From: Mytilus galloprovincialis
Lineage: Eukaryota > Mollusca > Bivalvia > Mytilida > Mytilidae
Direction: 5' to 3'
Assembly: GCF_965363235.1 (NCBI RefSeq)
Contig: NC_134849.1
Span: forward strand, 63,445,122-63,509,121
Length of the DNA stretch: 64,000 nt
Positions 1 to 64,000 of this stretch are shown here, in pieces. Made by a program: the position numbers and the translations under genes. Each line of letters starts with the position of its first letter. Position 1 is the first letter of the stretch. The notes beneath the pieces were generated by a model, which saw nothing but the letters and a program-made list of their open reading frames with translations, was not told where the DNA came from and did not search any database.

Positions 1-95
1 GTATGACCATTATGTTAGACAATTAGGTTCTGCATATTGTATGAAATACAACAATGTATAAATATACCATTGATTTTTAACAGTTATATGAAAGA

Positions 96-395
96 AAGCA
101 GATGTGTTATGATTGCCAACGAGACAACTTTCCACCAAAGACCAAAATTAGATAAAAGTCAACAAATATATACCGGTAGGTCACTGTATAGCCTTCAACA
201 ATGAGCAAAATCCATACCACATATATAGTAAGCTATAAAAGCCCCGAAATGACAAATGTAAAACAATTCAAACCAGAAAACTGACAGCTCAATTTATGAT
301 CATGACAATAAACAAAAAAACAAATATTATTGACAGAAACAAATAACAACTGGTCACTGAACTACTGGCTCCTTACTGGTACCCTATAGGTCTAC
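96..395 (+). repeat. Dispersed repeat, family A, diverged copy
   Basis: Begins GCAGATGTGTTATGATTGCC and continues through GAGACAACTTTCCACC and CAACAATGAGCAAAATCCAT. Other copies: 16205-16625, 44028-44395, 61180-61565. Non-coding; superfamily not determined. The rest of 1-563 is intron with nothing else seen. Confidence 0.7.
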
Positions 396-563
396 AAGTA
401 CCTTCTTTTGTTGATTTGCGTACCAGCTTGAACATATCTATGCATATTCATGATATTCTACATCATTCATGTTTATGGTTGTGAATTACAATTACTTTAC
501 ATTATCAAAGTTCTTGTCTTGCAATTAGTGACTTTTGTTATTTTATGTCATGTCTTTTTTTAG

Positions 564-620
564 ACCATTGGAGCAGCTTTCTTTTTAAAACAATGGGGAC
601 CATATAATGTTGCTGTTTGG
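564..620 (+). CDS. rab20: Rab20-like exon: strand after switch I
   Basis: Acceptor is a T-rich tract ending TAG at 561-563; donor is GTAAGT at 621. The 19 codons start at the switch I threonine (TIGAAFF) and end in W, just before the DTAG of the next exon. Both ends are phase 0. Confidence 0.85.
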
Positions 621-3600
621 GTAAGTCTAATTTCTATTTAAGACAAGAAATTTTAATCTTTTTTATATGAAAATATACATGATATACATACATGTACCCT
701 TACAACATGAACAAAGTTCTTGGACATGATGAAGCTGGATTTTGTCTAGCTTGATAATTAGGTTAAATATCCAATGCTGACTCAAAATTTATCAGATTAG
801 AGGGAGTCCTGATCGGGGCTTAAAAACATGAAATCCAGAGGTCCCAAATGTAAAGAAATTTAAATCCCTACATCCAGAAATTCAGAAAAAGATTGCTAGA
901 TCACGAAACAATCAATCCCGAAATACCGAGCTTAAAAACACCAGATCCTGGAGTCCTGATAAAGGTCTGACCCCTCAGAGTAGGCTTAAATAACAGATTG
1001 AAATATGAATCTCTGTTGATTGATTAAATAAAAGATTAGAGCCTAGACATGCTAGATGGTTTTTTTTTATTTATGTATTTTTTTTTTTATTTCTAGGCTA
1101 TTTTTCTAAGACTATTCTTTATAAAATTTGCCTGTTATTCTCACACCCCATTGTTCTTTATTTCTCTATTTTTTATGCCTATTTTTGTCGAGCCTGCAAC
1201 TTTTGTTGAAGAAAGCTCGACATAGGGATAGTGATCCGGCGGCGGCGGCGTTAGCTAACTTCTTAAAAGCTTCATATTTTAGAAGGTAGAAGACCTGGAT
1301 GCTTCATACTTTGTATATAGATGCCTCATGTTACAAACTTTCCGTCAGTCACATGACCAATGTCCTTGACCTCATATTCATGGTTCAGTGACTACTTGAA
1401 AAAAAAGTTAAGATTTTTTGTAATGTTAAATTCTCTCTTATTATAAGTTATTGGATAACTATATTTGGTATGTGCGTACCTTGCAAGGTCCTCATGCCTG
1501 TCAGACAGTTTTCACTTGACCTCAACCTCATTTCATGGATCAGTGAACAAGGTTAAGTTTTGGTGGTCAAGTCCATATCTCAGATACTATAAGCAATAGA
1601 TCTAGTATATTCGGTGTATGGAAGCACTGTAAGGTGTACATGTCCATATGGCAGGTGTCATCTGACCTTGACCTCATTTTCATGGTTCAGTGGTTATAGT
1701 TAAGTTTTTGTGTTTTGGTCTGTTTTTCTTTTACTATATGCAATAGGTCTACTATATTTGGTGTATGGACTGATTGTAAGGTGTACATGTCTAGCTGACA
1801 GTTGTCATCTGACCTTGACCTCATTTTCATGGTTCAGTGGTCAAAGTTAAGTTTTTATACGACCGCAAATTTTGAAAAAATTTTCGTCGTATATTGCTAT
1901 CACGTTGGCATCAGCGTCGTCGTCGTCGTCGTCGTCGTCCGGCGTCCGAATACTTTTAGTTTTCGCACTCTAACTTTAGTAAAAGTGAATAGAAATCTAT
2001 GAAATTTTAACACAAGGTTTATTACCATAAAAGGAAGGTTGGTATTGATTTTGGGAGTTTTGGTACCAACATTTTAGGAATAAGGGGCCAAAAAGGGCCC
2101 AAATAAGCATTTTCTTGGTTTTCGCACCATAACTTTAGTTTAAGTTAATAGAAATCTATGAAATTTTGACACAAGGTTTATGACCACAAAAGAAAGATTG
2201 GGATTGATTTTGGGAGTTTTGGTTTCAATAGTTTAGGAATAAGGGGCCAATAAAGGGCCCAAATAAGCATTTTTCTTGGTTTTTGCACAATAACCTTAGG
2301 TTAAGTAAATGGAAATCTATGAAATTTAAACACAATGTTTATGACCACAAAAGGAAGGTTGGTATTGATTTTGGGAGTTTAGGACCCAACAGATTAGGAA
2401 TTAGGGGCCAAAAAGGGACCCAAATAAGCATTTTTCTTGGTTTTCGCACTATAATGTTAGTATAAGTAAATACAAATCTATGAAATTTAAACACAAGGCT
2501 TATGACCATAAAAGGAAGGTTGGTATTGATTTTGGGAGTTTTGGTCCCAACAGTTTAGGAAAAAGGGGCCCAAAGGGTCCAAAATTAAACTTTGTTTGAT
2601 TTCATCAAAATTGAATAATTGGGGTTCTTTGATATGCCGAATCTAACTGTATATGTAGATTCTCAACTTTTGGTCCCGTTTTCAAATTGGTCTACATTAA
2701 GGTCCAAAGGGTCCAAAATTAAACTTAGTTTGATTTTGACAAAAAATGAATCGGTTGGGTTCTTTGATATGTTGAATCTAAAAATGTACTTAGATTCTTG
2801 ATTATTGAAGTTTTTTTGGTCCAGTTTTCAAATTGGTCTACATTAAGGTCCAAAGGGTCCAAAATTAAACTTTGTTTGATTTCATCAAAAATTGAATCCT
2901 TGGGGTTCTTTGATATGCCAAATCTAACTGTGTATGTAGATTCTTCATTTTTGGTCCTGTTTTCAAATTTCAAATTCTACATTAAAGTCCAAAGGGTCCA
3001 AAATTAAACTAAGTTTGATTTTAACAAAAATTGAATTCTTGGGCCTCTTTGATATGATGAATCTAAACATGTACTTAGATTTTTGATTATGGGCCCAGTT
3101 TTCAAGTTGGTCCAAATCAGGATCTAAAACTATTATATTAAGTATTGTGCAATAGCAAGTCTTTTCAATTGCACAGTATTGTGCAATGGCAAGAAATATC
3201 TAATTGCACAATATTGTGAAATAGCAAATTTTTTTTTAATTAGAGTTATCTTTCTTTGTCCAGAATAGTAAGCAAGAAATATCCTATTTGTGCAATAGCA
3301 AGAATTTTTTTTAATTGGAGTTATCTTTCTTTGTCCAGAATCAACTTAAATCTTTGTTATATACAATATACAATGTATATACACTTTTTACTACCAACTG
3401 ATAAATTTAAATAATCTTTACCATTCAGTGATAACAAGCAGTTTTTTTACATCTTAATATTTTATGATGTATTTAAATGAGTAGTTATTGTTGCAAACTC
3501 CATTAGAAATTTGAATTGATATCAGTTTTGAAAAAGGGAAACGGGGATGTGAAAAAAAGGGGGGGGGGGGTTAAATTTTTCTCATTTCAGATTTCATAAA

Positions 3601-6600
3601 TAAAAAGAAAATTTCTTCAAACATTTTTTTGAGAGGATTAATATTCAACAGCATAGTGATTTGCTCAAAGGCAAAAAAAACCTTTTAAGTTCATTAGACC
3701 ACATTCATTCTGTGTCAGAAACCTATGCTGTGTCAACTATTTAATTTTAAATTTAAAAAGTTTGAAGAAGAAATCTTTAATTGATTTGTAAAATCTTGGC
3801 ATTTGTTTTGTGTAAAAAAAAAACATGTAATGTCAAAAATTTGATCACAATCCAAATTCAGAGCTGTATCATGCTTGAATGTTTTGTCCATACTTGCCCC
3901 AACTGTTCAGGGTTCGACCTCTGCGGTCGTATAAAGCTGCGCCCTGCGGAGCACCTGGTTGAGTTTTGGTCTATTTTTCTAATACTTTATGCATTAGTCA
4001 ACTATAATTGGTGTATGGAAATATTTTATGATCTATATGTCTGTTACGCAGGTTTTATTTGACCTTGACCTCATTTTCACGGCCCATTGCTAAGTGTAAA
4101 GTGTTTGTGTTTTGGTATGTTTTTCTTAATTTATAAACAATAGGTCAACTATATTTGTTGTATTGAAGAATTGTTAGCTGTACATGTCTGCCTGGCATGG
4201 TTCATTTGACCTTGAACTCATTTTCATGGTTCATTGATCAATGTTTCGTTTTCTTTGGTTAATGTTGAGTTTATGTGACAGTTGTAATAAAGCTTTATAT
4301 TTAGGTCTATCAACATTATATCAATGATTAGTTAAGTAGGCGAGACATTTCAGCGTGTGCACTCTTGTTCTCTATTCTTTTCAATGTTCTTTATTCTATT
4401 TTGAATATCCCTTCCCCTTCCAAACATCCATATAGTAATATCCCATCCCCTTCCAAACACCCATATAGCAATATCCCAGCCCCTTCCAAACACCCATATA
4501 GCAATATCCCAGCCCCTTCCAAACACCCATATAGTAATATCCCAGCCCCTTCCAAACACCCATATAGTAATATCCCAGCCCCTTCCAAACACCCATATAG
4601 CAATATCCCATCCCCTTCCAAACACCCATATAGCAATATCCCAGCCCCTTCCAAACACCCATATAGCAATATCCCAGCCCCTTCCAAACACCCATATAGC
4701 AATATTCCATCCCCTTCCAAACATCCATATAGTAATATCCCATCCCCTTCTTAACACCCATATAGCAATATCCCTTCCCCTTCCAAACACCCATATAGCA
4801 ATATCCCAGCCCCTTCCAAACACCCATATAGCAATATCCCAGCCCCTTCCAAACATCCATATAGTAATATCCCATCCCCTTCCAAACATCCATATAGTAA
4901 TATCCCATCCCCTTCCTAACACCCATATAGCAATATCCCAGCCCCTTCCAAACACCCATATAGCAATATCCCAGCCCCTTCCAAACACCCATATAGCAAT
5001 ATCCCAGCCCCTTCCAAACACCCATATAGCAATATCCCATCCCCTTCCAAACATCCATATAGTAATATCCCATCCCCTTCCTAACACCCATATAGCAATA
5101 TCCCTTCCCCTTCCAAACACCCATATAGCAATATCCCAGCCCCTTCCAAACACCCATATAGCAATATCCCAGCCCCTTCCAAACACCCATATATCAATAT
5201 CCCATCCCCTTCCAAACATCCATATAGTAATATCCCATCCCCTTCCTAACACCCATATAGCAATATCCCATCCCCTTCCAAACACCCATCATTGCCCATA
5301 TAGCAATATCCCATCCCCTTCCAAACACCCATATAGCAATATCCCATCCCCTTCCAAACACCCATATAGCAATATCCCATCCCCTTCCAAACACCCATAT
5401 AGCAATATCCCATCCCCTTCCAAACACCCATATAGCAATATCCCATCCCCTTCCAAACACCGATATAGCAATATCCCATCCCCTTCCAAACACCCATATA
5501 GCAATATCCCATCCCCTTCCAAACACCCATATAGCAATATCCCATCCCCTTCCTAACACCCATATAGCAATATCCCATCCCCTTCCAAACACCCATATAG
5601 ATTTGCAACTACAAAAAATATATATATTTTAACTAGTTAGTAAATACCGGTAGTTATCAAAGGTACCAGAATTATAACTTAGTACGCCAGACGCGTGTTT
5701 CGTCTATATGATGACTCATCAGTGACGCTCATATCAAAATATTTATAAAGCCAAACAAGAACAAAGTTGAAGAGCATTGAGGATCCAAAATTCCAAAAAG
5801 AGGTGCCAAATACGGCTAAGGTAATCTATGCCTGGGATAAGAAAATCCTTAGTTTTTCGTAAAATTCAAAGTAACACTGTTTAGAATATGCATCTGAGAA
5901 TAAGGAGATTTGGTATCTAGATTAGATGCTAATGAGACAGCTATCAACCAAAATTTGAATGAAGTAAATATAAGCAATTATAGGCAACCGTACAGCCTTC
6001 AACAACCTCATACAGTAAAGTCTACTTCAAAAGTTGCTACATGAGAAATATGAAACAATTCAATTAACATGATTAATTACTGCCTGTATTAATTCTTATC
6101 ATATGATATCTTTCGATTTCAAGATGAATTAAAAAATAAACAGCTAAATTTTGCTCACATGAATTTTGCGTGAATCTCATTTTAAGTTAAGTTCATGTGA
6201 ATTTCACGTTCAATTTTCAGGTGAAATTATTTCACTTGAATTTCACATAAAATATTTCAATTAAAACATTTCATGTGAAAAAATAAAAATGGTGTCTAAG
6301 TCATGTAAGTTAAAAGAAATAATCAAAAATCAAAAATTTTGTCAACCTGTATTACCTTGTATCATATGTATCATATATTCCATAGAAATCTTTATTTTAT
6401 TTTTAAAAAATCTATTTTTTACGTGAATATTTCACGCTGAATTCATGTGAAAGTTTTCATATATTTTATTCACGTTAAATCGTTCTGATAATTTTAGAAA
6501 CATAATTAGTCCCTGGATCATTTGTATTCTATATTTAAAGCTACAATAAGATTAAATCACTTCTTCTAGTGATTAATTTGTTCTACTTAAATAGGTGATT

Positions 6601-9600
6601 ATTAAAGAAAGACAACTCTTACTTTCAACTTTTATGGAAATAATGTTACTTAAACCAGTGATTTAGAAAATCACTCATTTAAGTAAGTCCCCTGACTGTA
6701 AATTCATGTGACCAAAATTGCCTGCATAGTTTTACCCTTGTTTTGTAGGACACTGCTGGAGATGAGAGATTCTCTGGGCTATCATCATTTTATTGTAGAA
6801 ATGCTGGGGCAGCTATCCTAGCATTTGACTTATGTATTGAAAACACCTTTGAAACTCTAAAGTGAGTATCTATACAAATAAATGTACGAGTCAAAATCAT
6901 AATGAGTCAATTTTCATGTTGTTTCGTCAAATAATATTTAAGACATATATGCATAAAATAACTTATTTATTTTTATTTCAAAGCTGTTGCATGAATGTGA
7001 TCATTTATCATTTATGCAAATACTTTTAAACAAAAATTTCTGTCTTATCTCTGCCCTAAAAATCTTTTTTCACTTATCAGCTTTGAGAAACTTAATCATG
7101 TATTGCTTACACTAATAAGTGACAAAGCAGTCAAACTTGAAAGCATTTTTAAAAACAGTGATATATACCTGTGTTGTGATAAGGAACATTGCAGCTGTCT
7201 AAAAGACAGTTACAGCTATTATCCTTATGCATGTACTTTAAAGGTTTGGGTGGCTTGCTTGCTTTGTTTGTATAAATGATTGCTCGAATGTTTAACCCCA
7301 CCACATTATTTATATAAATGATTGCTCAAGTATTGTATTGTGTCTTAAGCTTGTATAATGATACTTGATGCTTGATCAAACATTTACACGAACAAAGCAA
7401 GCAAAACAACCAAACCTTCCAACAACATGCAGTAAGACAATAGCTGTAAAGCTTGTTGGTTGAGCAGTGGAAGATGAAAAGGGATACTCAAACTCAATTA
7501 GTTGAAAACAAACTGACAATGCCTTGTCAAAAAATAATGAAAAGGATCAAAGACTAAAAACGAAATAAAATCACAACATAGCAAAATAAAGACTTTGCAA
7601 CACAAACCAGTTACTATTTCTATAACAGGGTACTATTTCTATAACAGGGTACTTACTGTAAACCAACTTATTTTCCCTGATACTTTATTTAGCGTTTGAT
7701 CCTTTCTAGTATATTTCCCGGCTATTTGGTTTTGTGTTTTCCAGTTTACTTTGTGTAGTGAAATGAGGACAGATTGGAAATTTGCATATTCGCAACAATT
7801 TATTTGTGTGATATTTTTCTACTCACAGAAATCGTGAAAATAAGTCACTTGTCAAGTTGTGAAAATAACTTGGTTTCCAGCAGTCAGGGGACTTACTGAA
7901 ATAGGTGATTTTTAAATCACTTATTTGTGAGTAGCAAAATCGAGGTTTTGTCACAAATTGGAATTTTGTATTTTTTTCCAAATTTTAAACACATAGGTTT
8001 AAATAATATCTTTTAATTAGTAAAATTTAAAAAAAATAAACTTTTTGCTTCTTTTAAGTAGAAAGGTTTCTGCCTTTGATGCTATTATTTAGCTGAAAAT
8101 TCTATTTTAGTTGAAAAAATGCTATAATAATGGCTTTACATAATGAACTGATACTTTCTTAAAAGATTTTTCCCAGCAGTGGGAGTATTTTTCCTGTGAA
8201 GTTCAAGGTTTCATCTTTCAAATTATGTAATAAAATTCTACTGTTCGCGATAAAAATCTCACTGTTCGGGGGTGTTGAAATTAGTAGGGATTATTAAAAG
8301 AATGATACTTAAAGAAGTGATTTTTGGGAAGGAAATTGAGGTCTGATACTTAAACAAGTGATTTTTATGTCATTATCCTAGATTCAGTACAAGGTCATCA
8401 CCTGAAATGACCTGGTCATCCTAGACAACACAGATGTTGGTTCTGATAAGTTTAGAAACATAATTAGTCCCTGGATCATTAGTATTCTATATTTAAAGCT
8501 ACAATAATAAAATTAAATCACTTCTTCTAGTGATTAATTTGTACTACTTAAATAGGTGATTATTAAAGAAAGACAACTAACTTTCAACCTTTATGGAAAT
8601 AATGTTACTTAAATCAGTGATTTAGAAAATCACTTATTTAAGTAAGTCCCCCGACTGTCCAGTATTTAATTAGAAATTTTGTAGTTAGCCTTCTTCATAT
8701 CATTTTTAGAGCTAAACAAGTAACCCTGTGCTAGGGAAAACCGTCAATCGAAAAAAGATGGCCTTAATTTATTTCTTTATTAATGAAATATTCTATAGGT
8801 TATGTTCAGTGTTCATGGTGTCATTCTTTCATGGCAAATATTGATTTTAAACAAGAATGTGTCCACAGTACACGGATGCCCCACTCGCACTATCATTTTC
8901 TATGTTTAGTAGACCGGGAAATTGGAATAAATTCTCTAATTTGGCATTAAAATTAGAATGATCTTATCAAAGGGAACATGTATACTAAGTTTCAAGTTGA
9001 TTGGACTTCTACTTTATCAAAAACTACCTTGACCAAAAACTTTAACCTGAAATTTGCACTATAATTTTCTATGTTCAGTGAACCGTAAAATTGGGGTCAA
9101 AACTATAATTTGGCATTTGAATTAGAAAGATCATATCATAGGGCACATGTATACTAAGTTTCAAGTTGATTGGACTTCAACTTCATCAAAAACTACCTTG
9201 ACCAAAAACTTTAACCTGAAGCGGGACAGACGGACGAACGAACGAACAGACAGACAGACAGACAGACAGACAGACGGACGGACGGACGAACGGAGGCACA
9301 GACCAGAAAACATAATGCCCCTCTACTATCGTAGGTGGGGCATAAAAAACAAATTCATCCAGCAAACATAAATGTTTTGGTAATCTGGGGTAATCATTTA
9401 AACAGCAATCAAGACAATGTTTTTAAATTCAATTGTTAAAATGACATAAAGAAATTTATTAGGAATACTCAGGCAACACTTTTTAGAATGAGATAAAGAT
9501 AAAAAAGAAAGATTTCATGAAATGCAATCAAACCTTACGGGACTGACTTGATATTTGAATCTTCCAAGGCTTATCATTACATTTTTAATACAAACAATGT

Positions 9601-10284
9601 ACATTGATCATAACATTCTATACATCCTATTCATGAACATTTCCAGAAATTTGATGATGTATTATATGCTCAGATATTCAAGGCAAAAAAGGAGGTTACA
9701 CTTGTCACGTAAATTACATAACTTTTGCAAGGTGCATGAATCTATCTTGTATCTGTTCTAAAAATATGAATGATGTCATTAATAAAAAAAATGGAGTTAT
9801 CTTTCTTTGTCTAGAATTGCTGTTAAAACAACTACAACTAATGCAATATTTAATTTTACTTCCCACTGATAAATTGAAGCAATCTTTACCATTCAATGCT
9901 TACAAGCACTTTTATTATATTTTCAGATCCAGATTTGTGCCTCTAGTTGATCAAGCAACAGAAGATAATTGTTTGAAAGTTATCGTAGGAACTAAATTAG
10001 ACTTACTAGAACCTAGTAAACGTAAAGTAACAGTTGACGAAGCCAGAAAATTTTCAAGGGAGATAAATCCTAATATTGAGTACGCCAAATTAAAACATGA
10101 TCCATATTTTGAAACCTCTAGTCTTCAAGGAATAAATGTGGACGAGGTGTTTGAATATATTTTTGGACATTGCCTGCCATTGTCAGATGTAGAACGTATA
10201 AAAATGAAAAATAAAACTCGTGGGACGGTAGACTTAGGAGAAAGTACAGCAATGACACCAGAGAAAAAAGGAGGATGTTGTTGA
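564..10284 (+). CDS. rab20: Rab20-like small GTPase, 3' part of the gene (three exons)
   Basis: Joins 564-620, 6749-6861 and 9927-10284; junction phases agree (0, then 2) and all splice sites are GT/AG. The visible 175 residues cover Rab motifs from just after switch I: the TIGAAFFLKQW strand, then DTAGDERF (G3), the YCRNAGAAIL strand, VGTKLDL (G4), FETSS (G5), and a C-terminal GGCC geranylgeranylation signal before TGA. The FLKQW...YN segment and the YCR box match vertebrate Rab20 better than other Rabs I know. Rab20 acts on phagosome/endosome maturation and hypoxia-linked mitochondrial traffic in vertebrates; the role here is inferred. The P-loop exon lies left of the window. G4 reads TKLD rather than NKxD, which is seen in other Ras-family proteins. 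Alternative: a mollusc-specific Rab close to Rab20. Confidence 0.86.
1192..4367 (+). repeat. Family F repeat with internal ~160-bp tandem units, split by an insertion
   Basis: Starts near GTCGAGCCTGCAAC and ends near GCGAGACATTTCAGCGTG. Internal units each contain TGACCTTGACCTCATTTTCA and GGTTCAGTGG, spaced about 150-180 bp (near 1360, 1510, 1660, 1810, then 4060 and 4210). The array is interrupted at about 1856-3956 by another element. It fills most of the first Rab20-like intron seen here. Confidence 0.7.
1856..3956 (+). mobile_element. Family G element nested in family F
   Basis: Near its ends lie TATACGACCGCA (1855-1866) and its exact complement TGCGGTCGTATA (about 3922-3933). Inside are a (CGT)n run (1914-1938), a block of ~145-bp tandem units (1960-2560, each with GAAATCTATGAAATTT), a block of ~150-bp units (2560-3130, each with AAGGTCCAAAGGGTCC), and a GCACAATATTGTGCAATAGC block (3140-3340). 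No open reading frame looks real. Family F sequence resumes on the right. Confidence 0.65.
4404..5600. repeat. 33-bp minisatellite, ~36 copies, with 165-bp higher-order repeat
   Basis: The unit contains CACCCATATAGCAATATCCC then ATCCCCTTCCAAA. Because 33 is a multiple of three and the unit lacks stops in several frames, long reading frames up to 311 codons appear on both strands; these are artefacts of the array. A variant (ACATCCATATAGTAAT) recurs at 4721, 4886, 5051 and 5216, exactly 165 bp apart, so five monomers form a higher-order unit. From 5300 to 5600 the array is a homogeneous single-type block. A small break lies at about 5287-5299. Confidence 0.95.
5636..5885 (+). repeat. Dispersed repeat, family D
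   Basis: Marked by CCAGACGCGTGTTTCGTC, ACTCATCAGTGACGCTC and GGTAATCTATGCCTG. Other copies: 27745-28195 (minus, two), 35725-36390 (two in tandem), 44475-44835 (minus); a partial relative lies at 16725-16885. Confidence 0.75.
5915..6060 (+). repeat. Family A fragment
   Basis: Partial match to the first part of family A (AGACAGCTATCAACC, then GCCTTCAACAACCTCATAC). Confidence 0.5.
6150..6475. repeat. Cluster of TTCACGTGAA-like inverted motifs
   Basis: At least eight variants of TTCA(C/T)(G/T)TGAA occur, e.g. TTCATGTGAATTTCACG, TTTCACTTGAATTTCAC and TACGTGAATATTTCACG. They read alike on both strands, suggesting a fold-back element with internal copies of the motif. No coding potential. Confidence 0.5.
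6481..6698 (+). mobile_element. Solo right portion of the CAGTC element
   Basis: About 220 bp near-identical to 8436-8657, including AACATAATTAGTCCCTGGAT and the right terminus AGTAAGTCCCCTGACTG. The left half is missing. Direct orientation relative to the complete copy, with exon 6749-6861 between them. Confidence 0.75.
6749..6861 (+). CDS. rab20: Rab20-like exon: G3/switch II
   Basis: Acceptor TTTTGTAG ends at 6748; donor GTGAGT starts at 6862. It encodes DTAGDERFSGLSSFYCR and the following hydrophobic strand, ending ETLK with the last codon split 2+1 across the junction. It is flanked by two direct copies of a transposon segment (6481-6698 and 8436-8657). Confidence 0.88.
7210..7450. mobile_element. 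Fold-back element (hairpin MITE)
   Basis: Inverted arms of about 60 bp: TTACAGCTATTATCCTTATG and AAGGTTTGGGTGGCTTGCTT on the left (7210, 7241) against the complements of GCAAGCAAAACAACCAAACC (about 7399-7415) and AATAGCTGTAAA on the right. Non-autonomous. The interval 6862-7209 before it is plain AT-rich intron. Confidence 0.65.
7455..7615 (-). mobile_element. Family E retroelement tail fragment
   Basis: Matches on the minus strand the noncoding tail seen at 45215-45450 (AAACAAACTGACAATGCC; ATAAAGACTTTGCAACAC). Short and diverged. Confidence 0.45.
7654..8659. mobile_element. TA-target MITE (TACTGTAAACC type) split by a CAGTC element
   Basis: Left end TACTGTAAACCAACTTATTT at 7654; the right arm (GAAAATAACTTGGTTTCCAG) ends at 7880. 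The CAGTC element follows, and the last TA of the MITE appears only after the second TCCAG. A complete copy of the same family is at 59134-59354. A CTATAACAGGGTACT duplication lies just before it (7619-7652). Confidence 0.6.
7881..8657. mobile_element. CAGTC DNA transposon, non-autonomous, complete
   Basis: Terminal inverted repeats CAGTCAGGGGACTTACT and AGTAAGTCCCCCGACTG differ at one position. A 5-bp target duplication TCCAG flanks it (7876-7880 and 8658-8662). It is 777 bp with no coding frame. The superfamily is open: a 5-bp duplication does not settle it. Confidence 0.75.
8850..9347 (+). repeat. Dispersed repeat, family C
   Basis: Starts near AATGTGTCCACAGTACACGG and ends near CCTCTACTATCGTAGGTGG. 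It has two internal ~190-bp units (CAAGTTGATTGGACTTC...CCTTGACCAAAAACTTTAAC) and an ACGGACGAACG/CAGA microsatellite at 9225-9300. An inverse copy lies at 12629-13079. The following intron to 9926 shows nothing further. Confidence 0.75.
9927..10284 (+). CDS. rab20: Rab20-like terminal exon
   Basis: Acceptor TATTTTCAG ends at 9926. It encodes 118 residues: the G4 box VGTKLDLLEPS, the G5 box FETSSLQG, the last helix (VDEVFEYIFGHCLPL), a basic hypervariable tail and the prenylated GGCC end, then TGA at 10282-10284. The reading frame stays open upstream to about 9736, but that part is intronic: it has no Rab similarity and lies before a good acceptor whose phase matches the previous exon. Confidence 0.9.
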
Positions 10285-10988
10285 TATACATATTGTTTGT
10301 GTTATGCAATTTTTATATATGCTGTGGATTCATTATTTTTAGTCGGAGACCAATTTTGGTGGATTAAGTGGGTACAGGCGCTAGGTGAACCATGAATATA
10401 AATGTTCAACAAATATACAATTTTTTTAAGGCTTGTATAGGTAGTACATGTGAAGACTTTGGAAAAGTCAGGCAAATATCCAACATGCAAGGTTTAATCT
10501 TAATCCATGAGAATTGGTACTCACGAAAATAAAGAAATCCACATTATATCATTATCTGTATTAAGGACCAAAAAGTGACAGGTTCTCCCAGTATTTTCAT
10601 AAAACACGATGGATTTAAAAATAACACTGTTTTCTATAAATTTATATCACCCCATTTATAGTAAACTTCATTGTAAATTCTATTCATGTACCACCATGGT
10701 ACTATAAGAGCCCAGTGGTGGACACAGCGTGTTTTTTCTGTGATTCTTTTGAAATGTTTTCAAAATGATTAGAATCAATTTTTATGCTAAATTCATTTGT
10801 GTGAGGATTATATTTTTATGATATTCCCCCTCCCCTACCCCATCCCCTGTATCTTTAGGCAGGGGAGGAGTGTTGTATAAAACACAAACGTACGAAATGA
10901 AAAAGAAAACATTTTTATATTTATGAGATGATAAACCAATTTTATAACTCTTTCTTGTTTTGTTTTTTTTAACATTTAGAAAGTTACC
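10285..10988 (+). other. 3' untranslated region and flank of the Rab20-like gene
   Basis: Follows the stop codon. Holds the AATAAA at 10528 and a C-rich run at 10827-10852. No reading frame or repeat family was recognised. Confidence 0.4.
10528..10533 (+). promoter_or_regulatory. Candidate polyadenylation signal of the Rab20-like gene
   Basis: AATAAA about 245 nt after the stop codon, the first canonical hexamer in the 3' flank. Its use is inferred. Confidence 0.4.
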
Positions 10989-11238
10989 TTAAGGTGGTAC
11001 ATGTCATTACAGGGAGATAACTCAGTAAAAATCAAAAGAACGTTTTAATTGCATCCTATTGTGAATGCAATATTAAGCTTCTCAATGATCAAAATAAGTG
11101 TTTGTCAAACTGATATATATCCAATGAAATGTGCCATTCAAGTTTTTTGGAAAGGGTCAAAGTGGATATTTTATGAAAATTTTATAGAAATTAAATGAGC
11201 TAAATTAATTTTGGTCAAGGTGTTTGGTACCACCTTAA
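10989..11238. mobile_element. TTAA-target MITE, TTAAGGTGGTAC family
   Basis: Ends TTAAGGTGGTAC (10989) and GTACCACCTTAA (11238) are exact inverted repeats; TTAA is the presumed target duplication (piggyBac/Kolobok-like behaviour). 250 bp, non-coding. A diverged copy at 11879-13363 carries a nested element. The interval 11239-11878 has nothing recognised. Confidence 0.8.
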
Positions 11239-11995
11239 GAAAATGTTTTAAATGTAAAAATGTGTACATACAATGTATATTTTATCCTTTAATATTCAGA
11301 AGTATACCTGGTTTATTTATGTCACCATTGTACAAAAGCATCATTTAAAATATCAGGTTGTTAAAATTAAAATCATGAAAATCAACTATCATGTCTATTA
11401 CTTCTAAACTTTAATTTTTTGGGAAAGTTTAGAACTGCCTCTTTGTTTAGTGATTTCACTATTTTCTAGAGATATGATTAAAAGCCAGATACATTGTATA
11501 GGCATATTTCTGGTAGAAGACCCTATCCATGTTAACTGTAAAGATTTTGCGTTCCTGATTTTAAAATTCCTGATATCAATGATATTACTGGGAGATACCT
11601 GTACAATAACAGCTAGACATATGAATCAGACTTTAATGTTATTTTTAAACTTTACATTGCCAATTGTTTACTTTGTGTGGTAGTCACTCATTTTGAACAT
11701 TTTTTGTCACATTTAATTATTTTTCTTTCCAATTGTCATAGACTGAATTTTGTAAGTCTATTATATATTATTTTTTAGCAGTGTTGTGGTGCATAATAGC
11801 TTATGGTTGATTTTCTATCCAATATTGCTTATTTTCATTTTTCCTTATTTTTTACTGATAGAATTAATTTGGACTGTAACTTCAGAGTTAATTTGTATCA
11901 CTACAGGGAGATAACTCTATAATAATCAACAAAAGGTTTTTATCATTCAGAATATAAAGCTTCACAACAATCAAGATAATTGTTTGTCAAACTTA

Positions 11996-13189
11996 GGCCA
12001 GGGTTTTTTAATTTGTTGGTTTACAGATCTGTCGACCCTATTTTTCCGATTTGCAGAATAAAAATTAAATTCACATTTCATGCTATTTTCAAATATATTA
12101 TCCTAGAAAAATTTATAAAATATTTATTTTTATGAAATGAAATGCATTAAACACAATGAACACTACACAGAGTTGATGATAACACTTTGTGTTTTGAAAA
12201 ATAAAACTTCAAAACTAGGTTAATGTATCTAAAAAATAGAGAAATCAATCATTACTGACCTTGAAACGTCGTTTGGGCAAATAATTTTACGGAATGAAAA
12301 ATTGTGTTTAAAACCCATTATTACTATAAGTTCGTTTTCCATATTTGTCATCATTCCGTGAGATGCATTATCTCTTAGAAAAATGGAAAATGGACTTGTC
12401 AAAACATGGAAGACGTCAAGTTAAAGTACTAAATATAAATAAATCATTTGAATTTTCTGGTTTCATAGATAATAAAAAAAATTGGTCCAATCGGATATAA
12501 AAAAGGGAAATGCATGACAACTGAAAAACCTGATATGCTCGTGTTTTCTAGTGGGCAAGTCTATTACGTTTTTGACACGAATCACCGAATATTGAAATTT
12601 ATTTTCATACAACTTGTTTGCAATGTTTTTATGTCCCATCTACGATAGTAGAGGGGCATTATGTTTTCTGGTCTGTCCGTCTGTTCGTTTGTCCGTCCGT
12701 TCGTCCTACTTCAGGTTGAAGTTTTTGGTCAAGGTGGTTTGTGATGAAGCTGAAGTCCAATCAACTTGACACTTAGTACACTTGTTGCTTATGATATGAT
12801 CTTTCTAATTTTAAAGCCAAATAAGACGTTTGACCCCAATTTCATGGTCTACTGAACATAGAAAATGAAAGTGGGAGTTTCAGGTTTAAATTTTTGGTCA
12901 AGGTAGTTTTTGATAAAATTGAAGTCCAATCAACTTGAAACTTAGTACACATGTTCCCTATTGTATAATCTTTCTAATTTTAATGCCAAATTACATTTTT
13001 TACTGAATTTCACGTTCCATTGAACATGGAAAATGATAGTGCGAGTGGGGCATCCGTGTGCTTTGGACACATTCTTATTTGCATATTTTTCTGTCTTAAA
13101 AGAATTTTTTTTTCTGTTTAATTCTGACTACCTGCCCCGACTTTTTCATGAGAAAAATCTGTAAATCAACAAATTAAAAAACCCTGGCC
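11996..13189. mobile_element. PIF/Harbinger-like non-autonomous element
   Basis: Inverted ends start GGCCAGGGTTTTTTAATTTG and match over about 34 bp with one or two differences. A TTA target duplication flanks it (11993-11995 and 13190-13192). GGCC-type ends with a 3-bp TTA/TWA duplication are typical of PIF/Harbinger. 1194 bp, no transposase frame; it contains a family C repeat at 12629-13079. Confidence 0.8.
12629..13079 (-). repeat. Family C repeat, inverse copy nested in the Harbinger-like element
   Basis: Runs from ATCTACGATAGTAGAGGGGC to GGGGCATCCGTGTGCTTTGG, the complement order of 8850-9347, with the CCGTCTGTTCGTTTGTCCG microsatellite near its start. Confidence 0.75.
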
Positions 13190-14084
13190 TTACAAATCCA
13201 ATGATATGTTTCTGTTATAGTGTGTGGTTCAAGTTTTTTGAAATTTTTATATCTTCGTCAAAGGATCATTAGACAATGTTAGATAAAGTAAATATTGTCA
13301 AAATTTAATGAAAAAAAACGAAGCCATATTAATTTTAGTCCATGTGTTTGGAATCATCAGAAGTACATTCACTTGTTATTTGTTGTACATTACAAAAGTA
13401 AAATGGAGGCAGGTCCTCCTAAGTTACTCTAGATATAAAAGTTTACTTTTTTTCTACATTTGAAAATGCCTGTACCCAGTCAGGAATATGACAGTTCTTG
13501 TCAATTCATTTTTGATGCATTTTGTTTTTTGAAATTGCCATTTGATTATGGACTCTCCAAATTGATTTTCCTCTAAGTTCAGTATTTTTGTGATTTTACT
13601 TTGTACATAAAGCATATAAAGTATGTGTTCAATAAGTTTTCTCTTTTTAATTATGTTACATTTGTAATGTCAGTACCATTCAATGTGATAGAAATATGTT
13701 ATACAAGCTAAAAACATTAATTTCAGCTAATTCTGACTGACTTTAGAATTATTTACAGTCATTTTTTGTGAACAAGGTGCTTTTTTCTCATGATTATTGT
13801 TTCATGAAAACCTCTTGGAAAGGAACTTAATGGTTGTATCTAACCCTGAATCCCTTTTAATTGGGATTCATCCATTTTCATGGGAACAAGCTTTTGTCGA
13901 TAGAAAAATACATTTTTGTTTTTTGCTTGATTTCAGAGCATGACAAAAAAATTCATACAATTCTATGCAAAATTTTATACTTTCACGAAATGAATGAAAA
14001 AAAATGATAATAATGAATCTGTTTTGATAATAATGAATCTTTTGATAAAATATCATATATAGATATTATACCTACTCTTTTCTC

Positions 14085-14245
14085 ATCACTATAGTGATAA
14101 CTATGCATTTAAAAGGTCCCTAGACTTGTCAGATTATAGGTCTATTCTTATCACTGTAGTGATAGCTATGCATGTTTGGCCTCATTTTAAAGGTCCCCTT
14201 AACATGTCAGATTATTGGTCTATTCTTATCACTATAGTGATAGCT
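14085..14245. repeat. Three ~70-bp tandem units with a 14-16 bp palindrome
   Basis: Each unit carries ATCACTATAGTGATA or the one-base variant ATCACTGTAGTGATA (near 14085, 14150, 14229), followed by GCTATGCATGTTT-like and AAAGGTCCC-like sequence and TGTCAGATTAT. The preceding 13364-14084 shows nothing but AT-rich sequence. Confidence 0.65.
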
Positions 14246-14457
14246 ATGTATGTTTAACCTAATTGAAAAGGCCCCAGTCTTGAAAGGTCAGTATTCTCTG
14301 TTCCTTATTGTGATTTTTACATACCTGTTTGATCTGTATTTGAAATATACTTTAACTGTATACTATTAATTGATCAAATCTGATATTGTGTAATAAATAT
14401 ATTATCATCTTTTTTTTGTGATTTTGTATTTATGTGGTCATATAAAGTAAAATATAA

Positions 14458-14935
14458 AAAATTTCCAACTCCCAGATAAATTCAATTTTGAAATTCCCTG
14501 ATCGAATGGCAAAATCAGAAGCTCAAACCAAAGGAAATCAACTGTCACCATCCTGACTCAGTACAGGCATTTCCATATGTAGAAGATGCTGAATTAAACC
14601 TGGTTATATAGAAAACTAAATATAACACTTGTATGCATATGACAGTCCCATAATATTCCATCTTATGGACAAAAATGGTAAAAAAAACAGAGATAAAATA
14701 TTGAAAAATATAAAAAAAAGGTATACAGCCATCAACATTATGTTATAATCTTAATAAGATGCTGAATTAAACCTGGTTATATAGAAAACTAAATATAACA
14801 CTTGTATGCATATGACAGTCCCATAATATTCCATCTTAAGGACAACAATGGTAAAAAAAAAACAAAAAGATAAAATATTGAAAAATATTTTTAAAAAAAG
14901 GTATACATCAGTCAACATTATGTTATAATATTAAT
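14458..14935 (+). repeat. Family B repeat with internal 175-bp tandem duplication
   Basis: Family B marks (CTCAGTACAGGCATTTCC, ATGACAGTCCCATAA) are present. The segment from AGATGCTGAATTAAACCTGG at 14584 is repeated from 14757 with few changes. Other family B copies: 23716-23925, 28674-28905, 49003-49210, 52268-52430, 54019-54240, 58347-58490. Confidence 0.7.
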
Positions 14936-15480
14936 CACTATAAAACACACAAATATGTCAACAAAGAAAATCCAAAATGGCATACATACATGCACATAAG
15001 CAAATATGAAAGAATAGGATTGAAAAAATTACCACAGCACATCAACACATTAGCTGTATGCATAGTCACCTAGCCCTGCAAAAGGATATTACCAAAAATT
15101 AAAATGTTGGTAATTTAAAAAGACAAATACAAGAACGCCATAACACATATTTAGGTTGAAAACAACGTCAGTACCATAAATCATTACTTCAAGACCATCA
15201 TTTCAATTTTTGCTGAGCTAGTGAGTGACCTACTAATAGTCTATGACGACAAGGTCAAATGTCACTCATTCTGTCAGAGACCTTATTGCTTTATTCGGCA
15301 TATTTTTTGTAAAAGATGATCCAGAAAATAACACTTGAATTGATTATTGCTACCTGCTAAGCCAATTAGCAGATGTTCATCTTGTGTGTGTATATTCCTG
15401 CCACGGGTTGACAATTTTGTTTAATATTTTGTACTTATAAATATTAAGTGCAGTATTGCAAAGCATCCACGGAACGAATA
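14936..15480. other. Intergenic stretch without recognised features
   Basis: AT-rich, no convincing reading frame and no repeat family recognised. Confidence 0.4.
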
Positions 15481-15499
15481 TAAACTATGCGATGGAGAT

Positions 15500-15670
15500 C
15501 GGTTTTCCTTTTAGACAGCTATCAACTGAAGTTCAAATGAAGTGGATGCAAGCAATTGAAGGCAACCAAACCATACGTTCAACAATGAGAAAAATGCATA
15601 CAGTATAGTCGGCTATAAAAAAAACCCACATGAAAAATATAAAACAATTCAATTGAAAAAAAAACAATAC
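15500..15670 (+). repeat. Family A fragment
   Basis: Partial match: GACAGCTATCAACTGAAG, CGTTCAACAATGAGAAAAAT, ATAGTCGGCTATAAAA, AATATAAAACAATTCAATTG. The next ~500 bases show nothing firm. Confidence 0.5.
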
Positions 15671-16204
15671 CTAATTTATTACCAAAAACAATAACGAAAA
15701 AAATATATGATATACATTAATAAACGACTGCTAACATGTCTTGTTGCAACTAGGTGCATATGAACATGATGAATGAATCATGTAATATATGAACAAATTT
15801 GATGATTTTTTTAAATGATACTATTAAAAAATATATACACAGTTTTGCACATGCGATCAGGGTGTGATTTAGAAGCTATTTCTGGTTTACTCTAAACGCT
15901 TCATTGATTTCTTTAAGATGATCCCAAAAATAAATGTTTTCATTTTATTTTTGTCTGACATAAGGGAGGTATTTGTTACTTCCGCTTACAAAAACTCACT
16001 TCTTCTTTTCAAATGTTACCTCATTGGAGCTGATCAGAATTATAAATACTTTTGCAAGAAAAAACGTAGTATTAAATGTTCTTCGGAAGAAAAATGTAGC
16101 ATCGCCGTTCTCATATGATAGTTTTATTTGCACAGATTCCAAACATATTATATGTTTTCTTTTATTAATACTTTTTTCTGAAATTCTGAAATAAAAGATA
16201 TGTA

Positions 16205-16625
16205 AAAAACGAAGATGTGGTATGATTGCCAATGAGACAACTCTCCACAAAAGACCAAAATGACACAACAATTAACAACTATAGGCCACCGTACGGCACT
16301 CAGCAATGAGCAAAGCCCTTACCACATAGTCAGCTATAAAAGGCCCTAAAATGACAATGTAAAACAATTCAAACGAGCTAATTGACGGCCTTATTTATGT
16401 ACAAATATGAACAAAACACAAATATGTAACACATTAACAAACGACAACAACTAAATTACAGTTTCCTGACTCCGGACAGGCACATACATACAGCATGGGG
16501 CGGGGTTAAACATGTTAGCGGGATCCCAACCCTCCTAACCTGAGCCAGTGATATACCAGTACAACATAAGATCGAACTATAAAAATCAGTTGAAAAAGGC
16601 TTACCTCATCAGATGGACAAACATA
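16205..16625 (+). repeat. Family A repeat, near full-length
   Basis: Runs from GATGTGGTATGATTGCCAAT through CCTGACTCCGGACAGGC and GGGGTTAAACATGTTAGCGG to the CCTCATCAGATGG end. The best-preserved copy in the window. Confidence 0.8.
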
Positions 16626-16724
16626 CTGCCAGTTGACAGATGATCACTTCAGGTCTCAAAATATAGGTTTATGTATGTTGAATAAAAATGATTAAATTTC
16701 AAGGTTCTTTCTTCTTTCTTTCTA

Positions 16725-16885
16725 TACAATAAGTGCCAGTATGTTATTCCGGATTACGTAATGTTACTAAACATTAATCAAAGTCATAAATATGTGCTAT
16801 GTATTGTTTATGAGTTATGTAACCTTACAAGGAGCATCACTGAGGAGACATGTATTGTCGAAATGCGCATCTGGTGTAGGAAAAT
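16725..16885 (+). repeat. Partial repeat related to family D
   Basis: Contains GCATCACTGAGGAGACATG and AAATGCGCATCTGGTGTAGG, a diverged form of the GTCACTGATGAG...CGCGTCTGGCGT block. From here to 18024 nothing else was recognised. Confidence 0.45.
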
Positions 16886-18024
16886 TGGTACCGTTAATGT
16901 TATAACAACTAACATTGTATATTAAACTCCACAGGGAAGAAAACTTCCATTAGACACAGTACCCTTTTGGCCAAAACAACAACAATTTGGTATACCTGAG
17001 CCTCTTAGTTTTTATTTATATTTTTTTTCTCGTAGGAAAAGCTAAAACAATAACAAGAATAAAAAATGACACTACCTTAGAGCATGACATGAATTTCTTG
17101 TAAAAAAGGAACAAGAAAAACAGTGCTTGGGGAGATAAAACTGTTCAGTAAAACGCGATAACTGTTCGTAATATACAAACTATGAAAACAACTCGTGCGT
17201 CCGAAGCGCTTGTCTGGATTAACCTTTATCAGGAACGTTTAAGCTGAATATTTGCAAGTCAAGGATGTTTAAGATCTATATGATCAAATATTTATCTTTC
17301 GAAAAGACATTACTGCAGAAGATAACAATTAACAGAATAAGATTTTTTTTTTAAATAATAGATATGTTCATTACTTATATAAGTACTTTGATGTTGTGTG
17401 TATCTTTTTTTTTTGTGATTATTCCATGGAATTAAATATTGATTTTAATTAAAGAGAACCGCAGGAATTGGAATTTGGCCAATGTGCTAGATGAGATATG
17501 TTTTAAATTTTAACATGTATTTTACAACATAAGAAATTTCTTCATGTAATACTGAATAGCTTTGCTATTTACACATTTTATGGTCCCCGACCGCATATAC
17601 ATAGACATTAGTAAATGAAAGAAATTCTAAAACATAAATAAAACTACCAACTTGAAAGTAAAGTTGAGATAAAGTCATATGTCTTCGTTGTGATAGGTGT
17701 TTGATGTTCAACTGGTCAATTAAATAAAACGGTGTTGTCATGAAAGACTCAAATTGTATATTGTCAAGTTACATGTATTGATAAAGAAAGTGATATCATA
17801 GCATGTTTACTTTTTATCTTTCAAAAACATCAACACGTTTAAACACTTTGATTCTATCATGATTTAAAAATATGTTTGACATCAAGTTTTCAAATGATGA
17901 ATTGTTTAAATTCCTATACTAATATTTCAACTTTCTTTTTACATTAATCAGTAAATCTTCGGCTATTAATATCTAAAAATAAATTTACATTTTAAAATAA
18001 GTTATATGTCTAACTTTCAAAATG

Positions 18025-18566
18025 TGTCCTTTCTAAATGTCCTTGAATCATCTATTGTTCGTCTGTTTATATTTTTTATTTTTAGCCATGGCGTTTTCGG
18101 TTTATTTTCAATATATGAGTTTGACTGTCCCTCTGTTATCTTTCCTTCCTCTTTTGGTTTCCAAAACTTGTTTTGTCTGCCATTCTCGTCCGGTCATTTA
18201 TAGCTTACTAAACTCTTTTTGTCTGGTATTTTCCTCGTTGTTTACTTTTAAATCTAATTTTGTCGGGCAGTCACCACTTGTCACTCTTGTTTTTATCTTC
18301 CAAACTTGGATTGTCTGCCATGTCTGCCATAGTCAACATACCGTTTTTGGTTTTCCAAACATGTTATGTCTCGCATTCTGTTTTGGCCGTTTTCTATTTT
18401 GAAAATATGTTTTGTGCGGCTCCCTCTTCTACCCAATCTTTGCTTTCAATTTGTGTTCTCTCTGACGTTCTCTGACTGTTCGTTTTTGGTTTTCCAAATA
18501 TGTTTTGTTTTGCATTTTCCTCTGTTTGTTTGTGTTTTTTTTTTTTTTTTTTTTTTCTTTTGTTTT
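18025..18566 (+). repeat. Degenerate T-rich tandem array (copy 1)
   Basis: Repeated variants of TTTCCAAACATGTTTTGTCT and GCCATTCTC spaced about 60-100 bp; they create Phe/Leu/Cys-rich false reading frames. A second array lies at 23090-23520. A 20-base G run follows at 18567-18586. Confidence 0.6.
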
Positions 18567-19158
18567 GGGGGGGGGGGGGGGGGGGGCTGCATTGTAAAGT
18601 TTATCAAATGTGTTTATGTAATAAGAGAAAATATGAGTCTGGTTCAGAAGTTCCGTCCTTACATTTTTACAGAAAAAAACTCTTATTTAAAAAAAGGAGC
18701 AATATTATAAACACAAATGAAAGTGGTTTTCAATTTGATGTAAGGTACGTAATGCATACTTATCAGTAAATTGGCACAGATAACTTAAAACATAAGATAA
18801 AATGCTTGTTCAGAAATATGGTAGATCGAATTTATTTCTCAACCTGTCACTGTAAATTTAATATCAAACGTGTCTTGTAAAATAATTTGAAATATACCAT
18901 GTATAGATTATACACCAAGAAAAATAAATCCCTTCCTTGTCAACTATAAATCCCACTCGTCAGTTTTAATTTAAACATCTAAGAGCTGCATTTTATATCG
19001 ATTTACCTTAGATCAACAATAGAAACAAGGTGTTTATAAATGTGAAAACATGTAATTTGAAAAACGGCCACCCGTCATGCAGCAGTCACGTATGTCGAGG
19101 GATCAGAACTAAAGAGATACATTTCTTCTGCAAATCAACGTTATTAAAGTTCTGTAAG
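18025..19158 (+). promoter_or_regulatory. Upstream duplicate of the proposed promoter segment (copy P1)
   Basis: Diverged copy of 23090-24389. Shared landmarks are a degenerate Leu/Phe-codon-like T-rich array, AACATAAGATAAAA, a CTTGTCAACTAT box, ATCTAAGAGCTG (18977 and 24240) and the CTGCAAATCAA block before a GTAAT donor. It may be a second alternative promoter or the relic of a duplicated gene whose coding part is gone. Confidence 0.35.
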
Positions 19159-19630
19159 GTAATGTAATTGATATCATTGCATTTTACATACGTAAAAGTA
19201 ATGGCTAGGGGAATTACTCTTAAAGACAAATTGTTTCGCACAACGCATACAGCTTTATTTATCTGGTCAATGTGTGTATTTTCTTTCAGCGTATGCATGG
19301 TATAGTTTGGTATACAACAAAACTTTATAATATTGAAGATAACCCAAGAACAAGTTGATAACACGTATGATTGAATTTATGCAACATTTGCTCAAAATTA
19401 TTATCTGTGGGTCAACAAAATAGAATGTTTAGTTGTCAAAACTATTTAATTAGGATTTATAACGGCCAAATGACCTAATGACATATATTTTTCGCATGCA
19501 AAAACATATTAAAGTGTATCGGTTTGTCACGATTCGATGACCAAATGGCCAAAAACAATTTTCACTGTGAATAACTTTCGCATAATAAGAAAATACACGC
19601 GAACCTATACTGAATTCTTATGTTAAAGAT

Positions 19631-20923
19631 GTATATGTTAGCGGCAATAAGTGAAATTAGGCATTAAGCTTAAATCCTAGGCAATAAGCTAACGCCTAGG
19701 CAGTAAGTCTATTGCCTAAATGATGTTAGGCATTAGTCTTAAATCCTAGGATTTAAGCTTAAATCCTGAAAAATGTGAGCAGGCATTAAGCTTAATGCCT
19801 AAAATGTAAATGCGAGTAAATAAAAGACGTTTATTCATTTAAATTAAAATATTTTTGTTACATAATAATATTATGATAACTGTGGCCTGTTTATCGACAA
19901 TGTCCTAAGATTAGTCCTATAAGATATTCTTAGGACAGAAAATATGATATAGTTAGGATCGACTTACGACATTTCTTAGCATTCTGCACATCGAAAGCTA
20001 TCTGAGGATTTCATTAGCTGGTATGTCCTAAGTATTGGCGTAAAAGAAAATAGCAAATGAAAAAAATGAAATATTGTATCAAATTCGACCAAAAACATTA
20101 ATTCACACACCGATTAATTATTAGAAAATAATTACTAGTTTTAAATGAAAGGTTATAAATATTTTTTATATTATAATTGTAGATCTAAACTCTTTGAAAC
20201 AAAATATAAGTAAAAAATATAACTACGTTTTATATTAGAATTGAACAAAATAATTGTAAATAGTAAAAATTAAATATATAATCGGTAAAATCATGTTATG
20301 CTTTGAGGGACCTGAATTCGAAGCGTCACGGTTTCATACTTAAAAGTTCATAGGAAAATCTCGTGCATCTTCATATAAATACTGAATACTTCAACTATTT
20401 TATTTTATTACTGCAAATAACATACGTTTGAGAATGAAAAGAAGAATAAAAATCAAATTTCACCGATTTTAACAATGCAAAAGTACAGGACCCAGTGTCA
20501 TCCTAAATATAAAAAAGAAGATGTGGCATGATTATTAAAATTACTTTTTTTTAAATCTGTTTGATACTTATTTATACCACACAAACACGAAAAAAGTATG
20601 AGTTTATTCTGTTTTTCAAAATTACTAAATAAACTTACTAATTTTGAAGATCTGTCAAATGAATGTATATTTATAAATGTAGAATTAGAAATATAATAAA
20701 AAACGACTCTTTATCAAGAATAAATCACCCAATATGCATAAATTCCAGAGTTTACTTATTGCCTAACATTATCTTCGGCAATAGGATGAATAATCATCAT
20801 CAGATTTCAGGCAATAAGCTTAATGCCTGAAAATTTCAGGCAATAACTTAATGCCTAGGCGTTAGCTTATTGCCTAGGATTTAAGCTTAATGCCTAATTT
20901 TACTTATTGCCGCTAACATATAC
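19631..20923. mobile_element. Non-autonomous DNA transposon with ~72-bp inverted ends
   Basis: The ends begin GTATATGTTAGCGGCAATAA and match for about 72 bp with one difference. Subterminal regions hold many GGCATTAAGCTTAATGCC-like palindromes. The AT-rich core has no coding frame. Near-perfect arms over this length suggest recent movement or gene conversion. The interval 19159-19630 shows nothing. Confidence 0.85.
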
Positions 20924-21779
20924 AACAGAAAATATTGATAGACAGATAATCGATTGCAATAAAATAATAATAACTACAATTGAAGTATACGGTACTCACA
21001 AATTTGGTTATGACAGCAATCAATTATAGATCTTCGCTAATTTTATTTTTATGGTGACATCCGTATTGCAAAGTCCATGGTTTTCTATTTTAGTTCTAAA
21101 AGAAAAACATGAAATAGGCTTGGATGTAAATGAGCAATTGCTGTGCTTGTGTATCTATTGAGGGCATTTTATATATATATTGAGAGGTAGGTAAGGGAAC
21201 TTAAAACATATATCTCCCATTCTAATCATTAACAATGTTATATAAGATTGTCTATCGTTGATGACCCCTTCTGTAGGCCCGTGAAAAATTGCAATATTAT
21301 TAACACAGTAAAATACAGAATGAATGTGACATCAAATTCATGCACAGATACAAAAGTGAAATGTTGTTAAAAGCAAATATGTTCGATGAGTGACTGTATG
21401 AAATATAACACGGTCATTTGGTTGCAAACAAATCACTTTTTGTTGCAGAAAAACTATTACAGATATTTTTAATATTAAACGGTAAAATATACAATTTACT
21501 TGTTTGTCCATGATATGCTAGCGTTTATTGTCTACTTAAAGTTCGAAACATCTTTTACAATCCAAAGATCCTCGTCCGGATTTATTCGTTTTAACCAATA
21601 TTTATATTTATATATTTGTCTTTTACATTGTTCTTTATGATTATGAACCATTGTGTTGTTTCAATGTTAATTAACATATAGAACGTTATGAAAAAAGTTA
21701 TTCCCTTGTACTAAATATGATAATTATCTACGTACTAGATAGTAGATTATTGCATTCTTTTAAGTGGTGATTGCCTGAA

Positions 21780-21965
21780 TGAAGTTTGTGGAGAGCACCT
21801 GAGATAACCCCTGTTTTATGTGGGTTTTTGTTGCTCAGTCTTTGGTTTTCTTTGTTGTTTTGTGTACTGCTGTTTGTCTGTTCTTATTTTTTCATTTTTC
21901 ATCGATGTTGTCAGAGTAATCGATTCATGAGTATGAATGTCTTTTTGATATACGTCGCTTTTTGT
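21780..21965 (+). mobile_element. Family E retroelement tail fragment
   Basis: Contains GAGCACCTGAGATAACCCC, TTGCTCAGTCTTTGGTTTTC and CATTTTTCATCGATGTTGTC, the tail marks of family E in plus orientation. 20924-21779 and 21966-22470 hold nothing else recognised. Confidence 0.55.
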
Positions 21966-22479
21966 TCATAAAGATATTTGCTAAACAACTTCAAATATAG
22001 GCTTATACAAGATAACTTTTTATTGAGCACTTGATATTAATCACAAAGCATGAGGTTTTTAAGAATGTTAAGGTTGTTTAGGATTTTTTTATAAACAATA
22101 ATTGCTAGGACACATTTTTTTTTATTCATAAAAGATATGTATCAATTATAAAATAAGTCTGGAAATTTCTTTAAGAATCTTGGCTTGAGAAGACAGAAAA
22201 AATCAAAGGCAATGAAACCATGCATATCATTTTTACAATTTCTTTTCCTTATGGTATAATATATAAAAAGTAGTATGTCTATTTACTCAGAACCTTTGCG
22301 ATTTCGATATTATTACTCTTTAAAAATTTTGTAATACACATGCCTACGGGGAGGTCCTTAGCCTTAATATGGACAAGATAAGTGATGGGGTCAATTTTCG
22401 TTACATTACTAACACTTGTATAAGTATACATAATTTATTTGACATCTATTATCGATTTTATGTCAAACCACATCTGCAG

Positions 22480-22525
22480 GTTTCTTGTCTCATTGTCAAT
22501 TATACCACATCTTCTTATTGTAATA
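22480..22525 (-). repeat. Short family A end
   Basis: TTGTCTCATTGTCAATTATA and CCACATCTTCTTATTG are the complement of the family A start. Only the first ~45 bp remain. Confidence 0.5.
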
Positions 22526-23089
22526 TCAAGTGTACACTAATATTGAAAAAGAATTATAACAACTCCATGGAAAATACAAAACGGAAAGTTCCTTATCAAG
22601 TGACAAAATAAAGATCTAAAATACAAACTAATTAGAAAAAAAAAACTTCATGACTTAGTAACTTTTCAAATGTGTTCTTGTATTAGCAATACAATGTTTG
22701 ATTACTCACAATTTGATTACATTTTTTAAAGAAAGAAACTGTGTTGTGTCCTTCTCCAAGGAATTCGGCTCCAACCAAGACACAATTGATGTTATTCATG
22801 TACAACTAAACGATTAGGAATGTCATTCACTGAAGGTATTTCTGTCATGATCTGGTACCTGAAACAGTTTTTGTATCTTCGTTTATATTATGTAATTGAG
22901 AGAAAACGATTTTGTATGTCCCAAGTGCTATTTTTCTTAGTTTATAGTTTGAAGTTTAGATTTAATTAAAGGCTGATTGTATGCACTGTTCGTGTCATTA
23001 TAGATCTATCTTTAGGCTCTTTCTTGTTTTGTTTGAATACTTATCTTGACTGCAGAAATGCCACGATAGAAACAGAGGTTAACTAATAA

Positions 23090-23520
23090 TTTTGTGCGCC
23101 ATTCTTCTGTCGTCGTTTTTGGCCCTTCCATCTTGTTTTGTCTGGTGTTCTCCACTGGTTACTAATGGCGTTATAAACATGCGTTGTCCGGTATCGATTT
23201 TTACTTTTAAAAGTTGTTTTGTGTAGCATTCGTCTCTTACCGTATTTGGCCTTACACCCATTTTAATTCCAACACCCTCTTTTGGCTAATGTTTACTTTT
23301 GAAATATGTTTATATGGTACGCTCGTCTGATCATGGTCGTATATGACAGTCCAATTCACCTCCGAATTTGGCTTTGCAAACCATATGTGTCTGTTTTGTC
23401 CTCTTACTGTTCTTTTACTTAAAAAAAATGCCGTGTCAGGCATTCTCCTTGCACCCTTTTTATTTTGAAATATGTTTTGTCTGGCATTCTCCTCTTGTCA
23501 TTTTAGAAAACCAAAATTGT
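23090..23520 (+). repeat. Degenerate T-rich tandem array (copy 2)
   Basis: Same type of units as 18025-18566 (GAAATATGTTTTGTCTGGCA, GCATTCTCCTCTTGTC). Part of the duplicated segment P2. Confidence 0.55.
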
Positions 23521-23715
23521 TGAGTCAATCTTTTGAGCAAATTGAAGTAAGGTTCAGTGTTCCGTTTTTAAATTTGTACAAAACTTTTTTTTTTGTGTTT
23601 TTTTTGTGTTTTGTTTGGGAAAAAGTGTTGTAACGTATTCCTTTGACAATTTTTACTATTGTTTAAAATTTAGAGAAGACAATTAAAGTGATATAATCTG
23701 ATAATATATTTTAGG

Positions 23716-23925
23716 AAGTAAAAAGTAAAATCACAAAAAAACTGAACTTCGATGATAATTCAAAAACGGAGTCGCTATTGAAATGGAAAAACAAAAAGCT
23801 CTACACATCAAACTGACATATTCCTGACTTGGTCCAGACATTTTCTTATGTAGAAAATGGTGGATTGAACCTGTTTGTATAGCTTACTAAACCTCTCGCT
23901 TGTATGACAGTCGCATAAAATTCCA
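23716..23925 (+). repeat. Family B repeat
   Basis: AAAAAGTAAAATCACAAAAA start, then GACTTGGTCCAGACATTTTC and GTAGAAAATGGTGGATTGAA. Inserted in P2 only; P1 lacks it. Confidence 0.7.
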
Positions 23926-25054
23926 TTATATTGAGGGGGAGAAGCAATACATTCAAGGAGTAAAATTGCCACCCGTAAGTTAAAAACATAAGATAAAACA
24001 ATGTGTATCAAACTTCCCTAACTGCCATTGTCAATTTAATATCAATGGTATCTTTAAAATTATGTTTAAATAGAACTAGCCTATATATATTAGATTAAAC
24101 CGGAACGTTTCGTCGTAATAAAGAGCAACTTGGTGCATCTTATGTCATCTAGATAGATAATAGACCAACGTGGACATCTGTCAAAAAAGTAAATCCTCCC
24201 CGTCAACTATATATCCTTCTTGTCAAATTTTATAATGCCATCTAAGAGCTGTGTAGTATATCAACTGAGCTATTTTTGTAATACGTGACATCAGACATGC
24301 AGTACTCATATAGTGTGTGATCAGTACTTTGCAAAGTGGTTGGAAATCAGTTTATCCTGCAAATCAAAGTTTTGTTTTATTATTATAAGGTAATTAATAT
24401 TTATTCATATTATGTAGAACGTGAAACAAGCGGCTAATCCTTAAGTGAATTTTTATTTTTGCAAAATTTCTTGTTTTTTAAGTTATAATACATGTAATAT
24501 GAACTCATATTTTTTTGTTATTTTTGTTTTAACTAATATCTTTTTTCGTATATTTCTTTAAGAGAAATTATTGCTAGTAATAATCCTTCATACTGATTCA
24601 TTCACCATATGGTTTACTTTTGTCTGGTATAAAGGATAGTTCGCTACATTCAATTCCGAAAATGTCATTTCGGGTCTTAAATGTTAGCGTGCTTTCCACT
24701 GGTTCTAAAAATATATGGTTTCGAGACAGTTATCCCAGAATTTAGGGAGATAATTTTTAATCAACCACAGAATAATTAATTGATACCATGATCATTATAT
24801 CTAAAAGTGTTAATGAAAACATATGAAAGTCTTGTACGTTAAAAGTGATAAGTGTAATAGGAATGTGAATGTTTATTTTATCAATGAATTATACTGATCT
24901 AAATAATTTTCTTTTCTTCTGTTTCATGTTATAATAATACAATACAATACAATTCACAATAACATGAATGAGACAGAAAACTAATTAAAATATATATATA
25001 TATATCTACTATCCATGAGGAATTGCACGAATTAAATGTGTGAAATGTTGATTT

Positions 25055-26851
25055 TTAGCTAACCTGGCCCGAAGGGCCAAGAGAGCTTTTCCCATCACTT
25101 TGCATCCGTCGTCTGTCGTCCGTCGTCTGTCGTCCGTCGTCCGTCGTCTGTCGTCCGTCGTCCGTCGTCGTCCTATGTCGTTAACTTTTACAAAAATATT
25201 CTCCTCTGAAACTACTCGGCCAAATTAATCCAAACTTGGCCACAATCATCATTGGGGTATCTAGATTAACAAATGTGTCCGGTGACCCGGCCAACCAACC
25301 AAGATGACCACCATGGCTAAATATAGAACATAGGGGTAAAATGCAGTTTTTGGCTGATAACTCAAAAACCAAAGCATTTAGAGCAAATCTGTCGCGGGGT
25401 AAAATTGTTAACCTGGTCAAGAACTATCTGCTCTGAAATTTTCAGATGAATCAGATAACCCGTTGTTGGGTTGCTGCCCCTGAATTGGTAATTTTAAGGA
25501 AATTTGCTGTTTTTGGTTATTATCTTGAATATTATTATAAATAGAGATAAACTTTAAACAGCAAAAATGTTCAACAAAGTAAGATTTACAAATAAGTCAA
25601 ATGACCGAAATGGTGAGTTGACCCCTATAGGAGTTATTGCCCTTTATAGTCAATGTTTAACCATTTTTCGTAAATCTTAGTAATCTTTTACAAAAATCTT
25701 CTCCTCTGAAACTACTGGGCCAAATTAATCAAAACTTGGCCACAATCATCTTTGGGGTACTTAGTTTAAAAAGTGCGTCCGATGATCCGGCCATCCAACC
25801 AAAATGGCCACCACGGCTAAAATTGAATATAGGGGTAAAATGCAGTTTTTGGCTGATAACTCAAAAACCAAAGCATTTAGAGCAAATCTGTCGTCGGGTA
25901 AAATTGTTTATCTGGTCAAGAACTATCTGCTCTGAAATTTTCAGATGAATCAAACAACTCGTTGTTGGGTTGCTGCCCCTGAATTGGTAACTTTAAGGAA
26001 ATTTTGCCGTTTTTGGTTATTATCTTGAATATTATTATAGATAGAGATAAACTGTAAACAGCAATAATGTTCAGCAAAGTAAGATTTACAAATAAGTCCA
26101 ATGGTCAGTTGACCCCTTTAGGAGTTATTGCCCTTTATAGTCAATTTTTAACCATTTTTCGTAAATTTCAGTAATCTTTAACAAAAATCTTCTCCTCAGA
26201 AACTACTGAGCCAAATTAATCAAAACTTGGCCACAATCATCTTTGGGGTATTTAGTTTAAAAAATGTGTCCGGCGGCCCGGCCAATCAACCAAGATGGCT
26301 GCCTCGGCTAAAAATAGAAAATAGGGGTAAAATGCAGTTTTTGGCTGATAACTCACAAACCAAAGCATTTAGAGCAATCTGACATGGGATGAAATTGTTT
26401 ATCAGGTCTAGATCTATCTGCCCTGAAATTTTCAGTTGAATCGGACAACCCGTTGTTGGTTTGCTGCCCCTGAATTAGTAATTTTAAGGAAATTTTGCTG
26501 TTTTTGGTTATTTTCTTGAATATTATTATAGATAGAGATAAACTGTTAACAGCAATAATGTTCAGGAAAGTAAGATTTACAAATAAGTCAACATGACCGA
26601 AATGGTCAATTGACCCCCTTAGGAGTTATTGTCCTTTATAGTCAATTTTTAACAATTTTCCACTGAAACTACTGGGGCAAGTTCATTATAGATAGAGATA
26701 ATTGTAAGCAACAAAAATGTTCATTAAAGTAAGATGTACAAACACATCACCATCACCAAAACACATTTTTTTCATGAATCCATCTGCTTCCTTTGTTTAA
26801 TATTCACATAGACCAAGGTGAGCGACACAGGCTCTTTAGAGCCTCTAGTTT
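25055..26851 (+). repeat. Family H repeat with three ~490-500 bp tandem units
   Basis: Begins TAGCTAACCTGGCCCGAAGG, passes a CCGTCGTCTGTCGT microsatellite (25108-25173), then repeats a unit containing ACTTGGCCACAATCATC and GCAGTTTTTGGCTGATAAC at about 25230, 25730 and 26225, with a fourth partial unit, and ends GGCTCTTTAGAGCCTCTAG. Noncoding. 24390-25054 and 26852-27336 show only AT-rich sequence. Confidence 0.8.
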
Positions 26852-27343
26852 TTTTTATCGAATTGTTTACTTTGTTTAAAGGTGATAGCATAGCATAATT
26901 TCAGATGGATATCAATTTTGGAATTTGCCAAGTTTATATCTGTATTCTTTAATTTAAAGATATAAGGTAAGTTACTAATGAAAATAGTTACGAGAATCTC
27001 TCTGATTAACTATTTTTGCTAATTTAGATTTCTTCTTTTATATTTACATTAAACTTTGAAACACTCTTATTTTTCAACTTGATTTTCAACTTTATTATAT
27101 TCTGAGGCATACAAGAAACCTGAAAACGCTTAGTGTTTAAGCTTCTATGTAATCGTAATTTCAATCATTAAAACCCTGGTTTTACGTAGATCTAGCTTCA
27201 AAACAATACATTTGATGTCATCCAGAAACTTTGGTCAACTCTTAATGGGACAGACATGACAGAAATTCAATAAGAGTCAGCAATATTAAGTCTTATAATT
27301 GTTAGAAATAGTAATTAGTGTTTCTTATGTTTACAGAAGTACA

Positions 27344-27361
27344 ATGGCAGATTGGAATAGG
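27344..27361 (+). CDS. Start exon (MADWNR) of the ankyrin gene
   Basis: Acceptor TTTACAG ends at 27336, seven untranslated bases follow, then ATG and six codons before donor GTAAGA. A very short first coding exon behind an acceptor implies a separate noncoding 5' exon. It is phase 0, so it can join either ankyrin cassette. Confidence 0.6.
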
Positions 27362-30300
27362 GTAAGATGTAACAACATTATCTTAATGATATGAAGAATG
27401 TAAAAAAAAATATAAGTGTTGGTCATTTGTGTCATATTCTAGTGTATGGACTAGTTGAAAACCAATTTTATTTCAGCTGAAAATAAAAATCAAATAACAT
27501 GCTGATAGATAATTGGTTCTGATACCGCCTTCGAACCAAAAAAAAATAGCGATCAAAACAATACTAAGAAAAATATAGATTATCCAACACAAACATTATA
27601 AATATAACATAAAGTCATAAGTACATGTATATTGGGTTTATCTAGGGGTATCTCAGAATTAGAGCTCTCCGATCATGTAATTATTCAATTGTGTTTATTG
27701 TTTTTAAAATAAATATTGTTTTTTTTAACATCAATGCTCTTTAACTTTGTACTTGTTTGGCTTTATAACTGTTTTGATCTGAGCGTCACTGATGAGTCGT
27801 ATGTAGACGAATCGCGTGTCTGGCGTCTTAAATGATAAGCCTGGTATCTTTGATAACTGTTTACACCACTGGATCGACGCTACTGCTGGTGGACGTCTCG
27901 TACCCGAGGGTATCACCAGCCAAGTAGTCAGCACTTCGGTGTTGACATTAATATTAATTAAATGATAGTTTTTATAAATTTTCTGTTTACTAAAATATGA
28001 ATTTTTCGAAATACTAAGGATTTTCTTATATACATAGATAACTTTAGCCGTATTTGGCACAAACTTTTTTTGAATTTTGGGTCCTCAATGCCCTTCAACT
28101 TTGATCTTAGCGTCACTGATAAGTCTTATGTAGAAGAATATCGCGTCTGACGAATTGAATTATAAGCCTGGTACCTTTGATAACTATATACATGTATCAG
28201 CTTTGAGGTGTATCTTAAATAGATCCCTGTATCAAAATATAATTTTATGTAAGGGAATATGTTATGATAAAATAAATCAAATTACTCTTGTCTAGTTTTT
28301 TATTTAAACAATATAATGTATTCATATTCATAACATTATCTATAATCTTATATATAAGTAAACTTTTTTAATTAATAGGAACTAATTATGGCTGCACGTG
28401 AGAGAAATCCAGTAAAATTAAAACTATGTTTAGATAATGGTGCAGATTTAGAATATAAAGATGTAGGTAAACTTGAAATATTCATTTCAAATTTGTCATA
28501 TAACATGTTTTAAGACAAATTTGATTTAGATACAGTGGTACAGTTGAAAATCATCAATAAATTATTTAAACATACATTGAAATACATTGGCATCATTGTT
28601 ATTTGTATGTAGATACCTTTTATAAATATTAGATTTAAAAACTATTTTTTTTTATATCAGGCATTCCTTAAGAAAAAAGTAAAATCACAAAAATACTTAA
28701 CTCCGAGAAAATTCAAAACGGGAATTCCCTAATCAAATGGCTAAATCAAATGATAAAACACCTCAAACGAATGGACAACAACTGTCATATTCCTCACTTG
28801 GTACGGACATTTTCAAATGTAGAAAATGGTGGATTGAACCTGGTTTTATAGCCTTAAACCTCTCACTTGTATGACAGACGCATCAACTTACATTATATTT
28901 ACAACGATACATTGTATGCGTCTAAATTATTTTTGGGGATTTGTCTTCATTAGACAACTATGTTTAAGCAAGGAAGGGTGTTAATCGCAGTTGTATCCAA
29001 TACTTCATTTCAAAGTGAAGTCTCATTTCTTATTATTCACTTGAATCCATAGATATATAGATTTCAAACATGTCTTGAAAAAAAAGTTTTTTTTTAATAA
29101 TACAGTTTTTATAAAGTACTGGCAACTCAACATTTTATTTATTTGTTGTTTGTATAGAATATTCATACAAGTGTGACTAGTCATTTTCATCGGTGTTGAC
29201 TACTATTTCAAGTATATATTTTGTTAAAATTGCTCACACAACGTTTATCATATAAGTTTAGATGTTAATTGTATTATTCCAGGAAATAAAATGGACAGCA
29301 TTCTTGTGGTCAGGATTTAATGGATGCCTTGAGGTTGCTCATATCTTAAATGAAAGAGGGTGTAACAAATTATTCACAAACGTATGTTAGATGCTATCTC
29401 TTCAATTTATTAAAATAAACATTAAATCTTCATATTCATTAGAAATGTTTTAAAAATTAACAGCGAGTACTTGTTATTTCTGACGTCTAATAACATTTTT
29501 TAATATGTTGTGGACGTAGAATATAAATACAACTTTGACTGGTTTTGTTCAGTCGTGGCATATACTTATTGTTTCTATTGATTAAACAACATTGTCAAAA
29601 TTTATAACACACGTTTTTTTGTCAGATGTACGATATATTGTTTATTGATATTAATTTCGAAACATTGTCAGTCATATTTACATTTTATTTGTTAATAATA
29701 TAGGTACGTGGAGAAACAGCTTTACATCTCGCTGCAATGTATGGGCGATTAAATGTTGCCAGATATCTAGTAGAACAAGCCGGTATCAGTCTCATGATAA
29801 GAACAAATGAGGTAATATATGATACGCCGAGATTAGCGTCATTGGTTGCAGTACAAACCAATGTGTAAAATTGGCAAATGCTGGCTATCCACCACGACCA
29901 ATTTGTTAGGGAGTTTAACATGTAAAAGCACAACCTGAATTTTTCAAAGCAAAATAATTCCTTAGTATGATATATGTGATACCATCAATACATAGGACCA
30001 CGAATTTGTCAACATTTGAATATTGCAGATAAATGTTAAATTCATTAAAGTTCATTGTCATTGAGAAGGATAAAACGTTTACATGTATAACTTTGTATTT
30101 TGTAACGAGTTAGGTTTGACTGTATGATCATGTTTTTATGATTGTATGCTCTCTAGATTGTCTCATATACCACCATAGCGTACACGTATTGCAATTAATT
30201 TGAATTCGTAAATGAATCATCAATGTTTACAAATATAATTCATCCAGTCATTTTGGTACAACGTAGATTGTAGTATTTAAATACATTAGCATTTGCTTGT

Positions 30301-30902
30301 ATAGGTAATATTGTCATTGCAACCTTTTCTGAATTCCATTTCAGTTTTTAAAACAACGTTAATTTATAGTTATAAGTATCACAGGATGAGGAACACAAAC
30401 TTTATATTTATTTATTAAACAAAACACAACAATAAAAAGATATGTCTGTATTTCAGGGTGAGACTCCATACAATTTAGCCGCAGAACCACGCGCTTGGCC
30501 GCAGACTAAAGACATGAAAGAAGTGGCAGGGTACTTACAGGTTAGATCATGGTTACACTTGAAATATATGGTGATTTGACTTTAAGTTAGCTTATAGTTT
30601 TATGTGACTTGATACGTTTATGATGTTAACTCTATGTTTAAAAATCTGGAATTGTATCTAAACGTACACAGCTAGTTGAAACGGAACTCCACATCGTTGA
30701 TTCTTTGACGAGTGCCTTTAAAGTTAATAATTTTAAAGACAAGACAGCTAACGATTCCACGGCTTCCAAAGTTAAAAACAAATCAATCACGTCACAAAAT
30801 TTACAGTCTTTTTATTTCGAAAACGTGTATATCACGATTGGTTTTTTATTATTTGCTTTATTATTTTTGTTATTCTTACTTAAACAAAATTCAAACTCTT
30901 GA
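27344..30902 (+). CDS. Small ankyrin-repeat protein with C-terminal membrane anchor
   Basis: Six coding exons: 27344-27361, 28379-28462, 29283-29381, 29704-29811, 30457-30540, 30672-30902; all junctions are phase 0 with GT/AG sites, giving 207 residues. After a short leader MADWNR come four ankyrin-type units: a degenerate first (NGADLEYKD), a second (WTAFLWSGFNGCLEVAHIL), a canonical third (GETALHLAAMYGRLNVARYL) and a half unit (GETPYNLAAE). The last exon adds a Lys/Ser/Thr-rich linker, a roughly 19-residue hydrophobic segment (VYITIGFLLFALLFLLFLL) and seven final residues (KQNSNSx-type polar end). That is the layout of a tail-anchored protein of the ER or outer mitochondrial membrane, with ankyrins in the cytosol. 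The start is the only ATG in its exon; an acceptor at 27336 shows that a noncoding 5' exon lies upstream. The same exon cassette recurs at 44894-48549, so this may be a short isoform of that gene. Confidence 0.78.
27745..28195 (-). repeat. Family D repeat, two copies, in the first ankyrin intron
   Basis: Two GCGTCACTGAT(G/A)AGTC blocks (27782 and 28112) each followed by CGCGT and AAGCCTGGTA(T/C)CTTTG, in the inverse direction to 5636-5885. Confidence 0.7.
28379..28462 (+). CDS. Ankyrin exon A1
   Basis: 28 codons beginning ELIMAARERN and ending NGADLEYKD, the helix-2/turn end of an ankyrin unit. Donor GTAGGTAA is the same type as that of its copy at 44894-44974. Confidence 0.78.
28674..28905 (+). 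repeat. Family B repeat in the second ankyrin intron
   Basis: AAAGTAAAATCACAAAAATA start, then TCACTTGGTACGGACATTTT, GAAAATGGTGGATTGAACC and CTCTCACTTGTATGACAG. Confidence 0.7.
29283..29381 (+). CDS. Ankyrin exon A2
   Basis: 33 codons with the ankyrin pattern WTAF...G.LEVAHIL. Equal in length to exon 46458-46556 and with the same GTATGTTA donor. Confidence 0.8.
29704..29811 (+). CDS. Ankyrin exon A3 (canonical repeat)
   Basis: 36 codons with GETALHLAAMYGRLNVARYL, the clearest ankyrin consensus of this gene. Equal in length to exon 47111-47218, with a GTAAT donor in both. Confidence 0.85.
30457..30540 (+). CDS. Ankyrin exon A4 (half repeat)
   Basis: 28 codons with GETPYNLAAE, then a polar stretch ending VAGYLQ. 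It corresponds to 48478-48549 (GKTPYDLANE). Because it ends in phase 0 it can be followed by the anchor exon (30672), by 35373, or by 44894. Confidence 0.8.
30672..30902 (+). CDS. Terminal exon encoding a tail anchor
   Basis: Acceptor ACACAG ends at 30671. It encodes 76 residues: LVETELHIVDSLTSAFK, a linker rich in K, S, T and N, then FENVYITIGFLLFALLFLL and a short polar end before TGA at 30900-30902. There is one hydrophobic segment close to the C-terminus and no signal peptide upstream. AATAAA lies 68 nt after the stop (30970-30975), which supports a true 3' end. Confidence 0.75.
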   Translation, partial: LVETELHIVDSLTSAFKVNNFKDKTANDSTASKVKNKSITSQNLQSFYFENVYITIGFLLFALLFLLFLLKQNSNS

Positions 30903-30969
30903 GTAGATAAGGTACATTGTTGTATATATTTATTGCTAAACAGTGTTGTTTACGTTTTCAGAAATGACG

Positions 30970-30975
30970 AATAAA
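30970..30975 (+). promoter_or_regulatory. Candidate polyadenylation signal of the tail-anchored isoform
   Basis: AATAAA 68 nt downstream of the stop at 30902. It supports this exon as a real transcript end rather than a chance reading frame. Confidence 0.5.
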
Positions 30976-32256
30976 GTGCTCGTTTAATTACTAAAAAACG
31001 CAAATTAATGTTTGATTACGTATTGTTACGTATGGAGGGTAAGATGATATGAAATAAACACATTTTGTGTTCATTCTTATTTTATTTGTTAAAGACGCAA
31101 AATTCCGAAAACGCAATTGTGTCAGCTTTCCACTCTGAGAAACATTTTAAATAAATTCCACAGTACTCATTTGTAAGTCGTTTTTCCATTTTCTCAGAAT
31201 TATTTTTCTTAGAAAGCATACAACATTAAACTCAGTGCACGTTGCTTGTTAATACTTATTGATTTTTTAGTGTTATTTTTTCATTTTTAATCTAATTTCA
31301 ATCAAGCTAACTCATGTTAAATAATAGTTAGGAGTCTCTAGCCTTTGTTTGTCTTGTATGATTTTTAATTTCAATACACTGCGGGACTAGTGATGTACAC
31401 TTTGACGATCCAACAAGTGAGGTAGTAATATCAAATCATGTTGTCGACTCATCAGCAGAAATTTCCATTTCATTGAAATACAATTTTGGAAACTGAAAAT
31501 GTAGACAATTAGATCTAAAACATAAGGAACATTGCTATATTAATAAAAGATGAATGAAAAAGCAACATGATATGTGCCACATATGACACAGGATCTGATT
31601 ATCCTACTGGAGCACTTGTGATTATCCCAGGTTTTTTTCTTATGTCGTGATGCACAGTCTTTAATTTTCTTAGTTGTGTTTTATGTTGTGCATTTTTGTT
31701 TTTGACTTATGATTTTGGATATTACTCGGTATTGCTAGCCTTTCTCTTGCACAGAATGTTTACATTTTTGATAAACCGTGCTTAGAAATAGAAATTGTAT
31801 ATATTAAGCAAGTTATGCAGCCAGTCCTTTCTTAAGAGAAAAACTGCAAACATCCAAAAGCAAGAAATAATATTTTAAATGTTATTAACAAAGCGAGGAA
31901 AACTTAACAAAAAGATGAACTGTGATCTATTTCACATCCTTTCTGTTCTAGTAAAGTTGGCGAATTTTTGTCGAAATCTAAATTACAACAAATAATATGT
32001 AACGTTTCAACAAATAAATAGAGTTTGTTTTTATCATATTATTAATTGAATAATGAATGATGTTAAGGTTAAGTAATCAGCATTTTTTAAATGAAGCGTT
32101 ATTGTGTCATAATATGATGAAATATCAATTAATTTACTGCATCAATGTTGACAATTTTAATCCATTTATACTAGTGACGTCGTCAGGGGTAACGTTTTTT
32201 AGCGACATCATTATTTAATCCTGAACGTCATAATATAGTATGTACAACGTAGGTAC
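30976..32256. other. Stretch after the anchor exon, mostly unannotated
   Basis: AT-rich. A possible family E tail fragment lies at 31605-31700 (GGAGCACTTGTGATTATCCC, CAGTCTTTAATTTTCTTAG). An open stretch near 31345-31497 has no splice support and is not called. Confidence 0.35.
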
Positions 32257-32855
32257 TTAAGGTAGATTCATGGTATACCGCCATCTTGGATTGAACAATC
32301 ACAGTAAAAAATCGGTCTAGTTATTTGCCTAAATCTGCAAATTTTAAGACAGAATTGCAATTTAATGGTTATACTGTTTAATAATATAAAGAAAACTTGG
32401 CAATTTATTGTATAATCCAAAATATTTAAACAAATATAATTTTTCTTGCTTTTAGAATCACTTTTTTCAAACGAGCCATTTAAGGGAAGATAACTCTTTT
32501 AGTAAAAAATTTATACTGGACAGATAGGGAATTTTTTTCTTTTTACTTGTAGCAAGAAAACAAGTTCGGTGACACCATTTTTTCTTTTTATTTTCTTAAA
32601 ACATATTACAAAACCTATCTTTTCACAATTTTCTTCAAAATTCTATCTCATAGATTTTTTTTTATGCACACAAATGTGTTTTCCCATGAACAATCTAACC
32701 AAATTTAGGCAATTTTCAACGACTCATAGCTTGAAAAATAGCACGGTGACCCCTCCTTTTTATTATATATTTGAAAAGAGCATATTAAAATCTTCATTCT
32801 GGCTAAGTATAAGAAAATTCTGTCTCAAAAAATATTTACTTATGATCTACCTTAA
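32257..32855. mobile_element. TTAA-target MITE, TTAAGGTAGAT family
   Basis: Ends TTAAGGTAGATTCATGG (32257) and ATGATCTACCTTAA (32855) are inverted repeats with TTAA at both sides. 599 bp, noncoding. It abuts the next element and shares its right TTAA. Confidence 0.8.
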
Positions 32856-33483
32856 GGGCATACGATAAAGTTGCAGGGGAGGTAATGACGTTGCTAACGT
32901 AAAATGTTATTTTCGCGACGTCAAACTGCGACATATCGGGAAAATATGCATTTTTCGACTGATTTGTATCATTCAAACGTTATTAACTTGAAAACGAGTT
33001 CAGGGACCCCTTTTTTTGAAAATGCCATTTGGTTTGATTAAGTAAGAAGATTATGTGTGCCAATTTTCATGAAAACGTAAATAGTGCAATTTTTTAAATT
33101 TGATAAATGTACAGCAAAAAATTACGTTTTTTCCACATTCATGAACATTTGATAAATATGAGTTGTTTGTAAAAATAAAATGCATAAATTTATAGGCAAT
33201 TTATATGAAACAGAAATTACAAATAATTTAATAATTTAACAAAAAAAAACTAGTGTTTATCTTTTAAAACAAAAAAAGTTATGTATTTCTGTCGAAAGGG
33301 AAAGTACGTCCACAAATCCTAATTTTGAGTAAATATCTGAAATTTCGATCTCATTTCACTTAAAAAGTAGCACATGAAGGTATATTTTATTACATATTTG
33401 ATTTAATCAGGTAAAACATAGCCTATATGAAATTTTTTATCAAAATTTAAATACGGGATCAAAACTGTATCGTATGCCCTTAA
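32852..33483. mobile_element. TTAA-target MITE, TTAAGGGCATACGATA family
   Basis: Left TTAAGGGCATACGATA and right TATCGTATGCCCTTAA are exact 16-bp inverted repeats. 632 bp, noncoding. Shares TTAA 32852-32855 with the left neighbour. Confidence 0.85.
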
Positions 33484-34249
33484 AGCGAAAGTGAAAGTAA
33501 ACAATTATAAAGAAAAGAAATCCCTTCATATTCTTATTTCATCTTTTAATTCAGGACGGGATTTCTTAATAAAAACCTTTTCTTTATTAATTCTAATTAG
33601 TTATAATGATGTCGCTACTTAATAGACGTTTCCACTGACGAAGTCGCTTATAACCATATCCATAAAAATCTGTGAGAATATTAGAACCGGTAGGATACTT
33701 GAACAATTTGATGTTGTAAAAGACAAACAGTGAATGTTCATATTGAATATATATTGTATGTGCATTTTCAGCCTTTTTTTATATATACATTTACTTTGTT
33801 TATTGTTTAAGCAATAAATCTAGTGAAAAAATTAAAAGAAGCGAAAGATACATGTTTGGCAAAAGACATAATACACACAACACTAAGTGTGCGACCAGAT
33901 CTTCAAGTTTTTGAGTTTCTATACTTTTAAACGAGAAGATCTCATTTTGTGTGTCGCTTCTCTTCCTCCTACAATAAATTGATCATCACGTCTCTGTGTG
34001 CTATAGGTACCATGCATCGTCGCATTTGTCATTCATTCTTATGAATATTCAGTTTGGGGTATTTTGAGAGAAAAACGAAAATAAACGCGTCCGGATATTC
34101 ATTCCGTCATCAGACCGACTTTTATGTCAGACATGACTACCGGTTTTAACATTGAGAACCAATCGTATGATAGATAACAAAAATGAAAAATAAATAAGCC
34201 AATCGGAGTGGTGTCCATATTTTGGTTTTTAGATCGTAAGAACCACTAC
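33484..34249. other. Intergenic or intronic stretch without recognised features
   Basis: AT-rich, no reading frame or repeat family recognised. Confidence 0.35.
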
Positions 34250-35165
34250 TATTATATCTCGGTTTAACTTACACAAAATTTTCATAAGTACTCGGACGTG
34301 GACAGGAAAATTATTTTTGCGTTTATCTGCATGTATTGTATGATTAAAATACTACTATAATATATATATATATATAGACACTCTATATAATATAGCAGTG
34401 ATCGCCATTGAGAAGAAACTTAGAATTAATAGTTAATAGAAAATTAAATACACTTTAACATTTATAATATGGATACATATGTTCATAGCAGAGACATCGA
34501 CTGTTTTATATGTCTCTGTTCATAATATACAGAAACGCGAAAATAATGGAATATAACAGAAAACAAAATGATAACGGTCTTTGAAAAAAGAGAGAGGGCT
34601 TAAAAATATTGTCCTGTATCCATGTACCTATATGACTTTTGATATTATTTCTTAAATTCTCCAAACATAAAATCTTTTACAATAATTCTTCCTAAAAGAG
34701 ATAACATACTTTCAACTAAGCTTAAAATGCTCGCGACTTCGCTTTTAAGTCAAACAGGACTTCCGGTTTTAAACTTGCACATAAATTTCATAAGGGTACT
34801 CGGGGACAGCACAATAATTATCGGGTTGATAGAGACTCTCTCTATAAAATAGAAGCCAAAAGCTATGAGAAGAAACTTGAAATTGATAGGTAATATCAAA
34901 TACACTTTATTTATAGAATACGTATGTTCATAGTATACAGAAACGCGAAAATAATGGAATTTAACAGAGAACAAAATAACGGACTTTGGAATCAAGGGAG
35001 AGGACTGAAACTGTTTCCAAGTACCTATGAATTTTGATACCTTTTCTGAAATTCTCCAGACATGAAATCCTTTACTGAAAGTCTCTAGACACAAAATCTT
35101 TTACAAAATTTCTCCCTGCAACAGTATACAAACTTTCAACCAAGCTCCAAATTCACGCGATTTTG
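34250..35165. repeat. Two diverged ~400-500 bp tandem copies
   Basis: Shared boxes: TTTCATAAG(G)GTACTCGG (about 34280, 34787), GAGAAGAAACTT (34413, 34870), ACAGAAACGCGAAAATAATG (34530, 34929) and ACTTTCAAC(T/C)AAGCT (34708, 35131). Copies differ in length because of AT runs in the first. Confidence 0.65.
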
Positions 35166-35372
35166 CGGGTGTGTTCTAGTAGTTATTTAATTTTAAACAG
35201 TGCAGGAAAATTGAGATATGTCTTTTCAAATGCTAGTATTAAATTAAAATTGATATCTATAGATATTTTGTCCATAAGGATTATATCTTTTCAATTGGAT
35301 GTAACAATGTTAATTATTGTTAACAGTGCAAAATGTATGTATCTAAAATATCAGTTTTCTTTCTATTTTAAG

Positions 35373-35396
35373 GATATAATAAAGCATCGGAATGCG
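35373..35396 (+). CDS. Possible alternative 24-nt exon (DIIKHRNA)
   Basis: A strong pyrimidine tract ending AAG precedes it and a good GTAAGA donor follows. The eight codons are phase 0 at both ends, as in every ankyrin exon of the locus. Proposed only because of the splice signals and the open terminal frame 87 nt downstream; the unusual AAG acceptor lowers confidence. Confidence 0.3.
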
Positions 35397-35483
35397 GTAA
35401 GATCTACTTTACAGTCAACTTGTCATGTGTATATTGTTTTCCATTTATTTAAAAAAAAAATAGAATGTAATAATTTAAGATAG

Positions 35484-35615
35484 AATCAAGAAGAATTCTA
35501 CTTGAACTACGAAAAAGATAATCCAGAAACACAGATAAAATTAGAAATACAAGATCAGGACAAGGAAAGTGTACTTCAAGTATTTGACAAACGTAGTAGT
35601 GTAATCTATGTGTGA
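35484..35615 (+). CDS. Possible alternative soluble terminal exon
   Basis: After a TAG acceptor, 43 codons stay open to TGA with a charged, protein-like composition (NQEEFYLNYEKDNPETQIK, later KESVLQVFDKRSSVIYV) unlike the AT-rich surroundings. Joined in phase 0 after 30540 or 35396 it would replace the membrane anchor with a soluble tail. The acceptor's pyrimidine tract is poor. It could also be the end of an unrelated decayed gene. Confidence 0.35.
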   Translation, partial: NQEEFYLNYEKDNPETQIKLEIQDQDKESVLQVFDKRSSVIYV

Positions 35616-35728
35616 TACCTTCAGAGTGCTTGTTTACAATGTCAAAAACATAACCCTATATATTTATTATAGGCAATATTGGAAAATTTACATGAAGTAC
35701 CTTATAAATGCTTGTTTGTAATGTATAA
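35616..35728 (+). repeat. Start of a ~80-100 bp tandem repeat, split from 37020-37560
   Basis: Units read TACCTTCAGAGTGCTTG, ACAATGTCAAAAACATAACC and a TATT.GGCAATATTGG end. Family D sequence then intervenes before the array resumes. Confidence 0.55.
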
Positions 35729-36390
35729 TTAACTCATCATATAAACCAGGGCTAAATTTTGTATATACGCCAGATGCGCGTTTCGTGTACAAAAGACTCA
35801 TCAGTGACGCTCGAATCCAAAAAAGTTAAAAGGCCAAATAAAGTACGAAGTTGAAGTGCATTGAGGACCAAAATTCCTAAAAGTTTTGCCAAATACAGCT
35901 AAGGTAATCTATGCCTGAGGTAGAAAAGCCTTAGTATTTCAAAAATTCAAAATTTTGTAAACAGTTAATTTATAAATATAACCATATCAATGATAATTCA
36001 TGTCCGCACAAAAGTGCTGACTACTGGGCTGGTGATACCCTCGGGAAAATAAATCTCTACCAGCACTGGCATCGACCCAGTGGTAGTAATTAACTCATCA
36101 TAGATACCAGGACTAAATTTTGTGTATACGCCAGACGCGCGTTTCGTCTACAAAAGACTCATCAGTGACGCTCGAATCCAAAAAAGTTAAAAGGCCAAAA
36201 AAATACGAAGTTGAAGAGCATTGAGGACCAAAAATCCTAAAAGTTTAGCCAAATACAGCTAAGGTAATCTATGCCTGAGATAGAAAAGCCTTAGTATTTC
36301 AAAAATTCAAAATTTTGTAAACAATTAATTTATAAATATAACCATATCAATGATAATTCATGTCCGCACAAAAGTGCTTACTACTGGATA
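35725..36390 (+). repeat. Family D repeat, two tandem copies (period ~359 bp)
   Basis: TTAACTCATCATA, ACGCCAGA(T/C)GCGCGTTTCG, GACTCATCAGTGACGCTCG and GGTAATCTATGCCTGAG occur twice, 359 bp apart, with few differences. Confidence 0.8.
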
Positions 36391-37019
36391 CATCACTCTA
36401 TATAGCGTTATAAGAGATAATATGAGTCAAATATCTTGCTATATCGTAAACTGGTAAATTTGGCGTCGGAATATTTTTGGCGGTTTTCTCTCAAAAGACA
36501 TGTTTTATTTTTGTGCGTGTAATTTTGGTGCTTCGTCCAATTGATATGTTTAATTTTAGAACAGCAGTAAGCAAGCTCATACATATTTGTCTTTATTAAC
36601 CCCTTTTTTGAGAAACTATTATTGAATTTCCCAAAAAACTATAAACACGATAAAATTATCTAAATGAAGGAGTAGGATATGGATGCAATTTCAAACAATT
36701 TCGTAAACGTGGTTTAAAGGTAAAATAATCTTAAACATTGAAATCACTTTTTAAATAGATTATTTATTTTTCACAAATATCATTTAAAATAAACTTAAAT
36801 TATCTCTATTGCAGTACATGTTAATCTATTGTTATTTTGTTGTTAATGATTCAAATTTTAATCTTTATGCAAGTTATGCCTCTGGCAGTACATACCAATT
36901 GATTAAAAATAAAGGATTACAAGAAGTTTTGATATTGATTTTAATTTTTGTACTTTCATCGGAGGCACCAAATAAAACAAAATTAAACTACAACCAACAT
37001 TACCCAAGGTAAAATTGGT
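36391..37019. other. Stretch without recognised features
   Basis: AT-rich. ATGGATGCAATTTCAAAC at 36678 before a GTAAAC could be a short start exon in phase 0 for the downstream gene, but support is too thin to call. Confidence 0.3.
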
Positions 37020-37560
37020 ATAAAATGTCAAATACGTATCCCTGTTGGGTTATGAGAGAAAATGTCTGGACAGTTTATGAAGTACCTTCAGAATGCTTGC
37101 TTGCAATATCAAATTCATAATACTATAGGGATTTAAGGAGAGAAATATTGGGCAGTTAATATGTAGTACCTTCATAGTACGCGTTAACAATATAAAAGAC
37201 ATAACCCTTAAGGGTTATTAAAGGAAATATTGGCTATACATGTAGAACCATCAAACTGATATAAACAATCTCAAATATATAAGTAAACTCTTTAGGGTTA
37301 TGGGAGGAAATATGCGGCCGTTAGTATGTTGAACCTTCAGAGTGTTTGGTTGCAATTTCAAATACATAACCCTGTAGGGATATTATAAGAAACGTTTGGC
37401 GTTTATATGTAGTACCTTCAGAACGTCAAATTCACAACACTTCAGGGTTATCAAAGGAAACATTGGACATTTAAAATGTAGTACATTTTAAATGTTTGTT
37501 TGCAATGTCGTTTACACAACCCTACAGGGTTATCAGAGGAAATAGTGCGCAGTAATATTA
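37020..37560 (+). repeat. Degenerate tandem array, unit ~80-100 bp
   Basis: About six units with TAGTACCTTCAGAATG, TTGCAATGTCAAATACATAA and CCCT(G/A)TAGGG(T/A)TTAT. Same family as 35616-35728. Confidence 0.6.
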
Positions 37561-37878
37561 CAGGGACAAAGCAGGTGTTATCTCCCTTTACGATTGTTAG
37601 TCTCATTTTTGTTGAATTAGACATATCTATTATATGTTTAAACGTGTCAACTGATACAACACACTTATGTAATCCAATAGTTTGTGTTCTTTTTTGTTAG
37701 ATTACTCACTATTGTATAATCCACATCCCTTTCCATTCAGTCTATAGAACACAAAGATAAAACACTGCCTTTTTCATATCGGCCCAGGTATCATCCCAAA
37801 ATACCCATTTAAGCTATAGAAGTTACTTGATGGGTGATATTAGTTGAGGATGTTATCGGGGCCAATCGAGCTCACTAC

Positions 37879-38054
37879 ATGTTAACGCCGCGTTAACTGT
37901 GCGTTAACTCCGAAATTTCAGTAGACATAAAAAGTAAACGGGCGTTTACTTTCGCGTTTACTTCCGCGTTAACGCAAAAACGGCGCGTCTTCTAATTTTG
38001 TTATGAGTATACGGGCGCTTACTTTTGCGTTTACTTCCGCGTTAACATTGTTTG
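37879..38054. repeat. GTTAACGC/GTTTACGC motif cluster, left
   Basis: Dense variants of GCGTTAAC and GCGTTTACTT, e.g. ATGTTAACGCCGCGTTAAC and CGTTTACTTCCGCGTTAAC, with CG content far above the surroundings. A matching cluster lies at 43622-43843, mostly in inverse orientation. Confidence 0.55.
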
Positions 38055-39025
38055 CATCAATTTAGAGTGTTAGCATGTCCTTTTTTTATTCAAAATATTT
38101 AAATGTAAAAACACTTCAGTAGTTGTCATACCTCAAACTGACTCGAATACCAAAATTATTTGTCCGCATCAACCAAAACTGACCATATTTGCACTTTATT
38201 ATGTAAATCTTTATAGCCGCATAAGTAAATGAGTTATATTTCCATGTAAGGATGGATTGTATAATACAAATGATAGCAATATTGACACATAATGACTAAA
38301 AAAAGATATTCGCGTCAATTTAGAGTGCCAGTATGACTTCATTTTATTCAAAATATTGAATTGTAAACCAATTTCAGTACTTTTCATACCTCAAACTGAC
38401 TTGTATAACAAATTGATTTGTCTGCATCAACCAAAACTGACCATATTTGCACTTTATTATGTAAATCTTTATAGCCGCACAGTAAATGAGTTATATTTTC
38501 ATGTAGGGATGGATTGTTTAATAACAATGATAGCAATATGGCACATAATGACTCAAATATTTTGTTACACATGAATTAAGAGTGACAGCATGTCCTCTTT
38601 TTATTTTGAATATTGAATCGTAAACAAATTTCAGTAGTTTTCACACATCAGACTGACTCGAATAACAAAATTATTTGTCAGCATCAACCAAAACTGACCA
38701 AATTTTAACTTTTTTATGTAAATCTTTATAGCCGCATAGTAAATGAGTCATATTTTCTTGTAAGGATAGATAGTATAATACAAATGATAGCAAAATTGGC
38801 ACATAATGACTCAAAAATTAAGTTCGCATCAATTAAGAGTGCCAGCATGTCCTATTTATTTTCAAAATATTCAATCGTCAACAAATTAAGTAGTTTTTCA
38901 TACCTCAGACTGACTCAAATAACAAAATTATCTGTCTGCATCAACCAAAACTGACCACATTTGCACTTTATCATGTAAATCCTTACAGTTGCATAGTAAA
39001 TCAGTAATATTTTGATGTCAGTAGT
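38054..39025 (+). repeat. Tandem array, about four copies of a ~257-bp unit
   Basis: Each unit holds GCATCAACCAAAACTGACCA, ATGTAAATCTTTATAGCCGC and AGTGCCAGCATGTCC; the last mark recurs at about 38064, 38324, 38581 and 38838. The last unit is partial. 39026-39522 shows nothing. Confidence 0.85.
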
Positions 39026-39522
39026 TCTTGATGGAGTGTATTTTAAACTAAACTATTTAACAGCATCATTTAACACTCATATGCCCGATTCATGTACACT
39101 GTACTTAATAATGAAAAGTATGAGTAGTTCTCATTTTGGAATAGTATACTGTTAATATATTATGTAAGTTGATTTATTTTTATAAGATCGTAACGTCCAG
39201 TGGCTATATTTCATTCATGTTGAAATCGAATATGTGTTTCGGACGTCGCAAATATCATTTATAATCGTTATGGATAAATCTGTCTAAATTGAAGAGATGG
39301 TACAAATGTACATAGTTATACAACATTTTATCAATATCTCTTGCAATACACTGTACAATTTCCGTTTGAACATTTGGCAAAAAAGAAGCTGAAATCATGT
39401 AAATCCATGTGAATTACTATAAAAATTATTGTATTAAATGCATCGAGCTAGGAATTCGAAGAGACAGTTAAAAATGGGAAACGAAGCAACGTAAACAATG
39501 ATGTTTATTTCCCTTATACAAA

Positions 39523-42500
39523 TAGTCCGGCCGATCGGTGAAAAAATTGCTCAAATAATAAGGAAAGCAACAAGTTTTGCATGGTGGTACATTTTGGTGT
39601 ACTGAGCAATATTACCTATGGACCCACACTCAAAATTCAATATGGCGGCTTATTTCAAGATGGCCGCTATACATTCTAAAATATTTTCCAGTATTGCACA
39701 AACCACGGTGGATTTGATGCTGGAAGCATAAAATTCAACATGTTTGAATGATTTGGTGTTCTTAGCAATATTTTGTTTTGATCTATCTTTGAAATTCAAA
39801 ATGACGGCTATTTTCAAAATGGCTGCCTTGAAAAAATGCAAATATTCATGATTGAGAATTGACCTGATTTTAATCATTTCATCAAAGTATAGTGTCATTT
39901 AGTCTCTTTTCCAGTTCTGTCCTTTTGATTTTCCCTGGCTTGTCATTTCACATACTAAGAAGTAGCTTTCATAAAAATCTGCAGTAGCAGTTTTCATCAA
40001 AAGCTACATTTTTTTTTGTTTTAGGTCACACATAAAAAAAATCTGATTTGAGATTTATCTGCCGTGAGATATTATTCATTGCCTATCTTATTTCTTGGTT
40101 TGCAATATTTTGCAACTTGAGATATTATACTGTGATTTGTGAATTGTATAACAACAAATCAGTGAAATGGCAGGAATTGGGGACAAGAATATTGAAATGG
40201 CAGAAACTGAATCACTTTGGGGTATGGAGAATCCCAAAGCTGAAGACCTTTTAAGAGAGGACAACTCAGAAATGACTATTCAACAATTGTACCAAGATTA
40301 TTTAGCAGATAAGAAATCTAATGCGCAAAGAACAGCTGAGATTAACCACAACATAAAACAGAGCTAAGCGCGAATTGATAACATATTTTTTGGTCTCATA
40401 ACGATGCAAGCTGAACAGAAAAAGGAAATGCATTTTAATAATGAACATATGGGAGCAATATATCAGCAACTTCAGCAGTCTGAACATAGACTACAAGGCT
40501 AGTGGTAAGCGCTTGGCGTAATTGACGATCAGACTAATGGGAAATTCAATGCTGTGGTGAGACGGATGGAAGAGCTAACAGCAACTGAGGTAGGAGACAT
40601 TATTCAATTTAAAAGTGCATTTGAACATGAGGATACTTTCCAAAAATTGCATCTGTTGTAAGTGAACTAGTGGAGACAAATGGGAGAGGCGAAATAAAGA
40701 GGTAAAAAATCCTGCAATGAACACATCATCTAAGCCAAAATTTTACCATAGCCAGTACAACGCAAGGACAACAAAAGTACATAACAAACTCCCTGCCTTG
40801 GATCTTTCTCCGATTAATTCACATGAACCATCAACCGTACCAACTCTGTTGAATACAAATTTAGTGTCTTCACCTAAAGTCGGAAGTCCTATGTCAGTGC
40901 CAATTGCCCTGATGATTAATTTCAAATTATTTAACAACAACCTCCTTTAAAGAACAGAAACCTCTAGTACTGATCAAGGATACAAGCAAATGGCTAATGT
41001 GTCTCCTTACTAACACTTACAATCTACTACAAATCAATCATATTTGGTTCAGAGCAGCACACCATTACAGAAACAGTTGGCTGCAAGTGGATCTATCAAG
41101 TTTCTCCAATGCTGACTGCAGTGCCTACAAACAGTATCATCCCTGTCGAGTCAATGGCAAATCCTCCTCCTCCAACATTTACTACTCCATCTATGACAAC
41201 ATCATCAGCTCCTGGAGCCATAACAGCAAGCTAACTCCCCTGACAGATTCCGGAAAGGGCAAACAAAACCATAAGAGATTGACATCAGTTCTTATTCAGA
41301 CCCCTCTGTAGAGAGAGAATATACACGATGGCAAAAAAAATATTGTGCAAGAAACCTGAGTCGAAGCCCACAGCTCCCAAAAAATTCAAATATTCAATGG
41401 AAGAGATGACTTGGGAGGCGTTTATTTACCAACTTCAACAGACTACCAGTAGACGACCATGGCAAAGCAGGAAACAGGTGTGTAGTCTCTTAGATGCCTG
41501 GCTGATGTTGCCTTGGAGTACTATCGCAAGGTAAACACAGATGATGATTGCAAGACCTTAAGAAAAGCATTGAAGCAGCGCTTCAGGAAGAAAGACACTC
41601 AGACCGGATTGGAACCGCAGCATTCCTCCGAGGATGTAAAGATAAAGATTCTGCAAGGCATGTAATAGAGAGGAACCCAGAAACGACCAAAGAGGTGTAT
41701 AGACAATTGGAAACCTCAATTTCCAACCAGATGGCGATATATGGACCAAAAAGTGCCAATAATGTCCATCGGCAAGTCTTCTTTGCTGATGTCGTAGTAT
41801 CATCGACCGATAAAGGGAATATGAGCAGTCCTTTGGAAAATGAAATGCGTAACCTCACTCAAATTGTCACAAAACTAGCTGATGTTATGCTTTCAACTAA
41901 TCAGCGTAACCGTGGATTGGCCGATCAATATAACCTTGGGCCTTCTGATCAATATAATCGTGGAAAATCACCAGATCAATGGAAGATCACCTGATAAATA
42001 TACACGTGGAATATCCCCATAGCAATATAATCGCGGTAGATCGCCAGCTAGAAATACTTTCAAGTGTAATGCCTATCGACCAGCAACAACCTCACCAAGC
42101 CATAAATGATTAAGTACCACAGGACAACGGTCAGCATCTCCACGGACAAACTCCAGAAATCCCAGTTATTTCAGGCAACGGTCACCTTCACCAGGATACA
42201 GAGCAAATCAAAGCAAACAACGAAGTCTTGAAACAACAACGGGTCAGACCAGGAGGCCAACGCTTGATTCCTAAGTATCTTTGCCTCGTCCGATATTGAC
42301 ACCAAGACTTATCATTAGAAAAAGCCTAGCAGTACGAGGTATTATATATGACCAGAATGTGAGCATAAATATATTAATGTGCACACTGTTGCAATGATAA
42401 CATTAGTGAATAAGAAAATATTTTCAGTAGATATTGAAGATTCTGAGACCGTAACGGTATGTGGTTTGGATGAACAGCTGCTTACAGGGAAAATTAGAAA

Positions 42501-43345
42501 GAACACCTCTCTCGACATAGATAGAGTAAACATACATTGGGAGATATGCAAAGCGCTCTTTACAGACAATGTTATACTTGGGCTAGATATTGTGGACACA
42601 TTGGGCGCAGTGATAAATCTGAGCACTCCCGTACTTACAATCAATAACAAAGTGATAAATGCGGCATTTGTCGAAGTTACGCCAAACTCTGAAATGACTA
42701 TTGCCATTAAAACTAATAAAAGTGCTGACCAGGAGTTCAATTAAGAACCATGCCCGCTGACTCGTTGGAAAAGGAAATAGTTGTCCCTTATACATTTTGA
42801 ATGATGGCAATCGTCACATCCGCCTGAAGAAAGCTACACCTATATTGCTTACATAATTCGACGATATAGTGGATAAGACAAGACGGTAAGACGTGGCATT
42901 GCCGAGACACTAGACAAGGTTTCCTCGATACGGCCTCAAAGTTCAGATAAGTTACCTAATATGTCTTTACATTATTTAACCGACCTATAACAATGTTCAA
43001 TCGACTCACTTCAACCTATTTCATTCCAACCGTTAAAACTGAAAGCGAGTAAAGAACAATTACAATAACATCTTACATATTGATTAATATTTTGATTTTC
43101 ACTTTTTGTTTTTGTATATGCAGCCATATTTGCAAATGTATGCGTTCTAGAAATAAGCAAACTATCTTATTTATATCTAAAAATTAATTGATAACAAATT
43201 CAAAAACATGAAGACCATTTTTAAGGATCATTACTTTAATAGCTAAAATCAAAGGGTATACTAACAAGAACTACTGTGCAAAGTTTCATGCTTTCCTCAT
43301 CAAACGAGCAATTCTGCTCTATATCTGCACCAATCGGCCGGACTA
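39523..43345. mobile_element. Unit with TA-flanked inverted ends enclosing a gag/protease fossil
   Basis: TA then GTCCGGCCGATCGGTG (39525-39540) mirrors CACCAATCGGCCGGAC then TA (43328-43345), with weaker inverted similarity for a further ~40 bp. This looks like a DNA-transposon shell of about 3.8 kb; the gag/protease fossil lies inside it. Confidence 0.6.
40168..42745 (+). mobile_element. Fossil LTR-retrotransposon fragment: gag-like and protease-like parts
   Basis: Shows a gag-like region followed by a retropepsin-like end resembling Ty3/Gypsy-type elements. No reverse transcriptase, integrase or long terminal repeats were found. It is broken, with roughly five or more breaks, and looks old. 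Confidence 0.6.
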
Positions 43346-43621
43346 AAATATTTTTCCGATGTGTAGGATAACCTTTCTATCGGCCTCGATATTTGTACAG
43401 ATAACTTTAAAAAGAAAATAAGAAAATCTGCTATCAGTAAAGTTACAGGAAATATTTTTTTTAAATTGAATATAATTAATATTTTGAATCAAAATTAAGT
43501 GTTTTTTAATTGTTCTGGTTTGAAACACATAGACGTAAAATATTAAGATGAAAGTCGTTTTTATGAAATAAATGTTCAAATGAACACGAAGTTTATTTCT
43601 TAATTTACACAATCAGTTATC

Positions 43622-43843
43622 GCGAAAAGTAAACGCGCTTTTCCTTCCAAGTGCACGTAAAAACACATTAATGAAATCTGTAGTAAACACCCGTTTACTA
43701 CTGACTAAACAGACACAGAGTAGGCGCCCGTTCACTCGGGTAGACAGTAGAAATTTCCATTTTGACCGCGTTAACGTAATACTAGTAAACGCGAACATTG
43801 AAGTTTACTAACAAAACATGTGCACGCCGCGTTAACTTTATGT
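43622..43843. repeat. GTTAACGC/GTTTACGC motif cluster, right
   Basis: Contains AGTAAACGCG, CACCCGTTTACTACTGAC, GACCGCGTTAACGT and CACGCCGCGTTAAC. Its complement resembles 37879-38054 (AGTAAACGGGYGTTTACT; GAAATTTCNNTAG). May mark the right edge of a ~6-kb composite. Confidence 0.5.
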
Positions 43844-44027
43844 AATGCTTGGTCTGCACCCAACTGTACCCAATGTATGAAAGCATTAAACCTAATAACC
43901 CAATATTAGCCCAACCTAATCACGTAACATTTAATAATGGTTATCAGCCTGATTGTGAATGTATGGCTAGTTTTCTACCGCTCTTTTAGCAAATATGATC
44001 CTTATTAGGACTTGCTATTAAAAAAAA

Positions 44028-44395
44028 GATGTGGTATGATTACCAATGAGACAACTTTTAGCAAGATACTAAATGACAGAGAAAGGAACAAATATAGGTC
44101 GACGTAGTACGGCCTTCAACCATTAGCAAATCCCATACAGCATAGTCAGGTATAGGAGGCCCCGGATAAAAAGAAGGCAAAACAATCAAAACGAGAAAAC
44201 TAAAAGCCTAATGTATGTACAAAATAATTTTCAAAAATCAAATATGTACCACAGCAATTTAACAACGCTCCTGACTTGGGACAGGCCCATAGATAGAAAT
44301 GTGTCGGGGTTAAACATGTTAGCGGTCGCCCAACCGTTCCGATAACCTGGAACAGTGGTGAAACAGTACAACATAAAAATAAACTATGATAATCC
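44028..44395 (+). repeat. Family A repeat
   Basis: Begins AAGATGTGGTATGATTACC and ends near ACAGTACAACATAAAAATAA, including GGGGTTAAACATGTTAGCGG. Confidence 0.75.
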
Positions 44396-44474
44396 GCCTA
44401 TTCCATGATCTCATTATAATCTACATTTTGAATGTTATTAATTTGTCATTCGCAATTACAAAATTTTAATCCTA

Positions 44475-44835
44475 ATATCTATGTTGGGTTTATTTACAAC
44501 CACTTGGTCCTTGACACTGCTGGTGGAGTTTTTATTCTCCGAGGATATCACCAGACCAGTAGTCTGCACTTATGTGTTGAAATGAATAATCATTGATATG
44601 GTCATAATTAAAAATAATTGTAAACAAAACTTTAAATTTTTGAATGCTAAGGCTTTTCCACCTACCGAAAAGATTACCTGAGCTGTATTTGGCAAACGTT
44701 TTCAGATTATGCTCCTCAATGCTCCTCAATTTCGAACGTTAATAGGCCCTTTCTACTTTTTTTTCGAGGTGAATCGTCACTGATGCGTCTTTTATAAACG
44801 AAACGCGCGTCTTGTGCAAATGCAAAACTTCAATC
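44475..44835 (-). repeat. Family D repeat
   Basis: Complement order of 5636-5885; GAATCGTCACTGATGCGTC and ACGAAACGCGCGTCTTGTG near its right part. Directly precedes ankyrin exon B1. Confidence 0.7.
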
Positions 44836-44893
44836 TTGAGATATATGATGAGTTTATTTAACTGTAAAAGTAAAATCTGTGTTTTACTTACAG

Positions 44894-44974
44894 AAACTTA
44901 TCACCGCTTCTCGGGATGGAAATGTACACGATGTGAAAATATGGCTAGGAAATGGAGCAGATATTGACTTTGAA
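44894..44974 (+). CDS. Ankyrin exon B1
   Basis: 27 codons starting KLITASRDGNVHDVK and ending NGADIDFE, a copy of exon 28379-28462. Acceptor CTTACAG, donor GTAGGTAC. Confidence 0.82.
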
Positions 44975-47900
44975 GTAGGTACAGAAGTAACATCTGAACC
45001 ATTAATAATAGAGCAAAATACTTACATACAAAAATAACACATACACCTATAGATGAATTCAGAACATAGTAGATATCACTGATCTCAATCAATATTAATC
45101 TAAAGGTTACTACATTATACAGCAAATTGTAATAGAATAAAAACAACTACATGTTACTTCTAAACTGTAATAAAATAAAACACATATTATACAAATTACT
45201 TAAAAATACAGCAAATAGTAATAGAATGAAAGCGTGGCGGAAGATATCAGAGGAACATTCAAACTCACGGATTTAAAACAAACTGACAACGCCATGACTA
45301 AAAAAGAACACAAGACACAACATAAAATACTAAAGACTAAACAACACAATCCAATCAAAAATTGGGTATGATCTCATGTGTTCCAGGAGGGTAGCCAGAT
45401 CCTGATCCACATGTGGCATCTGTTGTATTTCATATGTTATAACAAACCCGGTAAATAGTCTCGTTTAAATTTGGTAGGTCAAATTCGTGAAAAGGGAACG
45501 GGATTGAAGTTACGACATAAGGAACATATCCAATATCATCTGTGAAACATATCTTCCGTAACGGTAACGTGATGGCGTCCGTAAAATTTACAAAGGGATG
45601 ATTTCAACGTCACTGTTTGGAACTCTTGGTTTAAAAGCTTCCCCGTGAGCAACAACCCTCTATCAAGGAAATCATGATAGAAAATACAAGCCCTGGCATA
45701 TCGTATTAATAGGGAGATATATACTTCGTATGCAGGCACTGCTTGAATGTTGCTACATAGAAATTAGACGTTCCCAATTTGGAAGCTGACATTATCTCTT
45801 TGGTCTTAAAGTTTTGTTGTGAACCGTACCTCATTGTCCCTTTCTAGATATAGGTCAAAATATATATGTATTTAATGAATCCTTTATCACAAGTTCGATA
45901 ACACAACTACAAATTACTTCAAGTACAACGAACTGTCACAGAATGAAACACATATACAAATTACTTCAAAATACAGAAAATTATATTGGAATAAAACACA
46001 AACGCAAGTTTCTTCAAACCACAATTCATTGTAAAAGATTAATACACAACCACAAGTTACTTCAAAATACGGCGGACTGTATCAGTATCAACACGATCTC
46101 ATATAACTTCAAAACACTGTCACTGTAACTGAATAAAACACAAATACAAGTTACTTCATCAGGTAGCAAATTGTAAAAGTATAAAGCAACACTACACATC
46201 ATAACTTCAAAATACGGGCAATAGTAACAATATCAAACACAACAACATGTTAATTCAACATAGTGCTGATTATACTAGTATTAAATCAAAACTGAATTGT
46301 ATAAAGTGTGTCTTTTTTCACTTGTATTATTGTGCTGAATCAGAAAATATGTCTTTTTATTTATTTACATGATGTGACTATTTGTTTTTAATTATATTTA
46401 ATATACTGCATTGTCCTATATATCATGCAATTGTTTACGTCCGTTGTTTAATTCCAGGAGTATGGAATGACAGCATTTATGTTTGCTTCCAGAGAAGGAC
46501 ACCTGGAGGTTACTCGTTTGTTACTTGAAAGCAATTGTGAGAAAGATATCACAGATGTATGTTATCTCCTCGATCTTATCACAGTCCACTTAACACTAAA
46601 TTATGTTGTAAATTAAACAGGTTTAATAGACAACAATTAATTGTTAAAATTATATTAGGGATCTCATTTTACTTGTCACCTCCTACTTGATCAATAAATT
46701 GATCGTCATTCTCAGTCATGTTAATAGAACCGATTTAATCATTATATTATCAAATACTTGCAAGGATTATATAAAATGCGATGTCGTTTTACTAAGAACA
46801 AACTTCTAATGAATACATTTATATGAATATTTCATACATTTGATGAAAACAATTGTGTTATCATGACATATCTGATGGAACTTCTAATATCTCACAAAAC
46901 ATGTGGTGTATTTGTTGTTTATACTACCGTTGCCTTTGTTTATGGACAATATGATGTGACAATACATTATTTTCATTTTTTAGCACTGATCCATATGAAA
47001 TATGTTTTGTAAAGTTTATCAGTTTTTATGTCAGTTGTAGAATATGTTGTATATTATTGATATAGCAAAGAATAGTACATATTATTTAATGTTATTTGTA
47101 TATTTTGTAGAGAGGGGGGAGAACAGCTTTACACCTAGCTGCTCAGTATGGACATGAACTGGTTACAAAATATTTAGTTGAACATGGCATGTTCAGTCCC
47201 TTGGTTAAAACACATCAGGTAATTGTTTATTGCACATGACCTGTGTTCCACTATTAAGTAATGAATTTTTAAAAACATGTATAAAACATGTTTGGTCAAA
47301 TGGATTCTTTTTTCGGTTCTATAGCATTGAATAGTTAAAGTCAAAAGTCCTTTAAATTGAACTTCAAATATGAAAATGTTTGGAAAACTTTGGTTATAAC
47401 TAGCTAAATTTTACTATAAAACTTATTAGCTTAGACTATTTTATCAGATAAATCTTTCATTTTTTTCCATCATTTGGCCAATTAGATGTACCAGAATTGT
47501 ATACTTTTATTAATATTTTAAATGTGTATAAATAATAGACTGACCAAATCCTTGTCCTTGTTGTTATGAAAACCAGCAGAAACAAACAAACAAACTGTTT
47601 AACTGCACATACACCAATCATGACAATACTTACAAAGATATAAAAATATTCTGAGCAATGCGTTGGCATACGTTCTTCGTGTTTCTTTATATATAACTAG
47701 ATGTTAACAAAAACTTGAGGTGGCAACGATGGTGACAATTTCTGGTGGGCAAAAAATATTATGAATAAACACTACTTGTACAAAATGTTGTAAATACGTT
47801 CAATTAGATGAAATAAAAATTGATTAATCATTTCACGTTGTTGCCAGTTGTAATATATTTTAGTGCAATGATTTGAAAAAGATGACCCTATGAAGACTGC

Positions 47901-48641
47901 AAATTTCTTTAAATTTCTGTATTCAAAAGAGGGACGAAAAATACAAAAGAGACAGCCAAATTAAGCTGTTTGGTGGCAGAGATACATACAATCTTCTCAG
48001 AATATATATCATTTTATTATTTTTACAATACCGGTGATACAATATTATGATAACAAAATTATATGCTGTAAATAACAGTTAACTGATAGAGGACGATGTG
48101 GAGGGTTATACAGATTAGAAAATTATGAATTAAAAAACACATTAAGAATGGAAATAATAACAAATAGGGAGCCAAAATATAAAGATTAGAAAGTAAACCG
48201 TTTTAAAAATGATTAAGAACTGTGAATAATGTGTTAAAAAACGAAAAAAAAGATAGCAATGAAGACCCCAAAATCCCATACCTCATAGCCCGCACGCAGA
48301 CATAGGGATGCATTTACCAATCCTCAAACTGCAAAAACGAACATTATATAGTTAACATCTATCGATTTAAAAATGAAATAAAATACAACACCATTCATCT
48401 GGTGCTTGTCTTACTAATTGTAAAAAGTCTTCTTTGTAATGAGAAGAACGCATTTTAAAAAAGCGTCTTTATTTCAGGGTAAGACCCCATATGACCTAGC
48501 AAATGAATTGAAACTGGGACAGTATAGCGAAGTGATGAAATACTTAAAGGTACGTACGGTGTTGAATAACAAATTCTTACACTACGCATCAATCAAGTAG
48601 AAAATAATTTGCAAAATCTCAGTTCTGTTTATGTATCGATT

Positions 48642-48707
<66 letters not shown>

Positions 48708-51700
48708 AATTGAGTTTTTCACATGTCAATCAGACATGTCCAGGATTCATTTTACCTTGAACTGATGTGCATGGTTCATCGAACAATATTTTACATATGA
48801 AACAAACTCATTTGTACTCTTGAATTTAAGGACATTGTTCACATTGCCAACAAATTATGCAAAATAAATCATGTGAAAATACGTTTTTATTATTTTTTTT
48901 TATTTCTTTTTTATTCTAGGTTTCAGTTTTGAATTTTATGCATTTTTAATGGATATTTATTTTAATGTATATAATTTTTTAACTTCTTTAAATTTCCGGC
49001 AGAGTAAAATAACAAATACTACCTAACTCAATGAGATATTAAAAACGCGAGGTTCTTAATGAAATGGCAAAATAAAATGCTCAAACACATGCAAAAAATG
49101 GAAAACCACTGTCCTACTTCTGATTTGGATCAGGCATTTCCTTACCTAGAAAATGCCTGGAATTGACCTGATTTTATAGCTAGGTAAACCTCTCACTTGT
49201 ATGACAGTCGAATAACAATTGGAAAATCGTTCTGAAATTTTGAAGGAAAAAAAAGGTGGTGCTGATTTTGGGCGTGATCATTTTACATTAGTGTAAATTT
49301 TGTGTTGCCAGATAATTCTAGCTGGTCCTGAGCTCATGATTTCTATGAACACATGGATAGTAAAACCAGTAGTCAACTTCACTTATAGTGATCTGATGCT
49401 TCAATTCTTTTTAAACTGAATATATCTTATATACTTGAATGGCAACGTTTTACTATAAAACAAATTTAAGTAACTTTTTTTTAAATAGAACATCATTTTT
49501 TCTTATAAAAAACACGTCATAATAATGTACTGCTCTTGAATTAGTGTCTACCCGTTAATTCGACGATATTGTTCCGTATGTAGTCAACGTCAACACTTCT
49601 CGATACAACTTCGGCGCCGATTTAGCGCAATTGCGGCACCCCGTAACGAAGAACGTGCACCGGAAGGTAAATAGTTAATTGGAAACTACAAATCATTTTA
49701 GCTCCAATAGCTCTGTTTTGACTGTTTATCAATGTCAAGATGCTCTAATAGCTCTGTGTTGCTTGTTTATCAGAGTCAAGATCTTGTAAACTTCGGAAAC
49801 AACCTCAAAAGTTAATAAGCTTGTGATTGACCATCATTGACGAAATATTACATGCCGATAACACGTTATGAATTCGAAACTGAAGTTAATTTGAACTGTT
49901 TAATCAGCCATCTTAGAAATACACGATTTAGATATATTCACCAATTGTCGACCGATATTCATATATGTTAAAAGTTCACTAACAAGATGGAGAGTTGTAT
50001 CATTGGCAATCCTACCACATCTTCTTTTTTTATATTTACAATCTCTGCAACAAAAAAAAGACGAAATTCTTCTTGCTATGATTTCCATATAGACATCATA
50101 GATATTAAGTTAAAAAAATTGAGACCTCTCCTAGTGACACATGTACAACGGAATGTGCAAATACATGTACAATCAGGATTGAGAATGTAAAGTTTTACTT
50201 ACGGAAACAATGAAAACTTCATTAGTTCTGATGATGGGATCGTGATTTCAACTCGTGATTCAAATCTCGTATTATTATTTGATTAAATGATAAAGTAATT
50301 ATTCATGGCACATCCAAGTATTGTCCGAATTCTGTTATCAATTGTATTTTATCCATGGATGCAGAAAATATGTTTCTTTATATTTTGCTGGGATACCGTC
50401 AAAACATGAGATCACGCACACTTATTTCTGGAGCCATTTATCCAGCTTTGCATTGATAGATATCAAGTATTCAACCCTTTATCTACGTATATTGATTTTA
50501 AAAAGTCTCTCCATAATGTTGGTAGTGAAATGTATCTTTTAGATATCATAACATATATATCATTTGATAAAAAAAGAAAGGCAAAAGATTTTGTAAAAAT
50601 ATGATTTCTATTTTATTGTACGTCATCTGATATATGGTTATAAGATAAATTCAGTTTGAAAAATCTAGATAGAGAAAAACAATTAGAAACAAGGGCCGTC
50701 TTTTCCTTTATAGATCTCTTGATAATTTTTGTTTGTAGTCTATCATGTCAAAAAAGGCTGATGATGATAAACCAGAAGATAAACAGGAAACCTATATACA
50801 GATGCAATCGACATTTACAGGTAGTGGTTTCACTCACTAGTATTTTATCCTTTCTTTAATGTTTGTGTTTTTAATGGCTACACAATTCGCTGTTTCAGAA
50901 TCTAATGCATTCTGGTTAATATTTCGAAAAGCGTACACTAAAACGTTCTGTTGGTTTATAACGTGATAAACAATAGAAATTCAACCAGTGACGTAACGTT
51001 ATTTTTATTTTGGTGTACGACCTATGAGATTACCAATAATCCTTTAGATTATGAAAAGGCGAATTAGATACGGTTCTATAAATATGAATTTAAAATAAAG
51101 AGAAATAATCAAATGCTTATATATCACTGAGTTATGAACTGCGCCTTCATGAAAATATTACTTTATCGATTTAGCTTTGTTCTTTATGAAATTATTTCAA
51201 TATCTATAAATTATATATTCTTTGTAGATGACGTAGTTCCGATTGAAATCAAACTGATGTCTGACAAAAAATCTGTCCCCTTGTACCTAAATTTACTTGA
51301 GTCAGGTTTTGAGGAAAAAAGGGATATTCGATTAGTCATTGTGGGAAAAAAAGGTTCTGGGAAAACATCTTTAGTGAAGAGATTGTTTGGAGTCGACAAG
51401 AGCGAAATACCAGAGGTGACCAGTACTAATGGAATTGAAATCCATAGAATCAGATGTGACGCAAACACTGATGCAGGCATTTGGAATATATTGGATGGTA
51501 AGATATTTAAACTTTTAACATTTATTATTCTCTATAACAGAAAAGTTCTAGATATTTATGAATGGAATAATGTTCCATTTTGTTGTTAATATTTGAGTTA
51601 TTTAAAGTGAGTTTGGGTAAATTTTAGCAGTATCTTTAGAGAATTTTTGATTACAAAACGAAACATATCATCAAAATATTTGCAAGACTTAGTATATATG

Positions 51701-54700
51701 TTGTTGAATGTATCAGTTAAATGGAATTCAGACGGGTTTGTTTCTTAATTTAGCGATGATCAGCTTTTGCTAAAAATCCCGAAACAACTCTGCTATATTA
51801 GTGAGAGAATTAGTGCCCGTATGAAAACCTGCAATCTGTTTATTCTCCTCAATTATGAAACATACAAAATCGTTATCGAGGAGAAAAATTACGGCCTGAT
51901 TCATTTTCAACTGGTATGTCTAATATACTAACCTTTCTCTTAAGAAAAGAAAGCTTTATATTAATTGAAACAAATAGTATGCATTTAAAATTTATTGAAC
52001 GATCATTCAATTAGAATGGACTTTCTTTTGTTTCATAAGATTGTGTGTAAGTGTATAAAGCTTTTTTTTCAAAACTGTCTAACAAATCAAAAGGACCATC
52101 TAAAGAACGTTATTTATAACATAAAAATATTCAAACACAAAACTTTGCTCCAGAAATGTTAAATTCCGCTTTCCTCATATTTTCTAGTACAGAAATAATG
52201 ATTGAAATTATTTAGACATGTTAACATAATTCAATTTGTGGGCCGGTGAGGGAGGGCATTTGCTATAAAAAGTTAAATCACAAACATACTGAACTCAGAG
52301 GAAAATCAAATCGAAAAGTCCCTAATCACATGGCAAAATCAAATGACAAAACACATAAAAAACGATGGACAAGAATTGTCATATTCCTGACTTGCTACAG
52401 GCATTTTCAAATGTAGAAAATGGTGGTATAAAAGGATTTCAATAACATCCCATTTACTTTTCTTTCAGAACACCAAAATGTAAAAATGAAGATGTGGTAT
52501 GCTTGCCCTTGAGAAAGAACCGTCACCAAATTATACCCTTCCAAACAAAGCTAATCTTATTTTTGTGATATCCTCTTATTTCAGCACTTTTATGTTAACC
52601 AATACGTTAAACTTACGAAAACATCAAGGTATGAGGTTTATGAAATGTGATGATCACTACCAATATTAATCAACTTCATTATTCAATATCAACGTTTAGG
52701 ATGTTCTACTATGTTAAAGAATAGACTGATCAATAAAGATTTTTTTCCGCTTATTATTCTTTCTTTTTATAAATGTAACTAATAACAAAAGTAACATTTT
52801 GTTTTAAGTATAAAAAAAAACTTACATACATTACAACTAATTCAAGCACCAAATATTACCAATGAATTTTCAACTTATCGGGCTGAACCTTTTTACCCCG
52901 TTATATGTGTACAAAAAGTAGCAATATAAATATTTAATCAATGAAATTAATGTGTTCAAACACGCTTTTGTCAAAAGGTATAGATGAAGTTATTGTTGTA
53001 CTCGAAATACCAGTTAAAATATTGATACTGCTACTCCTAACGTTTTCTGCAGTTTCATGTAGGTCGTCAATTTGTAATAAAATGCACATGTAATTTTGCC
53101 GCCATACGTATACAAGTGCCCAATATTTTATCACATTTAAAGTTAGATCGGTTAACTTCAGATGTATTCAAATTAAACTGATATATATTCAAAATTAATA
53201 CAATGTGTTCACATTGGACATACATTGATGAGAAATGAACGTTCGACATGTTTATATTTTTTGTTCGAAACAAATACTCAAAAACAACGAAATTTAATCC
53301 CTCATAGAACTATACCATATACATTTTAGCAAGTTAATAAATGAAATATATGACCTTTGTCCTAAAATTAAATATCAAAAATAATATACCAGCATAAAAC
53401 AATTGAAAACAATTGAATACATGTCATTTAACTAATTATAACTACCATCGTACAATGTCTAATCTTCTCCTGATATATGATGAAAAAGCATCACCCAAAG
53501 ACGTCATTTTACCAAATTTGAAAACAAAATCATTAGTTTTAATGGAATCAGTACAAGTTATCTTCGCCAAATTAAAGTTAACAAATGTTCAATCTACCAA
53601 AATTTTAGTCTTGAATATCTGTTATAAGTAGTGTATTTTTCCTCATATAGTTCATTATACTTGTGGAAAGAACGTTTTCACAATGAAAAACATAAACGTA
53701 CCGAGATTTTTCATCAACAGACGTCATCAATTTATCCCTGTCTAACAACGAGGTACTTCTCTTTGCGTATCAAGATTCAGTAGGAAATATGTTATCCCTA
53801 AATGTAAAATATTTTCATCGTGAGCAAAGTCTGGGTTTTGTGGTTCAACTGCTATAGATGAAATTAAATTGCGGAGGTTGCTACTCACCATTATATTGTT
53901 GTGATATAAAGAATCATAAAGATGTTCCAAATGGACATCACTGATCAAAAGAATGCATAAGACATTAGCTATAGGTAACTTACATTTGTACTATATGTCT
54001 AAAGTAAAGTATTATGAATAAAAAGTAAAATAACAAAAATACTGAACTTAGAGGAAAATCAATTCGGAAAGTCCATAATCACACGGAAAAATCAAATAAC
54101 AAAACGCATCAAAAACGAATGGACAAGAACTGTCATATTCCTCACTTGGTACAGGCATTTTCAAATGTAGAAAATGGTGGATTAAACCTGGTCTTATAGC
54201 GCTAACCCTCTCACTTTGATGACAGTCTCGTCTATTTCCGTTATATTTACATTGATGCGTTAACTAAACAGACACAATAAATAAAATAGTCAGAATATGG
54301 GTACATCAGTCATCATCGTATAACAATTTTAAAAGGAACAATTTAACAGTAATAAATTTCAGTAGTAAATTTAAAAATTTAACGAGGCTCACAGAAAATC
54401 AATTAAACGGTAATAATTGTTGAATTTATCAAAAAACCTACCAACTGAGACCCCAATGGGTAATAAAAGTCGGTAAACACCCTCCTGTATCATATAGATA
54501 GAATGCATATACAGATAATTAGATGTGGTATGATTGTCAATGAGACGACTTTCCACCAAGATCCAATTCAAGTGACTATAATCAATTAAAGCCAATCATA
54601 CGGCCCTTTTTGCCGTTATAATCGTTATATTACAATTGTTGAATTCATTTTACTATAAACAAAATTGAATTACGTCGAAGGACAGTTAAAAATATAGCTG

Positions 54701-57700
54701 TAATTTTAAAATTTGTATTTCATGAACACTAACATTAAATGAATTTGGAAAACAATGATTGTGGGTTTTTTTTTTATTACATTGTTAAACTTTTCTGCTA
54801 ATATTAAGTCAAAGAAAAAATGTACTTTTTTGCAGACGTGTAATCTTTGCTTCACATCAGAAAATCCACTGCAGTATCTTTATAAGGAATATTAATACAT
54901 TTTTTTTATTTCGATATAATTACATTAGATGTATGTTTCATTATAATACGTCATTCTGATTGGCTACACTGCAGTCTCGCGTTATTCCTTAATCAACTTC
55001 ATAAATAAAATAAAAATAAAGTTTGTCATTCATGATGACAAGAGGTCCCACAATAAAGTACACAGGTAAATTAAATAAAAACTTGATAAAAAGCGTTGAC
55101 CGTGCCAACCGTTTTGGAAAAATGTACTTCGGACTAGCTTTTAACAACCCAATGAAGTTACAAAAAGAAGCATTCAATTCTTACGTGAATTATAATCTAA
55201 TTGATATTTACAATTTATCGTCGATTTAATCAAAATTAAACAAATAACTATAAATTTTGTATTTTTATTATTTTATGACAGGTAACATTAAAGAAACTGA
55301 CCTTAATGAAAGACTTATACAATCGTTTGATAAAACATTAAAGAGCCAAGGTGAAGAGGGCGTTGACAGAGCAGTAAAAGAAGGAGGACCATGGGCACCT
55401 CCTGTAGCAACTAAACCTTTGGTTACATCTCGTATAGTATATGGGGATGCTGATTTTGGTGATGATGATTTTAGTGATGATGATGCTAATGAGGATGAGG
55501 AACCATTTCTCGTATCGTATGATCTACAGCCAAATCTATTATTAGAACAAACATATAGAGATATTCAGACCATGCTTAAATCTAAAGTACATTCATATAA
55601 CAAAAACGACTTTGCCACATTGTTGCTGTGGGATTTTGCCGGAGATGAAGAGTTTTACCATACACATCAGACCTTTTTGTCTCCTTATTCAATTTATCTG
55701 GTTGTTGCAAAACTTAATGAAGCTCAAGACAAAGAAGCACAAGGTACGTGTAGTTACACGATCAAGCCGTCATTTTCACTTGACCGAGAATTGTTCAGAA
55801 TACCATGCATGAAACTGGCAAAAGATGTTTTTAAATGACTTATTACACCTTGAAGTTTATAAATATTGCTGACGAAAACGAATATTTAAGATCTACTATC
55901 ACACATCTCAGATAAGAGATAAATTTGTGTGTTAAAAAGAAAAAAATAACTCCATTAGTTGAATTGGAGTAGGTAAGAAAAAAACAGTATTTATAATTAT
56001 TCATGAGATAACTTTTTTATGAATGATACATGCAAATGTTAATTCCTGTCAAGTTAGATACCAGATTTTAGTTTCGTACTGTACTGATTTGTACATACAT
56101 CACGACGGGTGCCACAAGTGGATCAGGATTTGCTTACCCTCTCTAAGCAACAATGAGTATCCTAAGTTTTTCGTGGGGTTTGTGTTTCTCGAGTCTACGA
56201 TTTTCTATGTTGTGTTTTGTAAACTATTGTTTGTCCATTGGTCTTTTTTCTATTATTGCCATGGCATTATCTGTTTATTTTCGACAGATGAGTTTAAGTA
56301 TCTCAGGTATCTTCTGTCCATCTTTTACATAAAATAATAGTGAAAAGCAATCAACTATGTATTTGAACAGTCCTATGGAAACATATCATCGGTATCTATG
56401 AAAAATTATCTTGTCATTTTATGCGTTGTTGACTGCTGTTTAGCTGTAATTATTTCATCTTTTTTTAACCACTGAATCAAAAATCTTCATTGCATTTTTA
56501 GAAAAAAAAATGGTTTATTTCTTTATAGATTTATTCAAACTATGGATGGATTCAATACATTGCTACAGTAGACTGGAAGACGACAAATACAGTTCTGATG
56601 ACAGCAAGACAACACCAGACGATCTTGATCCACCAGTAGTTATTGTTGGCACTTGGAAAGATGCTGTGACCTCAGAGTCTGGAAAGGTATAGAATTTGTA
56701 TAAAGCACTTCTTATCTCGATGTTAACCCATTTGTTTTTGGTATTTTGCAAAAAAAAAATCATATCATATTTGTCTACTGCATGTTAACGGAAGCAAATA
56801 ACATAAGTCATCATATTATAAATAAATTTTCAAGGCAAAGTAGAATTTACCCTAACAGATTTTCAAACCATTCAAAATAATTATTATAACATGAAGTCTT
56901 AATGATTTTCAATGGTTTAAACGTATTTGTCCAGCGAACAAAAAAAAATAAGCAGAAAAAGAAATATTTATTTTTTCTAGATTAAAACTTCATGCAAAGA
57001 AAACATCTTAAAGTATACTAAAAATATGACTGAAGATGAACTTCGGCATGTAAGGCATGACGTGTTCATTTCCAATACAACTGATGATGACAGTGTGTTT
57101 CAGCCAATACGACAATACATCTTAAGTTTAGCCCGACAAATGAGAACATGGAATACAAAGTATCCTTTAAAATTTATTCAGCTAGAAAAATGTCTTCAAC
57201 AGAGAAAGAAGGAGTTACCAATTATAACCTTTCAGGAACTAAAACAAATCTCTACAAAAACAACAAAGCCGTTGAATAACGAGGAACTAATTTTGTTCTT
57301 GAAATTCCATCACGAAATCAGAGCTTTAGTTTTCTTTGAAGATCTTCCAGATTATATTATTTTAGATACACAATGGTTATCTGATGCGTTTAAAAGTATT
57401 GTGACTGCAAAGGGTTTTCAAAGTGTCAGCATAAAGAATCAAAAAAGATGGTACGACTTTCACTCTAAAGGAAAATTGCATAGGCTGGTTTTGGAAGATC
57501 TATTAGACGAAAAAGAAAACATTTTGTTAAAAAACAACATGGACCATATCCTAAATGTAATGGAGAAATTTGATATCATTATACGTCCAACCAAATCAGA
57601 CTGGCATTCTGCTGTTGAAAATGCTTGTTATTATGTGCCGTGCATGATTAAAGCAAAACCCAAATGTGACATTTATGAACTGTTCAATGTGACAGATTAT

Positions 57701-60700
57701 AACTGTAAAAAGTCCACTTGGTTCTGTTTTGAGTTTAGATTTTTACCACCAAATCTAATGAATCACTTAATTGCTTCACTGTGTCGAAAATACGAACTTG
57801 CGGAAGTAGGTGTCACAAAACAAGTAATAGGACAAAACACAGAACAAGCCGAAAGGGTAATTGCCCTTTTTAAAGGGGTTGCTGTCTTCGAATTACAGGA
57901 GACAACAAAATTAAGTAAATTACTAGTAACAACACGTCCAAATTCGATTCAGATTCAGATTTGGGAATTTGCGGAAAGTGCTAGTATCAAGAGAGGTATG
58001 TACAAACCCATTGTGGACTTTGTAACCGATGAAATAAACAAAATTATAAGAACTAGATTTAAGATGACAAATGTCAGCTTTGAGAAAAGGTGGGAATGTG
58101 GCCTTACAAAACCAGACTCGGTAGAAGGATCAAATAAGTTTGGTAAAAAGAAGATAACAGAATATTACTGTGTACCATGTACATCAACCCACAAGTGCAA
58201 TGGTGAATGGTTAGATACAGAAAGTGAAGAACCATTTGTAAGTGAATAATTAAAATGTGAGACTTTTTCTTTTGGATATAAACAATGACACAAGTGCGTG
58301 TTTTTTTCAGAAGCAACAGTGGCATGGAGAGATAATGTAGAAAGTACTAAAAAGTAAAATCACAAAAATACTGAACTCCGAGGAAAATTCAAAATGGAAA
58401 GTCCCTAATCGAAGGCCAAAATCAAATGATAAAACACATCAAACGAATAGATAGCAACTGTCATGTTTCTAACTTGGTACAGGCATTTTCAAATGTATAA
58501 AATATAATTTTATACATTTGAAAGAATTTCTAACTTATGAGTCATAGGATAACTACATTTGATATAGAGGTTCTTCCAATGTCTACATGACCGTCAGACA
58601 ATGTTAACCTGAACTTGGCCTCATTTTATTAATACAGATTTTTCGTTGTCAAATTTGTATCCTTGATATTATAAACAATATGTGATCTATATTTATTGTC
58701 TCGATTGGTGCTAAATATTAACTGACAGTGTGCAAACGAAAATTGACTGTCACTTAAAATTTCCAAGAGCATGTTCTTAGAAGAATACCAACGAGTTCTC
58801 ATGGCTCGCTTGGTCTGAACCTGTTTAAACATAAAACATTTGACGAAAATTCCCATAAAAAAGTCATCCATCTGTATTTTGAAATGTATTTATACTGCAA
58901 ATATACAACTCATTACAATAATGACATTTTACAGGATGTCTATCAGAAGAAACCCGGACAGAAGGGACTAGTCCTGATTGTTAACTTCTTGTTTAGTGGC
59001 AAACCAAATGAGAGACAAGGTAATATATATCTGGTGCAGATAAATTGGTACGGTCATGACTGTTGATAATGTAATATAATGAGTATTCACTGGGAGAATG
59101 TTAATAAGGTCAGAGATATGTTCCAATAAGCAATACTGTAAACCAACCTTTTTACGCGAGCGATTTATTTTTGCGACTTTCGCGAGTAGGAAATTAACGC
59201 AAATATGAATCGTCGCGAATATGTAAAACATGGCTTATTCGTTGTTCAACTACATAAACAAATTTGAAAATCGCAAAATTAAACGGTCGTGAAAAGAGCT
59301 AGTAAAGGCGAAACGCGAAATAAAGTATCCGCGAAAATAAGTTGGTTTACAGTAAGTAAAATTCACATAGTGAAACAAAAACATGAGTATGATAAGATAC
59401 ATTCATAATAATTCAGCTGATCTGTAATATTCTAGCTTCGCGGCTTACATATCATATCTACTATGTTATGAAACAAGATAAAAACTGTCAAGAAAATGTA
59501 ACACTCGGCCACCGAAAGCTTGATTTTTTTTTTTAAATTTAGCGCGCCGAGCATTATGCAAGGTGATTTAGTGCCACGATATCTCAGTAGAATGAATACC
59601 AATCCCGTCTAGAGAAGAACAAACATTTGCATCCGTAAATTTACTGATCTAACATTGTTGGGATGTTATTCAGACGAATTATATATATTAAACTGAGTTG
59701 TGAAATGTTGTGGTTAAATTGAAAAATAATAAGATTGTTATTTGGTCTTTGCTATCATATTCAGTGGGTTCGGAAATACTATGTTTGAGATCTTGTCGTT
59801 GTCAAGTAAAACCGTAACCTTTCATGAAAATGATAAATTTCAAAAAAAATATTGAAGTGTTTTGCTGAAAGCTTGTATAATTTGATTTTTTTTATGAATG
59901 ACGTTTGTGAACCTGATTAATTTTACTGGTTTCTTTTATCCGACAATATGGTGTTTTCCAGAACATTTGATGGGCCAGCATTTTTGCTGTCTCTGATGCA
60001 TACCTCACACTATAAAATAAAAAAAACAAAAGCCATTGAACATTATCTAAATGCAGGATAATGATCAAGTCGATTGATAACTTGCATGTTGGAATCCATG
60101 TACACATACGCTGCACCTATTTGGTTTATAGTTCAAAACATTCATTTATTGATCATGGGATTTGCTGACCTTATTTTTGGACCAAACAAAACTTTGATAA
60201 ATAAATATTTCCCGTTTATTTGTGATGTGAAAAAAAAATGTTCATCAAATCAAGCTGAAATAATTCATGATCAATATGGAAGTTGGATTATTAAATTACA
60301 TCTGAACTCTGCACTGTCTCAATGTGTAGTATTTTATCACCCCAAAAGTAAACCGCAATGATAAGACATAAAATAAACATACCCATGTCACATTTTCCTT
60401 TGCTTTGCCTTTTATTGTATATCATTCTTTGTAATGAGAGCTTGTATTTAGGATTTGATATAATTTGCTATGATGACTTATATGTTTTAAGCTGTCTAAA
60501 AGAAATTAATCAGGGTATATCATTTCAGGCAGAGCTGGCTTTAACAGTTTGTCTGTACTGTTTAACTCGTGTTGTCTTGAGGGGCCGATCGTTCATGTTC
60601 CAAGCTTCAAAAATTTGGTATTGAGTGTATTTCTAAAGATGTTCTAGGAATGTGTCTGGCAGTGGAACATTATTTCCCCTTTTTTCTTGATATGTGTTTA

Positions 60701-62570
60701 TGAATAGATGATATTCATTTGCTTTTTTATTAGATTTTCTTTTCTAAATACATCCTTTTGATTCAGGTTCTGAAATAGATGTCAAAAACCTGACAGTTTT
60801 CTTTAGAGATGAATTAGAATACCAAGTTGAATGTCAATCAGACATGACAAAGACGGATTTACAGATATATCTCCAGAATTTTGAAAAAGACAACTTGACA
60901 CAGAATGCGAATGCTTACCATTCCTTTATCTGTGTAGTAATGAGTCATGGAGATGAGGTATTGTATTCAATATTGTCCAAATATTTAATGAATAGGAACA
61001 CACTTCATCTAAACTTGAAGATGGTTTTTACAAAAGACTATAATTGAAAATACCACTTTAAATACTATAAGAATAACACTTTTTAAGTTTGCTTATTCTT
61101 TTCTGTTTAACGAAATTGCAGTGAACATAATTTGATTGAAATGCAAATTGCAACTTGAAAGAAATGTATATAAGAATAAGAAGATGTGATATGATTGTCA
61201 ATGAGACAACTTGAGAAAAATGACACAGAAATTAAAAACTGTAAGTCACCGTACATAATTCAACAGTAAAAGCCCATACCACCTAGTCAGCTATGAAAGG
61301 CCCCAAAATGACAAATGTAAAAATAATTCAAACGAGAAAACAAGCGGCCGTATTTATGTACAACATAATGAACGAATAACAAATATGTAACACAGCAACA
61401 AACAACAACCACTGAGGTATATACTCCTGTCTTCGATCAGGCACATACAGAATGTGGCGGGATTAAACTGATTTGAAATCGTCAACCCAACATATAACAT
61501 TGGTGTAGCAGAACAACATTAGAACAATTTATGAAAATAAGATGGAAAGTCATCAGATGAATACATAATATAAATATATCTAACAAAACCAGAGTGGACG
61601 TGGACGGATACATTTCAACAACAAAAAGAAAATACGGGTACCGTTATGAGAGTAATCGCAACCACTGACAGCTAATACAAAGCCAATCACAAATAATGAA
61701 AAATGAATGCATCTAAGAATAATATCATTCAGTACACATCCAAAATCTAATTGATTTAGTGTAAAGACGTCACAAACAATAAGAGAAAAATATAACCAGG
61801 TATCGACAGAAATCCTAGACCTAATAATTTACCAGTAATGCATGGGTTACATTCATAGAAACCCGAAACGTCACAACAGACACGTGTATAGCGAACGAGT
61901 TTTTATGTATATAAATAATGTAAGATGGTGCAAAAGGAATATCACAGTCCAAAAACTAATTCTAACAATAGGGAACAAAAAACCGTCTCTTTTGTCGTAA
62001 ATGTTGGTGTATATGTTGGTTCAATGATATACTTCAATATATAAACACACAAGTTTAGTATAATCTACTCAAATTTAAATCAATATCTAAAAGTGTACTG
62101 TAAACTGTTATTCAACGCTTTGAAATAAAAATGAGAATGGTAATGGGGAATGTGTCAAAGAGTCAACAACCCGACTAAGAACAGTCAACAGCAGAAGGTC
62201 ACCAACAGGTCTTCAGTGCAGCGAGAAATTCCCGCACCCGGAGGCGTCCTTCAGCTGTCCCTAAACAAATATATGTACTAGTTCAGTGATAATGAACGCC
62301 ATACTAAACTCCAAATTGTTACAAGAAACTAAAATTAAAAATCATCAGTTTTCCCCAAATATAAATAATTTAAAAACTCAAAATTGACTCGAAAACTGTT
62401 TCTGATGTATTCATTTGTTTTAGCACTTGCTGTTCTAAGTACGCATATCCTAGTAATTTAGTTACATTATTTTTTTCAGAACGGAATTCAAACTCTTGAT
62501 GAATCAAAACGGATAACTGTGAAAGAGATACAAAGGCCATTCAAAAACAAGCCTGATGGAAAATTCAATG
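44894..62570 (+). CDS. Ankyrin-Roc-COR-caspase (ROCO-caspase) protein, 3' end beyond window
   Basis: Twelve exons: 44894-44974, 46458-46556, 47111-47218, 48478-48549, 50739-50820, 51228-51497, 55282-55743, 56529-56686, 56981-58237, 58935-59019, 60767-60957, 62480-62570. All have GT/AG sites and compatible phases (0,0,0,0,1,1,1,0,0,1,0,1), about 985 codons. Order: ankyrin repeats (residues 1-120), a charged linker, a Roc GTPase (P-loop GKKGSGKTS; G2-region STNGIEI; G3 LWDFAGDEEF; G4 VGTWKD), a COR domain with the ILDTQWLSDAF motif, a CxxCxxxHxC knot, then a caspase p20 half with KGLVLIVN, NERQG and the catalytic-His box VVMSHGDE. Roc-COR proteins are dimeric GTPases (LRRKs, DAPK1); caspases cut after Asp in death and immunity. 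The fusion suggests GTPase-controlled protease activation, which is inference. The QACRG cysteine exon should lie past 64000. No secure start exon is seen; the gene may begin at 27344. Confidence 0.88.
45215..45855 (-). mobile_element. Family E retroelement: 3' end of a reverse-transcriptase gene and its tail
   Basis: On the minus strand, 45739-45536 reads EVYISLLIRYARACIFYHD, then LDRGLLLTGKLLNQEFQ and LKSSLCKFYGRHH. I recall this conserved C-terminal block from RT-bearing retroelements of molluscs and cnidarians (LINE- or Penelope-type; class not certain). The rest toward 45215 is the noncoding tail. 5'-truncated; lies in the intron between ankyrin exons B1 and B2. Tail fragments recur at 7455-7615, 21780-21965, 56105-56335 and probably 31605-31700. 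Confidence 0.65.
46458..46556 (+). CDS. Ankyrin exon B2
   Basis: 33 codons with the ankyrin pattern MTAFMFASREGHLEVTRLLL. Acceptor ATTCCAG, donor GTATGTTA, as in exon 29283-29381. Confidence 0.86.
47111..47218 (+). CDS. Ankyrin exon B3 (canonical repeat)
   Basis: 36 codons with GRTALHLAAQYGHELVTKYL, the clearest ankyrin repeat of this gene. Acceptor TTTTGTAG, donor GTAATT. Confidence 0.88.
47219..48477. other. Intron between ankyrin exons B3 and B4
   Basis: AT-rich. A short family E-like piece may lie at 47925-47965. Nothing else recognised. Confidence 0.4.
48478..48549 (+). CDS. Ankyrin exon B4 (half repeat)
   Basis: 24 codons with GKTPYDLANELKLGQ, ending VMKYLK. Acceptor TATTTCAG, donor GTACGT. 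It closes the ankyrin block; a GA-microsatellite follows about 100 bp into the intron. Confidence 0.85.
48649..48706. repeat. (GA)n microsatellite
   Basis: About 28 uninterrupted AG dinucleotides, 100 bp into the intron after exon B4. Confidence 0.95.
49003..49210 (+). repeat. Family B repeat
   Basis: Marks: GAGTAAAATAACAAATACT, ATTTGGATCAGGCATTTCC, CTCTCACTTGTATGACAGTC. Diverged. Confidence 0.6.
49986..50035 (-). repeat. Short family A end
   Basis: GGAGAGTTGTATCATTGGCA and CCTACCACATCTTC are the complement of the family A start. The rest of 49211-50738 is intron without recognised features. Confidence 0.5.
50739..50820 (+). CDS. Charged linker exon between ankyrins and Roc
   Basis: Acceptor TTTGTAG ends at 50738. 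It encodes SIMSKKADDDKPEDKQETY and more, with one base carried to the next exon (phase 1). It contains an ATG (SIM-SKK) that might serve as a start of a shorter form lacking ankyrins, but nothing here favours that. Confidence 0.7.
51228..51497 (+). CDS. Roc exon 1: P-loop (G1) and G2
   Basis: Encodes an acidic lead-in, then IRLVIVGKKGSGKTSLVKRL (Walker A, GxxGxGKTS) and EVTSTNGIEIHRI, the T-x-GI(E/D) box typical of Roc domains. Phase 1 at both ends. The frame runs open upstream to 51134, but the acceptor at 51227 and the matching phase mark the true exon start. Confidence 0.9.
51498..55281. other. Long intron between Roc exons 1 and 2
   Basis: Holds family B copies at 52268-52430 and 54019-54240 and short family A starts at 52486-52530 and 54520-54610. 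The 68-codon frame at 55023 lacks an acceptor and is not called. Nothing else recognised. Confidence 0.5.
55282..55743 (+). CDS. Roc exon 2: long acidic insert and G3
   Basis: 154 codons, phase 1 in and out. The first ~115 residues form an insert absent from compact Roc domains, with a Pro/Trp patch (EGGPWAPPVATKP) and an acidic run (DADFGDDDFSDDD). Then follow LLLWDFAGDEEFYHTHQ, the G3/switch II box with the HQ-FLS motif common to Roc domains, and the IYLVVAKL strand. Donor GTACGTG at 55744; the frame beyond it is intronic. Confidence 0.88.
56105..56335 (+). mobile_element. Family E retroelement tail fragment
   Basis: GGGTGCCACAAGTGGATCAG, TTTTCTATGTTGTGTTTTG, TTGCCATGGCATTATCTG and CAGATGAGTTTAAGTAT give the family E tail in plus orientation, in the intron between Roc exons 2 and 3. 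Confidence 0.6.
56529..56686 (+). CDS. Roc exon 3: G4
   Basis: Encodes FKLWMDSIHCYSRL, a Ser/Asp-rich loop, then PPVVIVGTWKD, the guanine-recognition strand (TxKD type). Acceptor CTTTATAG, donor GTATAG; phase 1 in, 0 out. Confidence 0.85.
56981..58237 (+). CDS. COR domain exon
   Basis: One large exon of 419 codons, phase 0 at both ends; acceptor TTTTTTCTAG ends at 56980. It covers the Roc-COR link and COR: EELILFLKFHHEIRALVFF followed by YIILDTQWLSDAFKSIV, the winged-helix signature, then the second half (WFCFEFRFLPPNLMNHLIA, FKGVAVFELQE). The end carries YYCVPCTSTHKCNGEW, a possible Cys/His metal knot. The frame stays open to a stop at 58249, but GTAAGT at 58238 is a strong donor and the next exon continues in phase, so the main product should read on into the caspase. 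Retention of this intron would give a form without protease. Confidence 0.9.
58347..58523 (+). repeat. Family B fragment ending in a 37-bp palindrome
   Basis: Family B start (AAAAGTAAAATCACAAAAAT) to GGCATTTTCAAATGTA, then the sequence folds back: TTTCAAATGTATAAAAT against ATTTTATACATTTGAAA (58487-58523). Confidence 0.7.
58935..59019 (+). CDS. Caspase domain exon 1
   Basis: Encodes DVYQKKPGQKGLVLIVNFLF then NERQG: the first caspase strand (KGLxLIxN) and the Arg of the R-x-G motif that contacts the substrate Asp. Acceptor TTTTACAG ends at 58934; donor GTAATA at 59020; phase 0 in, 1 out. Confidence 0.82.
59134..59354. mobile_element. TA-target MITE, TACTGTAAACC family, complete
   Basis: Ends TACTGTAAACCAACC and AGTTGGTTTACAGTA are inverted repeats with TA at the borders (Tc1/mariner-like). 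221 bp, rich in CGCGA motifs (CGCGAG, TCGCGAATATG, CGCGAAAATAAG). Same family as 7654-8659. Lies in the intron between caspase exons 1 and 2; the rest of that intron (59355-60766) shows nothing recognised. Confidence 0.85.
60767..60957 (+). CDS. Caspase domain exon 2 (catalytic histidine)
   Basis: Encodes the helix NLTVFFRDELEYQVECQ, then a Tyr-x-Ser-Phe-Ile strand and ICVVMSHGDE, the catalytic-His box of family C14A. Acceptor GATTCAG ends at 60766; donor GTATTG at 60958; phase 1 in, 0 out. The frame past the donor is intronic. Confidence 0.87.
61180..61565 (+). repeat. Family A repeat
   Basis: Begins GAAGATGTGATATGATTGTC and runs to GGAAAGTCATCAGATGAATA; includes TCAGCTATGAAAGGCCCC. Located in the intron between caspase exons 2 and 3. 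Confidence 0.75.
62130..62340 (+). repeat. Dispersed repeat with GTCAACAACCCGAC / CCCGCACCCGG marks
   Basis: Contains AGCGAGAAATTCCCGCACCC and GGAGGCGTCCTTCAGCTG, a block I recall as repetitive in bivalve genomes. Only one copy is present in this window. Confidence 0.45.
62480..62570 (+). CDS. Caspase domain exon 3
   Basis: Encodes NGIQTLDESKRITVKEIQRP then KPDGKFN: the G-x-x-x-x-D turn and the helix before the KPKxFxxQACRG strand of caspases. Acceptor TTTTTTCAG ends at 62479; donor GTAGGG at 62571; phase 0 in, 1 out. The exon with the catalytic Cys is expected downstream and no candidate was seen up to 64000. Confidence 0.82.
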
Positions 62571-62996
62571 GTAGGGTTTTAACATAATGTATGTGAAAAT
62601 CATCAATTAACAAAACTCTTTGTTATTTTCCTACAGACATGATTGATAATGACATCGGAATCGTATCTTGGTTGATGAACACATGCTTTATTTTATATCA
62701 GATTTCGTGTATTTGCTTACACTGTTTGGATAAAATGGCATTAACTTTGTTTTAGACTAGTATTTACTGTTAGATACATGTATATGGACTATTCTATATT
62801 TCATACTTGAACTTTTACTTTTGACATAAATTATTTATCCCTTTTATTTTTTATTAACTAAGTATTTGCATTCAGGTATTGCAGACCAAATTTTTTCGTT
62901 CTTTGTGTGCTAATTTGCGTTTTTTGATTGCGTTAAGCTTCCAAATGAAATTATATAGTGTGTTTTTCTATGCTGTCATGTTCTACTATTGATTAA

Positions 62997-63904
62997 GAAC
63001 AGGAGAAGGTTTGATACCATCAAAACGTTTAATCCGGCTGCAAAGGTTTGCACCTGTCCTAAGTCAGGAATCTGATTTAAAGTAGTTGTCGTCTATTTAT
63101 TTAGTTAATACTTGTTTCTCGTATCTCGTTTTTATATAGATTATAGTCGCCATCATGTTAAATTGGTACCATGTTTTCGGTTGAAAAAAAAATAAACTAA
63201 CAACCGCATTCATTCGAGATAACGGTTTACAATTAAGGGAATCAAATATAATGCCAAAAATTAACTACTGTCCAAACTTTTATTGTGTTTGCACTGTATA
63301 ATCCCGACTTTCACGTAATCCAAGATTATTTTGTATGGTGGAATCCGACATCGTTATTACCTGAAGTGATGCCGTGGAGTTCCACGTGCTGTCTATTTTC
63401 TCGTGTCTTTCGCAGCTTTTCATCATCCCTACTCAAAAAGAGCGGGTAATTGTATCATCAATGAAAAGAATATTACCGGAGAGTAACGAATGTTATGTAA
63501 ATAAGGGATCCACATAGATACCAAGATGGCGTTATTTCAATGTAAATAATCTTGAAAAATGTGATGGTCAGGATTATATAGTGCAAACACAATAAAAGCT
63601 AGGTCAGTAGAGGATATTTTGACAGGATTTTTCTTCTGCAGATTGAAAAAAATATCAGCTCGAGGGAATGCGGCTGATATTTAAAAAATTGTGCCAATTT
63701 AACGTGACGGTGACTATAGACCGTTGATTTTCCCGGTTGAATTGTTTTACACTAGTAATTTTTTGGGCCCCTTATAGCTTGCTGTTCGGTGTGAGAAAAG
63801 GCTCCATGTTAAAGGCCGTACCTTGGCCTATAAAGATTTACTTTTATAAATTGCTATTTGGATGAGAGTTGTCTCATTGGCACTCATACCACATCTTCCT
63901 ATAT
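62997..63904 (-). repeat. Family A2 repeat, split by a TA-target transposon
   Basis: The right part is the complement of a family A start (GAGTTGTCTCATTGGCACTC, ACCACATCTTCC); the left part holds TTTGCACCTGTCCTAAGTCA and GTTGTCGTC. The two parts are parted at 63144-63716. Confidence 0.7.
63144..63716. mobile_element. TA-target non-autonomous transposon (TAGTCGCC family)
   Basis: Ends TAGTCGCCATCATGTTAAAT and the complement of TTTAACGTGACGGTGACTA match over about 25 bp with several differences. TA is duplicated at 63142-63143 and 63717-63718. 573 bp, noncoding. Joining the flanks restores a GATTAGACCG-like family A2 sequence. Confidence 0.75.
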
Positions 63905-64000
63905 CTATCTTCACTTTGTATACCATTTCAAGTTACTAATATTGTAATGTCATAATGTATAATTGGCAACTATACAATAACCTTCGTTTGACCTCACTCT

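What the first reader, a model, noticed from the sequence alone, without database searches (positions are those of the whole stretch)
44894..62570. Ankyrin-Roc-COR GTPase fused to a caspase
Seen: ankyrin repeats, a Roc domain with G1, G2-like, G3 and G4 boxes, a COR domain with its DTQWL motif, then caspase p20 sequence with the substrate-binding Arg and the catalytic-His box, all on phase-compatible exons. Known: DAPK1 pairs ankyrins and Roc-COR with a kinase and death domain, and LRRKs pair them with a kinase. I recall no described animal ROCO protein ending in a caspase. Inference: a GTP-gated, dimerising caspase in which ankyrins sense a ligand, Roc-COR brings two protomers together and the protease fires. 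This would be analogous to NTPase-caspase sensors of immunity built on STAND ATPases, but with a Roc GTPase.
Basis: partly seen in the sequence, partly recalled or inferred. Interest (0 to 1): 0.88.

Follow-up and report, generated by a model that had tools for sequence, protein, structure and literature searches.

The report
Likely mussel GTPase-sensor fused to caspase
In a mussel-like genome, exons for an ankyrin-repeat GTPase sensor are followed closely, in the right reading phase, by exons for the first part of a caspase (a cell-death protease), which probably make one sensor-protease protein, although no RNA was available to prove that the two are joined.

Summary
The parts are real. Twelve + strand exons (44894-62570) encode ankyrin repeats, a Roc GTPase, COR and the first half of a caspase p20 (Pfam: Ank_2 6.5e-24, Roc 4.8e-13, COR-A 6.7e-12, Peptidase_C14 3.7e-14). 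I added one exon (50739-50820) that removes a phase clash between the last ankyrin and first Roc exon.

The fusion is probable, not shown. For: a 697-nt gap, partly a mobile repeat; phase 0/0; a GTAAGT donor near the end of COR-B; no coding-like upstream exon for a separate caspase in the gap. Against: that junction has the gene's weakest donor and acceptor by a simple matrix; a stop follows four codons on; an in-frame ATG (58884) could start a short caspase, and 24 of 46 surveyed bivalve caspases are short. The catalytic-cysteine exon is not in the window.

The architecture has precedents: bacterial Roc-COR tails with caspase-fold CHAT or TIR (11 and 26 of 72), bacterial Roc-COR-caspase in print, sea anemone Roc-COR-TIR. 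My 10 paper searches showed no animal Roc-COR-caspase. Verdict: probable new animal variant of a known kind; transcripts decide.

The parts
44894..44974 (+). exon A1, ankyrin repeat (KLITASRDGN...)
   Evidence: AG/GT borders, phase 0-0; Ank_2 best stretch residues 2-86 of the spliced model
46458..46556 (+). exon A2, ankyrin repeat
47111..47218 (+). exon A3, ankyrin repeat
48478..48549 (+). exon A4, last partial ankyrin repeat (GKTPYDLANEL...)
   Evidence: ends phase 0
50739..50820 (+). exon R0, charged linker (SIMSKKADDDKPEDKQ...); carries phase 0 to phase 1 and has an in-frame Met
   Evidence: added here; AG/GT borders and phase, codon score 0.300 per codon
51228..51497 (+). exon R1, Roc G1 P-loop GKKGSGKT and switch I region
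55282..55743 (+). exon R2, acidic insert and Roc G3 DFAG
56529..56686 (+). exon R3, Roc G4-like TWKD
56981..58237 (+). exon C1, COR-A and a COR-B-like second half; ends near the end of COR-B; donor TTT|gtaagt at 58238
   Evidence: COR-A 6.7e-12, no Pfam hit for COR-B; hhalign to nine bacterial COR regions: 228 columns, residues 103-394 of 419, E 8.1e-6, probability 84; MAFFT alignments to the end
58247..58249 (+). in-frame TAA stop used if C1 is not spliced (adds V-S-E)
58348..58503 (+). interspersed repeat inside the C1-P1 gap; close copies at 52266 and 54019 (both in the R1-R2 intron), 28674 and 13605 (reverse)
   Evidence: self-comparison
58884..58886 (+). only in-frame ATG in the open frame upstream of P1; possible start of a separate short caspase
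58935..59019 (+). exon P1, start of caspase p20 (DVYQKKPGQKGLVLIVNFLF..., substrate-binding Arg)
60767..60957 (+). exon P2, caspase p20 to the catalytic His (SHGDE)
62480..62570 (+). exon P3, caspase p20 after the His; the catalytic Cys would be on a later exon
   Evidence: no QACxG-like motif in 62571-64000

Best explanation
One + strand gene of a mussel-like bivalve encodes ankyrin repeats - Roc GTPase - COR-A/COR-B - caspase in a single polypeptide, made by splicing 58237 to 58935. Most likely mechanism (inferred): the ankyrin repeats bind a ligand or partner; the Roc-COR tandem changes between monomer and COR-B-mediated dimer as it binds and hydrolyses GTP; COR-B ends only some 10-15 residues before the caspase, so dimerising it places two caspase domains side by side and switches them on by proximity, as adaptors do for initiator caspases. 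Which nucleotide state is 'on' is open; by analogy with the Chlorobium Roco I favour GTP as the monomeric off state, but the GAD model says the opposite. Where the weak junction is not spliced, the stop at 58249 would yield a sensor-only form. Shown here: the domains, exon borders and phases. Inferred: the junction, activity and mechanism.
For: Domains. The junction is phase 0/0 and C1 ends near the end of COR-B. GTAAGT occurs 15 times on the + strand of 64000 bases, and one lies in the last 13 nt before the stop (about 0.3% by chance). The donor has 6 of 9 U1 matches, mid-range for the 12 donors (5-8). The 697-nt gap is ordinary beside the other ten introns (294-3784 nt) and holds a 156-nt repeat of which two close copies sit in the R1-R2 intron. 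The only in-frame coding that a separate caspase could take from directly upstream of P1 is 59 codons, and these score like noncoding DNA (-0.181 per codon against -0.026 to 0.330 for the 12 exons; 144 of 280 open stretches outside the exons score as high or higher). Precedent: Roc-COR with C-terminal caspase-fold or TIR effectors in bacteria and with TIR in sea anemones.
Against: No transcript. By a simple matrix (values recalled) the 58238 donor is the weakest of 12 and the P1 acceptor the weakest of 12; an equally good phase-0 donor is expected in the last 60 nt with about 10% probability. Of 50 phase-compatible site pairs two (58090 with 58784 or 58781) score higher, though they would cut the COR-B end. 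A stop follows at once; 59 codons upstream of P1 are open, more than at any of the other 11 acceptors (0-33), with an ATG at 58884. 24 of 46 bivalve caspases in a published survey are short, and none of the prodomain types listed there is Roc-COR (PMC7836458, passages). The catalytic Cys was not found in the window. The codon score is weak: C1, P2 and P3 themselves score near zero.
Confidence: 0.6

Rival explanations
1. Two genes head to tail: an ankyrin-Roc-COR gene ending V-S-E-stop at 58249, and a separate short-prodomain caspase whose first coding exon begins at ATG 58884 (or after another first exon in the gap).
For: In-frame stop at 58249 and an ATTAAA overlapping it; TATAAA at 58277, 58496 and 58670; in-frame ATG 58884 with 59 open codons upstream of P1, and 10 further ATG-to-GT phase-0 candidates in the gap, 2 to 23 codons long; weakest donor and acceptor of the gene at the junction. 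Short caspases are the commonest kind in the bivalve survey, 24 of 46. C1 reaches about the end of COR-B, so the protein could end there.
Against: The terminator of one gene and the promoter and start of the next must fit in about 690 nt, 156 of them a repeat. The stretch upstream of P1 scores like noncoding DNA. ATTAAA and TATAAA are each expected about once in such a gap (my arithmetic from the base composition), and there is no AATAAA. The phase match and GTAAGT would be coincidences.
Confidence: 0.28
2. The caspase exons are a dead or partial copy, or a misjoined haplotype, next to a normal ankyrin-Roc-COR gene, and make no protein.
For: The caspase part matches only positions 2-108 of 233 of Peptidase_C14 and the cysteine exon was not found; the loop after the first strand is three residues shorter than in caspase-3.
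Against: Three exons with AG/GT borders, open frames, agreeing phases, and the conserved Arg and His. The next intron may simply run past the window end; the two before it are 1747 and 1522 nt.
Confidence: 0.1
3. The ankyrin exons are a separate gene: translation of a Roc-COR(-caspase) protein starts at the Met in exon R0.
For: R0 has an in-frame Met with a stop codon directly upstream in the genomic frame.
Against: R0 has an acceptor scoring in the range of the others and is phase-compatible with A4; ankyrins before Roc-COR are an established order (DAPK1, LRRKs; recalled).
Confidence: 0.1

Closest known systems
Bacterial LRR-Roc-COR proteins with C-terminal CHAT (caspase-fold) domain, e.g. 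Nostoc sp. ATCC 53789 plasmid pNsp_j (L006)
   Same: Sensor repeats, Roc, COR-A, COR-B, then a caspase-fold protease after COR-B, in one open reading frame; 11 of 72 further tails match CHAT
   Different: Leucine-rich repeats instead of ankyrins; CHAT instead of a metazoan Peptidase_C14; prokaryotic; about 20% identity in Roc-COR
Prokaryotic AP-GTPase conflict systems (eLife 2021, PMC8195603)
   Same: Roc (AP-GTPase)-COR with variable C-terminal effectors, caspase named among at least 24 (passage)
   Different: Bacterial; LRR sensor; no animal Roc-COR-caspase in the passages I read
DAPK1
   Same: Ankyrins before Roc-COR, link to cell death (recalled; grouping in PMC6337361 passages)
   Different: N-terminal kinase and C-terminal death domain; neither is in the model here, and a protease follows instead
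Sea anemone NG1/NG3 and Aplysia ROCO-TIR proteins (PMC5094078, PMC9334734)
   Same: Animal Roc-COR joined to a TIR domain (passages)
   Different: TIR, kinase or death domains, not caspase; COR in NG1 found at a low threshold
Bivalve caspases (46 surveyed, PMC7836458)
   Same: Metazoan caspase p20
   Different: The prodomains listed are CARD, DED, DD, DSRM or none (passages)

Membership tests
ROCO protein family | Roc GTPase domain with G boxes | tested here: met
   PF08477 4.8e-13 (best stretch profile 45-105 of 119), PF00071 1.3e-4 over the P-loop; GKKGSGKT, DFAG, TWKD; LRRK2 3e-13
ROCO protein family | COR domain immediately after Roc | tested here: met
   PF16095 COR-A 6.7e-12; COR-B gave no Pfam hit, but profile alignment to nine bacterial COR regions covers 228 columns, E 8.1e-6
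DAPK1 group of ROCO proteins | N-terminal kinase and C-terminal death domain | tested here: inconclusive
   Neither is among the families found in the model; the 5' end was not found and no kinase search of the upstream DNA was made; after COR a caspase follows
Metazoan caspases (Peptidase_C14) | p20 fold with substrate-binding Arg and catalytic His | tested here: met
   PF00656 3.7e-14 over 2-108 of 233; caspase-3 alignment keeps Arg and SHG
Metazoan caspases (Peptidase_C14) | Catalytic Cys (QACxG) and p10 subunit | not testable with these tools
   No such motif in 62571-64000; the window ends and no genome is held
Roc-COR-effector proteins in one chain | Effector on the same polypeptide as Roc-COR | tested here: inconclusive
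   Phase-compatible splice 58237/58935 is possible and favoured, not shown

The most novel reading that the evidence does not exclude
An animal Roc-COR-caspase in one polypeptide: a cytosolic sensor that needs no adaptor, in which the COR-B dimer arm is itself the caspase-activating platform. A deliberately weak last junction with a stop four codons beyond the donor lets the cell choose between a harmless sensor-only form and an armed sensor-protease form.
Probability: 0.35. Interest if true: 0.8.

Novelty: new variant of a known kind. Interest (0 to 1): 0.6.

Why it matters
If joined, this would be a direct, adaptor-free link in animals between a Roc-COR GTPase switch and a caspase. It would extend to caspases the parallel between animal and bacterial sensor-effector proteins already seen for TIR. 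It would also give a small system in which to test whether the nucleotide state of Roc-COR sets the activity of an attached enzyme, a question still debated for ROCO proteins such as LRRK2.

Tried and rejected
No whole genome is held for the window, so paralogues, the downstream exon and animal relatives could not be fetched. A scan of viral contigs with the COR exon found no relative (5 pattern hits, none confirmed). NCBIfam gave nothing for the caspase part or exon C1. The AlphaFold model of exon C1 with ten bacterial COR rows failed (mean pLDDT 38.6, pTM 0.29) and is not used. Rfam: no match in the window at gathering scores. QICRG at 25384 lies in a 491-bp tandem array far upstream and was rejected as chance. 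A prodomain (CARD, DED) for a separate caspase between 58250 and 58934 was not seen by eye in the frames printed; I ran no Pfam search on that gap. An ankyrin pair at 29271/29710 was rejected as part of the same gene because an open frame with a hydrophobic tail (by eye) ends at about 30900, and the ankyrin queries gave only weak hits (E 0.38 or worse) between there and 44.8 kb. Of seven papers fetched, six were seen as passages (PMC7836458, PMC9334734, PMC8195603, PMC4104024, PMC6337361, PMC5094078) and one as abstract and outline (PMC11378527).
Full report
What is in the sequence. The window has no held genome; its repeats look like those of Mytilus mussels, which I say from memory. On the + strand between 44894 and 62570 I can place twelve exons with AG/GT borders: A1-A4, R0, R1-R3, C1, P1-P3. 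Spliced, the first nine give 863 residues with Ank_2 (6.5e-24), Roc (4.8e-13; best stretch is the second half of the profile, the P-loop is matched by Ras at 1.3e-4) and COR-A (6.7e-12). The last three give 122 residues that match Peptidase_C14 (3.7e-14) over positions 2-108 of 233. The closest solved structures by sequence are LRRK2 for Roc-COR (3e-13) and caspase-3 for the protease part (2e-8). The Arg of the substrate pocket and the catalytic His are kept; a motif for the catalytic Cys was not found in 62571-64000.

A correction to the finding. A4 ends in phase 0 and R1 must be entered in phase 1, so A4 joined directly to R1 does not translate. An 82-nt exon, R0 at 50739-50820, has AG/GT borders, is open, and carries phase 0 to phase 1. 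With it all eleven junctions of the model agree in phase and the 985-residue translation is open.

The critical junction. C1 either reads on through V-S-E to a stop at 58249, or is cut at TTT|gtaagt (58238) and joined to P1 at 58935, phase 0 to phase 0. For splicing: GTAAGT is present 15 times on the + strand of 64000 bases, so finding it within the last 13 nt has about 0.3% chance; its match to U1 (6 of 9) is mid-range among the twelve donors; the intron would be 697 nt, ordinary for this gene (the other ten are 294-3784 nt); 156 nt of the gap are an interspersed repeat, two close copies of which sit in the R1-R2 intron, while a weaker relative of the same family lies in the A4-R0 intron at 49003. 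Against: with a standard matrix (values recalled) the donor and the acceptor are each the weakest of the twelve, an equally good phase-0 donor would occur in the last 60 nt about one time in ten, and two of 50 compatible site pairs score higher although they would cut the end of COR-B.

Could the caspase be its own gene? Upstream of P1 the frame is open for 59 codons, more than before any of the other eleven acceptors (0-33), with a single ATG at 58884. That stretch has a noncoding-like codon score of -0.181 per codon; 144 of 280 open stretches outside the exons score as high or higher, while the twelve exons score -0.026 to 0.330. The score is only a weak guide because C1, P2 and P3 themselves lie near zero. 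The gap also holds ten small ATG-to-GT candidates in phase 0, of 2 to 23 codons, three TATAAA and one ATTAAA, the last overlapping the stop. I saw no CARD- or DED-like frame in the gap (by eye). A survey of 46 bivalve caspases counts 24 short ones without a prodomain domain, the rest with CARD, DED, DD or DSRM (PMC7836458, passages), so a short separate caspase is an honest rival. Both terminator and promoter would then have to fit into about 690 nt.

Where C1 ends. Pfam's COR-B did not hit, but a profile of nine bacterial COR regions aligns to C1 residues 103-394 of 419 over 228 columns, reaching column 277 of 295 of the profile (E 8.1e-6, probability 84). The last 25 residues rest on MAFFT alignments at about 20% identity, in which a cysteine near the end of C1 falls on the last conserved COR-B cysteine, but a different one in each of the two alignments. 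So exon C1 ends at or near the end of the ROCO core. This fits exon joining at a domain border, but equally a protein that ends there. An AlphaFold model was too poor to use.

Precedents. Searching plasmid records with the Roc-COR part gave 11 bacterial relatives. Ten of the 11 were scanned: one, from Nostoc sp. ATCC 53789, is LRR-Roc-COR-CHAT (CHAT 5.2e-34); two match EAD11 (one below the curated cut-off) and one EAD1. A scan of bacterial genomes kept 80 loci of 484 relatives; of the 72 with at least 100 residues after COR-B, 11 match CHAT and 26 match TIR_2. CHAT is a caspase-fold protease (recalled). None of the ten families found in the 72 tails at E up to 0.001 is Peptidase_C14. The sample was ranked by likeness to the CHAT protein, so the fractions are not estimates. 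In print, bacterial Roc-COR proteins are said to carry at least 24 kinds of C-terminal domain, caspase among them (PMC8195603, passage). In animals, Roc-COR with TIR is described for sea anemones (PMC5094078, passages) and Aplysia (PMC9334734, passages), and Trichoplax ROCOs carry CARD and death domains (PMC4104024, passage). My ten searches of the paper library showed no animal Roc-COR-caspase in the listings or in the passages I read; most subscription papers and bioRxiv preprints are not held there.

How it would work. The C-terminal half of COR mediates the dimer of the Chlorobium Roco (PMC6337361, passages) and would end some 10-15 residues before the caspase here. Initiator caspases fire when two are brought together (established knowledge). 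I lean to GTP as the off state and hydrolysis or nucleotide loss after ligand binding as the on state; this is inference. The Gln of Ras-like G3 boxes (recalled) is Asp here (DFAGDEEF), which may mean slow hydrolysis. The weak last junction and the immediate stop would allow a sensor-only form.

Verdict. Domains confirmed; joined gene about 0.6; two genes about 0.28; dead or misassembled caspase part about 0.1. If joined, it is a new animal variant of a known kind of protein (repeat sensor - Roc-COR - effector), not a categorically new one.

Noticed in passing
window 9658-10284 (+): 3' part of a small Ras/Rab-like GTPase gene ending in a prenylation-type KKGGCC tail (Ras 1.3e-7 for 118 residues of it).
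   Followed up: partly
window 29262-30902 (+): Separate ankyrin-repeat exons (Ank 7.1e-8 at 29704) followed by an open frame ending in a hydrophobic tail, resembling ANKRD46 (resemblance recalled).
   Followed up: partly
window 4404-5600: Minisatellite of 36 copies of a 33-base unit with strong strand skew, open in several frames on both strands.
   Followed up: no
window 40036-42744 (+): Cluster of overlapping open frames upstream of the ankyrin exons that looks to me like a retroelement gag-type region; four of its frames scanned, no Pfam family above cut-off.
   Followed up: partly
window 44458-44858 and 35727-36123: 400-base inverted copy (78% identity) lying just upstream of exon A1.
   Followed up: no
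L009 1342-7327 (Photobacterium toruni plasmid): A COR-domain (Roco) gene sits between TniB/HTH and TniQ genes next to a type I-F Csy2 gene, that is, inside what looks like a CRISPR-associated transposon.
   Followed up: no
window 25185-26659: Tandem array of three 491-base units.
   Followed up: no
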